The notes beneath the pieces are model-generated. The model had not been told where the DNA came from. It searched no databases and saw only the letters and a program-made list of their open reading frames with translations. From assembly GCA_026388275.1 (NCBI GenBank), contig JAPLKB010000059.1:92155-152825 (forward strand): 60,671 bases of DNA, read 5' to 3'. A program made the position numbers and the translations under genes. Below are positions 1 through 60,671 of this stretch, in pieces. Origin of the DNA: Pseudomonadota bacterium (GTDB lineage: Bacteria; Desulfobacterota; Syntrophorhabdia; Syntrophorhabdales; Syntrophorhabdaceae). The first letter of the stretch is position 1. Each line of letters begins with the position of its first letter.

Positions 1-479
1 TCGACATTGGCATTGAGGGAGACGGTTTTTTTGTTATTTCCACAAAAGACGGGCCCATGTATGCAAGAAACGGTCAATTTGCTATCAATAAAGAGAAAAA
101 ACTTGTAACACTCGACGGATCGTCGGTTCTCGGGCAGTCGGGAGAGATAAGGGTTGAAGGAGCAGATGTTAGAATAGAAGGCGATGGTTCAATTTTTGTC
201 GACAAGACCTTTGTCGACAAACTGAAAATTGTTGATTTTAAAGATAAGAAAGATTTGCGTAATTACGGGAACAGTATGTTTATAAACATGAATCAGGATA
301 ATATCGAGACTACACCTGAAACATATACGATTAAGCAGGGTTTTTATGAGACATCAAATGTTGATGTTATAAAAGAAATGATAGAACTGATGTCTACATT
401 ACGTGCGTATGAGTCTTACACTAAAGTGGATCAGTTTTTTAGTGACATGATGAGTAAAATAATAAACGTAGGAAGATAG
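1..479 (+). CDS. flgF: Flagellar basal-body rod protein FlgF, 3' part
   Basis: The reading frame is open from base 3 and enters mid-protein with DIGIEGDGFFVIS, the conserved central motif of FlgF/FlgG rod proteins, so the 5' end lies outside the window. About 158 residues are present of a protein that is usually near 240. The C-terminal amphipathic helix (IELMSTLRAYESYTKV) is the hallmark of axial rod proteins and mediates packing in the rod. FlgF forms part of the proximal rod linking the MS ring to the distal rod. flgG follows after 14 bases with its own AGGAGG site, the standard flgF-flgG order. It is called FlgF rather than a second FlgG because of this order and its shorter, divergent C-terminal region; FlgG-like paralogy cannot be fully excluded from a fragment. 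Confidence 0.88.
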   Translation, partial: DIGIEGDGFFVISTKDGPMYARNGQFAINKEKKLVTLDGSSVLGQSGEIRVEGADVRIEGDGSIFVDKTFVDKLKIVDFKDKKDLRNYGNSMFINMNQDNIETTPETYTIKQGFYETSNVDVIKEMIELMSTLRAYESYTKVDQFFSDMMSKIINVGR

Positions 480-493
480 CAGGAGGCAAAATT

Positions 494-1282
494 ATGATAA
501 GAGCACTGTGGACTGCAGGAACGGGCATGAATGTTCAGCAGGTGAACCTCGATGTCATTGCAAACAACATAGCAAATGTTAACACGAATGGATTTAAGAG
601 GAGCAGGGCTGATTTTCAGGATCTTATGTACCAAACGCTAAGGCTGCAGGGTACAAAATCTGAGGGAGGCAACCAGATTCCCACAGGTATCCAGATCGGG
701 CATGGCGCAAAGTTGGCAGCGGTGCAGAAGGTGTTTCTTCAGGGCGATTTTCAGGAGACTCAGAATGAGCTTGATATAGCAATTGAAGGTAGCGGTTTTT
801 TGCAGGTTGTAATGCCCACGGGTGAAAAGGCGTACACAAGGGCAGGATCATTAAAAAGAGACTCTGACGGTAAGGTAGTTACATCTGATGGTTATTCATT
901 GGAGCCGAGTACCACCGTACCGAATAATACCACTACAATATCTGTAAAATCAGATGGAACGGTATTAGCAAAAATATCGAGTCAAACTGATCCCCAGCAG
1001 ATTGGCAAGATTGAGCTGGCTAACTTCCCCAATCCTACAGGCCTGAAGTCAATGGGAAAGAGCTTATTTATGGAAACAGACGCAAGTGGCGCGCCAACCA
1101 CATCAAAACCGGGAGAAAACGGACTGGGTACACTATTACAGGGCTATCTTGAGATGTCCAACGTGAATATTATGCAGGAAATGGTAAACCTGATTGTTGG
1201 TCAAAGAGCTTATGAAGTAAATTCCAAGGCGATACAAGCTGCCGACGAAATGCTTCAGATGGCAAACAATATAAAGAGATAA
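494..1282 (+). CDS. flgG: Flagellar distal rod protein FlgG
   Basis: 262 residues, the normal FlgG length. The N-terminal axial motif (GTGMNVQQVNLDVIANNIAN at about residues 10-29, then NVNTNGFKR) and the C-terminal helix (QEMVNLIVGQRAYEVNSKAI) are both intact, and the middle has the FlgG-type IEGSGFLQV and YTRAGSL motifs. FlgG polymerises into the distal rod that passes through the P and L rings. The start is supported by AGGAGG at 481-486, eight bases before the ATG. It lies between flgF and flgA in one forward operon with almost no spacing. Nothing in the sequence is unusual. Confidence 0.96.
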   Translation: MIRALWTAGTGMNVQQVNLDVIANNIANVNTNGFKRSRADFQDLMYQTLRLQGTKSEGGNQIPTGIQIGHGAKLAAVQKVFLQGDFQETQNELDIAIEGSGFLQVVMPTGEKAYTRAGSLKRDSDGKVVTSDGYSLEPSTTVPNNTTTISVKSDGTVLAKISSQTDPQQIGKIELANFPNPTGLKSMGKSLFMETDASGAPTTSKPGENGLGTLLQGYLEMSNVNIMQEMVNLIVGQRAYEVNSKAIQAADEMLQMANNIKR

Positions 1283-1287
1283 CATCA

Positions 1288-2022
1288 ATGAAAAGTGAAA
1301 GGTTAAAAGTGAAAAGTGGACGACAGAAAGGCATGAGAATTAATACTATCCTATATGTATTGATATATTCACTATTCATTGCTTCTGCAGCTTTTGCAGC
1401 AGAAGTGCCGACAGTAGAAGCGAAAATAAAGGATTTTATAAGAAAGTTCTATAACGAAAGGGAGGATGTTTATATAAAGTTAAACCATTTGCCTGATTCG
1501 CTTAAGGACAAATCGAGAGTAAAACATATTAATTTTGCAAAAATACCGGATTCGAACGGCGATGGGTTATGTCTTGTAGAGATTGATGAAAAACATGGCA
1601 GGACAAAAAATGTGTATGTGTCATTTAGGGTGTCAAACAAAAAGAAAATGTTTGTTTTAAAGCAGGCTGCAAAGAAGGGTGATATTGTACGTTCTGACGA
1701 TATTTTTGTTAAGGAAGTATATTTGAATGGAAATGGGATGGACTATCCGTTAAAGATCGGTGATGTGATGGGTAAGGCGCTTAAAAGAGATGTGTCTGCA
1801 GGTACTGTTATTACAAGTCAGGTTTTAGAGGATTCTTTTGTTATGCAGAGAGGAGATACTGTCAATATTGTGGCGGAGAATAAAAAACTTTTGGTTCAGA
1901 CAAAAGGAAGAACGCTTGAGAGAGGGAAGATTGGAGATTTTATCAGAGTAAAGAATTTAACTTCCAATAAGGAAATTGTTGGCAGGGTGGTTGGAAGTGG
2001 TACTGTAAATGTTGACTTGTAA
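1288..2022 (+). CDS. flgA: Flagellar P-ring assembly chaperone FlgA
   Basis: FlgA is a periplasmic chaperone needed for FlgI to assemble into the P ring. The mature part carries the SAF-like region (VLKQAAKKGDIVRSDDIFVK, then KIGDVMGKALKRDVSAGTVI) and the C-terminal beta domain ending GRVVGSGTVNVDL typical of FlgA. Residues 16-38 from the first ATG form a signal peptide (MRINTILYVLIYSLFIASAAFAA). The first 15 codons are low complexity (repeated AAAAGTGAAA units) and have no ribosome binding site before them, so translation may really begin at the ATG at 1333, giving 229 residues. Lies between flgG and flgH. Confidence 0.9.
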   Translation: MKSERLKVKSGRQKGMRINTILYVLIYSLFIASAAFAAEVPTVEAKIKDFIRKFYNEREDVYIKLNHLPDSLKDKSRVKHINFAKIPDSNGDGLCLVEIDEKHGRTKNVYVSFRVSNKKKMFVLKQAAKKGDIVRSDDIFVKEVYLNGNGMDYPLKIGDVMGKALKRDVSAGTVITSQVLEDSFVMQRGDTVNIVAENKKLLVQTKGRTLERGKIGDFIRVKNLTSNKEIVGRVVGSGTVNVDL

Positions 2023-2032
2023 TGGAGGCAAT

Positions 2033-2818
2033 ATGAAATTAAGAAATTTCATATTTCAAATTATCCAGACTTTGGCTGGGTTGAACCATACAAATTTCAA
2101 ATTTATTAATGGAAAAATGTTAGGTATGTGCCTGTCGATGCTTTTGGCTTTGTCCGGCTGCATGAGCACTGAATATACATCTCGTATCAGAAACGAACCT
2201 TTTAATATCGAAAATGTATTTAGACAGGCCCCATCAAAGCAGGTTCTGACAGAGAACAAAAGTGGAACTATTTGGCCCGGTGACCGTAGTATGAATTCAT
2301 TTTTTTCTGATGGAAGAGCGCGCGGGGTAGGCGATATTGTAACGGTGGAAATTATAGAAGTAACTACATCAAAGGAACAAGCTATTACTGATTTAAAGAG
2401 AACCGGTGCTGATGTGAGTCTGGGCATACCGAACTTTCTTGGTTTGGAAACAAACAATTTTCCTTCAAGTATTACCCCGTCAAGCATGGTGAAGGCCACG
2501 GTTAAAAATGATTTTAAGGGTGATGGCTCAACCAGTCGCGATGGCAGTTTAAAGGCAACGATATCGGCAAAAGTTGTTGAAGTAATGCCTAACGGTAATC
2601 TTGCGATTGAAGGGAAAAGAGAGATTTCATTGAATAATGAAAGAAAAGAAATATTGTTTCAGGGAATAGTAAGGCCGAAAGATATATCTGCAAATAATTC
2701 GGTCTTATCAACTCAGGTTGCTGATGCCAAAGTTATTTTAACAGGCGTCGGTGTAATTGGAGAGAAGCAGTCTCCTGGATGGCTTGCGAGAATATTTGAT
2801 ATTGTATGGCCATTTTAA
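2033..2818 (+). CDS. flgH: Flagellar L-ring lipoprotein FlgH
   Basis: FlgH forms the outer-membrane L ring around the rod. The lipobox LALSGC gives a lipidated cysteine, followed by the family motifs SGTIWPGDRSMNSFFSDGRA, RGVGDIVTVEI and, near the end, the VVEVMPNGNLAIEGKREI block. The start at 2033 is chosen because GGAGG lies seven bases upstream; an ATG at 2009 lies inside flgA and lacks such a site. The stretch between this start and the hydrophobic signal core (about residues 5-28) is odd: it is encoded by AT-rich near-repeats (ATTTCATATTTCAAATT and CAAATTTCAAATTTA), so a shorter start at 2117 just before the hydrophobic core is possible. Overlaps no neighbour if flgI begins at 2845. Confidence 0.93.
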   Translation: MKLRNFIFQIIQTLAGLNHTNFKFINGKMLGMCLSMLLALSGCMSTEYTSRIRNEPFNIENVFRQAPSKQVLTENKSGTIWPGDRSMNSFFSDGRARGVGDIVTVEIIEVTTSKEQAITDLKRTGADVSLGIPNFLGLETNNFPSSITPSSMVKATVKNDFKGDGSTSRDGSLKATISAKVVEVMPNGNLAIEGKREISLNNERKEILFQGIVRPKDISANNSVLSTQVADAKVILTGVGVIGEKQSPGWLARIFDIVWPF

Positions 2819-2844
2819 GGTATAGAGATAGCGAAGAGCTGAAT

Positions 2845-4038
2845 ATGAAAAGAAACGGGCGAAAGAAAATAGAAAACAGGATAAATTTTTCAGTGTTCAG
2901 TATCCAGTATTCAACATTGTTTTTAAGGTGTTTGGTGTCCGCTTCTTGCTGTTTAGTACCACTTCTTCTTATTCTTATGTTGACAACGCAGTCGTCTGAG
3001 GCTGCCCGCATAAAAGAAATGGGTTATATAAGCGGTGTAAGGGCAAACCAGTTGATAGGCTATGGACTTGTTGTAGGGCTGAATGGTACCGGGGATAAAT
3101 CGGCCACCATATTTACAAACCAATCACTGGCAAATATGCTTGATAAAATGGGAGTTAAAGTGGACCCAACCGTTGCCAAGGTTAATAACGTTGCTGCGGT
3201 AATGGTAACGGCAGATCTGCCACCTTTCAGTAAAATTGGCAACAAAGTGGATGCTACTGTGTCCTCTATAGGAGACTCAAAAAGTTTGGAAGGAGGAGTC
3301 CTTCTTATCACACAACTCAAAGGTGCTGATGGTGAGGTCTATGCTGTGGCTCAGGGGGCGATGGTTGTAGGAGGTTTCTCTGCCGCAGGCCAGGGTGCAA
3401 GTGTACAAAAAAATCACCCCACAGTTGGAAGGATTGCCAATGGTGTTACAATAGAAAGAGAGATCGGTTATGAATATGTTAAAACAGAGTCAATTATAAT
3501 TTCACTGAAAATTCCTGATTTTACAAATGCAAGAAGAATTGAGGAGCGAATCAATAGTGTTTTCCGTGATTCTTCATATGCCAAGGACGGCGGTACAGTC
3601 AATGTAGCTATTCCCGATACTTTAAAGACAAATCCTGTAAAATTCCTTTCAATTATAGAGAATCTTGAAATAAAGCCTGATGCCCTGGCAAAAATTGTAG
3701 TAGATGAAAAAACAGGTACGGTAGTGATCGGTGAAAATGTTAAAATTTCAACTGTGGCAATATCTCAAGGCAGTATAAGCATTCAGATAAAAGAGGATGA
3801 AAAAGTAAGTCAGCCTCTACCTTTCGCTCCTGTCGGTGCTCAGACCACTAAAACACCTGACACAAAAATAAGAGTAGAGGAAGACAAAGGACATTTCGTT
3901 GTAATGGAGGGGGGCGTTACCATAAAAGAACTAATTAATGCGCTCAATTCTATCGGTGTTTCAACAAGGGACGTGATAGTGATACTTCAAACCATAAAAG
4001 CAGCAGGTGCCTTACATGCAGAGCTTGAAATTATTTAA
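2845..4038 (+). CDS. flgI: Flagellar P-ring protein FlgI
   Basis: FlgI builds the periplasmic P ring. The family signature (YISGVRANQLIGYGLVVGLN then GTGDKS) follows the export signal, and the C-terminal block (VSTRDVIVILQTIKAAGALH) is complete. From 2845 the protein has 397 residues, slightly long because about 30 residues of low-complexity sequence (from CAGTGTTCAGTATCCAGTAT repeats at 2893-2960) precede or blend into the signal peptide LVPLLLILMLTTQSSEA. An in-frame ATG at 2806 would overlap flgH by 13 bases; 2845 is preferred, although its ribosome binding site (GAAGAG) is weak. Context flgA-flgH-flgI-flgJ is canonical. Confidence 0.94.
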   Translation: MKRNGRKKIENRINFSVFSIQYSTLFLRCLVSASCCLVPLLLILMLTTQSSEAARIKEMGYISGVRANQLIGYGLVVGLNGTGDKSATIFTNQSLANMLDKMGVKVDPTVAKVNNVAAVMVTADLPPFSKIGNKVDATVSSIGDSKSLEGGVLLITQLKGADGEVYAVAQGAMVVGGFSAAGQGASVQKNHPTVGRIANGVTIEREIGYEYVKTESIIISLKIPDFTNARRIEERINSVFRDSSYAKDGGTVNVAIPDTLKTNPVKFLSIIENLEIKPDALAKIVVDEKTGTVVIGENVKISTVAISQGSISIQIKEDEKVSQPLPFAPVGAQTTKTPDTKIRVEEDKGHFVVMEGGVTIKELINALNSIGVSTRDVIVILQTIKAAGALHAELEII

Positions 4039-4053
4039 TTCAGGGAGAATAAG

Positions 4054-4404
4054 ATGAGTGACGGGATGAAGGTGAATTTCACAACTGCTGTGCAAAGCCC
4101 TTCGTTTAATAGTTATGGTTCTCGTACTATAAGCCGTGAATCTCAGAATAAGGAACTAAATATTGAGAAAGTGGCACAGGATTTTGAATCGTTTATGATT
4201 TTTACTATGATGAAAGAACTGGAAAAAACAACGCAAAGCTCCAAAAAGAACTATACGGAGCAGACTTTTATGTCAATTATGTATGAAAAAATGGGGGATT
4301 ATCTATCCAAAAAAGGATTAGGTATTAAGGATATGATTATTAAATGTACAGAAGATAGAAATATTAAAGTTTTAAAGGAAAAGGGCGATAATGTTGTTAA
4401 GTAA
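4054..4404 (+). CDS. flgJ: FlgJ-type rod-binding protein, muramidase domain absent
   Basis: 116 residues matching only the N-terminal rod-binding half of FlgJ (VAQDFESFMIFTMMKELEKT, QTFMSIMYEKMGDYLSKKGLGI). This half caps the growing rod. The C-terminal glucosaminidase domain found in enterobacterial FlgJ is missing, as in many deltaproteobacteria and others, where a separate peptidoglycan hydrolase must open the wall; none lies next to it here. AGGGAGAATAAG precedes the ATG. The last 40 bases of this gene contain the sigma-28-type promoter for flgM. The family call is firm; the gene symbol follows the domain, not full-length orthology. Confidence 0.85.
   Translation: MSDGMKVNFTTAVQSPSFNSYGSRTISRESQNKELNIEKVAQDFESFMIFTMMKELEKTTQSSKKNYTEQTFMSIMYEKMGDYLSKKGLGIKDMIIKCTEDRNIKVLKEKGDNVVK
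4365..4391 (+). promoter_or_regulatory. Sigma-28 (FliA) type promoter for flgM
   Basis: TAAAGTTT at 4365-4372, 11 bases, then GGCGATAA at 4384-4391. The established sigma-28 consensus is TAAAGTTT-N11-GCCGATAA, so 15 of 16 bases match with the correct spacing. It lies inside the 3' end of flgJ, 28 bases before the flgM start codon. It would make flgM-flgN-flgK-flgL-csrA-fliW a class 3 (late) unit. The sigma factor gene itself is not in the window. Confidence 0.8.
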
Positions 4405-4419
4405 AGAAGGAGGTATTCT

Positions 4420-4725
4420 ATGAAAGTATTGAACGATAAGAACGTCGGTTTACTTGATAACCTTATCAAAGCTCCTAACAACAAGCCCTTAAAAGAACAG
4501 GCAACTGCCGGAAAGGGCAAAAACGATCTGTATGACAAAGTTGAGTTGTCGAGCAGAAAGCAGGAGATTGAGTCGATTAAGGAAAAGGTTATGGCATCGC
4601 CTGTTATCATGCAGGAAAAGGTTGATCGGATCAGAGAGGCAATTAAAACGGAAACATATAATATAAAGGGCGAGCTTGTGGCAAAAAGTATGCTGAAAAA
4701 CAACCTTTTAGATGAGATTTTTTAA
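4420..4725 (+). CDS. flgM: Anti-sigma-28 factor FlgM
   Basis: 101 residues. The C-terminal half carries the FlgM pattern (KVELSSRKQEIESIKEKV, then EKVDRIREAIKTETYNIKGE and LVAKSMLKNNLLDEIF) that binds and inhibits sigma-28. FlgM is normally exported through the completed hook, releasing sigma-28. Residues 1-40 are polar and unstructured, as expected. AAGGAGG lies ideally before the ATG, and a near-perfect sigma-28 promoter sits just upstream, giving negative autoregulation. flgN follows after two bases. Confidence 0.9.
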   Translation: MKVLNDKNVGLLDNLIKAPNNKPLKEQATAGKGKNDLYDKVELSSRKQEIESIKEKVMASPVIMQEKVDRIREAIKTETYNIKGELVAKSMLKNNLLDEIF

Positions 4726-4727
4726 TT

Positions 4728-5156
4728 ATGGACAGCCTGATAGTATATGAGATAACCCAGAAAGAATTGAACACGCTAAAGGACTTTTTAAAAGTTCTTA
4801 AAGGCGAAAGGGATGCAATAATTTCTTTTTCTCTTGAAGGAATTATCAGGGAAAATAATAGAAAAGAGGAACTACTTAAAAAAATTGAATATCTCGAAAA
4901 TGAAAAAGAAAAAATACTAAAAGAGATTCCCGATCAGGACTCGGTTTTTAAAAATGAAAGATGGGCATCTCTTTCCCGGGACATAAGACATACAATGAAA
5001 GAAATAAATGTTGCATTAGGAAAGAATATGAAGTTGCTGTCATTTTCGGTGGATCATGTCAGGTCATCTATCGAAAATGTTGTAGGTTTTATAAATAAAG
5101 CCACTTACGGGAGAAAGCAGGAAATATTATCTTTTTTTCCTTCGAGAGAAATATAG
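4728..5156 (+). CDS. flgN: Flagellar export chaperone FlgN
   Basis: 142 residues, almost entirely charged amphipathic helix (KELNTLKDFLKVLKGERDAI; REENNRKEELL-type central helix), the profile of FlgN chaperones that hold the hook-associated proteins FlgK and FlgL for export. Sequence conservation in this family is low, so position decides: it sits between flgM and flgK, with two bases before and none after (its TAG abuts the flgK ATG). No catalytic motifs are expected or seen. Confidence 0.85.
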   Translation: MDSLIVYEITQKELNTLKDFLKVLKGERDAIISFSLEGIIRENNRKEELLKKIEYLENEKEKILKEIPDQDSVFKNERWASLSRDIRHTMKEINVALGKNMKLLSFSVDHVRSSIENVVGFINKATYGRKQEILSFFPSREI

Positions 5157-6578
5157 ATGAGCATATCTTCCATACTTAATATTGCAAAAAATTCTCTTAC
5201 TGTAAATCAAGTTGCCGTTCAGGTTACATCTCATAATATATCAAATGTAAATACAGAAGGTTATTCCAGACAGGTAGCTATCCTTGAAGAAGAAGCTCCA
5301 TCGTTAATAGGTAGCTGTCTTCTTGGAAATGGAGTAAAAGCAAGCGGAGTTAAAAGGTATTACGATAAATATCTGGATCAACAGATTTCTAAAAAGAATA
5401 TGGAATTAGGAGAACAGCAGGTTTATCAGAAATATTTCGAAAGAATTGAAAGTGTATTAAACGAAGACAGTACCAAGCTCACAAATAACATTACCGAGTT
5501 TTTTAATGCATGGCAGGAGCTTTCAACGGATCCGCAGAACGTTGCTGTAAGAGAAGGCATAGTGTCAAGCGGTCGAAACATGAATCGCTCGATAAAAAAT
5601 ATATATAATGAATTGAAAAGTATTCAGATAGAACAAAACGACAATATAAGAATGGAAGTAACCGAAATAAACAGGATTGTTGCTTCAATTGCTGATTTAA
5701 ATGACAAAATATTTGAAGGGAGCGCAGGTTCGAGTGAAGCAAACGATTATTTGGACAAAAGAAACCAGTATGTAAAGGAACTTTCAAGTAAAATTGACAT
5801 CACATCTTTTGAAGACCAGTATGGACGTATGACTGTTCTGACATCAGCAGGCAAAACCCTTGTAGATGGAGGGATGTCATGGGAACTTGATACAACGAAC
5901 GATGGAGCAACAGGGTTTTATAAAATAGCATGGAAAGACTCTTCAGGAAATCTGGCTGATATAACTGATTATATTAGCGGCGGTAGTCTTCGTGGATTAA
6001 TAGAGATGCGTGATGGACAATTGAATGATTTTATAGCGGATATTGATGAACTTGCAAGGGTAATCATTACAGAAGTAAACAGTATTCATGAAAACGGGTA
6101 CACTTTGAACCATACCGCAACCGTGCCTGATGCACCTGATGGAATTTCATTTTTCAAAGAAATTACAGAAAACTATGCAAAAAATATTGATTTCTCTGAC
6201 GAGGTCAAAGCGGATTTGAAAAACATTGCGGCCTCTTCTGAGACAGACAGTGGTGCACCGATCGGGAACAATATTGCCCTTGATATTGCGGCATTAATGG
6301 ATGAAAACCTCTTTAATGCTGGTACAGAGACTATTGTGAATTACACCTCATCCATTACAAATGATATTGGTCAGCTTACGAAAGGAGCAAAAGATTTTGC
6401 TCAATACAGCGAAGATACAATGCAGGCTATGGAAAAACAGAGAGAAAGTGTCGCCGGTGTTTCCCTTGACGAGGAGATGGCAAATCTTATGAAATATCAG
6501 TACGCTTTTCAAGCGTCTTCAAGGTTATTTTCCGTTGCCGATGAGCTTTTCCAAAGCATATTAGAGGCGGTTAAATGA
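5157..6578 (+). CDS. flgK: Hook-filament junction protein FlgK (HAP1)
   Basis: 473 residues. The N-terminal axial motif (VQVTSHNISNVNTEGYSRQV, about residues 20-39) and the C-terminal FlgK helix (GVSLDEEMANLMKYQYAFQA, then ASSRLFSVADELFQSIL) are intact. FlgK joins the hook to the FlgL ring at the base of the filament. Length is typical of the family (about 450-550). The start codon directly follows the flgN stop, and the end overlaps flgL by four bases (ATGA), so the three are likely translationally coupled. Confidence 0.95.
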   Translation: MSISSILNIAKNSLTVNQVAVQVTSHNISNVNTEGYSRQVAILEEEAPSLIGSCLLGNGVKASGVKRYYDKYLDQQISKKNMELGEQQVYQKYFERIESVLNEDSTKLTNNITEFFNAWQELSTDPQNVAVREGIVSSGRNMNRSIKNIYNELKSIQIEQNDNIRMEVTEINRIVASIADLNDKIFEGSAGSSEANDYLDKRNQYVKELSSKIDITSFEDQYGRMTVLTSAGKTLVDGGMSWELDTTNDGATGFYKIAWKDSSGNLADITDYISGGSLRGLIEMRDGQLNDFIADIDELARVIITEVNSIHENGYTLNHTATVPDAPDGISFFKEITENYAKNIDFSDEVKADLKNIAASSETDSGAPIGNNIALDIAALMDENLFNAGTETIVNYTSSITNDIGQLTKGAKDFAQYSEDTMQAMEKQRESVAGVSLDEEMANLMKYQYAFQASSRLFSVADELFQSILEAVK

Positions 6579-7462
6579 GAGTTACCGATAAACTAAGATT
6601 TGATGTTTTCAAGAATAATCTTTCGTCATTAAAGGAAACTCTTGACAAAACACAGACCAGGATAGCATCCGGTAAAAAGATTTTAGCTCCTTCTGATGAT
6701 CCGATTGCAGCTTCCGCCGGGGTTGCATTAGAAGCTGAGAAGAATCTGAATGACCGATACAAAAAAAACCTCGAAAAGCTTAAAACTGTTGGAGGTTTTT
6801 ATGATACATCCATTAACAGTATAAACGATCTTCTTACCAGGGCAAAAGAAATATCGATTACACAGGCTTCAGATACAATGGATGCTTCAACAAGAATATC
6901 CGCCAATGAAGAGATAAAGGGGATTATTGAACAACTTGTTACTATCGGAAACACAAAGGTCGGCAACAATTACATCTTTGGAGGAAAAAAATCAAATATG
7001 AAACCTTTCACAATTGACGCCGATTACAATGTTACCTTTAACGGCTCAAGTGATGTTGATTCCATATATGTGGACAAAGGTACAAAAGAAGATGCCGGGA
7101 TTTCAGGCCAGAGTGTGTTTATTTCTGATACCAACGTGTTTACAGTATTAAAAAACTTTAGCGATGCACTTGATGGAAACGATTTAACAGGTATCGGAGA
7201 AGCTATTGATAATATTGATAATTCTTTGGAAAAGACTCAGACAAATCTTGCCCATGCAGGAACATATATGGCAAGGGTTGAAAATTATATAGGATATAAA
7301 GAAACAAGGGATGTTGATATAACAGAATCTTTGTCTCAGATGACTGATATCGATATGACTCAGGCGGTGACGGATTTTAACACTTTATCAACTGCCTATG
7401 AAGCGATGCTTTACAGCATGGCTAAGGTCCAAAGCCTGACAATATTGAATTACCTGAATTAA
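6575..7462 (+). CDS. flgL: Hook-filament junction protein FlgL (HAP3)
   Basis: 295 residues, a flagellin-like junction protein. The N-terminal D0/D1 helix region reads LDKTQTRIASGKKILAPSDD with the conserved SGK and PSDDP, and the C-terminal helix reads MTDIDMTQAVTDFNTLSTAY. It forms the second junction ring on which flagellin polymerises. The ATG overlaps the flgK stop by four bases. csrA begins nine bases after its stop, so the export structure genes and the flagellin translation regulators share one transcript. Confidence 0.95.
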   Translation: MRVTDKLRFDVFKNNLSSLKETLDKTQTRIASGKKILAPSDDPIAASAGVALEAEKNLNDRYKKNLEKLKTVGGFYDTSINSINDLLTRAKEISITQASDTMDASTRISANEEIKGIIEQLVTIGNTKVGNNYIFGGKKSNMKPFTIDADYNVTFNGSSDVDSIYVDKGTKEDAGISGQSVFISDTNVFTVLKNFSDALDGNDLTGIGEAIDNIDNSLEKTQTNLAHAGTYMARVENYIGYKETRDVDITESLSQMTDIDMTQAVTDFNTLSTAYEAMLYSMAKVQSLTILNYLN

Positions 7463-7470
7463 GGGGACAA

Positions 7471-7707
7471 ATGCTCGTTCTTTCGCGGAAAAAAAATCAA
7501 GGGGTACTAATCAAGGGAAAAGATGGTGATATCAGAATCGTTCTTATTGAGATCGATAAAGGGAAGGTGCGGCTGGGAATTGAGGCGTCCAAAGGGTATT
7601 CGATTATCCGGGAAGAGCTTGTTTCCGAGATTGAGGGAGCAAACAAGATGTCGGCATTAAGTGATCTTGAAAATATAAAAAGATTTATAGGTGAAAGCAG
7701 TGAGTGA
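7471..7707 (+). CDS. csrA: Carbon storage regulator CsrA, RNA-binding translational repressor
   Basis: 78 residues beginning MLVLSRKKNQGVLIKG with the conserved KVRLGIEASKGYSIIREEL block; the arginine of IREEL corresponds to the RNA-contacting arginine of the family. CsrA dimers bind GGA motifs in hairpin loops and ribosome binding sites and usually block translation. Placement between flgL and fliW is the arrangement in which CsrA represses flagellin and FliW antagonises it. The C-terminal tail after residue 57 (MSALSDLENIKRFIGE) is longer than in E. coli CsrA (61 residues). GGGGACAA precedes the ATG. It overlaps the start of fliW by a few bases. Confidence 0.95.
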   Translation: MLVLSRKKNQGVLIKGKDGDIRIVLIEIDKGKVRLGIEASKGYSIIREELVSEIEGANKMSALSDLENIKRFIGESSE

Positions 7708-8119
7708 ATTATATCTTAAAGGTAAAATATTAGGTTTTGAGGATTATAATAATTATGTGCTGGAAGATTCTTTTGGAGAAAATTCTCCATTCCGGCTCCT
7801 CTCGTGCCCTGAAAAAGCTGTTACTTTTGTAGCGGTAAATCCATACTATATTGTGGATGATTACTCATTTGAGATTGAGGATAGTATTGTCAGGGAACTT
7901 ATGCTTGAAGGAAACTATATAGACGATATTGCCATTCTATGTATTGTGAGGCCAAATGAAAATGCTTGTATTGTGAGGCCAAATGAAAATACTTTATATG
8001 TCAATCTCAGGTCTCCACTTATCATAAACATAAAAAACGGTTATTTTGTACAGACCATACTACAAAATGAAATGTATGGTGTTTCCGTGCCTTTCTATGC
8101 AAAAAAGGCGAATAACTAA
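7700..8119 (+). CDS. fliW: Flagellar assembly factor FliW, CsrA antagonist
   Basis: FliW binds both flagellin and CsrA; when flagellin is exported, freed FliW removes CsrA from flagellin mRNA. The sequence has the family pattern: KGKILGFEDYNNYVLED, SPFRLLSCPEKAVTFVAVNP and TLYVNLRSPLIINIKNGYFV. The GTG at 7700 is chosen because AGGTGA lies five bases upstream; an alternative GTG is at 7691. It overlaps csrA by eight bases. A 27-base tandem duplication inside the gene (7940-7993) repeats nine residues, CIVRPNENA then CIVRPNENT, just before the conserved NLRSP strand. The frame is kept and the rest is intact, so the protein is probably made. Confidence 0.88.
   Translation: MSELYLKGKILGFEDYNNYVLEDSFGENSPFRLLSCPEKAVTFVAVNPYYIVDDYSFEIEDSIVRELMLEGNYIDDIAILCIVRPNENACIVRPNENTLYVNLRSPLIINIKNGYFVQTILQNEMYGVSVPFYAKKANN
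7940..7993 (+). repeat. 27-bp tandem duplication within fliW
   Basis: Two consecutive 27-base units (7940-7966 and 7967-7993) that differ at one base, encoding the nine-residue repeats CIVRPNENA and CIVRPNENT. The near-identity at synonymous sites indicates a recent in-frame duplication. Confidence 0.95.
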
Positions 8120-8120
8120 T

Positions 8121-9602
8121 ATGCAAAACAACCCCACACTTTCTGTCTGCATGATTGTAAAAAATGAAGCAAAAAACCTCCCAAGACTCCTTGATTCAAT
8201 TAAGGGGCTTGCCGATGAAGTTATAATTGTCGATACCGGTTCCACGGATAATACAGTAGAAATAGCGCAAAGATATGATGCAAAAACATATTGTTTTGAA
8301 TGGTGTGATGATTTTTCTGCTGCCAGGAATGAATCGCTAAAATATGCCACGAAAGATTGTATTCTCTGGCTTGATGCTGATGATGAGATAAGCAATGAAG
8401 AGCATATAAAGATAATGAATGATCTAAGACGTTATAAAAACGCCGGTTTCTTTCTAAGATTAAAAAATATTCAGGAAGACAACATAAATGAATCACTTCA
8501 ACTTAGAATTTTTCCAAATCGTAGAGGCATAATCTTTGAAGGCAGGGTTCACGAGCAGGCATTACGCTCCGTCCAGAGAAATGGAATACCTACTTATTCA
8601 AGCGATGCTGCGATTCTTCATTATGGATATAAGGATGCCGAATGTGTTGTTGAAAAATTTAAACGTAACCGGGAAATACTTGAAAAAGAATTGAAAGAGA
8701 CGCCTGATAATATGAATGCCATATTTTTTCTTTCAAGGACCTTAAGGGGACTTGGAGAGAACGAATTGGTTTTGACTTATATTAATAGGACCATAGAGTT
8801 ATATAAAAAGAAACCTAATCCATATAACTATGACATTGTTAAAATTGCTTTTACCGACAAAGCTATCCTTCTCTATGCCATGGGGCAAGAGGAAGAGGCT
8901 CGAAAAGTCCTGGAAGAAGGGGAAAAGCTATTCCCTGAATATGCTTCTCTAATTTTTACTCTCGGAGAACTGTATTACAGACGTAAAGATTATGGTTCTG
9001 CTTTCAATGAACTGTTACCTCTAAAAGATGAAACATTCGAGAATGAGATCGTGCCGCTTAATATTCAGGAAACGAGAAAATGCCTTCGCAGCTATCTAGG
9101 TATTTCTGCTTTGTTTGCAGGCAGGTATGATATTGCTGAAGAATGTTTCAGAACATCTATTGATTATGATCCCCAGGATGTTTCCAATTACCATTACTGT
9201 TCTTTAGCCAGAGAAAAATCGGGCGATTTGGGAAAGGCAATAGAAGCTTGCAACGAAGGGCTTCAAATGGTTTCTAATGATGGTTGTCTAATAAAGAGGC
9301 GTTTTCTTCTTTATGCGAAACAAGGTAAGGACAAAAAAGCTTTTTCAGAGTTTGAAAGACTTAACGGAAACGGCGCCGATATTGACGTTCTGAGCGCAAT
9401 GTTTTTATTGCAATGCAGGGCGCTTAATATTGCCGGAATAAACCATTATTACAATCTCATACAAGGATCTCTTTCAGTTCCTGCTCAATCTTTTCCTGAA
9501 GGTATTGATAAAACAAAGGAAACTCTAATTGTAACCGGCGAGTCCCAGGCATTAGAATTGTTTGAATCGGCAATTGCACATCTTTTGAAAATAAATGCTT
9601 AA
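8121..9602 (+). CDS. Family 2 glycosyltransferase with C-terminal TPR repeats
   Basis: About 493 residues. Residues 1-200 are a GT-A family 2 glycosyltransferase: LSVCMIVKNEAKNLPRLLDS, DEVIIVDTGSTDNT and the metal-binding ILWLDADDEIS, with the RIFPNRRGIIFEGRVHEQ acceptor-side motif of this subfamily. From about residue 215 on it is a series of TPR-like helices (for example FFLSRTLRGLGENELVLTYI, SNYHYCSLAREKSGDLGKAI). The ATG at 8121 is preferred because homologous sequence begins there; an upstream in-frame ATG at 8046 lies within fliW. Its position between fliW and flagellin suggests it glycosylates flagellin or a cap protein. Established parallel: Caulobacter FlmG joins TPRs to a glycosyltransferase and acts on flagellins. 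Substrate and donor sugar cannot be read from the sequence. Confidence 0.85.
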   Translation: MQNNPTLSVCMIVKNEAKNLPRLLDSIKGLADEVIIVDTGSTDNTVEIAQRYDAKTYCFEWCDDFSAARNESLKYATKDCILWLDADDEISNEEHIKIMNDLRRYKNAGFFLRLKNIQEDNINESLQLRIFPNRRGIIFEGRVHEQALRSVQRNGIPTYSSDAAILHYGYKDAECVVEKFKRNREILEKELKETPDNMNAIFFLSRTLRGLGENELVLTYINRTIELYKKKPNPYNYDIVKIAFTDKAILLYAMGQEEEARKVLEEGEKLFPEYASLIFTLGELYYRRKDYGSAFNELLPLKDETFENEIVPLNIQETRKCLRSYLGISALFAGRYDIAEECFRTSIDYDPQDVSNYHYCSLAREKSGDLGKAIEACNEGLQMVSNDGCLIKRRFLLYAKQGKDKKAFSEFERLNGNGADIDVLSAMFLLQCRALNIAGINHYYNLIQGSLSVPAQSFPEGIDKTKETLIVTGESQALELFESAIAHLLKINA

Positions 9603-9625
9603 GTATGTCAAAAAATTGACGATAA
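9599..9625 (+). promoter_or_regulatory. Sigma-28 type promoter for flagellin
   Basis: TTAAGTAT (9599-9606), 11 bases, GACGATAA (9618-9625): 13 of 16 matches to TAAAGTTT-N11-GCCGATAA with exact spacing. It begins at the end of the upstream glycosyltransferase gene and would leave a leader of about 100 bases before the flagellin ATG at 9736. Confidence 0.7.
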
Positions 9626-9636
9626 TATATTTAGAA

Positions 9637-9684
9637 TGGGATGGAAAAGAAAGGAGGTGTCGAGGTTGATTCTTCCGAATCCCA
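9637..9684 (+). promoter_or_regulatory. Flagellin 5' leader stem-loop with GGA in the loop (candidate CsrA site)
   Basis: TGGGATGGAA (9637-9646) can pair with TTCCGAATCCCA (9673-9684), ten base pairs with a two-base bulge. The 26-base loop carries AAAGGAGGTG, so a GGA (9653-9655) is presented in a loop as CsrA prefers; a second GGA lies in the flagellin ribosome binding site (9725-9727). In Bacillus, CsrA represses flagellin by binding one upstream leader hairpin and the ribosome binding site. The pairing is read by eye and not energy-scored. Confidence 0.5.
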
Positions 9685-9746
9685 AACGAAAAAAGGGCAT
9701 GATGCCCAATAAAAAAATAAACATGGAGGTTTACAATGGCTTTTAG
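9666..9746 (+). CDS. Possible 26-codon leader reading frame overlapping the flagellin start
   Basis: AAAGGAGG at 9651-9657 is a stronger Shine-Dalgarno than the one used by flagellin. Eight bases after it a TTG opens a frame of 26 codons (MILPNPKRKKGMMPNKKINM, then EVYNGF) that ends at 9746, eleven bases inside the flagellin gene in another frame. It is rich in lysine, with no recognisable function. It may be translated as a leader that couples or competes with flagellin initiation, or the AGGAGG may serve only as a protein-binding element. No homologue is known to me. Confidence 0.22.
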   Translation: MILPNPKRKKGMMPNKKINMEVYNGF

Positions 9747-10875
9747 AATCGCAACAAACACTGCATCAATCAATACACAGAGATATTTAGGAATTTCAAA
9801 CGCAGGTCAATCAAAAGCACTGGAAAGGCTCTCATCAGGCTACAAAATCAACAAAGCGTCAGATGACGCTGCTGGTATTGCTACAGCGACAAAATTGTAT
9901 GTAAAATCACAGTCAATGTCAAAAGCAATCGATAACGGCAACCAGGCTTTGGCCATGCTGCAGACTGCAGAAGGTGGTATTGACCAGATTTCAAACATTC
10001 TTACAAGGTTAAAAGAACTGGCGACCCAGGCGGCATCTTCCAATACTACAGACATCGCTGCTCTGGACAGTGAGAGGACTAAGCTCGAGGCGGAAATTGA
10101 CAATATTGCTAATAATACAAAATACGGCTCGACTGCGCTTCTTAATGCAACCGGCGGGGCAACCCATGCTGTTGCAAACTCAGGGACTGCCATAGATGGT
10201 CCTAGCGACGGTATTTCGTCAATTGATGTATCAGGCTCGACTAATGCGGCAAGTGCACATGCAACGTTTACCATCGACGTTACTAACAACATTGCTACCT
10301 TGACGGTTGGCGGTACATCCCAGAGTGTGAGCTATGGTGCCGAACCTACGGGACTTAACACAACAACTTTGGATTTCACCAGTCTTGGCGTTAAGGTGAA
10401 TATTAACTCCGCAATGGCAACTTCTATCTCGGCAAACAACGCTTTCTCTATTACTGTCGGTGCTGGCGGCAGCTTTACATTCCAGGTCGGTGATTCAAAC
10501 GTGGGAGAAAACAAGATAACAGCAGCTATAGCAGACTTCCGGACAACGGCTCTTGGCTTCGATGGTGGTGTTACGAAAAAAATAGACACACAGGCGAATG
10601 CCCAGGCATATCTTGGATATGTTGATACGGCAGTAGGTACCTTGACCACTGAGAGAGGCAAACTGGGTTCCACTATGAACCAGGTTGGTTACCATGTGGC
10701 TAACCTTGAGACCATGAACGAAAACACAAAGTCGGCGGTGTCCACCATCAAGGATGCTGATTTTGCTGCAGAGATGGCTGACTTTACCAAGTTCCAAATT
10801 TTGAGTCAGTCCGGCATAGCCATGTTGGCACAGGCAAATCAACTTCCACAATTGGTACTATCGTTGTTGAAGTAG
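9736..10875 (+). CDS. fliC: Flagellin, filament subunit
   Basis: 379 residues. The N-terminal D0/D1 helices are typical (LERLSSGYKINKASDDAAGI, then QTAEGGIDQISNILTRLKEL), as is the C-terminal region (ERGKLGSTMNQVGYHVANLE and the final SGIAMLAQANQLPQLVLSLL). The central part (about residues 140-270) is variable, rich in Ser, Thr, Gly and Ala, and the usual place for O-linked glycans. GGAGG lies before the ATG. A sigma-28-type promoter and a structured leader precede it, and a strong terminator follows at once. Only one flagellin gene is in the window. Codon use is G+C-richer than its neighbours, as for a highly expressed gene. Confidence 0.97.
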   Translation: MAFRIATNTASINTQRYLGISNAGQSKALERLSSGYKINKASDDAAGIATATKLYVKSQSMSKAIDNGNQALAMLQTAEGGIDQISNILTRLKELATQAASSNTTDIAALDSERTKLEAEIDNIANNTKYGSTALLNATGGATHAVANSGTAIDGPSDGISSIDVSGSTNAASAHATFTIDVTNNIATLTVGGTSQSVSYGAEPTGLNTTTLDFTSLGVKVNINSAMATSISANNAFSITVGAGGSFTFQVGDSNVGENKITAAIADFRTTALGFDGGVTKKIDTQANAQAYLGYVDTAVGTLTTERGKLGSTMNQVGYHVANLETMNENTKSAVSTIKDADFAAEMADFTKFQILSQSGIAMLAQANQLPQLVLSLLK

Positions 10876-10893
10876 CAGAAATCGGAATAACAA

Positions 10894-10925
10894 GCCCCCT
10901 TCCGCAAGGAAGGGGGCAATTTTTT
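10894..10925 (+). terminator. Rho-independent terminator after flagellin
   Basis: A perfect ten-base-pair stem GCCCCCTTCC / GGAAGGGGGC with a GCAA tetraloop, followed by AATTTTTTT. It starts 18 bases after the flagellin stop and would separate abundant flagellin mRNA from flaG-fliD-fliS. Confidence 0.95.
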
Positions 10926-10945
10926 CAGGAAAGTAGGAGCAGGTA

Positions 10946-11290
10946 ATGCAAGTTGATGCAAAAAATATCATTTCCGACTTTGAATCTGCTGTAGTTGTAA
11001 GCGTGCCTCAAAAAAGGGAACACAAGAAAACGCCACAACTCTGGAGTGTACAGAGCGAACCTGTAAAGGTTAATGAAGAGACCAAGCGGAAAATAGAGGG
11101 TATGATAAAGGAATTAACCGCATCAAAGCAGCTTAATATGTATTATGACAATGACCTTGACAGAGTAGTCGTAACGATCATAAACGGCGAAAGCCAGGAA
11201 GTGGTACGGCAGGTCCCTTCTTCGGAATTTATTTCATTTATGAAAAAATTCAATCAGTTTGTGGGATTGATGATCAATAGGAGGGTGTAA
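10946..11290 (+). CDS. flaG: FlaG family flagellar protein
   Basis: 114 residues. The C-terminal 60 residues show the FlaG pattern: LNMYYDNDLDRVVVTIINGE followed by VVRQVPSSEFISFMKKFNQF. The N-terminal part is polar and variable, as usual. FlaG proteins influence filament length in several bacteria, but their biochemical role is not settled. It starts right after the flagellin terminator, with TAGGAGCAGG as ribosome binding site, and is followed by fliD after two bases, the common flaG-fliD-fliS order. Confidence 0.88.
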   Translation: MQVDAKNIISDFESAVVVSVPQKREHKKTPQLWSVQSEPVKVNEETKRKIEGMIKELTASKQLNMYYDNDLDRVVVTIINGESQEVVRQVPSSEFISFMKKFNQFVGLMINRRV

Positions 11291-11292
11291 AA

Positions 11293-13008
11293 ATGGCCGG
11301 AACAACATCAATTTCCGGATTATCGAGCGGTACAGACTGGACAAGCATTATCGATTCGACGATTGACGCCCAGAAGTCGGCATCTGTAACTCCTTTACAG
11401 AACAGTAAAACAAAATACCAGTCAAAACTTTCAGCATGGCAAGCTTTAAATACTAAAATTTCCACATTTACTGACTATATAAATAATAATAAACTTAATT
11501 TAAATGAGGGGTACGGTCTATATTCAACAACTTTATATTCAACTGATTCATCTATTACTCCAACAGATGTGCTTAGCGTTTCTCTTGGGACTGTAAGCGG
11601 TCCGGGTAAATATTCAATAGAGATCTCAACTCTTGCGCAGGCGGAAAAGATATCAAGCGATATTTTTGCATCAAGCTCAACTGCACTTGGTTTTTCCGGT
11701 GACTTGCTTATTAACAACAAAGTGGTAACTCTATCAGCTACTGATACTTTATCTGGTGTGGCAAGTCGGATAAATAATGCAAATGCAGGATTAACCGCTA
11801 CGGTACTTGCTATTTCCGATACTCAATACCGGCTTCTTCTGGAGTCAAATTCAACAGGGGCGGCAGGGATGTCCCTTAAAAATGGTTCTTCTGCAAATCT
11901 ACTCGAGTCTCTTAATCTCCATACTGCCACTCAACAACTTGCTCATGCATCAGGAGCCGATTCATTAAGCGATACATTTACAAGCAAGACAACGGCCTTA
12001 AAAAGCCTTTTAAGTCTGACAGCAGAAGAGACAGGAACTATAGGCATAAGAGGCACTGATGATGTGATTAAAAATGTTAATGTAAATTTCACAACAGATT
12101 CTCTCGAGACAATCGTTAGCAACATAAATTTGCAGACTCCTACAGGTGTTACTGCCTCCATTGAAGAAGTAACGGAGAATGGAGCTACAATGTACCGTAT
12201 AAAGCTTACCAACACAGATATAAACGATTTTACGGATGACAAGAACATATTTGAAACATTGGGCATTGTAAAGGCCACAAATAAAAACAGTATCGAGTCC
12301 GGCCAGGATGCCTCTTTAAAAATAGATGGCTATTCAATAACATCTTCTTCGAATACTATTACAACCACAATAAGTGGTGTGACCCTTAACCTTACCGGTA
12401 CTAATGATACAAAGCCTATTGAAATGAGAATAAATCAGGATAGCACACAGATTGGCCAGAAGGTTAATACTTTTGCCAGTAGTTTAAATGCTATCTTGTC
12501 GTATATCAAGGACCAGAATACATACAGCAGCTCATCGACAAAACCTCTCATGGGCGATGTCAATCTTTCGCTTGTAAAGAGCACAATTACCTCCGCTATC
12601 TATGCTTCCGTTAGCGGGAACATTACATACAAAACAGCGTCATCTATCGGGATTAATTTTAAGCCGGATGGCACAATTTCTTTTAACAGTTCTACTTTTA
12701 CTAATGCCTTGGCGGCAAACAAGGGTGAAACAATTAAAGTTTTAACTGAGTTGAATGATAGTTTATATGATAATCTTAAGATATATGTTGATCCTGTTGT
12801 AGGAACCTTTACATATACAGTAACTTCAATACAGAACAAAATAAGCAGCATAGATAAGCATATAGAGGATATGAATGCGAGATACGAGAGACAGAGAGCA
12901 ACTTTAGAAAAAAAATATAATGCTCTGGAATTGCTCATATCCCAATCAAACACGACTAAAAATTGGCTTACGCAACAAGTCAACTATATGTCAAAAAATA
13001 ATGCCTAA
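11293..13008 (+). CDS. fliD: Flagellar filament cap protein FliD (HAP2)
   Basis: 571 residues. The N-terminus (ISGLSSGTDWTSIIDSTIDA) and the C-terminal coiled coil (RYERQRATLEKKYNALELLI, then SQSNTTKNWLTQQVNYM) are diagnostic for FliD, the pentameric cap that folds flagellin at the filament tip. Internal Ig-like domains are rich in Ser, Thr and Asn. GGAGGGTG precedes the ATG. Forms a flaG-fliD-fliS unit. Confidence 0.95.
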   Translation: MAGTTSISGLSSGTDWTSIIDSTIDAQKSASVTPLQNSKTKYQSKLSAWQALNTKISTFTDYINNNKLNLNEGYGLYSTTLYSTDSSITPTDVLSVSLGTVSGPGKYSIEISTLAQAEKISSDIFASSSTALGFSGDLLINNKVVTLSATDTLSGVASRINNANAGLTATVLAISDTQYRLLLESNSTGAAGMSLKNGSSANLLESLNLHTATQQLAHASGADSLSDTFTSKTTALKSLLSLTAEETGTIGIRGTDDVIKNVNVNFTTDSLETIVSNINLQTPTGVTASIEEVTENGATMYRIKLTNTDINDFTDDKNIFETLGIVKATNKNSIESGQDASLKIDGYSITSSSNTITTTISGVTLNLTGTNDTKPIEMRINQDSTQIGQKVNTFASSLNAILSYIKDQNTYSSSSTKPLMGDVNLSLVKSTITSAIYASVSGNITYKTASSIGINFKPDGTISFNSSTFTNALAANKGETIKVLTELNDSLYDNLKIYVDPVVGTFTYTVTSIQNKISSIDKHIEDMNARYERQRATLEKKYNALELLISQSNTTKNWLTQQVNYMSKNNA

Positions 13009-13032
13009 TTAAAGAAAGAGAGAAAAACCAAT

Positions 13033-13467
13033 ATGAACTCTTACACGACATACTCTATGGTCAATAATAGCGTAGATGAGGACAATAAGCCTAAGATGCT
13101 ATTAGTTGTATTGCAGGGTGTTCTTGATAAGATAAGTATAGTAAAAGCGGCATTAGAAAAAAGGGACTATGAAAAAAAATATATCGAATTATCGAAAATA
13201 CAATCAATTATTGAGATTTTAAATTCCTCATTAGATATGTCTAAAGGAGAAATATCTAATAATCTTGCAAGTATATATGATTATTTGGGCAGGCAGTTAA
13301 AACAGGCGCATTTAATATTGGATGATGATATTCTAAATGAATGCAAAGCTATCGTAAAAACGATATATGATGGTTTTTCAGAGGCTTACGCCAAGGAGAT
13401 GAAGACTGCTTCTGTTAAGTCTGGCAACCACCAATCCATTGGAATAAAAGAAAGTAAAATGGTATAA
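13033..13467 (+). CDS. fliS: Flagellin export chaperone FliS
   Basis: 144 residues, a four-helix-bundle chaperone: MNSYTTYSMVNNSV matches the FliS N-terminus, MLLVVLQGVLDKISIVKAAL the MLYDGAI-type helix, and SKIQSIIEILNSSLDMSKGE the flagellin-binding helix region. FliS keeps flagellin monomeric in the cytoplasm. It is the last flagellar gene here, and a hairpin followed by T residues lies 16 bases after its stop, closing the unit. Confidence 0.93.
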   Translation: MNSYTTYSMVNNSVDEDNKPKMLLVVLQGVLDKISIVKAALEKRDYEKKYIELSKIQSIIEILNSSLDMSKGEISNNLASIYDYLGRQLKQAHLILDDDILNECKAIVKTIYDGFSEAYAKEMKTASVKSGNHQSIGIKESKMV

Positions 13468-13482
13468 TATTTGCATTATTAT

Positions 13483-13513
13483 ATTGCATGTATAAACATG
13501 CAATGTTATTTTT
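13483..13513 (+). terminator. Likely terminator after fliS
   Basis: Eight-base-pair perfect stem ATTGCATG / CATGCAAT with a six-base loop, followed by GTTATTTTTC. The stem is AT-rich, so strength is moderate. It separates the flagellar genes from the sugar-biosynthesis island. Confidence 0.65.
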
Positions 13514-13641
13514 CAGCAAAATAACGTTCCAACCTTTTTTATCTGAAAGTCAATTAAAACAACATAGTTTTCATCATTTATTACAACTTGTTATTGGATT
13601 GTGGTCCTATTTCTTGTTTATCATAGGGAGGAAACGTTCAA

Positions 13642-14127
13642 ATGCCTGTAGCTCAAAATGTAAAACTGGGAGAAGGCGTAGCGATCTATCAGTCGAGCCT
13701 GGTTAATCTGTATGGATGTCAAATTGGTGACTATACAAAAATTGGTGCCTTTGTTGAGGTCCAGAAAAATGCCGTCATCGGGAATGCGTGCAAGATATCT
13801 TCGCACACATTTATTTGTGAGGGTGTCATTATTGAAGATGAAGTTTTTGTAGGTCATGGAGTGATGTTTATTAATGATCGTTACCCCAGAGCCACTTCAA
13901 ATGGAAAGTTGCAAACGGAAGAAGATTGGAAAGTGATCGAGACGCGCATAAAGAAAGGCGCGTCAATAGGAAGCGGTGCCATTGTCATGTGTGGAGTTAC
14001 TGTTGGAGAACGAGCTTTAATAGGTGCCGGGGCTGTAGTTACTGAAGATATACCTGACTTTGCTATTGCTGTTGGAGTCCCAGCAAGGGTTACAGGAGAC
14101 ATAAGACAAAAGGAGGACTATACATGA
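13642..14127 (+). CDS. Left-handed beta-helix (hexapeptide) N-acetyltransferase, WlbB/WbpD-like
   Basis: 161 residues made of hexapeptide repeats (YGCQIGDYTKIGAFVEVQKN, AVIGNACKISSHTFICEGVI) with the loop HGVMFINDRYPRAT typical of the WlbB/WbpD group and a C-terminal VGVPARV motif. WbpD acetylates the 3-amino group of UDP-2-acetamido-3-amino glucuronic acid. GGGAGG precedes the ATG. Its four-base overlap with a Gfo/Idh/MocA dehydrogenase, which in turn overlaps a DegT aminotransferase, reproduces the wlbA-B-C gene set. The exact sugar is inferred; closely related acetyltransferases act on other amino sugars. Confidence 0.78.
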   Translation: MPVAQNVKLGEGVAIYQSSLVNLYGCQIGDYTKIGAFVEVQKNAVIGNACKISSHTFICEGVIIEDEVFVGHGVMFINDRYPRATSNGKLQTEEDWKVIETRIKKGASIGSGAIVMCGVTVGERALIGAGAVVTEDIPDFAIAVGVPARVTGDIRQKEDYT

Positions 14128-15152
14128 TTGGAATAGGTGTAATTGGGTTTGGCTATTGGGGCCCAAATCTTGTTAGGAATTTTTCTGAACTGCAAAAGAC
14201 GAAAGTATTGACCATTTGTGATGCTAAACCTGCCAGACTTAAAAATGCACAGACACGTTATGTCGGTATTGAAACTACCGGTGATTATAATGATCTTATA
14301 AACCATCCTGGCATAGACGCTATTGCAATAGCTACCCCTGTTTCGACACACTATGAACTGGCGCTTAAGGCCCTTCAAAACGGCAAACATGTACTTGTAG
14401 AGAAGCCATTAACCATGACTTCCGAACAGGGACTCCGTCTTATTGATGAGGCAATAAGACGAAAACTTGTTTTGATGGTCGATCACACATTTATTTACAC
14501 AGGAGCTGTCCGGAAAATAAAAGAACTTATGTCGAATGATGGAATAGGTCAGATATTATATTACGATTCAGTAAGGGTAAACCTCGGGTTATTCCAATCA
14601 GATATCAATGTGGTGTGGGACCTCGCAGTCCACGATCTTTCAATTATGGATTATGTGCTTGAAACCGAACCTGTTGCAGTATCGGCCACAGGCATGAGTC
14701 ATGTTAACGGGAAACCTGAGGATGTGGCATATTTGACGCTCTTTTTTAATAGCAACCTCATTGCCCATATTCATATCAACTGGCTTGCGCCGGTTAAAGT
14801 GCGGTGTACCCTTATCGGCGGTGATAAGAAGATGATTGTCTATGATGATATTGAACCAAGCGAAAAAATAAAGGTATATGATAAAGGTATTGTCCTTCAG
14901 AATAATGGTGAAGGGGTCTACAAGGAAATTGCAGGATACCGTACAGGTGATATGTGGGCACCAAAACTTGATGGGGCAGAAGCGTTAAAAACAGAGGCAC
15001 TTCATTTTATCGAATGTATTGAAGAAGGCAAGGATCCTATAACCGATGGTGCTGCAGGACTTAAGATTGTCAGGATACTTGAAGCTGCAACTCAGTCGAT
15101 GATGAAAAAGGGTCAACCTGTGGAGCTTAATAAAAACGAGGTGACCGTATGA
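14124..15152 (+). CDS. Gfo/Idh/MocA oxidoreductase, WlbA/WbpB-like
   Basis: 342 residues. The Rossmann nucleotide motif is GVIGFGYWGPNLVRNF (residues 5-20), and the catalytic-lysine EKP motif is present (HVLVEKPLTM), as is the VWDLAVHDLSIMDYVL segment with the conserved His. WbpB-type enzymes oxidise the 3-position of UDP-GlcNAc uronate, giving the 3-keto substrate for the neighbouring aminotransferase. The start overlaps the acetyltransferase stop by four bases and the end overlaps the aminotransferase by four. UDP-GlcNAc 6-dehydrogenase (WbpA), the preceding step, is not in the window. The substrate assignment is inference from context. Confidence 0.8.
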   Translation: MIGIGVIGFGYWGPNLVRNFSELQKTKVLTICDAKPARLKNAQTRYVGIETTGDYNDLINHPGIDAIAIATPVSTHYELALKALQNGKHVLVEKPLTMTSEQGLRLIDEAIRRKLVLMVDHTFIYTGAVRKIKELMSNDGIGQILYYDSVRVNLGLFQSDINVVWDLAVHDLSIMDYVLETEPVAVSATGMSHVNGKPEDVAYLTLFFNSNLIAHIHINWLAPVKVRCTLIGGDKKMIVYDDIEPSEKIKVYDKGIVLQNNGEGVYKEIAGYRTGDMWAPKLDGAEALKTEALHFIECIEEGKDPITDGAAGLKIVRILEAATQSMMKKGQPVELNKNEVTV

Positions 15153-16267
15153 TACCTTTTATGGATCTTAAAAAACAGTACGATGGAATCAAAGATGAAA
15201 TAGACCAGGCAATTAAGAAAGTATTGGATAGCAGCCAGTTTGTCTTGGGGGATGAGGTCGGAGCATTTGAAAAAGAATTTTCTGCCTATTGCACCGCAAG
15301 TTATGGTATTGCAGTTAATTCTGGCACAAGCGCACTACATCTCGCGCTTCTTGCCGCAGGTGTAGGACCGGGAGACGAAGTAGTGACAGTTTCATTTACT
15401 TTTGTTGCTACGACAGCGGCAATTATCTATTCGGGTGCAAAACCGGTGTTTGTCGACATAGATCCAATCTCTTGCACTATGGATATTAATGCGATTGAAC
15501 AAGCTATCACCAACAAAACGAAAGCAATTCTGCCAGTTCATATTCATGGCCAGCCAGCGAATATGGACGAAATTATGCGTATTGCTAAAAAGTATAATCT
15601 TGTTGTTATTGAGGATGCTGCACAGGCGCATGGTGCTGAGTATAAGAGCAGAAGGGTGGGAAGTATTGGAGATCTGGGTTGTTTCAGCTTTTATCCTGGT
15701 AAAAATCTTGGTGCATATGGTGAAGGTGGTATGGTTGTTACCAACAACGCTGAATATGCTCATAAAATCCGTATGTTAAGAGATTGGGGGCAAGAGAAAA
15801 AATATTATCATAAATTAAAAGGATATAACTACCGCATGGAGGGTTTTCAAGGAGCGGTTTTACGTGTAAAGCTACGTTATTTGGAGGAATGGACTGAAGA
15901 TAGAAGAAAACGTGCTTCTCTCTACGATAAAATTCTGTCTGATCCTGGTATTCAAATGCCTGCAAACGTCCCGCATACAAGACATGTGTACCATGTTTAT
16001 GCGGTGCGTACACCATTTAGGGACAATCTCCAAGATTTTCTCCAAAAGAATGATATCCAGACAAATATACATTATCCAATACCAGTGCACATGCAGGCTG
16101 CCTATGCTGATCTGGGAAACAAAGAGGGAAATTTTCCTGTGACCGAAAAAGTTGCACGAGAAACACTTTCGCTGCCTATATATCCGGAATTACCAGTTGA
16201 ATACCAGTATTCGATAGCCGAAAAGGTTCTTCTTTTTATGGAGGGCACGCGTGAGAAATGCATCTAA
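15149..16267 (+). CDS. DegT/DnrJ/EryC1 PLP-dependent sugar aminotransferase, WlbC/WbpE-like
   Basis: 372 residues. The signature elements are present: IPFMDLKKQYDGIKDEIDQA at the N-terminus, NSGTSALHLALLAAGVGPGD, VEDAAQAHGA-type VIEDAAQAHGAEY, and the PLP-binding Lys185 in SFYPGKNLGAYGEGG. Such enzymes transfer an amino group from glutamate to a keto-sugar nucleotide. Four-base overlap with the dehydrogenase suggests coupled synthesis. The 3' end overlaps the methyltransferase gene by 17 bases. Together with the two genes before it, it fits synthesis of a 2,3-diacetamido-2,3-dideoxy uronic acid; the exact product cannot be read. Confidence 0.85.
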   Translation: MIPFMDLKKQYDGIKDEIDQAIKKVLDSSQFVLGDEVGAFEKEFSAYCTASYGIAVNSGTSALHLALLAAGVGPGDEVVTVSFTFVATTAAIIYSGAKPVFVDIDPISCTMDINAIEQAITNKTKAILPVHIHGQPANMDEIMRIAKKYNLVVIEDAAQAHGAEYKSRRVGSIGDLGCFSFYPGKNLGAYGEGGMVVTNNAEYAHKIRMLRDWGQEKKYYHKLKGYNYRMEGFQGAVLRVKLRYLEEWTEDRRKRASLYDKILSDPGIQMPANVPHTRHVYHVYAVRTPFRDNLQDFLQKNDIQTNIHYPIPVHMQAAYADLGNKEGNFPVTEKVARETLSLPIYPELPVEYQYSIAEKVLLFMEGTREKCI

Positions 16268-17039
16268 GGATGATGTAAAATCTTTCTGGCAGGGTCGTGC
16301 ACACGATGAAGGATTGAGTAACCAAGTAACGCACAGAGACAAATGGCAGCGATGGCTGGAAATAGAGCGGATTAAACAGTTATTAAAAAGTAATGACCGC
16401 GTAATAGATGTAGGTTGTGGAAATGGCTATACAACAAGAAAGATTTCTAACTTTGTAGGAGAAATTATTGGTATAGATTATAGCGAAGAAATGATCTCCC
16501 GTGCAATTTCAGAAGTCGCTGAAGATAAGAAAAATAAAAAGAATATGATTTCATTTGCTGTTTGCGATATTACAAAACTTAAGCCTTCTCATTTCGGTTT
16601 TTTTGATATGGCAATTTCAGAGCGGTGTCTTATAAATTTGGAAGATTGGGATGAACAAAAAAAAGCAATAAGCAATATCGCAGGAGTTTTAAAACCCGGT
16701 GGATATTTTTTATTTATTGAAGGATCAAGTTTGGGGAGAAGTGAATTAAACAATTTCAGAAAGTCTGTAGGATTAGAGTCCATGCCCCCGGTCTGGCACA
16801 ATCTGGATTTTGATGAGCATAAACTCATGAAATATTTGGACCGTTTTTTCGCGTTGGAGGAGAGGTTTCACTTTGGCATGTATGATTTTATCGCAAGGGT
16901 TATACATCCTTTGCTTGTCTCACCAAAAGAACCCAAATACAATGCAAGGATTAACAAAATTGCTGCAACCTTGGCGCTTTTTCATCAGGAATTTAGTGAG
17001 ATCAGCAGAACAATATTTCTTGTACTAAAAAAATTGTAA
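16251..17039 (+). CDS. Class I SAM-dependent methyltransferase
   Basis: 262 residues with motif I VIDVGCGNGYTTRKI (about residues 47-61), the acidic IGIDYSEEMISRA segment and a post-II FFDMAISERCLINL segment. The family is broad (methyltransferase type 11/25 fold), and the acceptor is unknown. It starts with GTG and overlaps the preceding aminotransferase by 17 bases. Within a sugar-nucleotide cluster, O- or N-methylation of a sugar or of the glycosylated protein is a reasonable inference. Confidence 0.78.
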   Translation: MRNASKDDVKSFWQGRAHDEGLSNQVTHRDKWQRWLEIERIKQLLKSNDRVIDVGCGNGYTTRKISNFVGEIIGIDYSEEMISRAISEVAEDKKNKKNMISFAVCDITKLKPSHFGFFDMAISERCLINLEDWDEQKKAISNIAGVLKPGGYFLFIEGSSLGRSELNNFRKSVGLESMPPVWHNLDFDEHKLMKYLDRFFALEERFHFGMYDFIARVIHPLLVSPKEPKYNARINKIAATLALFHQEFSEISRTIFLVLKKL

Positions 17040-17057
17040 AATGAAGGACGAAGATAT

Positions 17058-18038
17058 ATGAAGAATAACTTACGTGTTCTGGTTACAGGAGGTGCAGGAC
17101 TTATAGGCTCACATATTGTTGATCAACTCACGGAGGAGAGTGTTTCCGAAGTTATTGTCATTGATAACTTCGTACGAGGTCGACGGGAAAACCTTGCATG
17201 GGCTGTTAATAACGGCAAAGTAACAATAGTCGAAGGAGATATACGGAATATTGATTTTATGATAAAGATCATGAAAGGCGTCGACATTGTTTTCCATCAG
17301 GCAGCAATTCGTATTACCCAGTGCGCTGAAGAACCCCGCCTTGCGAAGGAAGTTCTTGGAGATGGAACCTTTAATGTTCTTGAGGCTGCGGTAAAGAATG
17401 GAGTGAAAAAGGTTGTAGCCGCATCTTCGGCTTCTGCGTATGGAATGGCCGATCTATTTCCCACTAGGGAAAGCCATCATCCATACAACAACAAAACCAT
17501 TTATGGCGCTCTAAAGGTTTTCAATGAAGGGTTGCTTAGAAGTTTTAACGAAATGTACGGTTTGCCTTATGTAGCCCTCCGATATTTTAATGTATACGGG
17601 CCGCGCATGGATGCCTACGGGGCATATACAGAAGTTATGATCCGATGGATGGAGAGGATTAACGCTGGATTACCACCCATCATATTGGGAACCGGTGATC
17701 AGACTATGGATTTTGTGTATGTGGAAGATGTTGCACGCTCAAATATTCTGGCTGCCAAGGCAGATGTGAATGATGAAGTCTTTAATGTCGCAAGCGGTAT
17801 CGAAACGAGCTTAAATGAATTGGCAGAAACTCTCCTTAAAGTCATGGGCTCGGATTTAAAGCCTGAACACGGGCCTGAGAGAAATGTGAATGCCGTTTCG
17901 AGAAGACTTGCCGACACGAAAAAGGCAAAGGAGATGCTTGGTTTCGAGGTTAGGGTTTCGATTGAGAAAGGCCTTGAGGATCTTGTAGCGTGGTGGAAGA
18001 ATGAAGTGAAGAATCTTCCGAAGGGGCCGCAAATTTGA
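17058..18038 (+). CDS. NAD-dependent sugar-nucleotide epimerase/dehydratase (extended SDR)
   Basis: 326 residues. VLVTGGAGLIGSHIVDQL is the NAD-binding glycine motif, and the catalytic Ser...YxxxK triad is present (ASSASAYG, then YGALKVFNEG). The overall pattern (VIDNFVRGRRENL, ALRYFNVYGPRMD) is that of UDP-glucose 4-epimerase or WbpP-like enzymes. It probably inverts or dehydrates a UDP-sugar for the glycan made here. The stop overlaps the radical SAM gene by four bases. Confidence 0.85.
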   Translation: MKNNLRVLVTGGAGLIGSHIVDQLTEESVSEVIVIDNFVRGRRENLAWAVNNGKVTIVEGDIRNIDFMIKIMKGVDIVFHQAAIRITQCAEEPRLAKEVLGDGTFNVLEAAVKNGVKKVVAASSASAYGMADLFPTRESHHPYNNKTIYGALKVFNEGLLRSFNEMYGLPYVALRYFNVYGPRMDAYGAYTEVMIRWMERINAGLPPIILGTGDQTMDFVYVEDVARSNILAAKADVNDEVFNVASGIETSLNELAETLLKVMGSDLKPEHGPERNVNAVSRRLADTKKAKEMLGFEVRVSIEKGLEDLVAWWKNEVKNLPKGPQI

Positions 18039-19366
18039 AAATTACCCTGGTTAATCCCATAAGCGGGAGCGTTTATTCTCAGTTCAGAAGGGCATTGATA
18101 AAAAGGCTTCCCATTGGACTTGCCTATGTTGCTTCCTATCTTGAGACTAATGGCCATGAAGTTTCTGTAATTGATGCCGATACTCTTGATCTTGAAATTG
18201 ACGATACGGTTGATAAAATTATGAGAACAGCCCCGGATGCGGTCGGAGTTACTGCAACCACTCCTATAATCAATAATGCCTTCAATATAATTCAAAGAAT
18301 AAAAGAAAGAGATAAAAGAATTTATACATTTGTCGGCGGTCCCCATGTGAGCGCCATGCCGGCAGAAACCCTTCAGTCAGGGAGAGGTTTCCTCGATTAT
18401 GTTGTTTTTGGTGAGGGCGAAGATAGTTGTCTGGAACTCGTAAGGTGTATTGAGCAGAATGGCCCGTTATCGATGCCTATGGAGGGTGTTGGTTACATAA
18501 ATGACGATGGAAAAATTATAATAGGCACTCAAAGGCCATTTAAAAATAGTCTTGACCTATTTCCCTTTCCGGCCCGTCACTTGTTCCCCATGAACAAGTA
18601 TGTTGACCATACAAAATTCGGCGACGCACTATACACCCTTATAACCACAAGCAGGGGATGTCCTTATGAATGCACTTTCTGTGGTTCTCAAATTACCTGG
18701 CATAAAAAGACACGCCTTAGGTCCCCCCAGAATGTTGTTCAGGAGTTGAAGGAGTGTATTGAGAATTACGACATAACAAATTTTACTTTTTGTGATGATA
18801 CTTTTACCTTGAATAAACGCCATGCCATTGAAATATGCCGACTTATAACGGAATTGCCATACAAAATTAGGTTGTTTTGCTCGTCCAGGGTTAATACGGT
18901 ATCCGAAGACAGACTTGATTGGCTGAAAAAGGCAGGGTGTTACTGTATTACTTTCGGCCTTGAATCGGGCAATGACGTCATTCTGAATAAGATGAAAAAA
19001 GGCATCAACATTGAGATGATAAAGCGGGCAGTAGCAATGACAAAAGAGGCCGGTATAGAAGTCCATGGGAGTTTTATCTTGGGTTTTGAGGATGAAGATG
19101 AGCAGACAATAGAAGATACTATCAGCTTTGCCTTAAGCCTGAACCTTGATCAAATTCAGTTCTCTATCCTTGTCCCTTTGCCGGGGACAGAATGTTATAC
19201 CCATGCCCATGAAAGAAATGCCTTTCGTTGCCGACCTGATGATTTTACGTCCTTCTATTGGTATTATTCAGTGCCTGCAAATATGACAAAGATTGCTGAT
19301 GAAAGGCTCATCGAGCTTCAAAAGAGTGCTTACGAACGTTACAATGCCTCAAAACAAAGGAATTGA
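18035..19366 (+). CDS. B12-binding-domain radical SAM protein
   Basis: 443 residues. Residues 1-150 resemble the cobalamin-binding Rossmann domain of class B radical SAM enzymes (RLPIGLAYVASYLETNGHEV, VGGPHVSAMPAETL), without an obvious DxHxxG cobalamin-ligating motif. The radical SAM centre is CPYECTFC (Cys209, Cys213, Cys216), binding a 4Fe-4S cluster, followed by NFTFCDDTFTLNKRHAIEIC and a FGLESGNDVILNKMKKGI block. The start is TTG, overlapping the epimerase stop. Such enzymes commonly methylate unreactive carbons or remodel sugars and lipids; the substrate is unknown here. Position between sugar genes suggests a modified sugar or its lipid carrier. Confidence 0.85.
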   Translation: MKITLVNPISGSVYSQFRRALIKRLPIGLAYVASYLETNGHEVSVIDADTLDLEIDDTVDKIMRTAPDAVGVTATTPIINNAFNIIQRIKERDKRIYTFVGGPHVSAMPAETLQSGRGFLDYVVFGEGEDSCLELVRCIEQNGPLSMPMEGVGYINDDGKIIIGTQRPFKNSLDLFPFPARHLFPMNKYVDHTKFGDALYTLITTSRGCPYECTFCGSQITWHKKTRLRSPQNVVQELKECIENYDITNFTFCDDTFTLNKRHAIEICRLITELPYKIRLFCSSRVNTVSEDRLDWLKKAGCYCITFGLESGNDVILNKMKKGINIEMIKRAVAMTKEAGIEVHGSFILGFEDEDEQTIEDTISFALSLNLDQIQFSILVPLPGTECYTHAHERNAFRCRPDDFTSFYWYYSVPANMTKIADERLIELQKSAYERYNASKQRN

Positions 19367-19375
19367 AGGAGCTTT

Positions 19376-20614
19376 ATGATACCGATTACAAGACCCTTCC
19401 TTGACGAAAAAGAAGCAAAAGCAGCCCATGATGCCGTACTTTCAGGGTGGGTTACCCAGGGACCAAAGACGATGGAATTCGAGCAGGCCTTCTCAAAATA
19501 CACGGGTGCGAAATTTTCCTGCGCTGTTTCCAATTGTACCGTCGCACTCCATGTAGCATTGCTTGCCGTTGGGGTGATGCCCGGCGATGTTGTTATTACT
19601 GTAAGCCATTCTTTTATTGCTACAGCGAATGCAATACGTTACTGTGGAGCGGAGCCGGTTTTTGTCGATATTGAATTGAAAACATACAATATGGATGTTG
19701 ATAAACTCGAAGAATGCCTCCGTGAAGATTGCGAGATGCATGAGGGCATCCTTTTCTATAAACATATTGATTCGCTTGCAATTGGTGTTTCGCCGCTAAG
19801 TTTCATAAAATCCTTTCCTTCATCAGAAAGGGCAGGAAGGGTTGCCGCAATACTTGCGGTGCATCAGATGGGCACGCCTTGCGATATTTTAGAAATAACA
19901 AAAATAGCAAAGAAATTTGGCATAGCAGTTGTAGAAGATGCTGCCTGTGCCATTGGGAGTGAGATTGAAAATGGCGACTGGGAAAAAATCGGAAAACCAC
20001 ACGGGGATATTGCCTGTTTCAGTTTTCATCCAAGGAAGATTATTACATCAGGTGAGGGTGGGATGCTTACGACCAATAGTTCGGAATATGACAATAAGTT
20101 TAGATTATTGCGTCAGCACGGCATGAGCATTCCGGATACAGCAAGACACAGTTCAAAGAATGTTGTTTTTGAAGATTATGTATTGACAGGGTTTAATTAT
20201 CGTATGACTGATATACAGGCAGCTATAGGCATAGAACAGGTTAAGAAATTAAATGGCATCGTTGAAGAAAGACGCAACCTTGCTAAGGTATATGCCGAAT
20301 TACTCTCCGATGTACCTTTTTTGTGTATACCGAAATCTTTATCCGGCATAAAATCAAATTGGCAGAGTTATCCGGTAAGAATAACGGCGAATTCTCCTTT
20401 TGATCAGGTACCATTCATGCAAAAGCTTCTTGATAATGGAATATCGAGTCGGCGCGGTATTATGAATGCGCACCAGGAGATTCCTTATAAAGAGCAAAAA
20501 TGGAGTCTTCCTAAAAGTGAAGAAGCTCGGAACAGCGTGGTGTTGCTTCCTTTCTACAATGGAATGACCCATGAAGAACTTGATCGTGTTGTTCGAACCA
20601 TTAAGGAGTTGTAA
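19376..20614 (+). CDS. Second DegT/DnrJ/EryC1 sugar aminotransferase
   Basis: 412 residues, a separate DegT-family member. PITRPFLDEKEAKAAHDAVL, SGWVTQGPKTMEFEQAF and the lysine motif SFHPRKIITSGEGG (PLP Lys221) are clear. It is about 40 residues longer than typical because of an insertion around residues 110-160 (from CEMHEGILFYKHIDSLAIGV onward). Enzymes of this shape aminate position 4 or similar keto positions of sugar nucleotides. Having two aminotransferases suggests a di-amino sugar, or two different amino sugars. Three bases separate it from the next gene. Confidence 0.83.
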   Translation: MIPITRPFLDEKEAKAAHDAVLSGWVTQGPKTMEFEQAFSKYTGAKFSCAVSNCTVALHVALLAVGVMPGDVVITVSHSFIATANAIRYCGAEPVFVDIELKTYNMDVDKLEECLREDCEMHEGILFYKHIDSLAIGVSPLSFIKSFPSSERAGRVAAILAVHQMGTPCDILEITKIAKKFGIAVVEDAACAIGSEIENGDWEKIGKPHGDIACFSFHPRKIITSGEGGMLTTNSSEYDNKFRLLRQHGMSIPDTARHSSKNVVFEDYVLTGFNYRMTDIQAAIGIEQVKKLNGIVEERRNLAKVYAELLSDVPFLCIPKSLSGIKSNWQSYPVRITANSPFDQVPFMQKLLDNGISSRRGIMNAHQEIPYKEQKWSLPKSEEARNSVVLLPFYNGMTHEELDRVVRTIKEL

Positions 20615-20616
20615 AA

Positions 20617-21741
20617 ATGAGCAACAAGAAACTGCTTGAATTAGCGCAAAAACGGTATATTTTAGGAAATGTGGCTGAATTACCTGCGTGCCTTGAAGCT
20701 GAATCTTCTTTCAGAAAGTGGAAAGACGAACCATGTGCAATATGCTTCTACGGTACGAATCAATATGCGAGGAATGTACAGGTTAGAGGGTTGGCTGACG
20801 CAAGCCAATATTTTGGTATACCTTTTTATGCTGTTTACAGAGATCAAGAATACGAATTTTCCAATATAACCAAGCAGTTTAAAAACCTGTTGATTATTAC
20901 TAATCTTGCCTTGGTGACTGCTCTTGCATCTTACATGAAAGATGTGAATTACCGTATTGTACTGATTGGACAATATTATGATGAAACACCAGATGAAAGA
21001 CTTGCCCCAAAGGTGAGTGTACAGGAGAAATCAATACTGCAGCTTTTCCGGAAAGATATTGCCTTGGTGATTTCTGAATTTTCCGGCGAAGGAAGTATGA
21101 GATATATGTATGGGTATGTTAAAAAATTCGGAATACCAGTTATGAGTTTTCCTTGGGCAGTGAACCTTAATTATCATTTTCCTTATGAATGCGGAATCAA
21201 AAAGGACGTTATTTTTATAGGCACTTACTCTGAGAAAGCACAAAGAATTGACAGCTATTTCTCTTCTATTCTTAGAAAATATCCTCATACCGTTATTGGT
21301 CCCGATTGGTCTAAGTCACCCTTCAGATGGATAAGCAATAGCATTATTGATATAAAAGATTTCAATGTGAATGCTCCTTTATTGTACTCTTCCCACACTG
21401 TAAGCCTCAATATACACCTTCCTTTTGAGGAGAGCGGTTATAGTTGTAATGAGAGGGTATTCAATTCTGTGGCATGCGGAGGATTTCAGATTTGTGACAA
21501 TCCTCGGAGGTTAAAAGATTATTTTACCGATGAAGAGCTTGTAACGGCTGATTCACCAAAAGAGTATTTTGATAAAGCGGCATATTTTGTCCAAAACCCT
21601 GACGAACGTTACCCGTTTATGGAGCGGAGCTTGGAAAAAATGTATTCCTTTCACACATATCACCATAGATTGTCCGATCTGCTTAATGCTGTATTTGCCC
21701 GGAGAAGCCTTTCCAATATTTGCTATATGATAAGCTCATGA
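20617..21741 (+). CDS. CgeB-type glycosyltransferase
   Basis: 374 residues. The C-terminal third carries the family block NERVFNSVACGGFQICDNPR, then RLKDYFTDEELVTADSPKEY, seen in CgeB and group 1-like (GT-B) transferases of spore or surface glycosylation. The N-terminal half is only weakly conserved and includes IVLIGQYYDETPDERLAP. GAGTTG precedes the ATG. Its C-terminal module is related to the N-terminal domain of the next protein, suggesting duplication. Donor and acceptor are unknown. Confidence 0.7.
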   Translation: MSNKKLLELAQKRYILGNVAELPACLEAESSFRKWKDEPCAICFYGTNQYARNVQVRGLADASQYFGIPFYAVYRDQEYEFSNITKQFKNLLIITNLALVTALASYMKDVNYRIVLIGQYYDETPDERLAPKVSVQEKSILQLFRKDIALVISEFSGEGSMRYMYGYVKKFGIPVMSFPWAVNLNYHFPYECGIKKDVIFIGTYSEKAQRIDSYFSSILRKYPHTVIGPDWSKSPFRWISNSIIDIKDFNVNAPLLYSSHTVSLNIHLPFEESGYSCNERVFNSVACGGFQICDNPRRLKDYFTDEELVTADSPKEYFDKAAYFVQNPDERYPFMERSLEKMYSFHTYHHRLSDLLNAVFARRSLSNICYMISS

Positions 21742-21754
21742 GGAGATATAGTGC

Positions 21755-24433
21755 ATGAAGATTATGTTTTTCTTTCCTGAAGCAGGCTCGCCTAAAGGCG
21801 CTGGCGATTATTCACATTATAACTTACGTGCTCCCTTAATAAAACTTGGCCATGAAATAATTGACTTTGATTTTTGGGAAGAAGAAAAGAAACTGGGAAA
21901 GGAAATGATGCTCGCAAAGGTTAAAGAGATTGTTGAAAAAGAAAGACCGCATATTTTTTATCATGGTATTGTTGAAGAAGAGTTTGATGTTAATCTTGCC
22001 GATTATATTCGTGATTATACTGAAACAACTTCAATGATCTGGTTTAGCGATGATGACTGGAGGTTTGAACATTCGATGCGCTGGGCAGATCATTATAGCT
22101 TTGCTTTCACAACTTGCAAAGAAGCCTTCCGTGAGTTTCACGCGAGAGGATATGATAATGTCATATTATCGCAATGGGGCTGTAATACGGACCTTTATCA
22201 TCCTATCCCAAGCGAAAAGCTATATGATGTAACTTTTGTGGGGCAGCCGTACAAGGGTCGCACGGAATTGATAGCCTTTCTCAAAGAGCATGGGGTTTCT
22301 GTTCGAGTATGGGGCCAGGGGTGGGAAAATTTTTCACAACTCAGAGATATCGCACACGGATATCTGCCTCATCAGAAGATGCTTGAAGTATTTAGCGCTT
22401 CTAAAATTGTCCTTGGTATGGCGTGGTGTTCTTTTGACGGCAAGACGCCTCAAATCAAGGGGAGAACATTTGAATATCCGGCATGCAAGGCTTTTCAATT
22501 AACGAATTATGATAAGCGTGTACTCGATTATTTTACAGAGAAAGAGGAAATAGTTTTTTATAATGATAAAAAAGATCTGTTGGATAAAATACGGTATTAT
22601 CTGGCGCATGAAGACGAAAGGAATTTCATCACCGAGGCTGCATATGGAAGGGCAGTAAAAGATCACACATGGGAAAAACGTTATGAACTTATGTTTAAGG
22701 AGATGACAGCCAGAAGCGGCAAAAACAAATTACCCCTTGTTTACAAAGAAAATGTTGCTTCAATAAGTAAAGTAGCCAAGAACATTGATCATACCCCTAA
22801 GATCTCAGTTATATCGTATGTTTATAACTATGGTAACTACCTTAAGGAACTCATCCCTTCTGTTCTTAATCAGACCTTCAAGGACATTGAGTTTTTGATC
22901 CTCGATGATGGATCGACCGACAATACAAAAGAGGTTGTAGAGAGTTTTTGTTATGATCAGCGCCTTAAATATGTTTATCAGGACAATATAGGGAAAGATA
23001 ACAGATTTAATGAACTGATAGAGCGCGGCCTTCAGTTGACTAAAGGGGAATTTGTCAATTTTGTAGGCGGCGACGATGTTTTTATGCCTGATAAGCTTGA
23101 GCGGCAAATGAAAGAGTTTGAAAAAACTCCGTATCTTGATATTGTTTTTTCTGATCTTTTTTTTATTGATGATCGAGGCCGGGTTTTGCCTGGAGATTAC
23201 AAATCCCAGGAAAGTGTTTCTTTTAATAAAGGGACTCTTGCGAGAATGCTTTTTAAAATAAATTTTATTGCTCATCCGACTGTTTTAATGAAAAGGGCTT
23301 GTATTGATGCCATGGGTGGTTTTGAGAGATGGTGGTGTGCTGATCTCCATTTTTGGTTAAAATCGGCACCTTTCCTGAATTTCAAATTTATTGATGAGAA
23401 ACTTATAAAATATCGAATTCACGATAAGGGTGCATCAACCAGTGCTGTTAACGCGGATATCACCTTTTCCGAAACCAATAACATGCTTCAAGTAATGCGA
23501 TCAAAATATACAATCATTGATCTTTATCCGGAAATCAATTATTGCATAAATCGGGCAAAAGCCCTTTACAGTGCATATGTTGAATTAGGCAACAATATGA
23601 TGCTTGCCAAAATACCTCAAGTGTCATTAGCTGTCGATGAATATCGCAGAGCCCTTGAACATGAACCAAAGGGAGTAGAAGCGATCAATAATATCGGTTT
23701 GGCATTTTTTCTTCTTGGTGATAGAAAGAAGTTCATAGAATTTTTTCAATATTTGAAAGATAATGCGAGCCACATTGAAATTATTAGAGCAAATATTGTT
23801 TTTGCCGAGCAAATGGCGTCGGGAAAACAAGGTGAAGTGAAATTTACCCTTCTCAACGAACTTATTGAAAATAATGAGTTTGTAAGAGCAAAGAAAATGC
23901 TTAATGATGAGCATTTAAAGACAATGATGTCCAACATTCAAAATCTTAACAACGGCAAAGAATCATATCGTAAAAGTGTATACGAAGAAACTGAAAAGCT
24001 TTCGGGAGAAGGAAAATATGCAGAGGCGGCGGCAAAACTGGAAACATTGTTTGATTCCTTTCCGGACAATTCTACTCTATGGAATGATTTGGGTGTTTTA
24101 TACTACTATGCAGATGAAACGGGATGTGCTGTGGGATATATAGAAAAGGCGCTTCAGCTTGATCCGGGGAACCTGGAAGCAAAGAAAAATCTGGCCAATA
24201 TTTACCTTGAAACCGGAAAATGTGAAATGGCGATCGATATGTTCTATGATATTTTGAAAGAACATCCTGATGATGCCGAAGTGTTATCTATTACGGGTGA
24301 TGTGCTTAAAGAAATTGGAAGAGAGGTGGATGCTGTGGGATTTTACGAGAGAGTTCTCAAGTTGGAACCGCATAATGTCCGGGCTCAGGAATGTTTAGAA
24401 AGACTAAATAATGTTTTAAGCAGCTATCAGTAA
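21755..24433 (+). CDS. Large fused glycosyltransferase: CgeB-like GT-B, GT2 and TPR domains
   Basis: 892 residues with three parts. Residues 1-330 are a CgeB/GT1-like module (GRTFEYPACKAFQLTNYDKR, VLDYFTEKEEIVFYNDKKDL). Residues about 347-570 are a family 2 GT-A domain (KISVISYVYNYGNYLKELIP, FLILDDGSTDNTKEV, VGGDDVFMPDKLERQMKEF). From about 620 to the end there are TPR repeats (GVEAINNIGLAFFLLGDRKK, NLEAKKNLANIYLETGKCEM). Two catalytic domains could add two successive sugars, with the TPR part binding the protein acceptor. Fourteen bases follow the previous gene, with AGGAGATATA as ribosome site. Bifunctionality is inference. Confidence 0.8.
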   Translation: MKIMFFFPEAGSPKGAGDYSHYNLRAPLIKLGHEIIDFDFWEEEKKLGKEMMLAKVKEIVEKERPHIFYHGIVEEEFDVNLADYIRDYTETTSMIWFSDDDWRFEHSMRWADHYSFAFTTCKEAFREFHARGYDNVILSQWGCNTDLYHPIPSEKLYDVTFVGQPYKGRTELIAFLKEHGVSVRVWGQGWENFSQLRDIAHGYLPHQKMLEVFSASKIVLGMAWCSFDGKTPQIKGRTFEYPACKAFQLTNYDKRVLDYFTEKEEIVFYNDKKDLLDKIRYYLAHEDERNFITEAAYGRAVKDHTWEKRYELMFKEMTARSGKNKLPLVYKENVASISKVAKNIDHTPKISVISYVYNYGNYLKELIPSVLNQTFKDIEFLILDDGSTDNTKEVVESFCYDQRLKYVYQDNIGKDNRFNELIERGLQLTKGEFVNFVGGDDVFMPDKLERQMKEFEKTPYLDIVFSDLFFIDDRGRVLPGDYKSQESVSFNKGTLARMLFKINFIAHPTVLMKRACIDAMGGFERWWCADLHFWLKSAPFLNFKFIDEKLIKYRIHDKGASTSAVNADITFSETNNMLQVMRSKYTIIDLYPEINYCINRAKALYSAYVELGNNMMLAKIPQVSLAVDEYRRALEHEPKGVEAINNIGLAFFLLGDRKKFIEFFQYLKDNASHIEIIRANIVFAEQMASGKQGEVKFTLLNELIENNEFVRAKKMLNDEHLKTMMSNIQNLNNGKESYRKSVYEETEKLSGEGKYAEAAAKLETLFDSFPDNSTLWNDLGVLYYYADETGCAVGYIEKALQLDPGNLEAKKNLANIYLETGKCEMAIDMFYDILKEHPDDAEVLSITGDVLKEIGREVDAVGFYERVLKLEPHNVRAQECLERLNNVLSSYQ

Positions 24434-24568
24434 TGTTTAAATAAAAGGAGTTATTTGAAAAATAACAAGAAAACCATGCAGTTTTTTAGCATGCAAGCAA
24501 TTATAAAAAAATATTATTTCTTACAAAAAAGGTAGGACGATGATCTTTTTGGTTTACGGAGAAATGTA

Positions 24569-26749
24569 ATGATTCATTGTATTGGAGACAGCCATGTTAT
24601 GATTTTTACAGGCATTGATGAAGTAAAAGAAAACAATGATTCTCTTACATTCTTCAGAACGCATTGGATTGGTCCACGGACAGCATTTAACATAATAGAT
24701 AAAACAGATATAATATCTCGTATTGTTGAAGGGAACCTGCAGGAAGGAGACAGTATTTTGTTCTGTTTCGGAGAAATTGACTGCAGGGCCCACTTGTTGA
24801 AGCAAGCAGAGATGCAAAATAAACCGCTGACTGATATTGTGCATAATTGTGTTAGCAGATATGTCAAGATTTTTGAGTTTGCAAAAAGATATGGTCACCG
24901 GATTATTGCCTTAAGTGTTCCGCCGTCAGGTTTTGGAGATTGGGATTATGGCGAATTTCCTACATATGGGAGTTGCCATCAAAGACTTGAAGCAACAAAA
25001 TTATTTAACAGGTCGCTTGAAGAATACTGTGAAAACAATGATGTTTATTTTGTCTCTATATTTGAGAAGTTGCTCGACAACAACGGAATGCCGGATCCTA
25101 TTTATTACATTGATAACATACATCTTTCACAGAGGGTTATGCCTTTTATCATTGATGAATTATGCAAATTGAGCTTATTGAAAGATGAGTACCTTCTATC
25201 TTATAAAAAAACTTATCTTCCATACAGTGCTTGCATTTCGCAAGGAGATTTTGAATTGAAATTAAGGAGTCCTAAATTCAGTGGTTTTATAAGGCCGGAT
25301 TTTCTTAAAGAGATACAGTTAATTAGTGGGGCTGAATATTTTATTGAGAGCGGCACATATCTTGGTCATACTTCTGATGTAGCTTCTCTGATCTATAAGG
25401 AGGTTTATACGATAGAGTTGAGCAAAGATCTCTATTCGGCTGCTGTAAAGCGTTTTGAAGGCAGGCCGAATATACACATTTACCAGGGAGATTCTGCGCA
25501 TATTTTCCCTAAAATGTTACCGCAAATAAGAGGGAAGGCGGTGTTTTGGCTTGATGCTCATTACAGCAAGGGCGCTACCGAGAAATCTTCAAACAATACT
25601 CCCATTATTGAGGAGTTGCAGACGATAAAAGATTCGTCGATAAGAGATGCTGTAATTTTAATAGATGATGTGATCAACTTTCAAAAAATATCAAAAAACA
25701 GCGTGGAGTATTCAAGCTTGACAGGATATCCTACAATTAATGAAGTCTGCAGCTTGATAAAAGACATTCAGGAAGAATATAAATTTGCAGTGCTCGGCAA
25801 TGCTTTAATGGCTTATCCGGGTAAATTGAATATTCTCTTGTCACCTGTTCTGCAATCTTGTACGATAAGCCGCCTTTTCAATGGCGACAATCTTGATGTA
25901 AATGATGTAACGGGAGCGGAAGAAATAATTAGCCAGGCAGAAGGAGTGGAACTGTCTGCAATCAGGGAACTCCGTGAAAATTCTCTGGATATGGAGAACT
26001 ATGGACTTGGAGGACATTATAGGCTTTGGTATGCTTTGACTCTATATAAAGAAAAAAGATTCGATGATGCCTGCAATGAATTAGCAATTACTATGAGACT
26101 TGACTGCGATCATTGGAGGGTCAAATGGTATATGGCTTGTGCCGCATATGAAGGAGATAATTATTTGCTTGCAGAGAAGTCCTTATGTTCAGTATTGTCA
26201 GAATCTCCTCAGTTCCCGGAGGCACTAAGCTTATTCGAATTATTAAAGCAAAAGCATGAACAGCATCCATTATCGAATCATATAAGTCCGCAAAGCCACC
26301 TTGCTTTGGCAAATCAGTATCAAAATGAAGGCAAATATGTCGAGGCACTTCATGAAATCGAGAATGCTGTCAATAAAGGTATAGACAATAATGATGTAAG
26401 GTATCAATATGCCCAATTGTTAATAGCAACCCGTCAATTAGAGAAGGCTGAGATTGAGTTAAAAGAATTGGTTACAAAAAATATCAAACATACATTCGCG
26501 TATAATGATCTCGGTGTTATATCATCCTATAAGGGCGACCACAATGGGGCAGTTCAATACTTCAAGATAGCTCTTTCAGCATCTAACGTAAATTATGGAG
26601 CGTTGAAAAACCTGCTTTCCTTACTTATTAAACAACAAAACTATCATGAAGCAATTGAAATAACACAGTTGCTAATGAAAAATATGCCTGAGGATAAAGA
26701 GCTCCGCATAGTTGTTAAAGAATTTAATTTGCCTATTTTGTTACAATAA
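24569..26749 (+). CDS. SGNH-hydrolase-like, methyltransferase-like and TPR fusion protein
   Basis: 726 residues. Residues 1-200 look like an SGNH/GDSL esterase fold: IGDSHV places Ser8 as the nucleophile, FCFGEIDCR (66-73) occupies the block III position, and Asp182-x-x-His185 (DNIHLS) fits the catalytic dyad. Residues about 240-400 resemble a SAM-dependent methyltransferase: FIESGTYLGHTSD (motif I), TIELS (acidic end of strand 2), GDSA and FWLDAHYSKG, then VILIDDV. Residues about 470-726 are TPR-like. A GGAG site precedes the ATG. It closes the glycan island, 135 bases after the fused glycosyltransferase. It may remove or add an acyl or methyl group on protein-linked glycan. The family assignments are from motifs only, and I know of no named protein with this order. 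Confidence 0.65.
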   Translation: MIHCIGDSHVMIFTGIDEVKENNDSLTFFRTHWIGPRTAFNIIDKTDIISRIVEGNLQEGDSILFCFGEIDCRAHLLKQAEMQNKPLTDIVHNCVSRYVKIFEFAKRYGHRIIALSVPPSGFGDWDYGEFPTYGSCHQRLEATKLFNRSLEEYCENNDVYFVSIFEKLLDNNGMPDPIYYIDNIHLSQRVMPFIIDELCKLSLLKDEYLLSYKKTYLPYSACISQGDFELKLRSPKFSGFIRPDFLKEIQLISGAEYFIESGTYLGHTSDVASLIYKEVYTIELSKDLYSAAVKRFEGRPNIHIYQGDSAHIFPKMLPQIRGKAVFWLDAHYSKGATEKSSNNTPIIEELQTIKDSSIRDAVILIDDVINFQKISKNSVEYSSLTGYPTINEVCSLIKDIQEEYKFAVLGNALMAYPGKLNILLSPVLQSCTISRLFNGDNLDVNDVTGAEEIISQAEGVELSAIRELRENSLDMENYGLGGHYRLWYALTLYKEKRFDDACNELAITMRLDCDHWRVKWYMACAAYEGDNYLLAEKSLCSVLSESPQFPEALSLFELLKQKHEQHPLSNHISPQSHLALANQYQNEGKYVEALHEIENAVNKGIDNNDVRYQYAQLLIATRQLEKAEIELKELVTKNIKHTFAYNDLGVISSYKGDHNGAVQYFKIALSASNVNYGALKNLLSLLIKQQNYHEAIEITQLLMKNMPEDKELRIVVKEFNLPILLQ

Positions 26750-26957
26750 AAAACATCGGGGAAATTTATAAAATTGATACAGAGAGACTTTTGCAAAAGT
26801 AATCTGTTGTCACTTTTTGTCGTTCCCGCACAAGCGGATAAAACTAAGCAGACAGCAATCCCACACAGATGCAAAAACTGTGCATCAAAGAAAGGGCAAA
26901 AGCCTAAAAGGTGAATTTACTTGATTATTTGCGAAAAAATTATAGAATAATAGGTTC

Positions 26958-27845
26958 ATGGATAAAAATGCGTTAAAAGCAGTTGCTAAGGAGTTTTATA
27001 AATATTTAGACGTTGAGAAGGGCGTGTCCTATAATACAAAGAGGGCATACAAGGGCGATATAGACAGTTTTGTAGAGTTTATTGAGAAAAGCCCTCAAGA
27101 AATGGTGGATCATCATGCAATACGGGCATACATTGTGAATATTTACAAAACATTGAAAAAATCTTCGCTTTCGAGAAAAGTTTCGTCTATAAAGGTATTT
27201 TTTAAGTTCATGAAGAAAAAAGGTTTTATCGATGAAAACACAGCTCTGGTTATTAAGAACCCGAAAATCGAAAAGCATCTCCCCAAATTTTATACTATAG
27301 ATGAAATGTTTCATTTTCTTGATTATCTCCCGAAAGAAGGGTGGTTAAATACTCGAAACCGGGCAATTTTTGAGCTTATGTATTCGTCAGGCATGCGGGC
27401 TCAGGAAGCCTTGAGTGTGAATGTGGACGATCTGCACCTTGAGGGAATGTGGGTAAAAGCGCGAGGCAAAGGAGGGAAAGAGAGGATCCTGCCCTTTGGT
27501 GAAAAAGCAAAGAAAATTCTGGAAGAATATTTGAACTTTGTAAAGGGGTTAGGCAGATATTCGGCAACAAGCCCCCTATTTATAAATATCCGTGGGGGAA
27601 GGCTGTCCTACAGAGGATTGTTGAAGATTATGAAAAAGCATCAGATTAAAGCGCACCTTTTTAAAAACCTTGCACTTCATGGAATACGTCATTCCTTTGC
27701 TACGCACATGCTTGACAGCGGTGCAGATCTTCGGAGTATCCAGGAATTACTTGGTCATTCAAAGCTTTCCACAACACAAAAATATACCCATGTCTCTGTG
27801 GACAAATTAATGGAGATATACGACAAATCCCACCCAAGAAGGTAA
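26958..27845 (+). CDS. xerC: Tyrosine recombinase XerC/XerD family
   Basis: 295 residues, normal for Xer recombinases that resolve chromosome dimers at dif. The N-terminal SAM-like core-binding domain (TKRAYKGDIDSFVEFIE) is followed by the catalytic domain with Arg147 (SSGMRAQEAL), His241 and Arg244 (LHGIRHSFATHML), His267 (LGHSKLS) and the nucleophile Tyr276 (QKYTHV). It lies three bases before hslV, the conserved xerC-hslV-hslU arrangement also seen in Bacillus (codV-clpQ-clpY), which argues for the housekeeping enzyme rather than a phage integrase. Whether it is XerC or XerD by function cannot be told. Confidence 0.88.
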   Translation: MDKNALKAVAKEFYKYLDVEKGVSYNTKRAYKGDIDSFVEFIEKSPQEMVDHHAIRAYIVNIYKTLKKSSLSRKVSSIKVFFKFMKKKGFIDENTALVIKNPKIEKHLPKFYTIDEMFHFLDYLPKEGWLNTRNRAIFELMYSSGMRAQEALSVNVDDLHLEGMWVKARGKGGKERILPFGEKAKKILEEYLNFVKGLGRYSATSPLFINIRGGRLSYRGLLKIMKKHQIKAHLFKNLALHGIRHSFATHMLDSGADLRSIQELLGHSKLSTTQKYTHVSVDKLMEIYDKSHPRR

Positions 27846-27848
27846 AAA

Positions 27849-28373
27849 ATGGAAGCCACAACAATTTTGTGCATTAGACATAAAGGGAGAGTTGCTATCG
27901 GCGGCGACGGACAGGTTACAATGAATACGACCATTATGAAGCATACTGCGAAGAAAGTGAGAAAATTATATAAAGACAAATGTCTTTCAGGCTTTGCAGG
28001 TGCAACGGCCGATGCGTTCACATTGTTTGAGAGGTTTGAAAAAAAGCTTGAGCAGTACAATGGAAATATCACAAGAGCTTCGGTAGAGCTTGCCAAGGAC
28101 TGGAGAATGGACAGGGCTTTAAGACAATTACAGGCACTTATGATAGTTGCCGATGCTGAACACACTCTGATAGTTTCAGGGAACGGCGATGTTGTTGAAC
28201 CGGACGATGGCGTGGCAGCCATAGGCTCAGGTGGTCCTTATGCTCAGGCAGCGGCAAAGGCTCTAATAAAATATACCGATTTATCTGCCTTAGATATTGT
28301 GAAGGAATCCATGCTTATTGCATCGGAAATATGTATTTACACGAATGATAGAATTGTAATAGAGGAGCTGTAA
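27849..28373 (+). CDS. hslV: ATP-dependent protease peptidase subunit HslV (ClpQ)
   Basis: 174 residues. Cleavage of the propeptide Met-Glu-Ala would expose the N-terminal catalytic threonine of [10 protein letters not shown], followed by [25 protein letters not shown] and [14 protein letters not shown], all diagnostic of HslV. Two hexameric rings form the proteolytic core that works with HslU. The stop is immediately followed by the hslU ATG. Confidence 0.97.
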
Positions 28374-29708
28374 ATGAAGATATTGACACCAAGGGAAATA
28401 ATGGATGAATTGAACCGGTATATTATTGGACAGGAAAAGGCAAAAAAAGCTGTTTCCATAGCCCTTCGGAACAGATGGAGAAGGCAGATGATTCCCAACG
28501 AACTCAGGGATGAAGTAGCGCCTAAAAACATTATTATGATCGGGCCTACAGGCGTCGGCAAGACGGAAATTGCAAGACGTCTTGCAAAACTTGCAAGCGC
28601 ACCTTTTTTGAAAATAGAGGCAACAAAGTTTACAGAAGTAGGGTATGTAGGAAGAGACGTAGAATCTATGATTAGGGACTTAACCGAACTTTCTATAAAT
28701 ATGGTTAAAAAAGAGGAACAGGAACTGGTCAAAGAAAAGGCGACCGGTATGGCTGAAGAAAGGATACTCGATATACTATTGCCACAGGTAAAAAAGTCGA
28801 TTGATATACAAAACGGGCAGGAACAGGAAGATGCATCAAGGGAAAAGATGAGAGCTCGTTTTCGGGACGGCAAGTTGAATGAAAAATTGGTTGAGATGGA
28901 TGTACCTGAGCGGGGGCTCCCCATGATTGAGATATTTTCTGCTTCGGGTATGGAAGAGATGGACATGCAGATCAGAGATCTGTTCGGAAACATACTTCCA
29001 AAGAAGACTAAGAAGCGTAAGGTGAGGGTAAAAGAAGCATATGAGCTTCTTACACAGGAGGAATCAAAAAAACTTATTGATATGGATAAAGTTATAAAGG
29101 ATGCAACTGAGAGGGTTGAACAGTCGGGCATTATATTTCTTGATGAGATTGACAAGATCGCAAGCCGTGACCATACCCACGGTCCCGATGTGTCACGGGA
29201 AGGTGTTCAGAGGGATATACTGCCTATTGTCGAAGGGACTACGGTTACGACAAAATATGGTATGGTAAAGACGGACCATATACTATTTATTGCTGCCGGT
29301 GCATTCCATATGTCGAAGCCGTCAGATCTTATACCTGAACTTCAGGGTAGATTCCCCATCAGGGTTGGTCTTGATCCGCTTACAAAAGAGGATTTTTTCA
29401 GGATTATTACAGAGCCGGAAAACGCACTGATCAAACAGTACAGTGCCCTTCTTGCAACGGAGAATGTGGAGCTTGGTTTTGAAAAAGAGGCTATTGAAGA
29501 GATTACAGATATAGCACAGAAAATCAATGAGATGACAGAAAATATCGGGGCACGCAGGCTTTACACGGTTATGGAAAAACTACTCGAAGATATATCATTT
29601 TCAGCGCCCGACATGAAGGAGAAGAAGATAACAATTACAAAGTCATATGTAAGGGAGAAACTCGGGGAATTCCTGGAAAAGGAAGACTTAAGCAGGTACA
29701 TTTTGTAA
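28374..29708 (+). CDS. hslU: HslU (ClpY) ATPase subunit of HslUV protease
   Basis: 444 residues. Walker A GPTGVGKT at 57-64, Walker [12 protein letters not shown] near 252-262, and the sensor region [15 protein letters not shown] identify an AAA+ unfoldase that feeds HslV. The N-terminus [17 protein letters not shown] and the C-terminal end LSRYIL, which inserts into HslV, are conserved. The I-domain insert (about residues 110-220) is present. Directly follows hslV with no spacer. Confidence 0.97.
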
Positions 29709-29882
29709 AAAGACTTTGAGGTGTGAGTATTGAGTTAAAAAATTGATGAAAGTCAGGAAAAATATAGATAACATGAATCGTAAAACTTATTTTGCAGAAT
29801 GAAAAAAATTTGGTAACATTATGCAATTTGTTGTTTACGGTTTATCAATAACTTTTTATGTTTTACGGCGAATGGAGTTAAC

Positions 29883-30725
29883 ATGAGTGAGAAAATCAAG
29901 ACATTACTGGAAGCACTACCTTATATTAAAACATTTTCAGGTTCGACATTTGTGATTAAGTACGGCGGGGCAGCCATGGAAGAGGAGGATTTGAAAAAGG
30001 AGTTTGCCAGAGATGTAGTTCTCCTTAAATATGTTGGAATTCATCCGGTTATTGTCCATGGAGGTGGCCCCGAGATCGGAAGGTTGCTGAAGGATTTGCA
30101 AATACCGACAAGGTTTGTAGATGGACTCCGTGTAACTGATGAAAAGACGCTTGAAGTGGTTGAAATGGTGCTGTCAGGACACATCAATAAGGAGATTGTT
30201 AAGAATATAAGCGATATGGGGGGTAAAGCAATCGGTCTTTCCGGCAAGGACGGCAAACTTCTTACGGCTAAAAGGGTTGAAGGAAAAGATATCGGGTTTG
30301 TCGGGGAAATTGTTGATGTAAATATTGACATTATCAAAAGCATAAGCAGGCACGGTTATATTCCGGTTATTGCGCCGATAGCGCATGGAATAGACGGAAA
30401 TTCATACAACATTAATGCCGATACGGCAGCCGGCAGCATTGCAAAAGCGTTGACTGCAGAAAAACTCATATTACTGACAGATGTAAAAGGTGTCCTTGAT
30501 AAAGACGGAGAGCTGCTCTCGACATTAAGAGAAGCAGAAATAAAAACTCTTATAAAAAACAAAACCGTATCAGGAGGCATGATACCCAAAGTTGATTGTT
30601 GTGTTAACGCCCTGCAGGCAGGCGTAAAAGGGGCGCATATCATTGATGGTAAGGTCCCCCACGCAATTCTTCTTGAAGTTTTTACAGATTCCGGCATAGG
30701 TACTCAAATTACAGGAGGCATTTAG
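29883..30725 (+). CDS. argB: Acetylglutamate kinase ArgB
   Basis: 280 residues. Catalyses phosphorylation of N-acetylglutamate, the second step of arginine synthesis. The phosphate-binding [20 protein letters not shown], the [11 protein letters not shown] and the substrate loop [20 protein letters not shown] are conserved. The stop is followed after one base by argD. A 174-base AT-rich spacer after hslU probably holds its promoter, but no convincing one was found. Together with argD, argF and argG this gives four of the arginine steps; argC, argJ and argH are not in the window. Confidence 0.96.
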
Positions 30726-30726
30726 C

Positions 30727-31926
30727 ATGCAGGAAGAGGTGATCGAAAAAGGCAGGCGGTATCTTGCCAACACATATAACAGGTTCCCAATTGTTATAAC
30801 AAAAGGTGAAGGTTGCTGGATTTGGGATATGAACGGTAGAAGATACCTCGATTTTCTCTCAGGTATTGCGGTATGCAACTTAGGTCATGTCCATAAGGAT
30901 GTACTGGAAGGACTTACAATACAGGCAGAAAAGCTGTTTCATATATCGAACCTTTTTTTTATAGAGCCCCAGGTTAAGGCAGCCGAAATACTTGTTGAAC
31001 ATTCCTTTGGTGATAAAGTTTTTTTCTGCAACAGCGGAGCTGAAGCAAACGAGGCTGCAATAAAACTTGCAAGAAGATATTCGTGGAAAAAATATGGAAA
31101 GGGAAGGCATGAAATTATTACCATGGAGAATTCCTTTCATGGAAGGACATTGGCCACTCTTTCTGCAACGGGACAAACAAAATTCCATGAAGGGTTTGAT
31201 CCGCTCCCCGAGGGTTTTTCCTATATTCCTTTTAATGATATAGATGCAGTGAAAAAGGCGATAAATGAAAAGACCTGTGCAATTATCATTGAAGTCATAC
31301 AGGCTGAGGGTGGTGTTTATATCGGTGGAAAGGAGTACATAAAGGTTTTACGTGAAATCACAAAAAAACAGGATATACTCCTTATTGTTGATGAAGTACA
31401 GACAGGAATAGGCAGGACAGGAAAGTTTTTTGCCTATGAACATTACGACATAGAGCCGGACATAATGACTCTTGCCAAGGCTTTGGGAAACGGATTTCCG
31501 GTAGGTGCAATGATTGCAAAGGATTCCGTTATGGAGGCTTTTGTGCCAGGTACACATGCGTCTACTTTCGGAGGAAACCCCCTTGCAGCATCTGCAGTTG
31601 TTGCAACGCTGAACGCCATGATATATGAAGGCGTTATAAAAAAATGTGAAGATGTGGGCAGATATTTACATGAGGGACTTTTATCTTTGCAGAGAAAATA
31701 TCCTTTTATTACGGATGTGCGGGGGATGGGGTTGATCTGGGGTATCGAACTCTCCATAAACGGAGATGAGGTGCTTAAAGATTTCATGAAAGAGGGGATC
31801 ATGATAAACTGTACAAAGGGGAATATTTTGAGGTTATTGCCGCCCTTGATTATCAGGAACGAGGAAGTGGATATTTTTCTTGAGATAGCAGACAGGATAT
31901 TTGAAAAATGGCTGAAGAAAAACTAA
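30727..31926 (+). CDS. argD: Acetylornithine aminotransferase ArgD
   Basis: 399 residues, class III PLP aminotransferase. FFCNSGAEANEAAIKLARRY, the LLIVDEVQTGIGRTGKFFAY aspartate region and the lysine motif TLAKALGNGFPVGAM are present, plus HASTFGGNPLA. Converts N-acetylglutamate semialdehyde to N-acetylornithine and may also serve lysine synthesis. AGGAGGCA precedes the ATG. Directly between argB and argF. Confidence 0.95.
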   Translation: MQEEVIEKGRRYLANTYNRFPIVITKGEGCWIWDMNGRRYLDFLSGIAVCNLGHVHKDVLEGLTIQAEKLFHISNLFFIEPQVKAAEILVEHSFGDKVFFCNSGAEANEAAIKLARRYSWKKYGKGRHEIITMENSFHGRTLATLSATGQTKFHEGFDPLPEGFSYIPFNDIDAVKKAINEKTCAIIIEVIQAEGGVYIGGKEYIKVLREITKKQDILLIVDEVQTGIGRTGKFFAYEHYDIEPDIMTLAKALGNGFPVGAMIAKDSVMEAFVPGTHASTFGGNPLAASAVVATLNAMIYEGVIKKCEDVGRYLHEGLLSLQRKYPFITDVRGMGLIWGIELSINGDEVLKDFMKEGIMINCTKGNILRLLPPLIIRNEEVDIFLEIADRIFEKWLKKN

Positions 31927-31930
31927 GGTT

Positions 31931-32887
31931 GTGAGTAATTTAAATATGATAAAAAACGGCGAAAGTAAAAAAACATTAAAAAGGGATTTTATAAAACTGC
32001 TCGATATAAGCAGCGATGAAGCTCTATATCTTATTGAGCGGGCTGGAGTGCTGAAAAAGTTGAAGAAAAATGGTGTTGAGCACAAGCCGCTTAAAGATAA
32101 ATACCTTGCAATGATATTTGATAAGGCTTCCACCAGGACCAGGGTCTCCTTTGAAGTCGGTATTATTGATCTTGGTGGTCATGCAATTGTTATGAATGCA
32201 GGTGAAACTCAGTTGGGAAGAGGAGAACCCGTAAAAGATACGGCAAGGGTACTGAACCGATATATAAATGCCATAATGATAAGGACATATTCACAAGAAG
32301 TTGTCGAGGAACTTGCACAATGGGCGGATGTCCCGGTGATCAACGGTCTCTCTGATATGTACCACCCTTGTCAGATACTCTCCGACCTATACACTGTTAT
32401 AGAATGTAAGGGGAGTTTAAATGATGTGAAAATCGTATATATCGGCGATGGGAATAATGTGGCCAATTCATGGATAGAAGCATCCATACTTTTCGGATTG
32501 AACTTTGCTATAGCTACCCCGAAAAATTACAAGCCCGAAGAAAGCCTGCTTGAAAGGGCGAAAGAAAACAAAAGATTTGTATATACAGATGATCCCTATG
32601 AAGCTGTTAAAAATGCTGATGTTGTTAATACTGATGTATGGGTGAGTATGGGGCAGGAAAAGGAAAAGGAGATAAGAAAAAATGCCTTTGCATTATATAA
32701 GATTGATGATGAACTTTTGAAAAAGGCGAAGAAAGATGTGATTGTAATGCATTGCCTGCCGGCATACAGGAATCAGGAGATTTCAGAGAGTGTATTCGAA
32801 AGATTTCAGGAGATTATATTTACACAGGCGGAAAACAGACTGCATGTACAGAAAGCACTCTTGGAGTGGCTTATCATCGGGTGCTGA
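31931..32887 (+). CDS. argF: Ornithine carbamoyltransferase ArgF
   Basis: 318 residues. The carbamoyl-phosphate site STRTR is at 67-71 and HCLP at 274-277; the ornithine-side motif is NGLSDMYHPCQILSDLYTV. Converts ornithine to citrulline. A GTG at 31931 and an ATG at 31946 are both possible starts, neither with a good ribosome site; homologous sequence begins near residue 15, which leaves the choice open. It ends 124 bases before argG, with a self-complementary AT-rich spacer between. Confidence 0.95.
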   Translation: MSNLNMIKNGESKKTLKRDFIKLLDISSDEALYLIERAGVLKKLKKNGVEHKPLKDKYLAMIFDKASTRTRVSFEVGIIDLGGHAIVMNAGETQLGRGEPVKDTARVLNRYINAIMIRTYSQEVVEELAQWADVPVINGLSDMYHPCQILSDLYTVIECKGSLNDVKIVYIGDGNNVANSWIEASILFGLNFAIATPKNYKPEESLLERAKENKRFVYTDDPYEAVKNADVVNTDVWVSMGQEKEKEIRKNAFALYKIDDELLKKAKKDVIVMHCLPAYRNQEISESVFERFQEIIFTQAENRLHVQKALLEWLIIGC

Positions 32888-32911
32888 ATAAGAACGATAT
32901 TTTGGATTGTG

Positions 32912-32986
32912 GATTTTGGATATTTAAAGCAAAATCTTTTAAAATCTTCAGATGTTTTAAAGTGTTGTATTCTATAATCCAAAATC
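32912..32986 (+). repeat. Self-complementary spacer between argF and argG
   Basis: GATTTTGGAT at 32912-32921 and ATCCAAAATC at 32977-32986 are perfect ten-base inverted repeats. The left part contains near-repeats of TTTTGGATTGTGGATTTTGG, and the right part AATCCAAAATCAAGAATC. Similar phrase-like spacers occur elsewhere in the window. No terminator tract follows. Confidence 0.75.
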
Positions 32987-33011
32987 AAGAATCAAAAAAT
33001 GGAGGTAAAAG

Positions 33012-34211
33012 ATGGATAAAATAAAAAAGGTAGTGCTGGCTTACTCAGGCGGCCTGGATTCATCAATAATAGTTAAATGGTTGATCGAGAAGTATGGATC
33101 TGAGGTTATTGCATATTCTGCAGATGTAGGCCAGGGACAGGAATTGCAGGGATTGGAAGAAAAGGCGTTGAAGACAGGCGCTTCGAAGCTTTATGTGGAG
33201 GATTTAAAGGAAGAATTTGCAAGAGACTTCATATTCTTTGCAATAAAAGCAAATGCTATATATGAAGGCAATTATATGATGGGAACCTCCATTGCAAGGC
33301 CGCTTATCGCAAAAAGGCAAATTGAGATTGCAAAGATAGAAAAGGCCGATGCTGTATGCCACGGTGCTACAGGCAAGGGGAATGACCAGGTAAGGTTTGA
33401 GCTTACTTTCTACGCCCTTGAACCTAATATTAAAATTATCGCTCCATGGAGAGAGTGGGATTTTAAATCGAGAAATGAATTGATTGATTATGCGCAAAAG
33501 CACGGTATTGATGTGCCTGTCAGTAAAGAAAAACCTTACAGTATGGACAGGAACCTTATGCATATCAGTTATGAAGGCGGTATATTGGAGGATACATGGA
33601 ATGAGCCTGATGAAGGCATGTTTCTGACAACTGTCTCTCCTGAGAAGGCACCGGATAAGCCGACATATATAGAGATTATGTTCGCAGATGGAGTGCCGGT
33701 TGGTGTGGACGGCCAGCCCATGATGCCTTATAACCTTATCGCCCATTTAAATAAGATTGGCGGAGCAAACGGGGTCGGCAGGATTGATATAGTAGAGAAC
33801 AGGTTTGTCGGTATGAAGGCAAGGGGAGTATATGAGACTCCTGGATGCACAATTCTTCATACTGCTCACAGGGGAATGGAAACGATTACCATGGACAGAG
33901 AAGTAATGCATATCAAAGACGGTCTGATGCCGAAGATATCCGAGCTTATATACTATGGTTTCTGGTACTCTCCTGAAATGAATGCCTTTAAGGCTTTTGT
34001 TGATGAAACACAGAAAGGAGTGAGCGGTACTGTGAGACTGAAGCTTTATAAAGGCAATTGCATGGTTGTAGGAAGGAAGTCGGATAAATCTCTCTATTCG
34101 GAGGATTTTGCCACATTTGATAAGGATTCTGTGTATCAACAACAGGATGCAGGCGGATTTATCAAGCTTAACGCACTGCGATTGCGTATCAGAGCAATGA
34201 TGAATAAATAA
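33012..34211 (+). CDS. argG: Argininosuccinate synthase ArgG
   Basis: 399 residues. The N-type ATP pyrophosphatase loop [17 protein letters not shown] (about residues 7-23) starts the protein, followed by [29 protein letters not shown] and the [13 protein letters not shown] motif. Joins citrulline and aspartate. GGAGGT at 33001-33006 supports the start. Separated from leuS by a 103-base spacer with nested inverted repeats. Confidence 0.97.
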
Positions 34212-34217
34212 TTGAGA

Positions 34218-34295
34218 CAGTCGATAGTGGAAAGACAGTAAATAGTAAAAATCAATACTGACTAATAACTACTATTTACTAACTACTTACGACTG
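34218..34295 (+). repeat. Nested inverted repeats between argG and leuS
   Basis: CAGTCG (34218-34223) pairs with CGACTG (34290-34295), and inside it AGTAAATAGT (34237-34246) pairs perfectly with ACTATTTACT (34271-34280). The rest is made of similar short phrases (ACTAATAACTACTATTTACT). No T tract follows, so it is not a classical terminator. Confidence 0.75.
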
Positions 34296-34314
34296 ATTTT
34301 AACAGGGGTTTGTA

Positions 34315-36789
34315 ATGGCAGACTATAAGCCGCATACAGTTGAAGAAAAAAGACAACAAATCTGGGAAGAAAATAACCTGTTCCATGTAGAGGAAGATAA
34401 AGATAAGCAGAAATATTATCTTCTTGAAATGTTCCCGTACCCTTCAGGTAAGATACATATGGGGCATGTGAGAAATTATACTATAGGAGATGTTATTGCC
34501 CGTTATAAACGAATGAGGGGTTTTAATGTATTGCATCCCATGGGGTGGGATGCCTTCGGAATGCCTGCCGAGAATGCTGCCATTCAGCACGGTGTTCAGC
34601 CGGCAGTATGGACCTACGAAAACATTGCCTACATGAGAAAACAATTGAAAAGGCTTGGATTCGGCTATGACTGGGCAAGGGAAATTGCAACCTGCGATGT
34701 TGAATACTACAGGTGGGAACAATGGATGTTCCTGAAAATGTATGAAAAGGGACTTGTTTACAGAAAAAGCTCGCCGGTAAATTATTGCATGGAATGCCAG
34801 ACCGTACTTGCCAATGAACAGGTGGAAGATGGGTTGTGCTGGAGATGTGGAAAAGCTGTTATCCAGAAAGAGCTGACCCAGTGGTTTTTTGCAATTACAA
34901 AATATGCCGATGAACTTATTGAATATTGTGATAGTCTTCCCGGGTGGCCTGAACGGGTCCTTAACATGCAGAAAAACTGGATAGGGAAAAGCTATGGTGT
35001 CGAAGTAAACTTTAAAATGGAAGACAGCACACCCCTTACTATTTTTACCACAAGACCTGATACGCTTTACGGCGTGACTTTTATGGTGCTTGCCCCGGAA
35101 CATCCCTACTCGCCAATGTTTCCAAAGGGAACTCCATACGAAAAAGAAGCCCTTGCCTTTATAGAAAAGACAAAGGCACTGGACAGGAGTTTCAGGACAG
35201 AAGGCGACATAAAAAAAGAAGGTGTCTTCACCGGAAGGTATGCCATAAATCCATTGAATGGCAATAAAATACCTGTTTATATAGGAAATTTTGTATTAAT
35301 GGAATACGGCACAGGTGCAATCATGGCGGTTCCTGCCCATGACCAGAGGGATTTTGAATTTGCGAAGACATTTGATTTGCCGGTTATTTTGACGATCACG
35401 CCGGAGCACGTTTCAATAGATCCTGAAAAAATGCAAGGGGCTTATGAAGGCGACGGATTAATGACAAATTCCGATGTTTTCAATGGTATGAACAACAGGG
35501 AGGCAATCCCGAAGATTATAAGTTATCTTGAAGAGAAGGGGATCGGTAAAGGGAAGGTGAATTATCGCTTAAGAGATTGGGGTATTTCACGACAGAGATA
35601 TTGGGGCACGCCAATACCTATTATATATTGCGACAGATGCGGAACCGTTCCTGTTCGCTATGAAGACCTTCCTGTAGAGCTTCCGCTTAATCTTGAAATA
35701 AAGATAGTGGGGAAATCACCTCTTACTGATTGTGCAGATTTTTATGAAACAACATGTCCGGTCTGTGGAGGAAAAGCGAGAAGAGAGACGGATACCATGG
35801 ACACATTTGTTGAATCTTCCTGGTATTTTCTTAAATATGCATGTGCAGACTATACATCAGGGCCACTCGACAGAGAAAAAGTAGATTACTGGATGCCGGT
35901 GGATCAGTATATAGGTGGTGTGGAACATGCAGTCCTCCATTTGCTCTATTCCAGGTTCTTCAACAGGGTATTGAACGAACTGGGGTTGGTGGAAGTGAGA
36001 GAGCCCTTTAAAAATCTCCTTACTCAGGGCATGGTCATAAAAGACGGTGCTAAAATGAGCAAATCAAAGGGCAATGTTGTTGACCCTGATTATTTAATTG
36101 AAAAATTCGGTGCCGATACGACAAGATTATGCTGTCTATTTGCTGCGCCTCCCGAAAAGGACCTTGAATGGAGCGATAAAGGGGTAGAGGGTTCCAGTAG
36201 ATTTCTTCATAGAGTATGGAGGTTTGTCGCGGACAGGTTGGACGAGTTGAAACACGTGGAGGCTGTTTTTGAATCAGGGGCAAGCGAGATTGATGCAGCA
36301 CAGCTTACATTCAGGATACACAAAACGATCAAAAAGGTGACAGATGATATTGAGCGATTTCACCTTAATACTGCAATAGCAAGTATTATGGAATTTGTAA
36401 ATGCAATGTATAAATTTGTCGAAAAAGGAAGAAACGATGAGGAACTAAAACTTTTAAGGGGAGCTATGGAAACTCTGCTTATATTGCTCTCTCCTTTCGT
36501 GCCGCATATTTCGGAAGAATTGCTGGAGATGATGGGGAAAGATGTGAATGTTATGGCAGATAATTGGCCTCAATATAAAGAAGAATATACCATAGAAGAT
36601 AAGGTTGTCATTGCTGTCCAGGTAAATGGAAAACTGAGGGATACCTTTGAAGCGGAAAGGGATATTGATAATGAGGCATTAAAAAATATTGTTCTTTCGC
36701 TTGATAAGATATCCAAGCAGATTCAGGGGAAGGACATTAAAAAGATCATTGTTGTTCCGAACAAACTCGTAAATGTGGTATGTGTGTAA
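34315..36789 (+). CDS. leuS: Leucyl-tRNA synthetase LeuS
   Basis: 824 residues, full length. HIGH-type motif HMGH at 48-51 ([17 protein letters not shown]) and KMSKS at 580-584 define a class I synthetase; the editing domain [20 protein letters not shown], the zinc-type cysteines around residues 157-180 ([16 protein letters not shown]) and the [11 protein letters not shown] block are LeuRS-specific. Charges tRNA-Leu. Its last ten bases overlap the longest version of the following lipoprotein gene. Confidence 0.97.
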
Positions 36790-36815
36790 ACACAATAAAA
36801 AGTGGATGGTGGACA

Positions 36816-37334
36816 GTGAACAAAAAAAGATCTTTTCCATATAAAACATGTTTGATTGTATTTATGATGATCATGCTATCTTGTTGTGGATACCAGATGA
36901 TAAAGGAAAAGGGAATATTCGGAGGTGAAATATCGTCTCTTTATATTCCTCTATTTAAAAATAAGACCTATGAGCCTCATGCCTCCGGCTATGTTACCGA
37001 TGCCTTTGCGAAAGAACTTGTTGCTACAGGTCTTTTCAAGTTGAACAAAGAAGGCTCTGACGGGTATATTCAGGGGAGTATAAATAAAATTAGAATAATC
37101 CCTTCTGCCCTGAATGCGCAAGGAATCATCGTTGAGAAGAACATTGAAATGACGATAGACCTTTCTCTCTTCAACAAAACGGGTGCTTTTATTAAGAAAT
37201 GGACACTATCAGAAAACGAGATATATAATGCTAGTGATGTAAGCTCCGAGGATTACAATAAAAGAGAAGCATTGACAAGGATGTCTGGAAGGATGGCAAG
37301 GAAATTCAGTGCAATTGCATTGATAGACTATTAA
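36816..37334 (+). CDS. lptE: LptE-like LPS-assembly lipoprotein
   Basis: About 172 residues from the GTG at 36816 (GGTGGA upstream). A positively charged start, a hydrophobic stretch and MLSCCGYQ form a lipoprotein signal. The mature part (SLYIPLFKNKTYEPHASGYV, TDAFAKELVATG) has the LptE/RlpB pattern; LptE plugs the LptD channel that inserts LPS in the outer membrane. A longer start at 36780 overlaps leuS, but its first 12 codons come from AGTGGATGGTGGACAGTG filler. The leuS-lptE order is common in proteobacteria. It ends one base before the convergent rpsT gene. Confidence 0.8.
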   Translation: MNKKRSFPYKTCLIVFMMIMLSCCGYQMIKEKGIFGGEISSLYIPLFKNKTYEPHASGYVTDAFAKELVATGLFKLNKEGSDGYIQGSINKIRIIPSALNAQGIIVEKNIEMTIDLSLFNKTGAFIKKWTLSENEIYNASDVSSEDYNKREALTRMSGRMARKFSAIALIDY

Positions 37335-37610
37335 TTATCCTTTTGGCTGGGAAAGGTTGTTAACCTTTTTTGTAAGTCTCGATACCTTTCTTGAAGCATT
37401 ATTTTTATGTATAACACCTTTTGATGAAGCTTTATTTATGTAAGATACAGCAGATTTGAAAATATTATCGAGATTTTCTATTACTTTATTTTCCACTGCA
37501 ATCATAACTCTTTTAATATGTGTCTTCATTGTTGACTTAACATGAGAATTTCTAAGCCTTTTTTCTTCTGACTGCCTGGCTCTTTTAATCGCTGATTTAT
37601 TCTTCTTCAA
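37335..37610 (-). CDS. rpsT: Ribosomal protein bS20
   Basis: 91 residues, strongly basic, matching S20: KNKSAIKRARQSEEKRLRN, STMKTHIKRVMIAVENK, ASSKGVIHKNNASRKVSRLT. It binds 16S rRNA early in 30S assembly. The start codon is TTG with GGAGGT five bases upstream; the E. coli rpsT gene also starts with UUG, which is part of its translational autoregulation, so the same control may apply. It faces lptE tail to tail with no spacer. Confidence 0.95.
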   Translation of the reverse strand: MKKNKSAIKRARQSEEKRLRNSHVKSTMKTHIKRVMIAVENKVIENLDNIFKSAVSYINKASSKGVIHKNNASRKVSRLTKKVNNLSQPKG

Positions 37611-37782
37611 GATTTACCTCCATTTTAATTTTTACCATTTTCCGAGCTAATACTGTCCTCCACCGGTAAAACACAAACCTGCGGGTGTTCTGGGCTCCCC
37701 TTCCTCCCAGTTTTGCGAACTATTGAGCGAACATTCATAAGCCAAGGCTTGGATATTTTTTTACCATTGATGCCTGCTTGAA

Positions 37783-37811
37783 GTCAAATGTAAAATGGTC
37801 CCACATTTGAC
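37783..37811. repeat. Inverted repeat GTCAAATGT / ACATTTGAC
   Basis: Nine-base perfect arms at 37783-37791 and 37803-37811 around an 11-base loop containing AAATGGTCCC. It resembles ends of some insertion elements, but no transposase is nearby. The 11-mer TAAAATGGTCC recurs near 60471 beside a partial gene. Confidence 0.6.
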
Positions 37812-37863
37812 AGTTTACGTATTATAGATCATAGTTGATATAATTTAAAAATCGTGAACTGTC
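37809..37863. repeat. Second inverted repeat in the rpsT upstream spacer
   Basis: GACAGTTTACG (37809-37819) pairs with CGTGAACTGTC (37853-37863) with one G-T pair, an 11-base stem. It overlaps the preceding repeat by three bases. The phrase style (CGTGAACTGTCAACTGCGAA) is the same as in other spacers of this window. Confidence 0.55.
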
Positions 37864-37985
37864 AACTGCGAAACTCCAAAATAATTCCTTAAAAGATCAC
37901 AAAAAAGTAAAGTTCACCCTCAAAAAATTCACGCACAAAAAATTTTAATAAATTTTGAGCGGCAGGCTCGTTAATTTAAAAAACC

Positions 37986-38270
37986 TTATTTTTTTCCGGC
38001 GTTTCTCTTTGATGCTTTCAGTGGGTTGATCTTCTGCTCTTCAGCTTTCTGCCCTTTTTTTACGTGAGATGACATAGGGCATGAACCATTTTGCCATTTT
38101 TGAGCCGGGTAAGGAAAGCTGATACAGTATTTGCCTGTTGTGAATTCTATCACTTTCGAACATCCCTCGCAATTCTCAATAATTGTGTAGCATGCACCGC
38201 CATTATAGGAACATCCATTTTTCTTCATGAACAAACACTCGGTGCCTTGTTTTACTGTTTGGCATTGCAT
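37986..38270 (-). CDS. PxxKW family cysteine-rich small protein
   Basis: 94 residues with eight cysteines: CQTVKQGTECLFMKKNGCSY, ACYTIIENCEGCSKV, YCISF, then the family motif PAQKW and NGSCPMSSHV. The cysteine spacing suggests metal or iron-sulfur binding. The last 25 residues are lysine-rich. Proteins of this family are known from deltaproteobacteria without an assigned function. AAAGGAGGTGA, a full complement to the 16S tail, lies ahead of the ATG, predicting strong translation. It stands alone between two long spacers. Confidence 0.8.
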   Translation of the reverse strand: MQCQTVKQGTECLFMKKNGCSYNGGACYTIIENCEGCSKVIEFTTGKYCISFPYPAQKWQNGSCPMSSHVKKGQKAEEQKINPLKASKRNAGKK

Positions 38271-38833
38271 AACAGCATCACCTCCTTTTATATTTAATAA
38301 AAAACCGTGTAATTTAACTATATTTTAGCGTCTTTGTCAATATCAAACTTTGAAATAACCGGCAATCCCTCAAGTTGTTTTTCGCAAAGAATCTTTAACT
38401 GGCACCATTATAATGAGGTGACATCGACACCATGTTTTTTAAATCTTATTGAGATTGAGCGCCTATTTGAGGCCTGGACTGTTCTTGAATGCTTGTAATT
38501 ATAGATGGGAAGGTCAATGCTGCTGTCGAAAATCCGTATTTCTTCTTTCTTATTTTCTGATTTGTTAAAGGACCAAAATTTATTAAAACATGGTAAATGT
38601 TAATTAATGATGGAAGCTGTCGATAGCCTGAGTCCGCATATTTTCTATTGCAATATAATTGAACAAGATATTTTTGTAATGCAATATTGTATTTTACAAT
38701 ATACAATTTTATAAAGGCTTTGATGTATACAGAAAAAAGTCTATATAAGTAGTTGAAAAAAAAATTGCAAAAGGAAACATTTTATGATATTAACCTAAGT
38801 GAAATAATTCTCTTGATACATAAGAGGTAAAAT
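38271..38833. other. Intergenic region upstream of the ATP synthase operon
   Basis: 563 bases that lack a supported gene. It should carry the promoter of the PxxKW gene (minus) near 38290-38350 and that of the atp operon at the right end, where TTGATG-N16-TATATA is seen. An 86-codon minus frame at 38446-38706 has no recognisable pattern and no good ribosome site. Confidence 0.6.
38720..38747 (+). promoter_or_regulatory. Possible sigma-70 promoter for the atp operon
   Basis: TTGATG at 38720-38725, 16 bases, TATATA at 38742-38747, about 85 bases before the first atp start codon. AT-rich context makes chance matches common. Confidence 0.35.
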
Positions 38834-39262
38834 ATGATTGATTTTAACTATACAATTCTCATCCAGTTTGCCAATTTATTAATTTTAATGATCCTTTTAA
38901 ATTTTTTGTTATTCAAACCTGTTTTGAGGGCAATCAATAAGAGGGAGGAAGCAATCGGTTCACACTTTGACAATGCACTATCAACAAAAGAACAGGTCAA
39001 TTCGCTCAAAATATCATATGAAGATGGCATTAAAGAAAAAAAGAAGCCGATTGTTGAAGTAAAAGATGCAGTTTTAAACGAGGCGCATACGGCTGCAACG
39101 CAGATTATCGAGCAGGCAAGGACAGACCTGACGAATGAGATTTCACGCATACGTATTGATATTGATAATGACAGCAAGAAAGTGCGCAACGCGCTGAAGT
39201 TGGATGTGGAAAGGCTATCAAACGAAGCTGCTCAAAAGATACTGAAAAGGAGTTTTTCATGA
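38834..39262 (+). CDS. atpF': F-type ATP synthase subunit b'
   Basis: 142 residues. One N-terminal membrane helix (ILIQFANLLILMILLNFLLF) followed by FKPVLRAINKREEAI and a long charged helix: the peripheral-stalk b-type subunit. Two b-type genes in a row (b' then b) form a heterodimeric stalk as in many deltaproteobacteria and photosynthetic bacteria. TAAGAGGT precedes the ATG. It overlaps the next gene by four bases. The b' versus b assignment is by order only. Confidence 0.88.
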   Translation: MIDFNYTILIQFANLLILMILLNFLLFKPVLRAINKREEAIGSHFDNALSTKEQVNSLKISYEDGIKEKKKPIVEVKDAVLNEAHTAATQIIEQARTDLTNEISRIRIDIDNDSKKVRNALKLDVERLSNEAAQKILKRSFS

Positions 39263-39753
39263 CCGGTGGTTCTGAATCATGGCTGTCCTGGGTTTTTAAA
39301 TTTATAAATTTTGCAGTACTTGTCGGGGTCATTGTAAAATTTGGTGCTAAGCCTCTAAAGGAATATTTTATAAACAAACACACAATTGTGAAAGATAAAA
39401 TTGAAGAAGCCGATAGGATGCTCAAGGAGGCTCAGGAACTTAAAGCAACATATGAAAGTAAACTTGGAAATCTTGATAAAGAGATAGAGGCATTTAAAAA
39501 GACTGTTCTTGAAGAAGCAGAAAATGAAAAGAAAAAGGTCATGAATGAGGCAATGGTTCTTGTATCCAAACTCAAGGAACAGGCAGCGATTACTTCTGCA
39601 CAGGAAGCCAAAGAAGTCAGCGGAAAAATTAAGGAAGAAATAGTAAGGCTTACAATGGAACAGGCAGAAAAGCTTGTAAAGGAAAGACTTACAAAAGAAG
39701 ATCACAACAGGATGGTGGAAGAGTTTATTGAAAAAATGGGGAGTTTAAATTGA
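39259..39753 (+). CDS. atpF: F-type ATP synthase subunit b
   Basis: 164 residues. The membrane segment FKFINFAVLVGVIVKFGAKP near residues 13-32 is short and preceded by a Trp-rich start; the rest is coiled coil (DKEIEAFKKTVLEEAENEKK). It forms the second half of the peripheral stalk. Four-base overlaps with both neighbours (ATGA) indicate translational coupling. Confidence 0.9.
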   Translation: MTGGSESWLSWVFKFINFAVLVGVIVKFGAKPLKEYFINKHTIVKDKIEEADRMLKEAQELKATYESKLGNLDKEIEAFKKTVLEEAENEKKKVMNEAMVLVSKLKEQAAITSAQEAKEVSGKIKEEIVRLTMEQAEKLVKERLTKEDHNRMVEEFIEKMGSLN

Positions 39754-40292
39754 TAAGTCAATCCATTGCAAAAAGATATGCAAAAGGTTTATTTGCCGTC
39801 GGGGAAAAGGACGGGAAATACAGGGACTACCTGGATGAGATTGAGAAAATACTTAATGTTTTTGATGAAGCGCCGCAGTTGGGAAAGGCTTTGATGCTTC
39901 CTATCCTGGAGATGGAAAAAAGAAAAGAGCTTCTTAGCGACATCATGAAGGCTTTAAGCGTGGCCATTCCCCTGGCAAATATGTTCAGTATGCTCCTTGA
40001 AAAAAACAGGATAGGTTATCTCCACATGATAAAAGATGTTTACAGTGAGCTTGTGGATGAAAAGGAAGGGCGGGTAAGGGGGACACTTTATACGGCATAC
40101 CCCCTTGTTGACATTATGAAAATGCGCATTGAAGAAGAATTAAAAAAGAAAATGCACAAAGATGTGATGCTTCAGGTGGTTGAGGATAAGACGCTTATTG
40201 GCGGGGTTAAAGTTATTGTGAAAGGGACCATCATAGACGGTAGTGTAAAGCAACAGCTTGAGACGTTAAAGGAAAATATTTTGAAGGAGTAG
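39750..40292 (+). CDS. atpH: F-type ATP synthase subunit delta
   Basis: 180 residues. [20 protein letters not shown] at the N-terminus and [25 protein letters not shown] near the C-terminus (split: [27 protein letters not shown]) are the OSCP/delta signatures. It sits on top of the alpha3beta3 head and links to the stalk. Starts TTG, overlapping atpF by four bases. Confidence 0.94.
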
Positions 40293-40297
40293 GATAT

Positions 40298-41806
40298 ATG
40301 GAGATCAGGGCAGACGAGATAAGCAGGATTATAGAGCAGAAGATAATGGGGTTTGAAAGAGAATTAAATCTTCAGGAGACAGGTATAATCATCTCTGTCG
40401 GTGATGGTATTGCGAGGATTTACGGACTTCAGAACGCCATGGCAGGAGAGCTTCTTGAGTTCCCGCATGGCATAGCTGGGATGGTCTTGAATCTTGAAGA
40501 AGATAATATCGGCGCTGTTATTTTCGGCGAGGATTATAAAATTAAGGAAGGGGATATTGCAAAAAGGACAGGTAAGATTGCCCAGGTTCCTGTTGGAGAA
40601 TCCCTCATCGGAAGAGTCGTTGATGGTCTCGGAAACCCGATTGACGGAAAAGGCCCCGTTGACGCAAAGGAGTTCAGAAATGTTGAACAGATAGCCCCTG
40701 GCGTTGTAGTCAGACAACCCGTGAAAGAACCCATTCAGACAGGTATCAAGGCTATTGACGCAATGATCCCCATTGGAAAGGGACAGAGAGAATTGATCAT
40801 CGGCGACAGAGGGACAGGAAAAACTGTTGTTGCCATAGATACGATTATAAATCAGAAAGGAAATGACGTATTTTGTATTTATGTAGCCATAGGCCAGAAG
40901 AGATCATCAGTTGCAAGGACAGTAGACCTCCTTACCAGTTATGGTGCCATGGAATACACAACAGTTGTGGCTGCAACCGCAAGCGACCCTGCACCGCTTC
41001 AGTATCTTGCGCCTTTTGCAGGAACTTCAATGGGTGAATATTTCAGAGATACAGCAAGACATGCACTTATAGTGTACGATGATCTTTCCAAACATGCCGT
41101 TGCCTACAGACAGATATCTCTTCTGCTCCGTCGTCCACCAGCAAGGGAAGCGTATCCCGGAGACATCTTCTATCTACATTCAAGGTTGCTTGAACGTTCG
41201 TCCAAGTGGGATGATGCACACGGGGGAGGTTCTCTAACATCTCTTCCGATCATTGAAACTCAGGCAGGCGACGTTTCTGCATATATACCTACAAATGTTA
41301 TCTCCATTACAGACGGCCAGATATACCTTGAACCGGAACTTTTTTACGCAGGTGTCAGACCTGCCATAAATGTCGGAATTTCCGTATCGAGGGTCGGTGG
41401 CAACGCCCAGATAAAGGCAATGAAACAGGTTGCGGGGCGATTAAGACTTGAACTTGCCCAGTACAGGGAAATGGCTGCCTTTGCAAAATTCGGGAGTGAC
41501 CTTGATAAAGCTACACAGGCCCTTCTTGCGAGAGGATCACGCCTGACAGAACTTCTGAAGCAGGGACAGTATGTGCCCATCCCTGTCGAGAAGCAGGTTA
41601 TATTAATGTATGCCGGTTCCAATGGATACATTGACACATACCCGGAGAACGTACTGAAAAGATATGAGCAGGAAATGTTCCAGTTTGTGGAAGAAAAACA
41701 TCCGGATCTGATTGCGCTTATTAAGGAGAAGAAACAGATTGACACGGCTGTCGAGGATAAGATCACCAGTGTACTCGATCAGTTTAGAGATAAATTTACC
41801 TATTAA
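40298..41806 (+). CDS. atpA: F-type ATP synthase subunit alpha
   Basis: 502 residues, full length. P-loop GDRGTGKT at 169-176; regulatory nucleotide site, with the signatures [60 protein letters not shown]. Non-catalytic nucleotide-binding subunit of the F1 head. Only the F1 and stalk genes are here; the membrane a and c subunits must lie elsewhere, so proton or sodium coupling cannot be judged. Confidence 0.98.
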
Positions 41807-41815
41807 GGACATTTA

Positions 41816-42676
41816 ATGGCAACGCTAAGGGATATAAAAAGGAAAATTGTTAGTATAAACAGTACCCAGACGATTACGAGAACGATGAAGATGGTCTCTG
41901 CCTCGAAACTGAGAAGGGCACAGGAAGACCTGGAAAAAATACAGGCCTATGCGTTAAAAATGGAAGAACTGACTGCCCGGGTTATCACAAGGGTCCCGAA
42001 AGAAATCCATCCGCTCCTTACTGAAAGAGAAGAGATAAAAAAGGTACTCGTTGTTTCTATGGCGTCAGACAGAGGTTTATGCGGCGGTTTTAATATGAAT
42101 ATCGCTTTGCAGGCAGAAACATTTATTGCAGAGAACAGGGATAAATATGAGCGCATAGGCGTATATGTCTTTGGGAAAAAAGTCAAAGACTACCTCCATA
42201 GGCGAAAGGTAAGCATTATAAAGGACTGGGCCGATATACGAAAAATTGATCAGGATTTTGTAAATACTATGGCCAATGATCTGATAAAACTTTATACGGA
42301 AGGTGAATTTGATAAAGTATATCTTGGATATAATCACTTCCAATCTGCAGCAAAACAGATCCCCGTCTTTGAAGAGTTTCTTCCCGTAAAGGCTTCCGGT
42401 GAACCGGAGGGTATCGATTATCTCTACGAACCGGAAAGGGATAAAATCATCGCAGCACTCATACCGAAATATATTAGCACAAAGATTTATTTTGCCCTTT
42501 TGGATTCCCAGACATCGGAACATGCGGCAAGAATGGCTGCCATGGAAAATGCAACCAGCAACTGCGGGGAGATGATAAATCATCTCACCCTTGTTTATAA
42601 CAAACGAAGACAGGAAAGCATTACCAACGAGATGATGGACATCGTTGGCGGTGCCGAAGCTTTGAGAGGAACGTAA
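41816..42676 (+). CDS. atpG: F-type ATP synthase subunit gamma
   Basis: 286 residues. ATLRDIKRKIVSINSTQTIT then RTMKMVSASKLRRAQ at the N-terminus, SDRGLCGGFN in the middle and EHAARMAAMENATSNCGEMI near the C-terminus match the central rotor shaft. Starts nine bases after atpA. Confidence 0.97.
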   Translation: MATLRDIKRKIVSINSTQTITRTMKMVSASKLRRAQEDLEKIQAYALKMEELTARVITRVPKEIHPLLTEREEIKKVLVVSMASDRGLCGGFNMNIALQAETFIAENRDKYERIGVYVFGKKVKDYLHRRKVSIIKDWADIRKIDQDFVNTMANDLIKLYTEGEFDKVYLGYNHFQSAAKQIPVFEEFLPVKASGEPEGIDYLYEPERDKIIAALIPKYISTKIYFALLDSQTSEHAARMAAMENATSNCGEMINHLTLVYNKRRQESITNEMMDIVGGAEALRGT

Positions 42677-42690
42677 AAGGAGGAATATAG

Positions 42691-44109
<1,419 letters not shown>

Positions 44110-44111
44110 TT

Positions 44112-44522
44112 GTGGCTATGCTTAATTTTGAAATAATAACTCCTGAAAAACTGCTTGTGCAGGAAGAAGTTGATATGGTGGAAGCAACCGGAGAGCTCGG
44201 TGAATTCGGCGTTCTTCCAGGTCATATAAAATTCCTGACGACTATCGGCATCGGAGAAGTACGGTATATAAAAGCAGGCAAGACAAAACACATTGCGACT
44301 AGCGGTGGTTTTGGGGAAGTTACAGAGGACAAGGTTACATTTCTTGTGGAAACCGCAGAATTTGCAGAGGAAATTGACCTTGAACGAGCAAAACGAGCAA
44401 AGGAACATGCAGAATCAACCCTTAAAGACATACCCACAGATAATGCCGATGATTTAATTATATATGAACTTGCCCTGCAACGGGCATTATTAAGGATATC
44501 TACGGCTTCCAAGAGACTTTAA
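44112..44522 (+). CDS. atpC: F-type ATP synthase subunit epsilon
   Basis: 136 residues. LNFEIITPEKLLVQEEVDMV and GELGEFGVLPGHIKFLTTIG are the epsilon N-terminal beta-sandwich signature; DLERAKRAKEHAESTL begins the C-terminal helical hairpin that can inhibit ATP hydrolysis. GTG start at 44112, or the ATG at 44118. The stop shares a base with the next start codon, so the B3/4 gene is probably on the same mRNA. Confidence 0.95.
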   Translation: MAMLNFEIITPEKLLVQEEVDMVEATGELGEFGVLPGHIKFLTTIGIGEVRYIKAGKTKHIATSGGFGEVTEDKVTFLVETAEFAEEIDLERAKRAKEHAESTLKDIPTDNADDLIIYELALQRALLRISTASKRL

Positions 44523-45220
44523 TGATTTTTTCTGTAGACAGTAAGTTTTTCGACATTTTCCCTGCGCTTGAAATCGGTGTTCTTGTCTGTGAAATAGAAA
44601 ATAAACGATACGGTGAAGACAGGCTTGAAGCTATTCTTGAAGATATAAAAAAAAATTTTCCGTATAAAAGTCCTCAGGAACACCCACACATCAGGGTTTG
44701 GAGAGAAGCATTTAAAAAACTCGGAATTTCTTCATCAAAATATTACAGTTCTATCGAATCACTTATAAGACGAGCCTTAAAGGATGGTCCCTTCCCCAGA
44801 ATAAACCCTGTTGTTGACCTTTATAATGGAATCTCTCTGAAGTACCTTGTTCCTATGGGCGGTCATGCTATTGCGCCGATAGAAGGTGATATCAGCCTTT
44901 GTTTTGCAGAAGGGTGCGAAACCTTTATTCCTATGGAAGGCGGTGAGCAGGAGGTAGTGGACAGAGGTGAGGTTATTTATAAGGATGAAAACGAGGTACT
45001 TACCAGAAGATGGGTGTGGAGACAATGTAATAAAGATAAAGTGACGGTTGAGACAACATCCATGTTTATCCCTATAGATGTAATGGAAGGGCTTTCTCAA
45101 GGATTATGCTGGAAGATCATGGATGATATGGAACAGAGTTTGTTGCAGAACGGTTACGGTAGAGTTACACATAAGGACATTCTTACCAAAGACAGACTTT
45201 CCACACAATTCGATATATAA
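44522..45220 (+). CDS. B3/4 domain protein (phenylalanyl-tRNA synthetase beta-like domain)
   Basis: 232 residues related to stand-alone B3/4 proteins (COG3382): HPHIRVWREAFKKLGIS, FPRINPVVDLYNGISLKYLV, GEVIYKDENEVLTRRWVWRQ. This fold in PheRS beta hydrolyses mischarged Tyr-tRNA; stand-alone versions are thought to edit or bind related substrates, but their role is not settled. Its start overlaps the atpC stop by one base, an unusual partner for an ATP synthase operon. It ends 32 bases before the convergent modE. Confidence 0.78.
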   Translation: MIFSVDSKFFDIFPALEIGVLVCEIENKRYGEDRLEAILEDIKKNFPYKSPQEHPHIRVWREAFKKLGISSSKYYSSIESLIRRALKDGPFPRINPVVDLYNGISLKYLVPMGGHAIAPIEGDISLCFAEGCETFIPMEGGEQEVVDRGEVIYKDENEVLTRRWVWRQCNKDKVTVETTSMFIPIDVMEGLSQGLCWKIMDDMEQSLLQNGYGRVTHKDILTKDRLSTQFDI

Positions 45221-45252
45221 TCAGTTTTTAATAACCATAAATATTCTAAGAA

Positions 45253-45582
45253 TTATACACCGAAATGTTTTTGATATGTGTTTTCGAGAACTTGCTCCAG
45301 TTCTCTGCGAAAATCTTCATATTTCTTCAAAAATGCTTTGCCTGAAGGGGTAATATTTGAGCCGCCTCCAGACAAGCCACCTATTTTACGTTCAAGAAAA
45401 TCAAAACCGAGCTTTTTTTCAATAATATTGATTATAAGCCACGCTTTCCTATAAGAAATTTTCAGGTCAATAGCAGCTTGATGCAATGAACCGGCTTTTT
45501 CTATTTGTTTTAAAACTCTATATGGTCCTTCACCGAAAGCTTTTCCATCATTATCGAGCCAGACTTTATAGGCAATTCTCAT
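45253..45582 (-). CDS. modE: ModE-type winged-helix regulator lacking molybdate-binding domains
   Basis: 109 residues, equal to the N-terminal DNA-binding domain of ModE: GEGPYRVLKQIEKAGSLHQA, AIDLKISYRKAWLIINIIEK, KIGGLSGGGSNITPSGKAFL. The two C-terminal Mop domains that sense molybdate in E. coli ModE are absent, so the sensing partner is unclear. It is divergent from modA with 198 bases between, in which a ModE-like operator lies over the modA promoter. Single-domain ModE proteins (LysR-type HTH) are common in anaerobes. Confidence 0.87.
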   Translation of the reverse strand: MRIAYKVWLDNDGKAFGEGPYRVLKQIEKAGSLHQAAIDLKISYRKAWLIINIIEKKLGFDFLERKIGGLSGGGSNITPSGKAFLKKYEDFRRELEQVLENTYQKHFGV

Positions 45583-45713
45583 GTTTACTCCCTGCTGCTG
45601 ATATTATTGAATTATAAAGAATAATGTTTAAATCTGCAAGTGCAAGCTTGGGTGATTGTGTGCTTAAAAAATTAAAAACCTTTCTCAAAGAAGCGAAAGA
45701 GAGAATAAAACTA

Positions 45714-45742
45714 TTGACAATCGTTATTCCCAATGGTATATA
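45714..45742 (+). promoter_or_regulatory. Sigma-70 promoter of modA
   Basis: TTGACA at 45714-45719, a 17-base spacer, TATATA at 45737-45742. Five of six or better at each box with ideal spacing. Transcription would start near 45750, about 30 bases before the modA ATG. Confidence 0.75.
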
Positions 45743-45747
45743 ACAAT
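45720..45747 (+). promoter_or_regulatory. ModE-type operator overlapping the modA promoter
   Basis: ATCGTTAT ... ATAACAAT is an inverted repeat with GTTAT and ATAAC 12 bases apart. The E. coli modA operator has ATCGTTAT and ATAACG with the same 12-base gap. It covers the promoter spacer and -10 box, so ModE bound here would block polymerase. A second CGTTATAT half lies just downstream at 45749-45756. Confidence 0.7.
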
Positions 45748-45780
45748 ACGTTATATTAATACATATATTAAAGAGAAAAA

Positions 45781-46614
45781 ATGTTTAGACAATCGAGTAA
45801 AAAAAGATTTTTTAAGGATGCATGCAACAGAAAATTCCATATGACAGGCAGTATTATTTTATGTATATGCATTACGCTTATTGCTTCAATTTCTTATAGC
45901 ACAGTAGCGGCACCGTCAGATGAAATAACAGTATCGGCAGCAGCAAGCCTGACGAATTCTTTTAGAGAAATTGCGGCAGACTTTGAAGTAAATAAGAAAA
46001 ATGTAAAGGTGCACCTGAATTTTGCCTCGTCAGGGGATCTTATGCGTCAGATAGAAGGTGGTGCACCGGTGGATGTATTTGCTTCAGCGGCAGCAAGGGA
46101 GATGGACGAACTTGAGAAAAAAAAACTGATAGTTGCAGGAACAAGGTGCAATTTTGCAGAAAACGGTATTGTGCTTATCAAGCAAACATCTTCAAGGAAT
46201 GCATTGAAGACCTTCAGCGATTTGAAAAATCCTGATATAAAAAAGATTGCAATAGGCAATCCGGCGAGTGTAGCTGCAGGCATGTATGCAGAACAAGCAC
46301 TCAGGTACTTGAAAATTTGGGATAACATTAAGGACAAATTGATTTACGGTGAACACGTTAGGCAGGTCCTTGATTATGTGGCAAGGGGCGAAGTGGATGC
46401 CGGTATTGTTTTTTCAACCGATGCATCTGTAAGGGCTAAGGATGTTACGGTTGTGATGGCAGCCCCGGAAAGTAGTTACAACAAGGCTTTATATCCGATC
46501 GCTGTAGTCAGGGATGCAAAAAATGAAGCTCTTTCAAGGCTATTTGTTGATTTTGTGTTATCCCCTGAGGGTAAAAAAATACTTGAAAAATATGGTTTTA
46601 AATCCATGAAATGA
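45781..46614 (+). CDS. modA: Molybdate/tungstate-binding periplasmic protein ModA
   Basis: 277 residues. After a signal region (GSIILCICITLIASISYSTV), the mature protein has ITVSAAASLTNSFREIAADF, NFASSGDLMRQIEGGAPVDV, FASAA and VLDYVARGEVDAGIVFSTDA, diagnostic of ModA. It captures molybdate or tungstate for the ModBC permease. The start at 45781 leaves 20 residues ahead of an in-frame ATG at 45841 that begins a more usual signal peptide. Controlled by the ModE-like site upstream. modB follows only after 389 bases. Confidence 0.92.
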   Translation: MFRQSSKKRFFKDACNRKFHMTGSIILCICITLIASISYSTVAAPSDEITVSAAASLTNSFREIAADFEVNKKNVKVHLNFASSGDLMRQIEGGAPVDVFASAAAREMDELEKKKLIVAGTRCNFAENGIVLIKQTSSRNALKTFSDLKNPDIKKIAIGNPASVAAGMYAEQALRYLKIWDNIKDKLIYGEHVRQVLDYVARGEVDAGIVFSTDASVRAKDVTVVMAAPESSYNKALYPIAVVRDAKNEALSRLFVDFVLSPEGKKILEKYGFKSMK

Positions 46615-47003
46615 ATCACTCCGCCGCAGGCGGACGGGGCATCAAAGGCGAAACAAGAATGTGAAGCCATTTCAAAGCAAGCTTCGGGGTATTAACCCAA
46701 GGGGCACTAAGCACATGATTTCATATGAAAAGTTTGTATTATCATTGCAATCTTTCATTTATCATATCCTACCTTTCATATGGCCGTCTGTACCAGGCAG
46801 ACGGCCGAATTAAACTTAATTAAACTTCACATTCGTTATATTGACCTGCATATAGCCCTGTGTTAAGATGATTCAATGTCTATCATATTAAAAGGCAATA
46901 ATTTTGGGGAGCGGTCACAATCATTCTTATATATCGCAAATGGTGAAACCATTTTATTGTTACACTGTAGTAAAGCAAAAAACATACTTCAGGTAAATGA
47001 TTT
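46615..47003. other. Long spacer between modA and modB
   Basis: 389 bases inside an otherwise tight gene set, with no supported gene. The first 110 bases contain a CCGCC-GCA-GGCGG hairpin (46621-46633) and repeat-like text (GCTTCGGGGTATTAACCCAA), the middle holds a strong nine-base-pair stem (46782-46806), and near the end AAATGGT-GAA-ACCATTT (46938-46954) forms a small hairpin. No promoter stands out. Confidence 0.6.
46782..46806. repeat. Strong inverted repeat in the modA-modB spacer
   Basis: GGCCGTCTG / CAGACGGCC, nine perfect pairs with a seven-base loop. It lacks a following T tract, so it may protect the modA mRNA 3' end or be a repeat remnant rather than a terminator. Confidence 0.75.
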
Positions 47004-47669
47004 ATGGATAACTCAATATTATTTTCGTTAAGGCTCTCCTTCCAGGTTGCCATGATATCTACGGTTTTTGTTGCTATTGTCGGTATATGTATTGCCTATC
47101 TGCTTGCAAGAAAGGACTTCAAAGGAAAGGAGTTTTTGGACATGCTCTTTACTTTGCCGATGGTTTTGCCTCCTACTGTCACCGGTTACTATCTTATCAT
47201 CCTTTTCGGGAGAAACGGTTTCATCGGGAGCTATATTTATCACTTTACAGGATGGAGCATTATGTTCACCTGGTATGCTGCAGCGCTTGCATCGTTTGTC
47301 GTATCACTTCCCCTGATGATAAAAATAACACGTGCTGCTTTTGAATCGATCGATAAGAACCTTATCCATGCATCATATACACTTGGCCACTCGGAACTCA
47401 TGACAGCCTTAAAAGTAATACTGCCAATTTCGAAAAAAGGGGTTATAGCCGGTATAGTCCTGTCATTTGCGCGAGCTCTTGGCGAATTCGGCGCAACTCT
47501 GATGGTTGCAGGCAATATACCCGGAAAAACGAATACAATGCCCATAACCATATATGCGCTGGCTAACAGCGGGGAATGGTCTAAGGCAAATATTATTGTA
47601 ATCTTTTTTACCGCTCTTTCGGGCTTGTTTCTTTATATAGCAAACAAATTCAGTAAGAGGATGTTTTAA
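47004..47669 (+). CDS. modB: Molybdate ABC transporter permease ModB
   Basis: 221 residues, about five membrane helices (starting LSFQVAMISTVFVAIVGICI). The permease EAA loop is SYTLGHSELMTALKVILPIS, and ALGEFGATLMVAGNIPGKTN is the ModB signature that contacts ModC. Start by position and homology; the ribosome site is weak. The stop overlaps the modC ATG by one base. Confidence 0.94.
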   Translation: MDNSILFSLRLSFQVAMISTVFVAIVGICIAYLLARKDFKGKEFLDMLFTLPMVLPPTVTGYYLIILFGRNGFIGSYIYHFTGWSIMFTWYAAALASFVVSLPLMIKITRAAFESIDKNLIHASYTLGHSELMTALKVILPISKKGVIAGIVLSFARALGEFGATLMVAGNIPGKTNTMPITIYALANSGEWSKANIIVIFFTALSGLFLYIANKFSKRMF

Positions 47670-48403
47670 TGGGGCTTGAAATAAGACTGAAAAAACAGGT
47701 AACAGGTTTTTCACTCGATGTAGAATGGCATATGGATAACGAGATTCTTGTGCTTTTCGGTCACTCCGGATCAGGCAAGTCAATGACGCTGCAATTAATA
47801 GCCGGTCTTGCCAATCCCGATGAAGGCCGTGTTTGCTTTGGCGAAAAGGTGCTTTTTGATGATTATTTAAAGGTAAATCTACCACCGCAAAGGCGGTCAG
47901 TGGGATATGTCTTTCAGGACCGCGTGCTTTTCCCCAATATGACAGCCCGTGAAAACATCGGATATGGTTTGAAAAATGGCAATAAAATGGAAAGAAACAA
48001 AAAAATAGATGAAATGTTCAAGCTTCTCTATCTCGAAGGACTTGAAGACAAATATCCAGGGCAGATATCCGGCGGAGAAAAACAACGGGTAACCCTTGCA
48101 CGGGCACTCATCGGAAGACCGGAGGTGCTTCTTTTAGACGAACCCTTTTCGGCCCTTGACAATGCATTGCGTATAGAGATGAGGGATCTGTTGAGAGATA
48201 TTAAATACCGCTTTAATGTTCCTATTGTACTTGTAAGTCATGATATGCTTGAAGCTTATTCTATAGCTGATAAAATTGTGCTTTATGCTCAGGGCAGGGT
48301 TGCTCATGCCGGTACGCCGCAAGAAATATTTTCCGACCCCATGTCTTCCGAGGTTGACTTGTACATGGCACTTAACTTTCCTTTGCTCATATCGAGGCAC
48401 TGA
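47669..48403 (+). CDS. modC: Molybdate ABC transporter ATPase ModC, without the C-terminal Mop domain
   Basis: 244 residues: Walker A GHSGSGKS at 31-38, LSGGQ-type SGGEKQRVTLARAL starting at 134, Walker B VLLLDEPFSALD and the switch histidine in VLVSHD. The C-terminal TOBE/Mop regulatory domain of E. coli ModC (about 350 residues in total) is missing, so substrate trans-inhibition through that domain is not expected. The end is normal for short ModC homologues. Powers uptake with ModA and ModB. Confidence 0.92.
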   Translation: MGLEIRLKKQVTGFSLDVEWHMDNEILVLFGHSGSGKSMTLQLIAGLANPDEGRVCFGEKVLFDDYLKVNLPPQRRSVGYVFQDRVLFPNMTARENIGYGLKNGNKMERNKKIDEMFKLLYLEGLEDKYPGQISGGEKQRVTLARALIGRPEVLLLDEPFSALDNALRIEMRDLLRDIKYRFNVPIVLVSHDMLEAYSIADKIVLYAQGRVAHAGTPQEIFSDPMSSEVDLYMALNFPLLISRH

Positions 48404-48513
48404 AAAGATATAACCTTTGTAATTTCTCGTAGCGCGGGTGAATACGTCTGTTTCTATGTTCTTTGCACGGGATGATCCCTATTTTTCCTGCTGCAATAAG
48501 ACTTTTTGCCGGT

Positions 48514-48912
48514 TTATGGTTTTGTCGCTTGAGGTATCATGCTCTTTGCTTCTTTGATGAGTTGTGCCACCCGTGAAGTGGGCGATACAGGCTCGATAAT
48601 TGCTATTTGCTGCTTGTTGATGTACATATAGTCGGGGCCATGCCATTCGCTGCCACGTTTCATGAGAATACTCTTAACCTCTTTGCCGTCGGGAGATGCC
48701 TGACGTCCGATATAAAAAACATCCCTGATGAGAGGATAATCTCCGCCTGCGTTTTCAATCTTACCGAAGAAGACCTGGCCGTTGTTCATAAAAACAGCCT
48801 GGTATTCTGTGGAAAAACCTGGTTTGTCTTTACTGCAGCCCATTAGGGTAATAAATGACATTAGTAATAATACAGATAAAATGGTACAGACATACACCCG
48901 TTTCATTTTCAT
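48514..48912 (-). CDS. Predicted lipoprotein of unknown function
   Basis: About 132 residues from the ATG at 48912, which has GGAGGT seven bases upstream. The N-terminus (MKMKRVYVCTILSVLLLMSF) ends in the lipobox TLMGCS. The mature part (QAVFMNNGQVFFGKIENAGG, YPLIRDVFYIGRQ, GPDYMYINKQQIAIIEPVSP) looks like a small beta domain. I do not recognise a named family. It is convergent with modC and lies downstream of the EF-hand and PEP-CTERM region on the same strand. Confidence 0.65.
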   Translation of the reverse strand: MKMKRVYVCTILSVLLLMSFITLMGCSKDKPGFSTEYQAVFMNNGQVFFGKIENAGGDYPLIRDVFYIGRQASPDGKEVKSILMKRGSEWHGPDYMYINKQQIAIIEPVSPTSRVAQLIKEAKSMIPQATKP

Positions 48913-49056
48913 ACGATAAACCTCCATCACATAATCATGCCGTAGTTAAGATAAGGCACGTAAAGTTTTGTTTTATATTCTCATGTTATTACACGTATGG
49001 CGCCTTTGTCAACAGCATTATCCCTGATCCGATGCATTTATGGTTTTACAAAACAG

Positions 49057-49086
49057 AACAGGCGGGGAATGTTTTCCCCGCCTGTT
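49057..49086 (-). terminator. Strong terminator-like hairpin after the PEP-CTERM tail
   Basis: AACAGGCGGGGAA / TTCCCCGCCTGTT, a perfect 13-base-pair stem with a four-base loop. On the minus strand it is followed by CTGTTTTGTAAAAC, moderately T-rich. It lies 24 bases beyond the stop of the PEP-CTERM tail, as expected for the end of such a gene. Confidence 0.75.
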
Positions 49087-49110
49087 GATTAATAAGTTGG
49101 TCTTACTTTG

Positions 49111-49275
49111 TTACCGGATGAGTTTACGTCTGATGCTCACAAGACCAGCCAGACCGGTACTTAAGAGCCAGATTGCAGGAGGAATGGGGACAGGATTGCC
49201 GATGGGGATCAACAGACCACCGGCGAGATTAATAATGCCGGAGCGGTGCCGCTTACAAACAAGCAGCAAGCCCGT
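49111..49275 (-). pseudogene. PEP-CTERM sorting tail without a protein body
   Basis: The minus frame ending at 49111 reads IPIGNPVPIPPAIWLLSTGL, then AGLVSIRRKLIR and stop: VPxP motif, one membrane helix and a basic end, the complete PEP-CTERM anchor recognised by exosortase. Upstream the frame runs back only to a TAA at 49276-49278, two codons after the EF-hand stop (49285-49287), and in the same frame as the EF-hand gene. TTG at 49269 is the only plausible start and lacks a ribosome site. It is most likely the remnant of a lost PEP-CTERM gene, or of an EF-hand protein that once ended with this tail. Confidence 0.7.
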
Positions 49276-49284
49276 TTAAATCAA

Positions 49285-49956
49285 TTACCGGCTGTGAGCG
49301 CGAGATACAGATCTATTGATCGCATTATACTCTGATTCGTTGAGATATCCGTCGCCGTTCCTGTCGTATTTTTTGAAATCTTCCACAGTTAAATTAGGAA
49401 CAACAGCGCTTAGCTCAACCGGGGTGATCCTGCCGTCGCTGTTGTTATCCACATCCCTGAAATGTAAGCTGTTTGTCCTTTCAATTACTCTAACGGGTCG
49501 GCCTTTATTGGTTCCGGCCGGTTTATATTTTTGTTTAACAGGTTCAGGCTGCGGCCTTATTGTTTCTTGACGTAATGCAATGTCTGTACCTTTTGTTATT
49601 CTTGCACCGTCGCCTGTGTAGGATATTGCAATTTTATCGCCAACCCGTATTTGTTCAAGGCTCTTGTAGCCCTTAAAGACCGGATTGATGACATCGAAAG
49701 TTACTATTATCCCCTTGTTTCTCACGGTAATGGTTTTACTAGCCACATTTACCTTAGTAACAGTGCCTATGAAATCGCCTTTTGACTTTGCTTTTATAAT
49801 GAATTTTGATGTTTTTAAAGAATTTTTTGTGGATGATTTCTCCGCAGCAGGTTTTTCCTGTGCAATTGCCGGGCCCATCAGGGTACAGACAAAAAATGTA
49901 ATGAAGACTATAAATGTTAAATGATTTACTCTGTGCCATTTATCTATTATGTTCAT
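49285..49956 (-). CDS. Secreted EF-hand protein
   Basis: 223 residues. A signal peptide (LTFIVFITFFVCTLMGPAIA, cleavage near residue 33) leads to a small beta domain (GDFIGTVTKVNVASKTITVR), a basic linker, and two EF-hand loops: DVDNNSDGRITPVE and DRNGDGYLNESE, each with the Asp/Asn ligands needed for calcium. Likely periplasmic or extracellular, calcium-responsive; no enzyme motif seen. The stop is followed in frame by two more codons, a second stop and then a PEP-CTERM tail. Similar EF-hand proteins in deltaproteobacteria are uncharacterised. Confidence 0.72.
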   Translation of the reverse strand: MNIIDKWHRVNHLTFIVFITFFVCTLMGPAIAQEKPAAEKSSTKNSLKTSKFIIKAKSKGDFIGTVTKVNVASKTITVRNKGIIVTFDVINPVFKGYKSLEQIRVGDKIAISYTGDGARITKGTDIALRQETIRPQPEPVKQKYKPAGTNKGRPVRVIERTNSLHFRDVDNNSDGRITPVELSAVVPNLTVEDFKKYDRNGDGYLNESEYNAINRSVSRAHSR

Positions 49957-49992
49957 TGATCACTTATCCTGTTTTCTTGTTTAAGCCTTATT

Positions 49993-50760
49993 CTACTCAA
50001 CATGGCCAAGTTCTTTTGATATAAGCCTTGATGCCTTTAGCAGTTCTTGTATAATGTCTTCAATGGCACCTTCTTTTATCTGGAATGCCGGTTGAGTTGC
50101 TCCAAGTGCGGCAACAACATTTCCGTAATAATCCCTGATCGGTACTCCGATACCCAGCAATCCCTCGACAATCTCATCCTTTTCAATATAATATCCGAGC
50201 CTTCTTGTTTCATCCAGTTTGCGCATAATTTCATCTATATCCGTTACAGTGAATTCTGTTATTTTAGTTGGAGGATACTGTTTCAGAAGCCGTTTTCTTT
50301 CATCCTCATCCATATATGCAACCAGTGTCATACCGAGCATTCCGAAGTAAGGGGGTCTCTTGAGACCTGTACGGGAACTGACCCGTATAATACTGTTTGA
50401 CTCATTTTTGTCGATATATAAAAGCTGGTCGTTTTTTATAACACCGAGAAGAATAATAGCCTTAAGGTTCTGTGCGAGAGCGTCCATATGAGGGGCTGCA
50501 GCCTTCCTTATAGACAGGGATTCATATACAATACCGCCCAATTCAAGAAATTTTAAGCCCAAACTGTATTTTTCGTTTGCAAGATCATATTTAAAAAAAC
50601 CGGCATTCTCAAAGGTCTTAAGAATTCTGAATACTGTTGTTTTGGGAAAACCGGTCATTCTTTTTATCTCGGTAAGTGTAAATGCATTTTCCCTGTCACT
50701 GTATAGATTTAATATTGTAACAGTTTTTTCAAGAACCTTTACGCTGTACTTATCGTTCAT
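49993..50760 (-). CDS. IclR family transcriptional regulator
   Basis: 255 residues. The N-terminal winged helix (NAFTLTEIKRMTGFPKTTVF, RILKTFENAGFF) and the C-terminal effector domain (GYYIEKDEIVEGLLGIGVPI, YYGNVVAALGATQPAFQIKE) are complete. IclR proteins regulate catabolic genes in response to small organic acids or aromatics; no such target lies beside it, and the effector is unknown. The ATG is at 50760; the region between it and the divergent M23 gene is 331 bases. Confidence 0.9.
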   Translation of the reverse strand: MNDKYSVKVLEKTVTILNLYSDRENAFTLTEIKRMTGFPKTTVFRILKTFENAGFFKYDLANEKYSLGLKFLELGGIVYESLSIRKAAAPHMDALAQNLKAIILLGVIKNDQLLYIDKNESNSIIRVSSRTGLKRPPYFGMLGMTLVAYMDEDERKRLLKQYPPTKITEFTVTDIDEIMRKLDETRRLGYYIEKDEIVEGLLGIGVPIRDYYGNVVAALGATQPAFQIKEGAIEDIIQELLKASRLISKELGHVE

Positions 50761-51091
50761 ATTAGTTTTTTACTTTGTCTTTTCCTTTAAAAATGTGCAC
50801 TATTATCAATTGACTATGGATAACTATATCTCCATGAAAAGATGTTTATATAGATAGCCTTAGCCACAACCCAGGGGCAATAGTCATCTGCACCGTGTGA
50901 AAGTCAGGTTTAATTTATTAGCACAAACAGGTGTACATGTAAATATCATTAATTGCTTCTGCTTTATTACTTATCCTGATGGAAAATATGAGTTTAAAAG
51001 AGATAATAAGATAAAAAACTTTACATTATATACGTTATATGATACTAAGAAAAATATTTTTAAAAAATGATCAAAAAGTAAAACGGATTTT
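50761..51091. other. Divergent spacer between the IclR gene and the M23 peptidase gene
   Basis: 331 bases, AT-rich, with no supported gene. It must carry promoters in both directions. TATGAT near 51038 could be a -10 box for the peptidase, but no matching -35 is convincing. I saw no clear palindrome for IclR. Confidence 0.55.
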
Positions 51092-51928
51092 ATGAATAAA
51101 ATAAAGCTTTTTTTGAGAAAGAGTTTTACCTGTATAACAATTATGGTGATTCCCCACTCAAAGTTTAGGCCCTTAAAAATCAGGGTGTCTGCAATAGGTT
51201 TGTTATCTTGCTTTATCCTTTGTTTTATCGGTGCCGGTTATTTAATATCTATAGGGATAAACACCATAGAATATTATGGGATGAAACAAAAATATCTCAA
51301 TATCTCCTCCCAGTTCAGTGAACTTAAAACTGTCATGTTTTCTTTAAAAAAGGCGAACGAAGAGTTCTCAAAGCTTCTTTCCTTTAAATCAAAAAAAGTC
51401 ATCCTTGAAAAAGCAGATTTTACAAATACCGGTGCTCTTGATATTGAGCTGTTAAAAAAACAGGTTGATGAGACCATCCAATCTGTTTCAGAAGTAAAAA
51501 AGTACATCGAGGAACAGAAAAATATTTATCAAACAACCCCAAAGGGGTGGCCGATTAAGGGAACAGTAAATTCAGCGTTTGGCCTTAGGGAACATCCAAT
51601 TTCCGGAATAGAAATATTTCATTCCGGAATGGATATCGGTGCATCTATTGGCACACAGATAAAAGCAACTGCCGACGGTATAGTCAGTTTTTCAAGCTGG
51701 CACAACGACAGCGGTTACATAGTAGTGCTCGAACATGGAAATGGTTTTACCACCGTTTATGCCCACAACAGCAAAAATTATGTCAAGATTGGGCAAAAAA
51801 TAAAACGAGGAGAAGCAATTGGAATTTCAGGCTCCACAGGTGCCACTACGGGCCCGCACCTACATTATGAGGTCTGGAAAAATGGGAAGCCTGTCAACCC
51901 TGCTTCATTTTTAAAGGATATGACATGA
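51092..51928 (+). CDS. Membrane-anchored M23 family metallopeptidase
   Basis: 278 residues. An N-terminal membrane helix (LLSCFILCFIGAGYLISIGI), a coiled-coil region (about 60-150) and a C-terminal LytM/M23 domain with the zinc ligands His177 and Asp181 (HSGMDIG) and His258 in the HLH motif (256-258: GPHLHYEVW). It should cut peptide cross-links of peptidoglycan in the periplasm. It overlaps the first bactofilin gene by four bases; M23 peptidases paired with bactofilins control cell shape in Helicobacter (Csd1 with CcmA) and others. That partnership here is inference. Confidence 0.92.
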   Translation: MNKIKLFLRKSFTCITIMVIPHSKFRPLKIRVSAIGLLSCFILCFIGAGYLISIGINTIEYYGMKQKYLNISSQFSELKTVMFSLKKANEEFSKLLSFKSKKVILEKADFTNTGALDIELLKKQVDETIQSVSEVKKYIEEQKNIYQTTPKGWPIKGTVNSAFGLREHPISGIEIFHSGMDIGASIGTQIKATADGIVSFSSWHNDSGYIVVLEHGNGFTTVYAHNSKNYVKIGQKIKRGEAIGISGSTGATTGPHLHYEVWKNGKPVNPASFLKDMT

Positions 51929-52323
51929 TGATGTTCAGAAAAAAAGCACCATCGCTTGAGGTGATTATCGGGCCTGAGTCCACCATTAAAGGTGATATTG
52001 TTACCAAGGGTGTTATCAGGATAGATGGCGATGTTTCAGGGGATATCGATGCTGACTGGCTAATAGTAGGTAAAAAGGGGTTTGTCAAAGGCAATGTTAT
52101 CTCAAGAGGCGTATTGATAGACGGAAGGCTGGAAGGAAATATAAAGTCAAACGAGGTTGTAGAAATCAAGTCCGAAGGTATTATAGAAGGGGATATTAGC
52201 ACAACAAGACTTATAATGTCTGAAGGTGCTATTTTTGACGGTCATTCTTATATGAAAAAAGCCACAAACTTAGACAATAAGGATGTTTTATACTTTGAGC
52301 AAAAACTTAAAAAGCTATTATAA
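51925..52323 (+). CDS. Bactofilin 1
   Basis: 132 residues with the bactofilin core (DUF583): VIIGPESTIKGDIVTKGVIR, IDGDVSGDIDADWLIVGKKG, LIDGRLEGNIKSNEVVEIKS. The repeated short strands build a right-handed beta-helix that polymerises into membrane-associated filaments. The gene overlaps the M23 peptidase by four bases, so the two are coupled. It is the most divergent of the four bactofilins here. Confidence 0.9.
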   Translation: MMMFRKKAPSLEVIIGPESTIKGDIVTKGVIRIDGDVSGDIDADWLIVGKKGFVKGNVISRGVLIDGRLEGNIKSNEVVEIKSEGIIEGDISTTRLIMSEGAIFDGHSYMKKATNLDNKDVLYFEQKLKKLL

Positions 52324-52484
52324 ATTGAAAAATATTCTTACATGCTTTAGCAGCACAAAATATGGGAAATAATGCCATCGTGAGGTTTTATGATAAATTT
52401 AAGTCTGCCATTTGTCAGGATATATAGATTTTTGTTTAAAACCGGTTTAGACTGCAAAAAAAAACGGCTGAAAAGGAGGAAGAA

Positions 52485-53042
52485 ATGATAAACATTGCTC
52501 CCAAGGACTCAGGTGAGAGTGAAGAAAAGGTCACAACAATAATTGCCGATGATTTGGAAATTCAGGGTACCATGAAATTCAAAAATTCTCTCATGATAAA
52601 AGGCGTCCTTGAAGGAGAGATCATATCGGAGGGGTTGTTGATTGTAGGACCAACTGCAAAAGTTACAGCTAAGATTACCACAAAGAATCTCATCTCTCAC
52701 GGCGAAATTAAAGGGGATGTTACTGCCAGTGATAGAGTTATATTGAAAAACACTTCAGCCCATAATGGCAATATTACGACGCCAAATATTGTAATAGAGA
52801 GCGGTTCTATCTTTAACGGATCTTGTATTATGAAGAAGGAAGAGCCTGTTGTTCAGGCACCGGATATTGTTTCTACTGAGACTATAGTTAACGAAGAAAC
52901 AATATTAGAAGAAGAAATAACGAGAGAAGCAGAGGAACCAAAAACAGAGGAACAAAAAACAGAGGAACCAAAAACAGAGACAGGCTGGTCTTCAGAAGAT
53001 GGATATTCTACACCGAAGCTGCCGAAGACTGAACTGTTTTGA
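52485..53042 (+). CDS. Bactofilin 2 with acidic repeat tail
   Basis: 185 residues. The core (TTIIADDLEIQGTMKFKNSL, MIKGVLEGEIISEGLLIVGP) resembles bactofilins 3 and 4. A C-terminal extension of about 60 residues is rich in Glu, Thr and Lys and includes three EEPKT/EEQKT repeats (52932-52976), probably disordered and used for partner binding. GAAAAGGAGGAAG precedes the ATG. Confidence 0.9.
   Translation: MINIAPKDSGESEEKVTTIIADDLEIQGTMKFKNSLMIKGVLEGEIISEGLLIVGPTAKVTAKITTKNLISHGEIKGDVTASDRVILKNTSAHNGNITTPNIVIESGSIFNGSCIMKKEEPVVQAPDIVSTETIVNEETILEEEITREAEEPKTEEQKTEEPKTETGWSSEDGYSTPKLPKTELF
52932..52976 (+). repeat. Three 15-bp repeats in the bactofilin 2 tail
   Basis: GAGGAACCAAAAACA, GAGGAACAAAAAACA and GAGGAACCAAAAACA in tandem, differing at one base, encoding EEPKT, EEQKT and EEPKT. 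Confidence 0.92.
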
Positions 53043-53147
53043 ATTTTATGATTCTAAAACTTTAGTTATGTTTTTAAACAAAAGCTAAGGTAGGTGTTAT
53101 ATAATGATTGAAATTCTTAATAATTTTAACAAACCAAGGAGGCAAAC

Positions 53148-53522
53148 ATGACAAATACAACTTCCAATGTTTCTGAAGTAGTTGAAAAAGACGTTACCAC
53201 TATACTTGCTGATGATTTGGAAATTAAAGGTACAATAAAGTTCAAAAGCTCTCTCATGATAAAAGGTGTTCTCGAAGGAGAGATCATATCGGAGGGGCTA
53301 TTGATTATTGGGTCAACAGCAAAAGTTACAGCTACAATTACTACAAAAAATCTCATATCCTATGGTGAAATCCAGGGTGATGTTACCGCCAGCGAACAGG
53401 TTATTCTGAAAAGCACTGCAGTCCATAACGGCAATGTAACAACACGTAATATTGTGATTGAGAATGGTTCTGTTTTTAACGGTTCCTGTATGATGAAGGC
53501 CAGGGACATTAATCCTGTTTAA
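53148..53522 (+). CDS. Bactofilin 3
   Basis: 124 residues, only the bactofilin core with short ends (TTILADDLEIKGTIKFKSSL, MIKGVLEGEIISEGLLIIGS). AGGAGGCAAAC precedes the ATG. A 79-base stretch (53194-53272) is identical to 53771-53849 in bactofilin 4, including synonymous positions, so the two arose recently or exchange sequence. Transcribed in the same direction after a 105-base spacer. Confidence 0.9.
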   Translation: MTNTTSNVSEVVEKDVTTILADDLEIKGTIKFKSSLMIKGVLEGEIISEGLLIIGSTAKVTATITTKNLISYGEIQGDVTASEQVILKSTAVHNGNVTTRNIVIENGSVFNGSCMMKARDINPV

Positions 53523-53736
53523 CAGGGCATTTGTTTGTTTAGAATCTCACAGATGTTCTGAGGATGTAAGTTAATGTACATAAGATTTCAGGGCTCTCAG
53601 AGAATGAAAAAAGTTTTTTTACTACCCAATTTTTTAGTATTAAGTGAACCGGATACCACCGGGATAATAGTGAAGATGTGGGTTACAGCATTAACGTAAA
53701 CTTATCTCATAAATTTTAAACAAAAGGAGCTAAAAG

Positions 53737-54090
53737 ATGACAGATACATCCAATACCGATGAAGGAAGTATTACCACTATACTTGCTGATGATTTGGAAA
53801 TTAAAGGTACAATAAAGTTCAAAAGCTCTCTCATGATAAAAGGTGTTCTTGAAGGAGAGATTATATCGGATGGATTATTAATTGCCGGGGCTACTGCAAA
53901 GGTCACAGCTACAATCACTACAAAAAACCTCATTTCCCACGGTGAAATCCAGGGAGATGTTACTGCCGGCGAGCAGGTTATTCTGAAAAGCACTGCAGTC
54001 CATAACGGTAATATTACAACACCAAATATTGTCATTGAAAGCGGTACTGTTTTTAATGGTTCATGTATTATGAAAAAAGAACCTGTGTAG
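53737..54090 (+). CDS. Bactofilin 4
   Basis: 117 residues, nearly the same core as bactofilin 3 (TTILADDLEIKGTIKFKSSL, LISHGEIQGDVTAGEQVILK). AAAAGGAGC precedes the ATG. It follows a 214-base spacer that may carry its own promoter. It ends 236 bases before the convergent rpoZ. Confidence 0.9.
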   Translation: MTDTSNTDEGSITTILADDLEIKGTIKFKSSLMIKGVLEGEIISDGLLIAGATAKVTATITTKNLISHGEIQGDVTAGEQVILKSTAVHNGNITTPNIVIESGTVFNGSCIMKKEPV

Positions 54091-54326
54091 GTCCTTAGAC
54101 GCTATTAAGAAAGAGTAATATAAGACAACCTTTTTTACTTTCTTTGTCAAAGATGTTCAATTGCTTTGAGGTGTAATGTTATAAAAGGATGCAGGTCGTT
54201 ATTTATACGTTGAATCGTGTTTTTAGAAACTATAATAGGTTGTTGAAACTCGATATTCTAAATATTTTTCAGAAATATCGTTTTATGTTCAGGATTAATC
54301 AAAGACTAAATGGAAATGGGATTATC

Positions 54327-54566
54327 CTACGGTGCAAAGTTAGATAACTGGTAAGGAACATCTTTATTATCCTGCAGCTCTTTTTTCCCGAAATATACAA
54401 AATTATCTGCAATTTCCCTCAGTGCTGTTACAATCTCTCTATTACTTGATGTTACAAGGGGTTTTGAGCCTTTAGCCAGTTGTTTTGCCCTTTTGGCAGC
54501 CAGATGTACAAGCTCGAAGCGGTTTTCAACCTTTTCCATGCAGTCTTCAACGGTTATCCTTGCCAT
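54327..54566 (-). CDS. rpoZ: RNA polymerase omega subunit
   Basis: 79 residues: [56 protein letters not shown] match omega, the small RNA polymerase assembly subunit that also contributes to ppGpp binding in proteobacteria. It overlaps gmk by 20 bases, the standard gmk-rpoZ order. Confidence 0.95.
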
Positions 54567-55173
54567 TTTTCTTCCCCTTTACGGTTTCAATAATATGTTT
54601 GAACGTTGTATATGCTTTCTCAAGATTATCATTAATGATAGTATACTCGAAAAGGTATTTTTTATCAATCTCTTCCTGCACCCTTTTCATGCGTATTTCA
54701 ATCTCCTGCTCTTTTCTGAAAGAGAGCCTCTTTATCAATTCATCTTTTGAAGGCGGTTCAATAAACACAAGGCAGGCATCCGGATACTGTTTTTTTACGT
54801 TTAACGCGCCCTTTACATCAATATCGAGTAAAATATCCTTTCCTGTTTCCAGGATCTCCAGAACTTCTTTTTTTGGTGTGCCATAAAAATAACCGTGAAC
54901 ATTTTCCCATTCGAGGAAACTCCCGTTTTCCGCCATCTCCTTAAAGGTTTTTTCATCAATAAAATAGTAATTCTTTCCGTTGACTTCGCCTTTTCTTGCT
55001 CCGCGTGTCGTATAGGAGACAGAAAAAACAGCATTTCTGTTTTTATTCAGGAATCTTTCAATGAGTGTGCTTTTCCCTACCCCGGAAGGTCCGGAAATGA
55101 CAAATAGCTGACCTTTTATTTTGTCTTTTTGTTCCTTGTCTTCTGTACTGCTTACGTCTTTGTCATTCCACAT
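54547..55173 (-). CDS. gmk: Guanylate kinase
   Basis: 208 residues. P-loop GPSGVGKS at 28-35, then [20 protein letters not shown] (GMP-binding), and [20 protein letters not shown]. Converts GMP to GDP. About 20 charged residues precede the family start; an internal start is possible. Overlaps yicC by 11 bases and rpoZ by 20. Confidence 0.95.
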
Positions 55174-56032
55174 TCTGTGCCTGTTCCCTCATCTTTTCTA
55201 TCTCTACCTTTATTTGGACAACCCTTTCATTTATATATAAATCATTTGATTTACTTCCAATAGTATTTGTCTCCCTCACCATTTCCTGAACAATAAAATC
55301 AAGTTTTCTTCCGATAGCATCATCAGACTTTAGCGTATTATTAAAGTTTTCAATGTGTCCCTTCAGCCTTACGATCTCTTCTGAAATATCGAGACGTTCC
55401 ATATAGATTGCCAGTTCCTGCAAAACCCTTACTTCATCTATTGAGGCTGTTTTTATAATTTCCTTAATTCTCTCTTTCAATTTATTTTCATGTGCTTTGA
55501 TAATAAGGGGCCATCTTTTTTCTATTTCTTTGAGATTTTGTGTAATCTTTTTCAGCCTGCCCATTAGATCTTTCTGTATTATCTTTCCTTCTCTAACCCT
55601 CTCCTCATCAAGTTTTTTCAAAAGATTTTCAAAGGGATTTGTAAGAATGTTTTCTGAAATGTTATTGTTTTCCTCGTATGTAATGATATCTCTGAATCCC
55701 AGAATGCTTTCAATCGTTAACTGGCCCTTTAGGCCGAAATTTTTCTTCAACGAGCTCAGCACTTCAAGGTATTGTCTTACGGCATTTTCATTTACCTTAA
55801 GAGTATTGAATTCCCCGTTTGACCTTTCCCATTTTACCGTGATATCTACCTTGCCGCGTTTTACATAGCGCTTTACAATTTCACGTAATTTTTGTTCACC
55901 GGCATAGTCTATCTTGGGAAGTCTCAGGCCTATTTCAAGATACCTGTTGTTAAGCGCCCGCGCCTCACAGTTCAGCCTTCCTTCCTTGAATTCCGTTTCT
56001 ATTTTTGAAAAACCTGTCATGCTTTTAATCAT
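55163..56032 (-). CDS. yicC: YicC family endoribonuclease-like protein
   Basis: 289 residues. The N-terminus (MIKSMTGFSKIETEFKEGRL, then NNRYLEIGLRLP) and the C-terminus (GRKLDFIVQEMVRETNTIGS, KSNDLYINERVVQIKVEIEK) are the diagnostic YicC blocks. E. coli YicC is an RNase that helps degrade the RyhB small RNA. Heads the yicC-gmk-rpoZ group, with 11-base overlap into gmk. Confidence 0.92.
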   Translation of the reverse strand: MIKSMTGFSKIETEFKEGRLNCEARALNNRYLEIGLRLPKIDYAGEQKLREIVKRYVKRGKVDITVKWERSNGEFNTLKVNENAVRQYLEVLSSLKKNFGLKGQLTIESILGFRDIITYEENNNISENILTNPFENLLKKLDEERVREGKIIQKDLMGRLKKITQNLKEIEKRWPLIIKAHENKLKERIKEIIKTASIDEVRVLQELAIYMERLDISEEIVRLKGHIENFNNTLKSDDAIGRKLDFIVQEMVRETNTIGSKSNDLYINERVVQIKVEIEKMREQAQNVE

Positions 56033-56127
56033 TTTAATGTCCTTTTTTATTAGAATAATTCACAGTATATGTTTTACAGCAGGAAGCGGTGTTTTTATCG
56101 TGGACTGTATGTGTGATTGTGGTTACA

Positions 56128-56676
56128 TTACACATTTTTGCGCCCATCTTTACCCATCCTTGTCCGCTCCTTTAAGAGGCTCCTCCACCGGTTGAATACG
56201 GCAATAATCTCTTCGCTTCCATAGTCAGGGTAAGTCCATTCGAGAGATTTATATGTATTGTCCCGGTATATGAGTGTCAAATCTGCAAATACTCCGAAAC
56301 CAAGGTAAATCCTGTGGGCGTACCCTTTTGTTGTAGCAAGTACAATATTTTCAAGAGAGATATACCCCGGGTCAATATTTACAACTCTTTTCCCGTCCGA
56401 CGAGAGTGAGTCTTCTATACTGTTTGTTTTTAATTTTATTCCAGATAGAAGTTCCCTTAGTAAAAGCGGTTTGAAAAGTAGAAAAACACGTGAAAGGTTG
56501 CTTCCCATTTCCTTTTCATAGTAATGTGTATACTTGAAGGGCATAGGAGCCGTTTTTTCAAGTATGCTTCCGATTGTTTCCTGAATGTCTCTTTCCACTT
56601 TTTCTACGTATTGATTATCATTGAATATTATACTCGTAAAAAAATTAACTGGTTTGGGAGTACTTATAATTCCCAT
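56128..56676 (-). CDS. DUF4416 family protein
   Basis: About 182 residues from the ATG at 56676 (GGGAG upstream). GIISTPKPVNFFTSIIFNDN, PFKYTHYYEKEMGSNLSRVF, VVNIDPGYISLENIVLATTK and AHRIYLGFGVFADLTLIYRD match the DUF4416 family, of unknown function, frequent in deltaproteobacteria. Longer starts reach into tlyA. It overlaps tlyA by about 13 bases and lies between tlyA and yicC, so co-transcribed. No catalytic motif is recognised. Confidence 0.8.
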   Translation of the reverse strand: MGIISTPKPVNFFTSIIFNDNQYVEKVERDIQETIGSILEKTAPMPFKYTHYYEKEMGSNLSRVFLLFKPLLLRELLSGIKLKTNSIEDSLSSDGKRVVNIDPGYISLENIVLATTKGYAHRIYLGFGVFADLTLIYRDNTYKSLEWTYPDYGSEEIIAVFNRWRSLLKERTRMGKDGRKNV

Positions 56677-57395
56677 AATATAAAATACTCCCGGTTTTTT
56701 CTTTCTTTTCCACGTGGCGCTTCTATTTCTTTTACAGGTTTTAAGCCAAGTTCTCTGCCGCATGACTTTATATCTTCTATTGCCTTATTTATCTTTTCGA
56801 CATCTTTTACAATGCCGCCCTTACCTACTTCAAACCTTCCAACCTCAAATTGCGGTTTTACAAGTGAGACAATATGACCGTTATTTTTCAAAAGGGGGAT
56901 TGTCACCGGCAGGATTATTTTTAACGAAATGAATGAGACATCGATTGTGATAATATCTACCTGTTCACCGACATCTTCAAATGTGAGATACCTGGCATTG
57001 AAATTTTCTTTTACTACGACTTTTTTGTGTGTCCTTAAGTGTTCATGCAGTTGGTGTGTTCCTGCATCAATAGCGTAAACAATCGATGCACCGTGCTGCA
57101 ACAGGCAATCTGTAAATCCGCCGGTTGATGAACCTATATCAATTGCTTTTTTTTCTTTTACATCTATAGAGAATGCTTCAATTGCTTTCTCGAGCTTTAT
57201 GCCGCCGTAGCTGACGAAAGGTATGGGATTTTTTTTGACCTCTATGAAGATGTCATCACCAATTTTTCTATCCGGTCTCGTTATAAGTTCATTCCCGGCA
57301 TATACCTCTCCTGCCATGATAAGAATTTTTGCCTTTTCCCGTGACGGGGCAAGCCCTTTTTTTGCAAGGAGCACGTCTACCCTTTCTTTAACCAA
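56664..57395 (-). CDS. tlyA: TlyA family S4-domain rRNA methyltransferase
   Basis: 243 residues. An S4 RNA-binding domain (RVDVLLAKKGLAPSREKAKI) is followed by an FtsJ-like methyltransferase fold with motif I IDIGSSTGGFTDCLLQHGAS and the VSFISLKIILPVTIPLLKNN segment. TlyA of mycobacteria 2'-O-methylates 16S and 23S rRNA. It overlaps dxs by 19 bases, a common dxs-tlyA order. Confidence 0.9.
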   Translation of the reverse strand: MVKERVDVLLAKKGLAPSREKAKILIMAGEVYAGNELITRPDRKIGDDIFIEVKKNPIPFVSYGGIKLEKAIEAFSIDVKEKKAIDIGSSTGGFTDCLLQHGASIVYAIDAGTHQLHEHLRTHKKVVVKENFNARYLTFEDVGEQVDIITIDVSFISLKIILPVTIPLLKNNGHIVSLVKPQFEVGRFEVGKGGIVKDVEKINKAIEDIKSCGRELGLKPVKEIEAPRGKERKNREYFILWEL

Positions 57396-59245
57396 TGACG
57401 TATTACCTTCTTAATGCCTTCAACATCAAGGCCTATCTTTCCTCTCAAAGTTTTTTGCATCCCATGGGGCACAAACATGTCAGGTATGCCCAGTATTTTC
57501 AAGGGCACAACTATACCTTCTTCGGAGAGCACCTCCATTATGCTGCTGCCGAATCCTCCCATTACAACATTTTCTTCGACAGTTAATATACTTTTTGCAT
57601 GTTTTGCTGTTTCAATCAGCATTTCCCTGTCTATAGGTTTTATGAAACGTCCGTTTATGACAGTGCAGTGGATGCCTTCTTCTTCTAATTCTTGCGCAGC
57701 AGTCAAAGAAGGGTATACAAGGTTTCCGCAGGCAATGAGTGCAATATCGCTGCCTTCTTTTAATTTTTCCCATGTACCGATGGGAATCTCTTGGAAGGTA
57801 TTTTGGATTTTGGTACCATGTGCCACGCCTCTTGAATACCGGATAGCTACAGGTTTATTATACAGATATGCAGAATAGAGCATTTGCCGCAATTCATTAC
57901 CATCCTTCGGGCTCATGACTACAATACCAGGAATATGTCTGAAATATGTAATATCAAACGCCCCATGATGGGTTGGACCGTCCTGTCCGACAATACCGCT
58001 TCTGTCAACGGCAAATATGACAGGAAGTTCCTGGAGACAAACATCCATTATAATCTGGTCGTATGCCCGCTGGAGAAACGTTGAATATATTGCCACAAAC
58101 GGTTTAAGCCCTCCCAATGCAAGTGCGGCTGCAAATGTAACACCGTGCTGCTCGGCTATACCAATATCGTAAAATCTCTCAGGAAAAAGCTTCGAAAATT
58201 TATCAAGACCCGTACCAAGTCCCATTGCTGCTGTAATGGCCACAATTTTGTCATCCTTTTTAGCAAGTTCTGTAATGGTGTCGCCGAAAATATCCGTATA
58301 GGTCTGGGAACCGGCAGCCGTAGAGGCGCCCGTATCTATCTCAAAGGTTGAGACACCATGGAACTTTGCAGGATCATCCTCTGCATGTGTGTAGCCTTTA
58401 CCTTTTTTTGTAACTGTGTGGATGAGTATTGGGCCTTTAAGCTTTTTGATGTTTTTTAAATTTTCTATGAGATGGGTCAGGTTATGGCCATCAACGGGCC
58501 CGAAATACTGAAACCCGAGTTCCTCAAAAAGCATACCAGGTGTTACAAATCCTTTTACCGCCTCTTCGAGGTGCATTGCTGCCTTATATACCCTGTCACC
58601 GAAAGCCGGTATATTTTTCAGCATTTTTTTAAGCTCTTCCCTGGTGTTGCTTACAAACTCGCCGGTCATAATCCTATTCAGGTAAGACGATAAGGCGCCG
58701 ATATTCTTAGATATTGACATTTCATTGTCGTTAAGGATTACAATGATATCGCTTTTTAAATCCCCGGCATGGTTTAATGCTTCAAAAGACATACCGCCTG
58801 CCAAAGAACCGTCACCTATTACTGTAATAATCTTGTATGACTGTTTAAATTTTTTTCTTGCCTCTGCAAGACCGACAGCAATGGAAATGGAATTACTTGC
58901 ATGGCCTGTATTAAAAACGTCATATGCACTTTCCTGCTTACTTGGAAATCCGCACAATCCATCATCCTGCCTTAGTGTTTCAAATTTATCTCTCCTGCCT
59001 GTGAGGATTTTATGTGCATAACACTGGTGTCCCACATCCCAGATAATCTTGTCTTCAGGTGTATTAAACACATAATGTAGGGCGATGGTAAGCTCAACAA
59101 CGCCGAGGCTGGAAGAAAGATGCCCACCTGTTTGCGAAACAGTATCTATGATGAGTTTACGTATCTCCTCTGAAAGTCGTGTAAGCTCAGGAATGGTTAA
59201 TTTTTTGAGATCTTCAGGGTAATTAATTTTTTCGAGAAACATCAA
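57377..59245 (-). CDS. dxs: 1-deoxy-D-xylulose-5-phosphate synthase
   Basis: 622 residues. GDGSLAGGMSFEALNHAG binds thiamine diphosphate; HLSSSLGVVELTIALHYVFN and DRSGIVGQDGPTHHGAFDIT are family motifs. It makes DXP from pyruvate and glyceraldehyde 3-phosphate, the entry to the MEP isoprenoid pathway. The ATG overlaps the ispA stop by four bases. Confidence 0.97.
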   Translation of the reverse strand: MMFLEKINYPEDLKKLTIPELTRLSEEIRKLIIDTVSQTGGHLSSSLGVVELTIALHYVFNTPEDKIIWDVGHQCYAHKILTGRRDKFETLRQDDGLCGFPSKQESAYDVFNTGHASNSISIAVGLAEARKKFKQSYKIITVIGDGSLAGGMSFEALNHAGDLKSDIIVILNDNEMSISKNIGALSSYLNRIMTGEFVSNTREELKKMLKNIPAFGDRVYKAAMHLEEAVKGFVTPGMLFEELGFQYFGPVDGHNLTHLIENLKNIKKLKGPILIHTVTKKGKGYTHAEDDPAKFHGVSTFEIDTGASTAAGSQTYTDIFGDTITELAKKDDKIVAITAAMGLGTGLDKFSKLFPERFYDIGIAEQHGVTFAAALALGGLKPFVAIYSTFLQRAYDQIIMDVCLQELPVIFAVDRSGIVGQDGPTHHGAFDITYFRHIPGIVVMSPKDGNELRQMLYSAYLYNKPVAIRYSRGVAHGTKIQNTFQEIPIGTWEKLKEGSDIALIACGNLVYPSLTAAQELEEEGIHCTVINGRFIKPIDREMLIETAKHAKSILTVEENVVMGGFGSSIMEVLSEEGIVVPLKILGIPDMFVPHGMQKTLRGKIGLDVEGIKKVIRHWLKKG

Positions 59246-60126
59246 GCAACCCTGTTGCAGATATACCTTGCAAGATCCGAGAGTATTTTTGAATTTTCTC
59301 CCAGGAATTCAACAGATTCTATGGCCTCTTCAATAAGTTGCTCCACCCTTATTTTAGACGCCACGATGCCATAATGTTTTATATAGGTTTGCTTGCCGGA
59401 GTCCTTTTTCAGTCTTTTCCCGACAACCTCTTCATCGCCTTCTGCGTCTAATAGATCATCAGTAATCTGAAAGGCAAGACCTATGGATTCGGCATATTTA
59501 GTAAATTTTTTTAATTCTTTAACCTTTGCTCCCCCTGTTATTGCGCCTATTCGCACAGAGGCTCTGATAAGGGCTGTAGTTTTATGCATATGAATAAAAT
59601 TAAGGATGTTTTTTGTCCCTTCTTTTCCATCATAAAGCACGTCCATGACCTGGCCGCCAACCATACCATTGGCACCGGCCGCCGAAGCAATTTCAAAAAT
59701 AATCTGTTTCAATATCTTTGGGCCAATTCTGTATGTAAAATGGCTGTCGGTCATAATCCTGAAAGCCTCAGTCAGGAGCCCATCACCTGCAAGAACGGCT
59801 ATCGCATCGCCGAATACTTTATGACAGGTGGGTTTACCGCGTCTTATATCATCGTTGTCAATGCTTGGCAGGTCGTCGTGAATAAGGGAATATGTATGTA
59901 TCATTTCAATAGCACAGGCAATAGGGAGAAGATCATCGCTTGCTTTGCCGTTAGCTTCACACACGGCTATGGCGAGTACAGGCCTGAGCCTTTTTCCGCT
60001 GGAGAATAGTGAGTATTCCATGGCATCTCTGAGCATGCCCGGTGTTGTCTGCAAGGATGAAAAGATGTCTTTTAAGACATTATCTACAATAATCCTTTTA
60101 TCGTGAAGGAATGTTCCCAGGTCCAT
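59242..60126 (-). CDS. ispA: Geranylgeranyl/farnesyl diphosphate synthase (polyprenyl synthetase)
   Basis: 294 residues. FARM motif with Asp84, Asp85 and Asp90 (LIHDDLPSIDNDD) and SARM motif (FQITDDLLDAEGDEE) bind magnesium-diphosphate; FSSGKRLRPVL and RRGKPTCHKVFG are IspA-type. Condenses isoprenoid units, most likely to farnesyl diphosphate. Directly after xseB and before dxs, the classic xseB-ispA-dxs cluster. Confidence 0.94.
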   Translation of the reverse strand: MDLGTFLHDKRIIVDNVLKDIFSSLQTTPGMLRDAMEYSLFSSGKRLRPVLAIAVCEANGKASDDLLPIACAIEMIHTYSLIHDDLPSIDNDDIRRGKPTCHKVFGDAIAVLAGDGLLTEAFRIMTDSHFTYRIGPKILKQIIFEIASAAGANGMVGGQVMDVLYDGKEGTKNILNFIHMHKTTALIRASVRIGAITGGAKVKELKKFTKYAESIGLAFQITDDLLDAEGDEEVVGKRLKKDSGKQTYIKHYGIVASKIRVEQLIEEAIESVEFLGENSKILSDLARYICNRVA

Positions 60127-60348
60127 TTATATTTCTTCCTGGAGGAATGACTTCTTTTCTGTTGAGCCGTCTTCTTTTCTTATGAGAATTTCAACCTTCT
60201 TTTCAATTTCATCAAGTCTTTTCGAGAGATCTTTCGTTAAAGAAAGCCCTTCTTTAAAAAGATTCAGCGCCTCATCAAGGGAGATATTACCCTCATCAAG
60301 CGTTTTTACTATGCCTTCGAGTTTTTTAAGTCCTTCTTCAAATTTCAT
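60127..60348 (-). CDS. xseB: Exodeoxyribonuclease VII small subunit
   Basis: 73 residues: KFEEGLKKLEGIVKTLDEGN, ISLDEALNLFKEGLSLTKDL are the XseB signature, a three-helix protein that joins XseA. The stop abuts the ispA ATG. xseA is not in the window, although it might lie beyond the right end only if this cluster were interrupted by the short partial gene there. Confidence 0.93.
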   Translation of the reverse strand: MKFEEGLKKLEGIVKTLDEGNISLDEALNLFKEGLSLTKDLSKRLDEIEKKVEILIRKEDGSTEKKSFLQEEI

Positions 60349-60626
60349 AGCTTGAGTGTCTATTATAAAATTTAAAGCCGGGGTTTTGCAAGCATTTCCA
60401 TTATGGCAAAATGTAATAATATATATCCTTTATATTTCAAGTAGATTCCTATGGGCTAACATCCGTGGTGCTAAAATGGTCCAGCCGTATTTCCGGATAT
60501 TTACCCCAGGCTTACACCGGATGTCCTATTTTAAGACCTTTGCACGGTAATTTACCCTGAAATAGCTTGTAACTATATGATATATATGGTATATTGATGA
60601 TTATCCCACTCCAAGGAGTCATCCTC
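60349..60626. other. Spacer between xseB and the right-end partial gene
   Basis: 278 bases. The left side should hold the xseB promoter (minus). ACATCCG at 60459-60465 and CGGATGT at 60518-60524 are inverted repeats 52 bases apart. A plus-strand promoter candidate is at 60567-60595. No gene is supported. Confidence 0.5.
60567..60595 (+). promoter_or_regulatory. Possible sigma-70 promoter for the right-end gene
   Basis: TTGTAA at 60567-60572, 17 bases, TATATT at 60590-60595, followed by a gene start with AAGGAG at 60627. The spacing is ideal, but the region is very AT-rich. Confidence 0.45.
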
Positions 60627-60671
60627 ATGACAGATAAATTCACCACGCCGAGCTTTGCTGATTATTTCGTC
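60627..60671 (+). CDS. 5' end of an unidentified gene
   Basis: Fifteen codons (MTDKFTTPSFADYFV) run off the window end. CCAAGGAGTC lies before the ATG and a promoter-like pair further up, so the start is credible. A conserved xseA would be expected on the other strand, so this gene interrupts the cluster and may belong to a mobile element; the fragment is too short to tell. Confidence 0.5.
   Translation, partial: MTDKFTTPSFADYFV

Follow-up and report, generated by a model that had tools for sequence, protein, structure and literature searches.

The forward-strand open reading frame at 24569–26749 of the 60,671-nucleotide stretch of DNA analysed here (the window) encodes a 726-residue protein in which an SGNH-like domain, a SAM methyltransferase domain and a TPR domain follow one another, and which we read, with the chances evenly balanced, as a cytosolic flagellin-glycan tailoring enzyme whose two catalytic modules act in turn. 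Flagellin-glycan tailoring is the best explanation for the placement of the gene, which closes a cluster that apparently makes sugars and links them to the flagellum: genes of the flagellar hook, filament and cap come first, then flagellin, and then sugar and TPR-glycosyltransferase genes. The protein is of wider interest for two reasons: an atypical SGNH domain and an O-methyltransferase recur together, unnamed as a pair, in surface-glycan loci, and modular flagellin-glycosylation proteins occur here in a genome in which a Maf-type transferase was not found (PF01973, E 0.001).

Gene, predicted domains and putative active sites

The reading frame opens with ATG, with GGAG about 8 nt upstream, and has a full-length relative of 57% identity in G027, a genome of the same family as that of the window, as well as a second relative (56% identity) in G033 that ends at a contig edge. 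Between the target gene and the G027 relative, synonymous change is saturated (pS 0.86) versus a pN of 0.27, and purifying selection is seen in the SGNH, methyltransferase and TPR parts alike. Selection thus maintains the gene in all three of its parts, and a chance reading frame is ruled out by the full-length relative together with this purifying selection. The N-terminus (MIHCIGDSH) passes directly into an SGNH strand with no leader, so the protein should act in the cytosol. In Pfam and NCBIfam scans only TPR and TPR-like models exceeded the cut-off, and no named family of either library reached it for the SGNH and methyltransferase parts; neither a glycosyltransferase family (Pfam) nor a CMP-sugar synthetase domain (Pfam, NCBIfam) was matched. 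All motifs named in the preliminary description are present by column check, with GDSH at 6–9 (Ser8) and D-x-x-H at D182/H185 as it had placed them, SGTYLGHTSD within 260–269, LDAHYSKG at 328–335 and LIDDV at 364–368.

The SGNH-like domain (residues 1–205, 24569–25183, + strand) is supported by AF2 modelling, VIA matches and column counts. Modelled alone from an alignment of 22 rows it gives a pLDDT of 90.8 and a pTM of 0.89, and modelled as part of residues 1–470 from 29 rows the values are 78.7 and 0.76. The VIA matches of the model span the whole domain; the best are esterases (6xpg, 6njc, 7pzg), with sialate O-acetylesterase 6xpg at Z 15.6 (rmsd 2.9, 170 aligned, 18% identity); PatB 8tlb at Z 15.0 and PAF acetylhydrolase 1wab at Z 14.7 are also matched. 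Designed FI6 scaffolds (9hi4–9hi6) score beside these natural esterases in the fold search and were left out as relatives of the domain. The predicted structure, with its Z of 15.6 over 170 residues, agrees with the SGNH fold that had been claimed from the sequence, and the assignment of this fold to residues 1–205 is supported at the level of the model. The profile search that had been proposed as a check did not return the family above threshold: PF13472 (Lipase_GDSL_2) scores 18.0 bits with the whole protein and 21.2 bits with the SGNH domain alone against a gathering cut-off of 32.9, and it is weakly matched by all 19 members of alignment A3.

Columns were counted over 40 distinct SGNH sequences, the scorable number differing by position. 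The triad is retained almost throughout (Ser8 in 37/38, Asp182 in 38/39 and His185 in 39/39), and Gly35, a candidate for the block II oxyanion Gly that sits after strand 2 in the model, is kept in 35 of 38. Block III of SGNH enzymes is GxND, and its Asn is the oxyanion residue, the N of SGNH. In the target this block is GEIDCRAH (68–75), with GEID in place of GxND and the Asn absent, which the preliminary description does not mention; the 39 scorable sequences all have G68, E69, D71 and R73, and position 70, which was equated with the block-III Asn by motif and strand position, is I (as in the target), L or V in every one of them. The substitution lies within the invariant motif GE(I/V/L)DxR. 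The target resembles the Bacteroides sialate O-acetylesterases 6njc and 7pzg in its SGNH fold, Ser and DxxH, and differs from them in an identity of about 18% and in GEIDCR for GxND.

Retention of the Ser-Asp-His triad argues for catalysis, whereas loss of the block-III Asn points to a changed oxyanion site, and with block III altered the domain may be an esterase or an acyltransferase; ordinary hydrolysis is thus uncertain on these sequence grounds. That the SGNH part is catalytically dead, a glycan-binding module beside a methyltransferase that works alone, is in our view very unlikely: the Asn is missing in 39/39 scorable sequences and a distant relative in L083 has a Cys at the Ser position and no triad Asp, but Ser, Asp and His are otherwise near-invariant across phyla at 34–61% identity to the window, which is unexpected for a dead site. 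Within the same flagellin setting, the SGNH module could instead be an acyl-CoA-using O-acyltransferase that adds an acyl group beside the methyl, a reading that we consider somewhat unlikely. The cytosolic position of the protein, the invariant GE(I/V/L)DxR in place of the hydrolase block III and the recovery of the peptidoglycan O-acetyltransferase PatB by the fold search (8tlb, Z 15.0) would all suit it, as would a relative in L035 that is joined, as read by eye, to a sulfotransferase-like domain, another group-transfer enzyme. CASD1 offers a direct parallel, its SGNH-like fold being that of an O-acetyltransferase with a covalent intermediate for which esterase activity was not found (PMC8319020). 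However, the best structural matches remain the esterases 6xpg, 6njc and 7pzg, and an acyl-CoA site was not identified; with moderate confidence we take an esterase to be more likely than an acyltransferase.

The middle domain (residues about 237–437, 25277–25879, + strand; AF2, VIA, conservation) had been proposed as a separate SAM-type fold, and the model is in accord with this, since a COMT-type Rossmann fold is predicted at a Z of about 14.5. Residues about 237–419 match cation-dependent O-methyltransferases (4oa8 at Z 14.8, COMT 2zth at Z 14.3), and enzymes of this type fill the top VIA rows (Z 13–14.8), supporting, as far as a model can, a class I Rossmann methyltransferase of the COMT type. 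In the proposed profile search the domain matched no Pfam methyltransferase family. The SAM motif ExGxxxG lies at 260–266; E260, G262 and E283 are invariant in 20/20 methyltransferase sequences, D329, H331 and D367 are present in 19/19 and D366 in 18/19. By motif, we take D329, D366 and D367 to be equivalent to the metal-binding acids D141/D169/N170 of COMT, which makes them candidate metal ligands. The domain shares its Rossmann fold, SAM motif and acidic residues after strands 4 and 5 with COMT, SafC and TrmR, and is set apart from COMT-type enzymes by 11–17% identity in structural alignments, an LDxHxS motif and the lack of a Pfam family at the cut-off.

The TPR domain (residues about 488–720, 26030–26728, + strand; Pfam, relatives) is a candidate protein-docking module. 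TPRs are general docking modules that can bind many proteins. The TPR-like helices noted from the sequence are recovered by Pfam TPR_19 (E 9.9e-13) and other models in the C-terminal part, and the stretch is about 30–35% identical to those of other modular glycosylation proteins of the family, a similarity that supports a shared docking role.

The flagellar and sugar gene cluster

All features of the cluster lie on the + strand. At the left end of the window, flagellar rod, ring and hook-associated genes (flgF/G, flgA, flgH, flgI, flgN, flgK and flgL, read from translations) and FliW (by NCBIfam) occupy 57–8119. A GT2 and TPR protein (8121–9602; Pfam), a candidate flagellin glycosyltransferase, stands between fliW and flagellin, and flagellin, FliD and FliS (Pfam, NCBIfam, translations) follow at 9736–13467. 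The sugar-biosynthesis genes (13642–21741), assigned by profile matches and in part by synteny with L021 and L024, encode in order a hexapeptide acyltransferase, Gfo/Idh, DegT, a methyltransferase, an epimerase, a B12 radical SAM protein, a second DegT and a CgeB-like glycosyltransferase. The immediate upstream neighbour of the target is an 892-residue protein with CgeB-like glycosyltransferase, GT2 and TPR parts (21755–24433; Pfam), which has a counterpart of 61% identity at the equal position in L021. The target is the final gene of the cluster, after flagellin, FliD, FliS and the sugar genes, and XerC, HslV and HslU (read from translations) come after it. L021 repeats this gene order, beginning with the first DegT and including the target, at 54–71% identity; MotA (read by eye) lies downstream there, and synteny with L024 begins at the sugar-cluster methyltransferase. 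In the genome of the window, PF01973 found no Maf-type transferase at E 0.001, but among 14 control genomes this model matched archaea only, so the negative result is weak.

A TPR domain in a protein from a flagellar glycosylation locus is what is also seen in FlmG-like enzymes. The idea put forward earlier, that the enzyme edits glycans on a protein bound by its TPR part, fits the position of the gene in a flagellin and glycan cluster and the precedent of FlmG.

Two features of this genome may be recorded here. The B12-binding radical SAM protein of the sugar cluster (18035–19366) has HpnJ and BchE, below cut-off, as its best NCBIfam relatives, and sugar C-methylation or other chemistry is possible. 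Four NeuB-family matches lie outside the window, on contigs C64 and C12 of the same genome (G000). In three other loci, radical SAM genes that resemble one another (ELTNRCPMRCVMCPRT) stand just before the SGNH gene (L045, 3977–4945; L048, 6929–7996) or two reading frames before it (L038, 6016–6954).

Recurrence of the SGNH-methyltransferase pair

Species genomes were scanned with the SGNH alignment; of the 17 loci recovered, 15 fall outside the window family, and the number rose when further phyla were searched. The SGNH domain is linked to the same methyltransferase type in 7 of 34 SGNH loci outside the window family, in several phyla: L040 (Magasanikbacteria) and L041 (Cerasicoccus arenae) carry the two as a fusion, L036, L044 and L072 have them side by side and L080 as a divergent pair, and in L046 they are separated by 2.8 kb. 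In the other 27 loci the methyltransferase was not seen near the SGNH gene within the flanks read, which for many of the 34 were 1.5 kb only. Chance adjacency seems unlikely, since at E 1e-5 this methyltransferase type was found in only 11 of the 148 phylum genomes sampled. Six changes of the linkage label are needed on the SGNH tree, at least four of them forced by starred branches. By the pattern of occurrence, the pair looks like one functional unit, and its recurrence in unrelated bacteria suggests that the two modules probably finish surface sugars jointly.

The preliminary description had known of no named protein with this domain order. Contiguous SGNH-methyltransferase-TPR order was indeed seen only in two close relatives; the pair alone is found in other phyla. 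A literature search found no paper describing an SGNH-methyltransferase pair, and the libraries and papers searched gave no name for the pairing, the GE(I/V/L)DxR subfamily or the three-domain order; both folds are already known, as is the concept of glycan tailoring by bifunctional or TPR-recruited enzymes.

Relatives of the target extend to much larger chains. The 2,390-residue protein of L022 (G018) carries in one chain SGNH, a GT10-like glycosyltransferase, the same methyltransferase, TPRs, a second methyltransferase-like part (assigned by eye), GT2 and TPRs, and in the 2,583-residue protein of L023 (G015) the same methyltransferase type lies between GT2 and TPR modules. Such a methyltransferase-carrying GT2/TPR protein is found near flagellin and FlgG/I/K/L genes in L023/L092. 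As a further observation, L023 (4540–12291) and L093 hold very long modular glycosyltransferase/TPR glycosylation proteins, in open frames of 2,000–2,900 residues, from family relatives.

Outside the window family, SGNH genes lie mostly in LPS, capsule or unrelated contexts. The target could be an enzyme of another cell-surface glycan, or of sugar nucleotides before transfer, with its TPR part a multi-enzyme scaffold rather than a flagellin binder. The SGNH-methyltransferase pairs of polysaccharide and LPS-type loci elsewhere, where flagellar genes were not seen, would be in keeping with this, and so would the general docking nature of TPRs and the presence of both modules inside large glycosyltransferase proteins. 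We nevertheless regard it as unlikely, as flagellin and hook genes adjoin both in the window and in L092/L023 and the sugar cluster of the window comes directly after FliD/FliS.

A tentative wider picture is that GE(I/V/L)DxR SGNH domains may form a family, as yet without a name, that transfers or removes acyl groups at a rebuilt oxyanion site. Together with the methyltransferase they would be a recurrent two-step sugar-capping unit of several phyla, and in Syntrophorhabdia-type bacteria this unit may have been incorporated into assembly-line-like, TPR-docked proteins for flagellin glycosylation that reach about 2,400 residues.

Proposed action on the flagellin glycan

In the tailoring reading, flagellin, or else the TPR-glycosyltransferases that load it, would be the docking partner of the C-terminal TPR domain, and the SGNH and methyltransferase modules would then work in sequence, with the outer end of the glycan as the likeliest site. 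The SGNH module, with the triad Ser8-Asp182-His185, would take off or put on an O-acyl group by way of a covalent acyl intermediate on Ser8, and the COMT-type module would transfer the methyl group of SAM to a sugar hydroxyl with a divalent metal on D329/D366/D367. We infer the two activities and the order in which they act, the metal, flagellin as the target and the preference for esterase over acyltransferase; the two-step scheme is suggested by the precedents of FlmG, NeuA, CASD1, O-methylated flagellin sugars and bifunctional end-modifiers.

Flagellin glycosylation is cytosolic in characterised systems (PMC4065374; FlmG, PMC7591256), and the TPR domain of FlmG binds flagellin and so recruits it to a cytosolic glycosylation enzyme (PMC7591256). 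The target is like FlmG of Caulobacter, a TPR and GT-B flagellin O-glycosyltransferase, in being presumably cytosolic, modular, TPR-bearing and encoded in a flagellin glycosylation locus; unlike FlmG, it has two tailoring modules and no glycosyltransferase in its chain, the glycosyltransferases being neighbours or, in L022, fused. NeuA is a precedent for the fusion of a cytosolic O-acetylesterase domain for sialic acid with a second sugar activity (PMC8319020). With this enzyme of group B Streptococcus (a CMP-sialic acid synthetase and O-acetylesterase) the target would share a cytosolic esterase-type domain and a second sugar-modifying activity, whereas it lacks a nucleotidyltransferase, has an SGNH domain without the block-III Asn and has a methyltransferase as the partner. 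The predicted groups have counterparts on flagellins, as the terminal flagellin sugar of Pseudomonas syringae bears acyl and O-methyl groups (PMC3927599) and an O-methylated flagellin modification is found in Shewanella (PMC3765264). In O-antigen systems, bifunctional methyltransferase-kinases modify chain ends (PMC11231755); like the terminal modifiers WbdD and K. pneumoniae ORF6-O7, the target combines a methyltransferase with a second group-modifying domain of the kind that acts at glycan ends, but it has SGNH for the kinase and TPR for the coiled coil. Residues S8, E69, D71, R73, D329 and D366, and the small stand-alone pairs elsewhere, offer handles on the coupling of acyl and methyl chemistry.

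Several relatives of the single domains were met in passing. L083 (253–3039) encodes a 929-residue repeat protein with a divergent SGNH domain, in which GNC replaces GDS and the DxxH Asp is lacking, and in L035 (7977–9503, WWE3) the sulfotransferase-like fusion, assigned by eye, adjoins a second such gene. In plasmid and phage records no full-length match to the 726-residue protein was found, and two plasmid matches span the methyltransferase part only. Relatives of the methyltransferase part occur in Synechococcus phages, and the unannotated 635 kb phage record LR745206.1 holds a relative of the SGNH part (429496–430062) at 27% identity.
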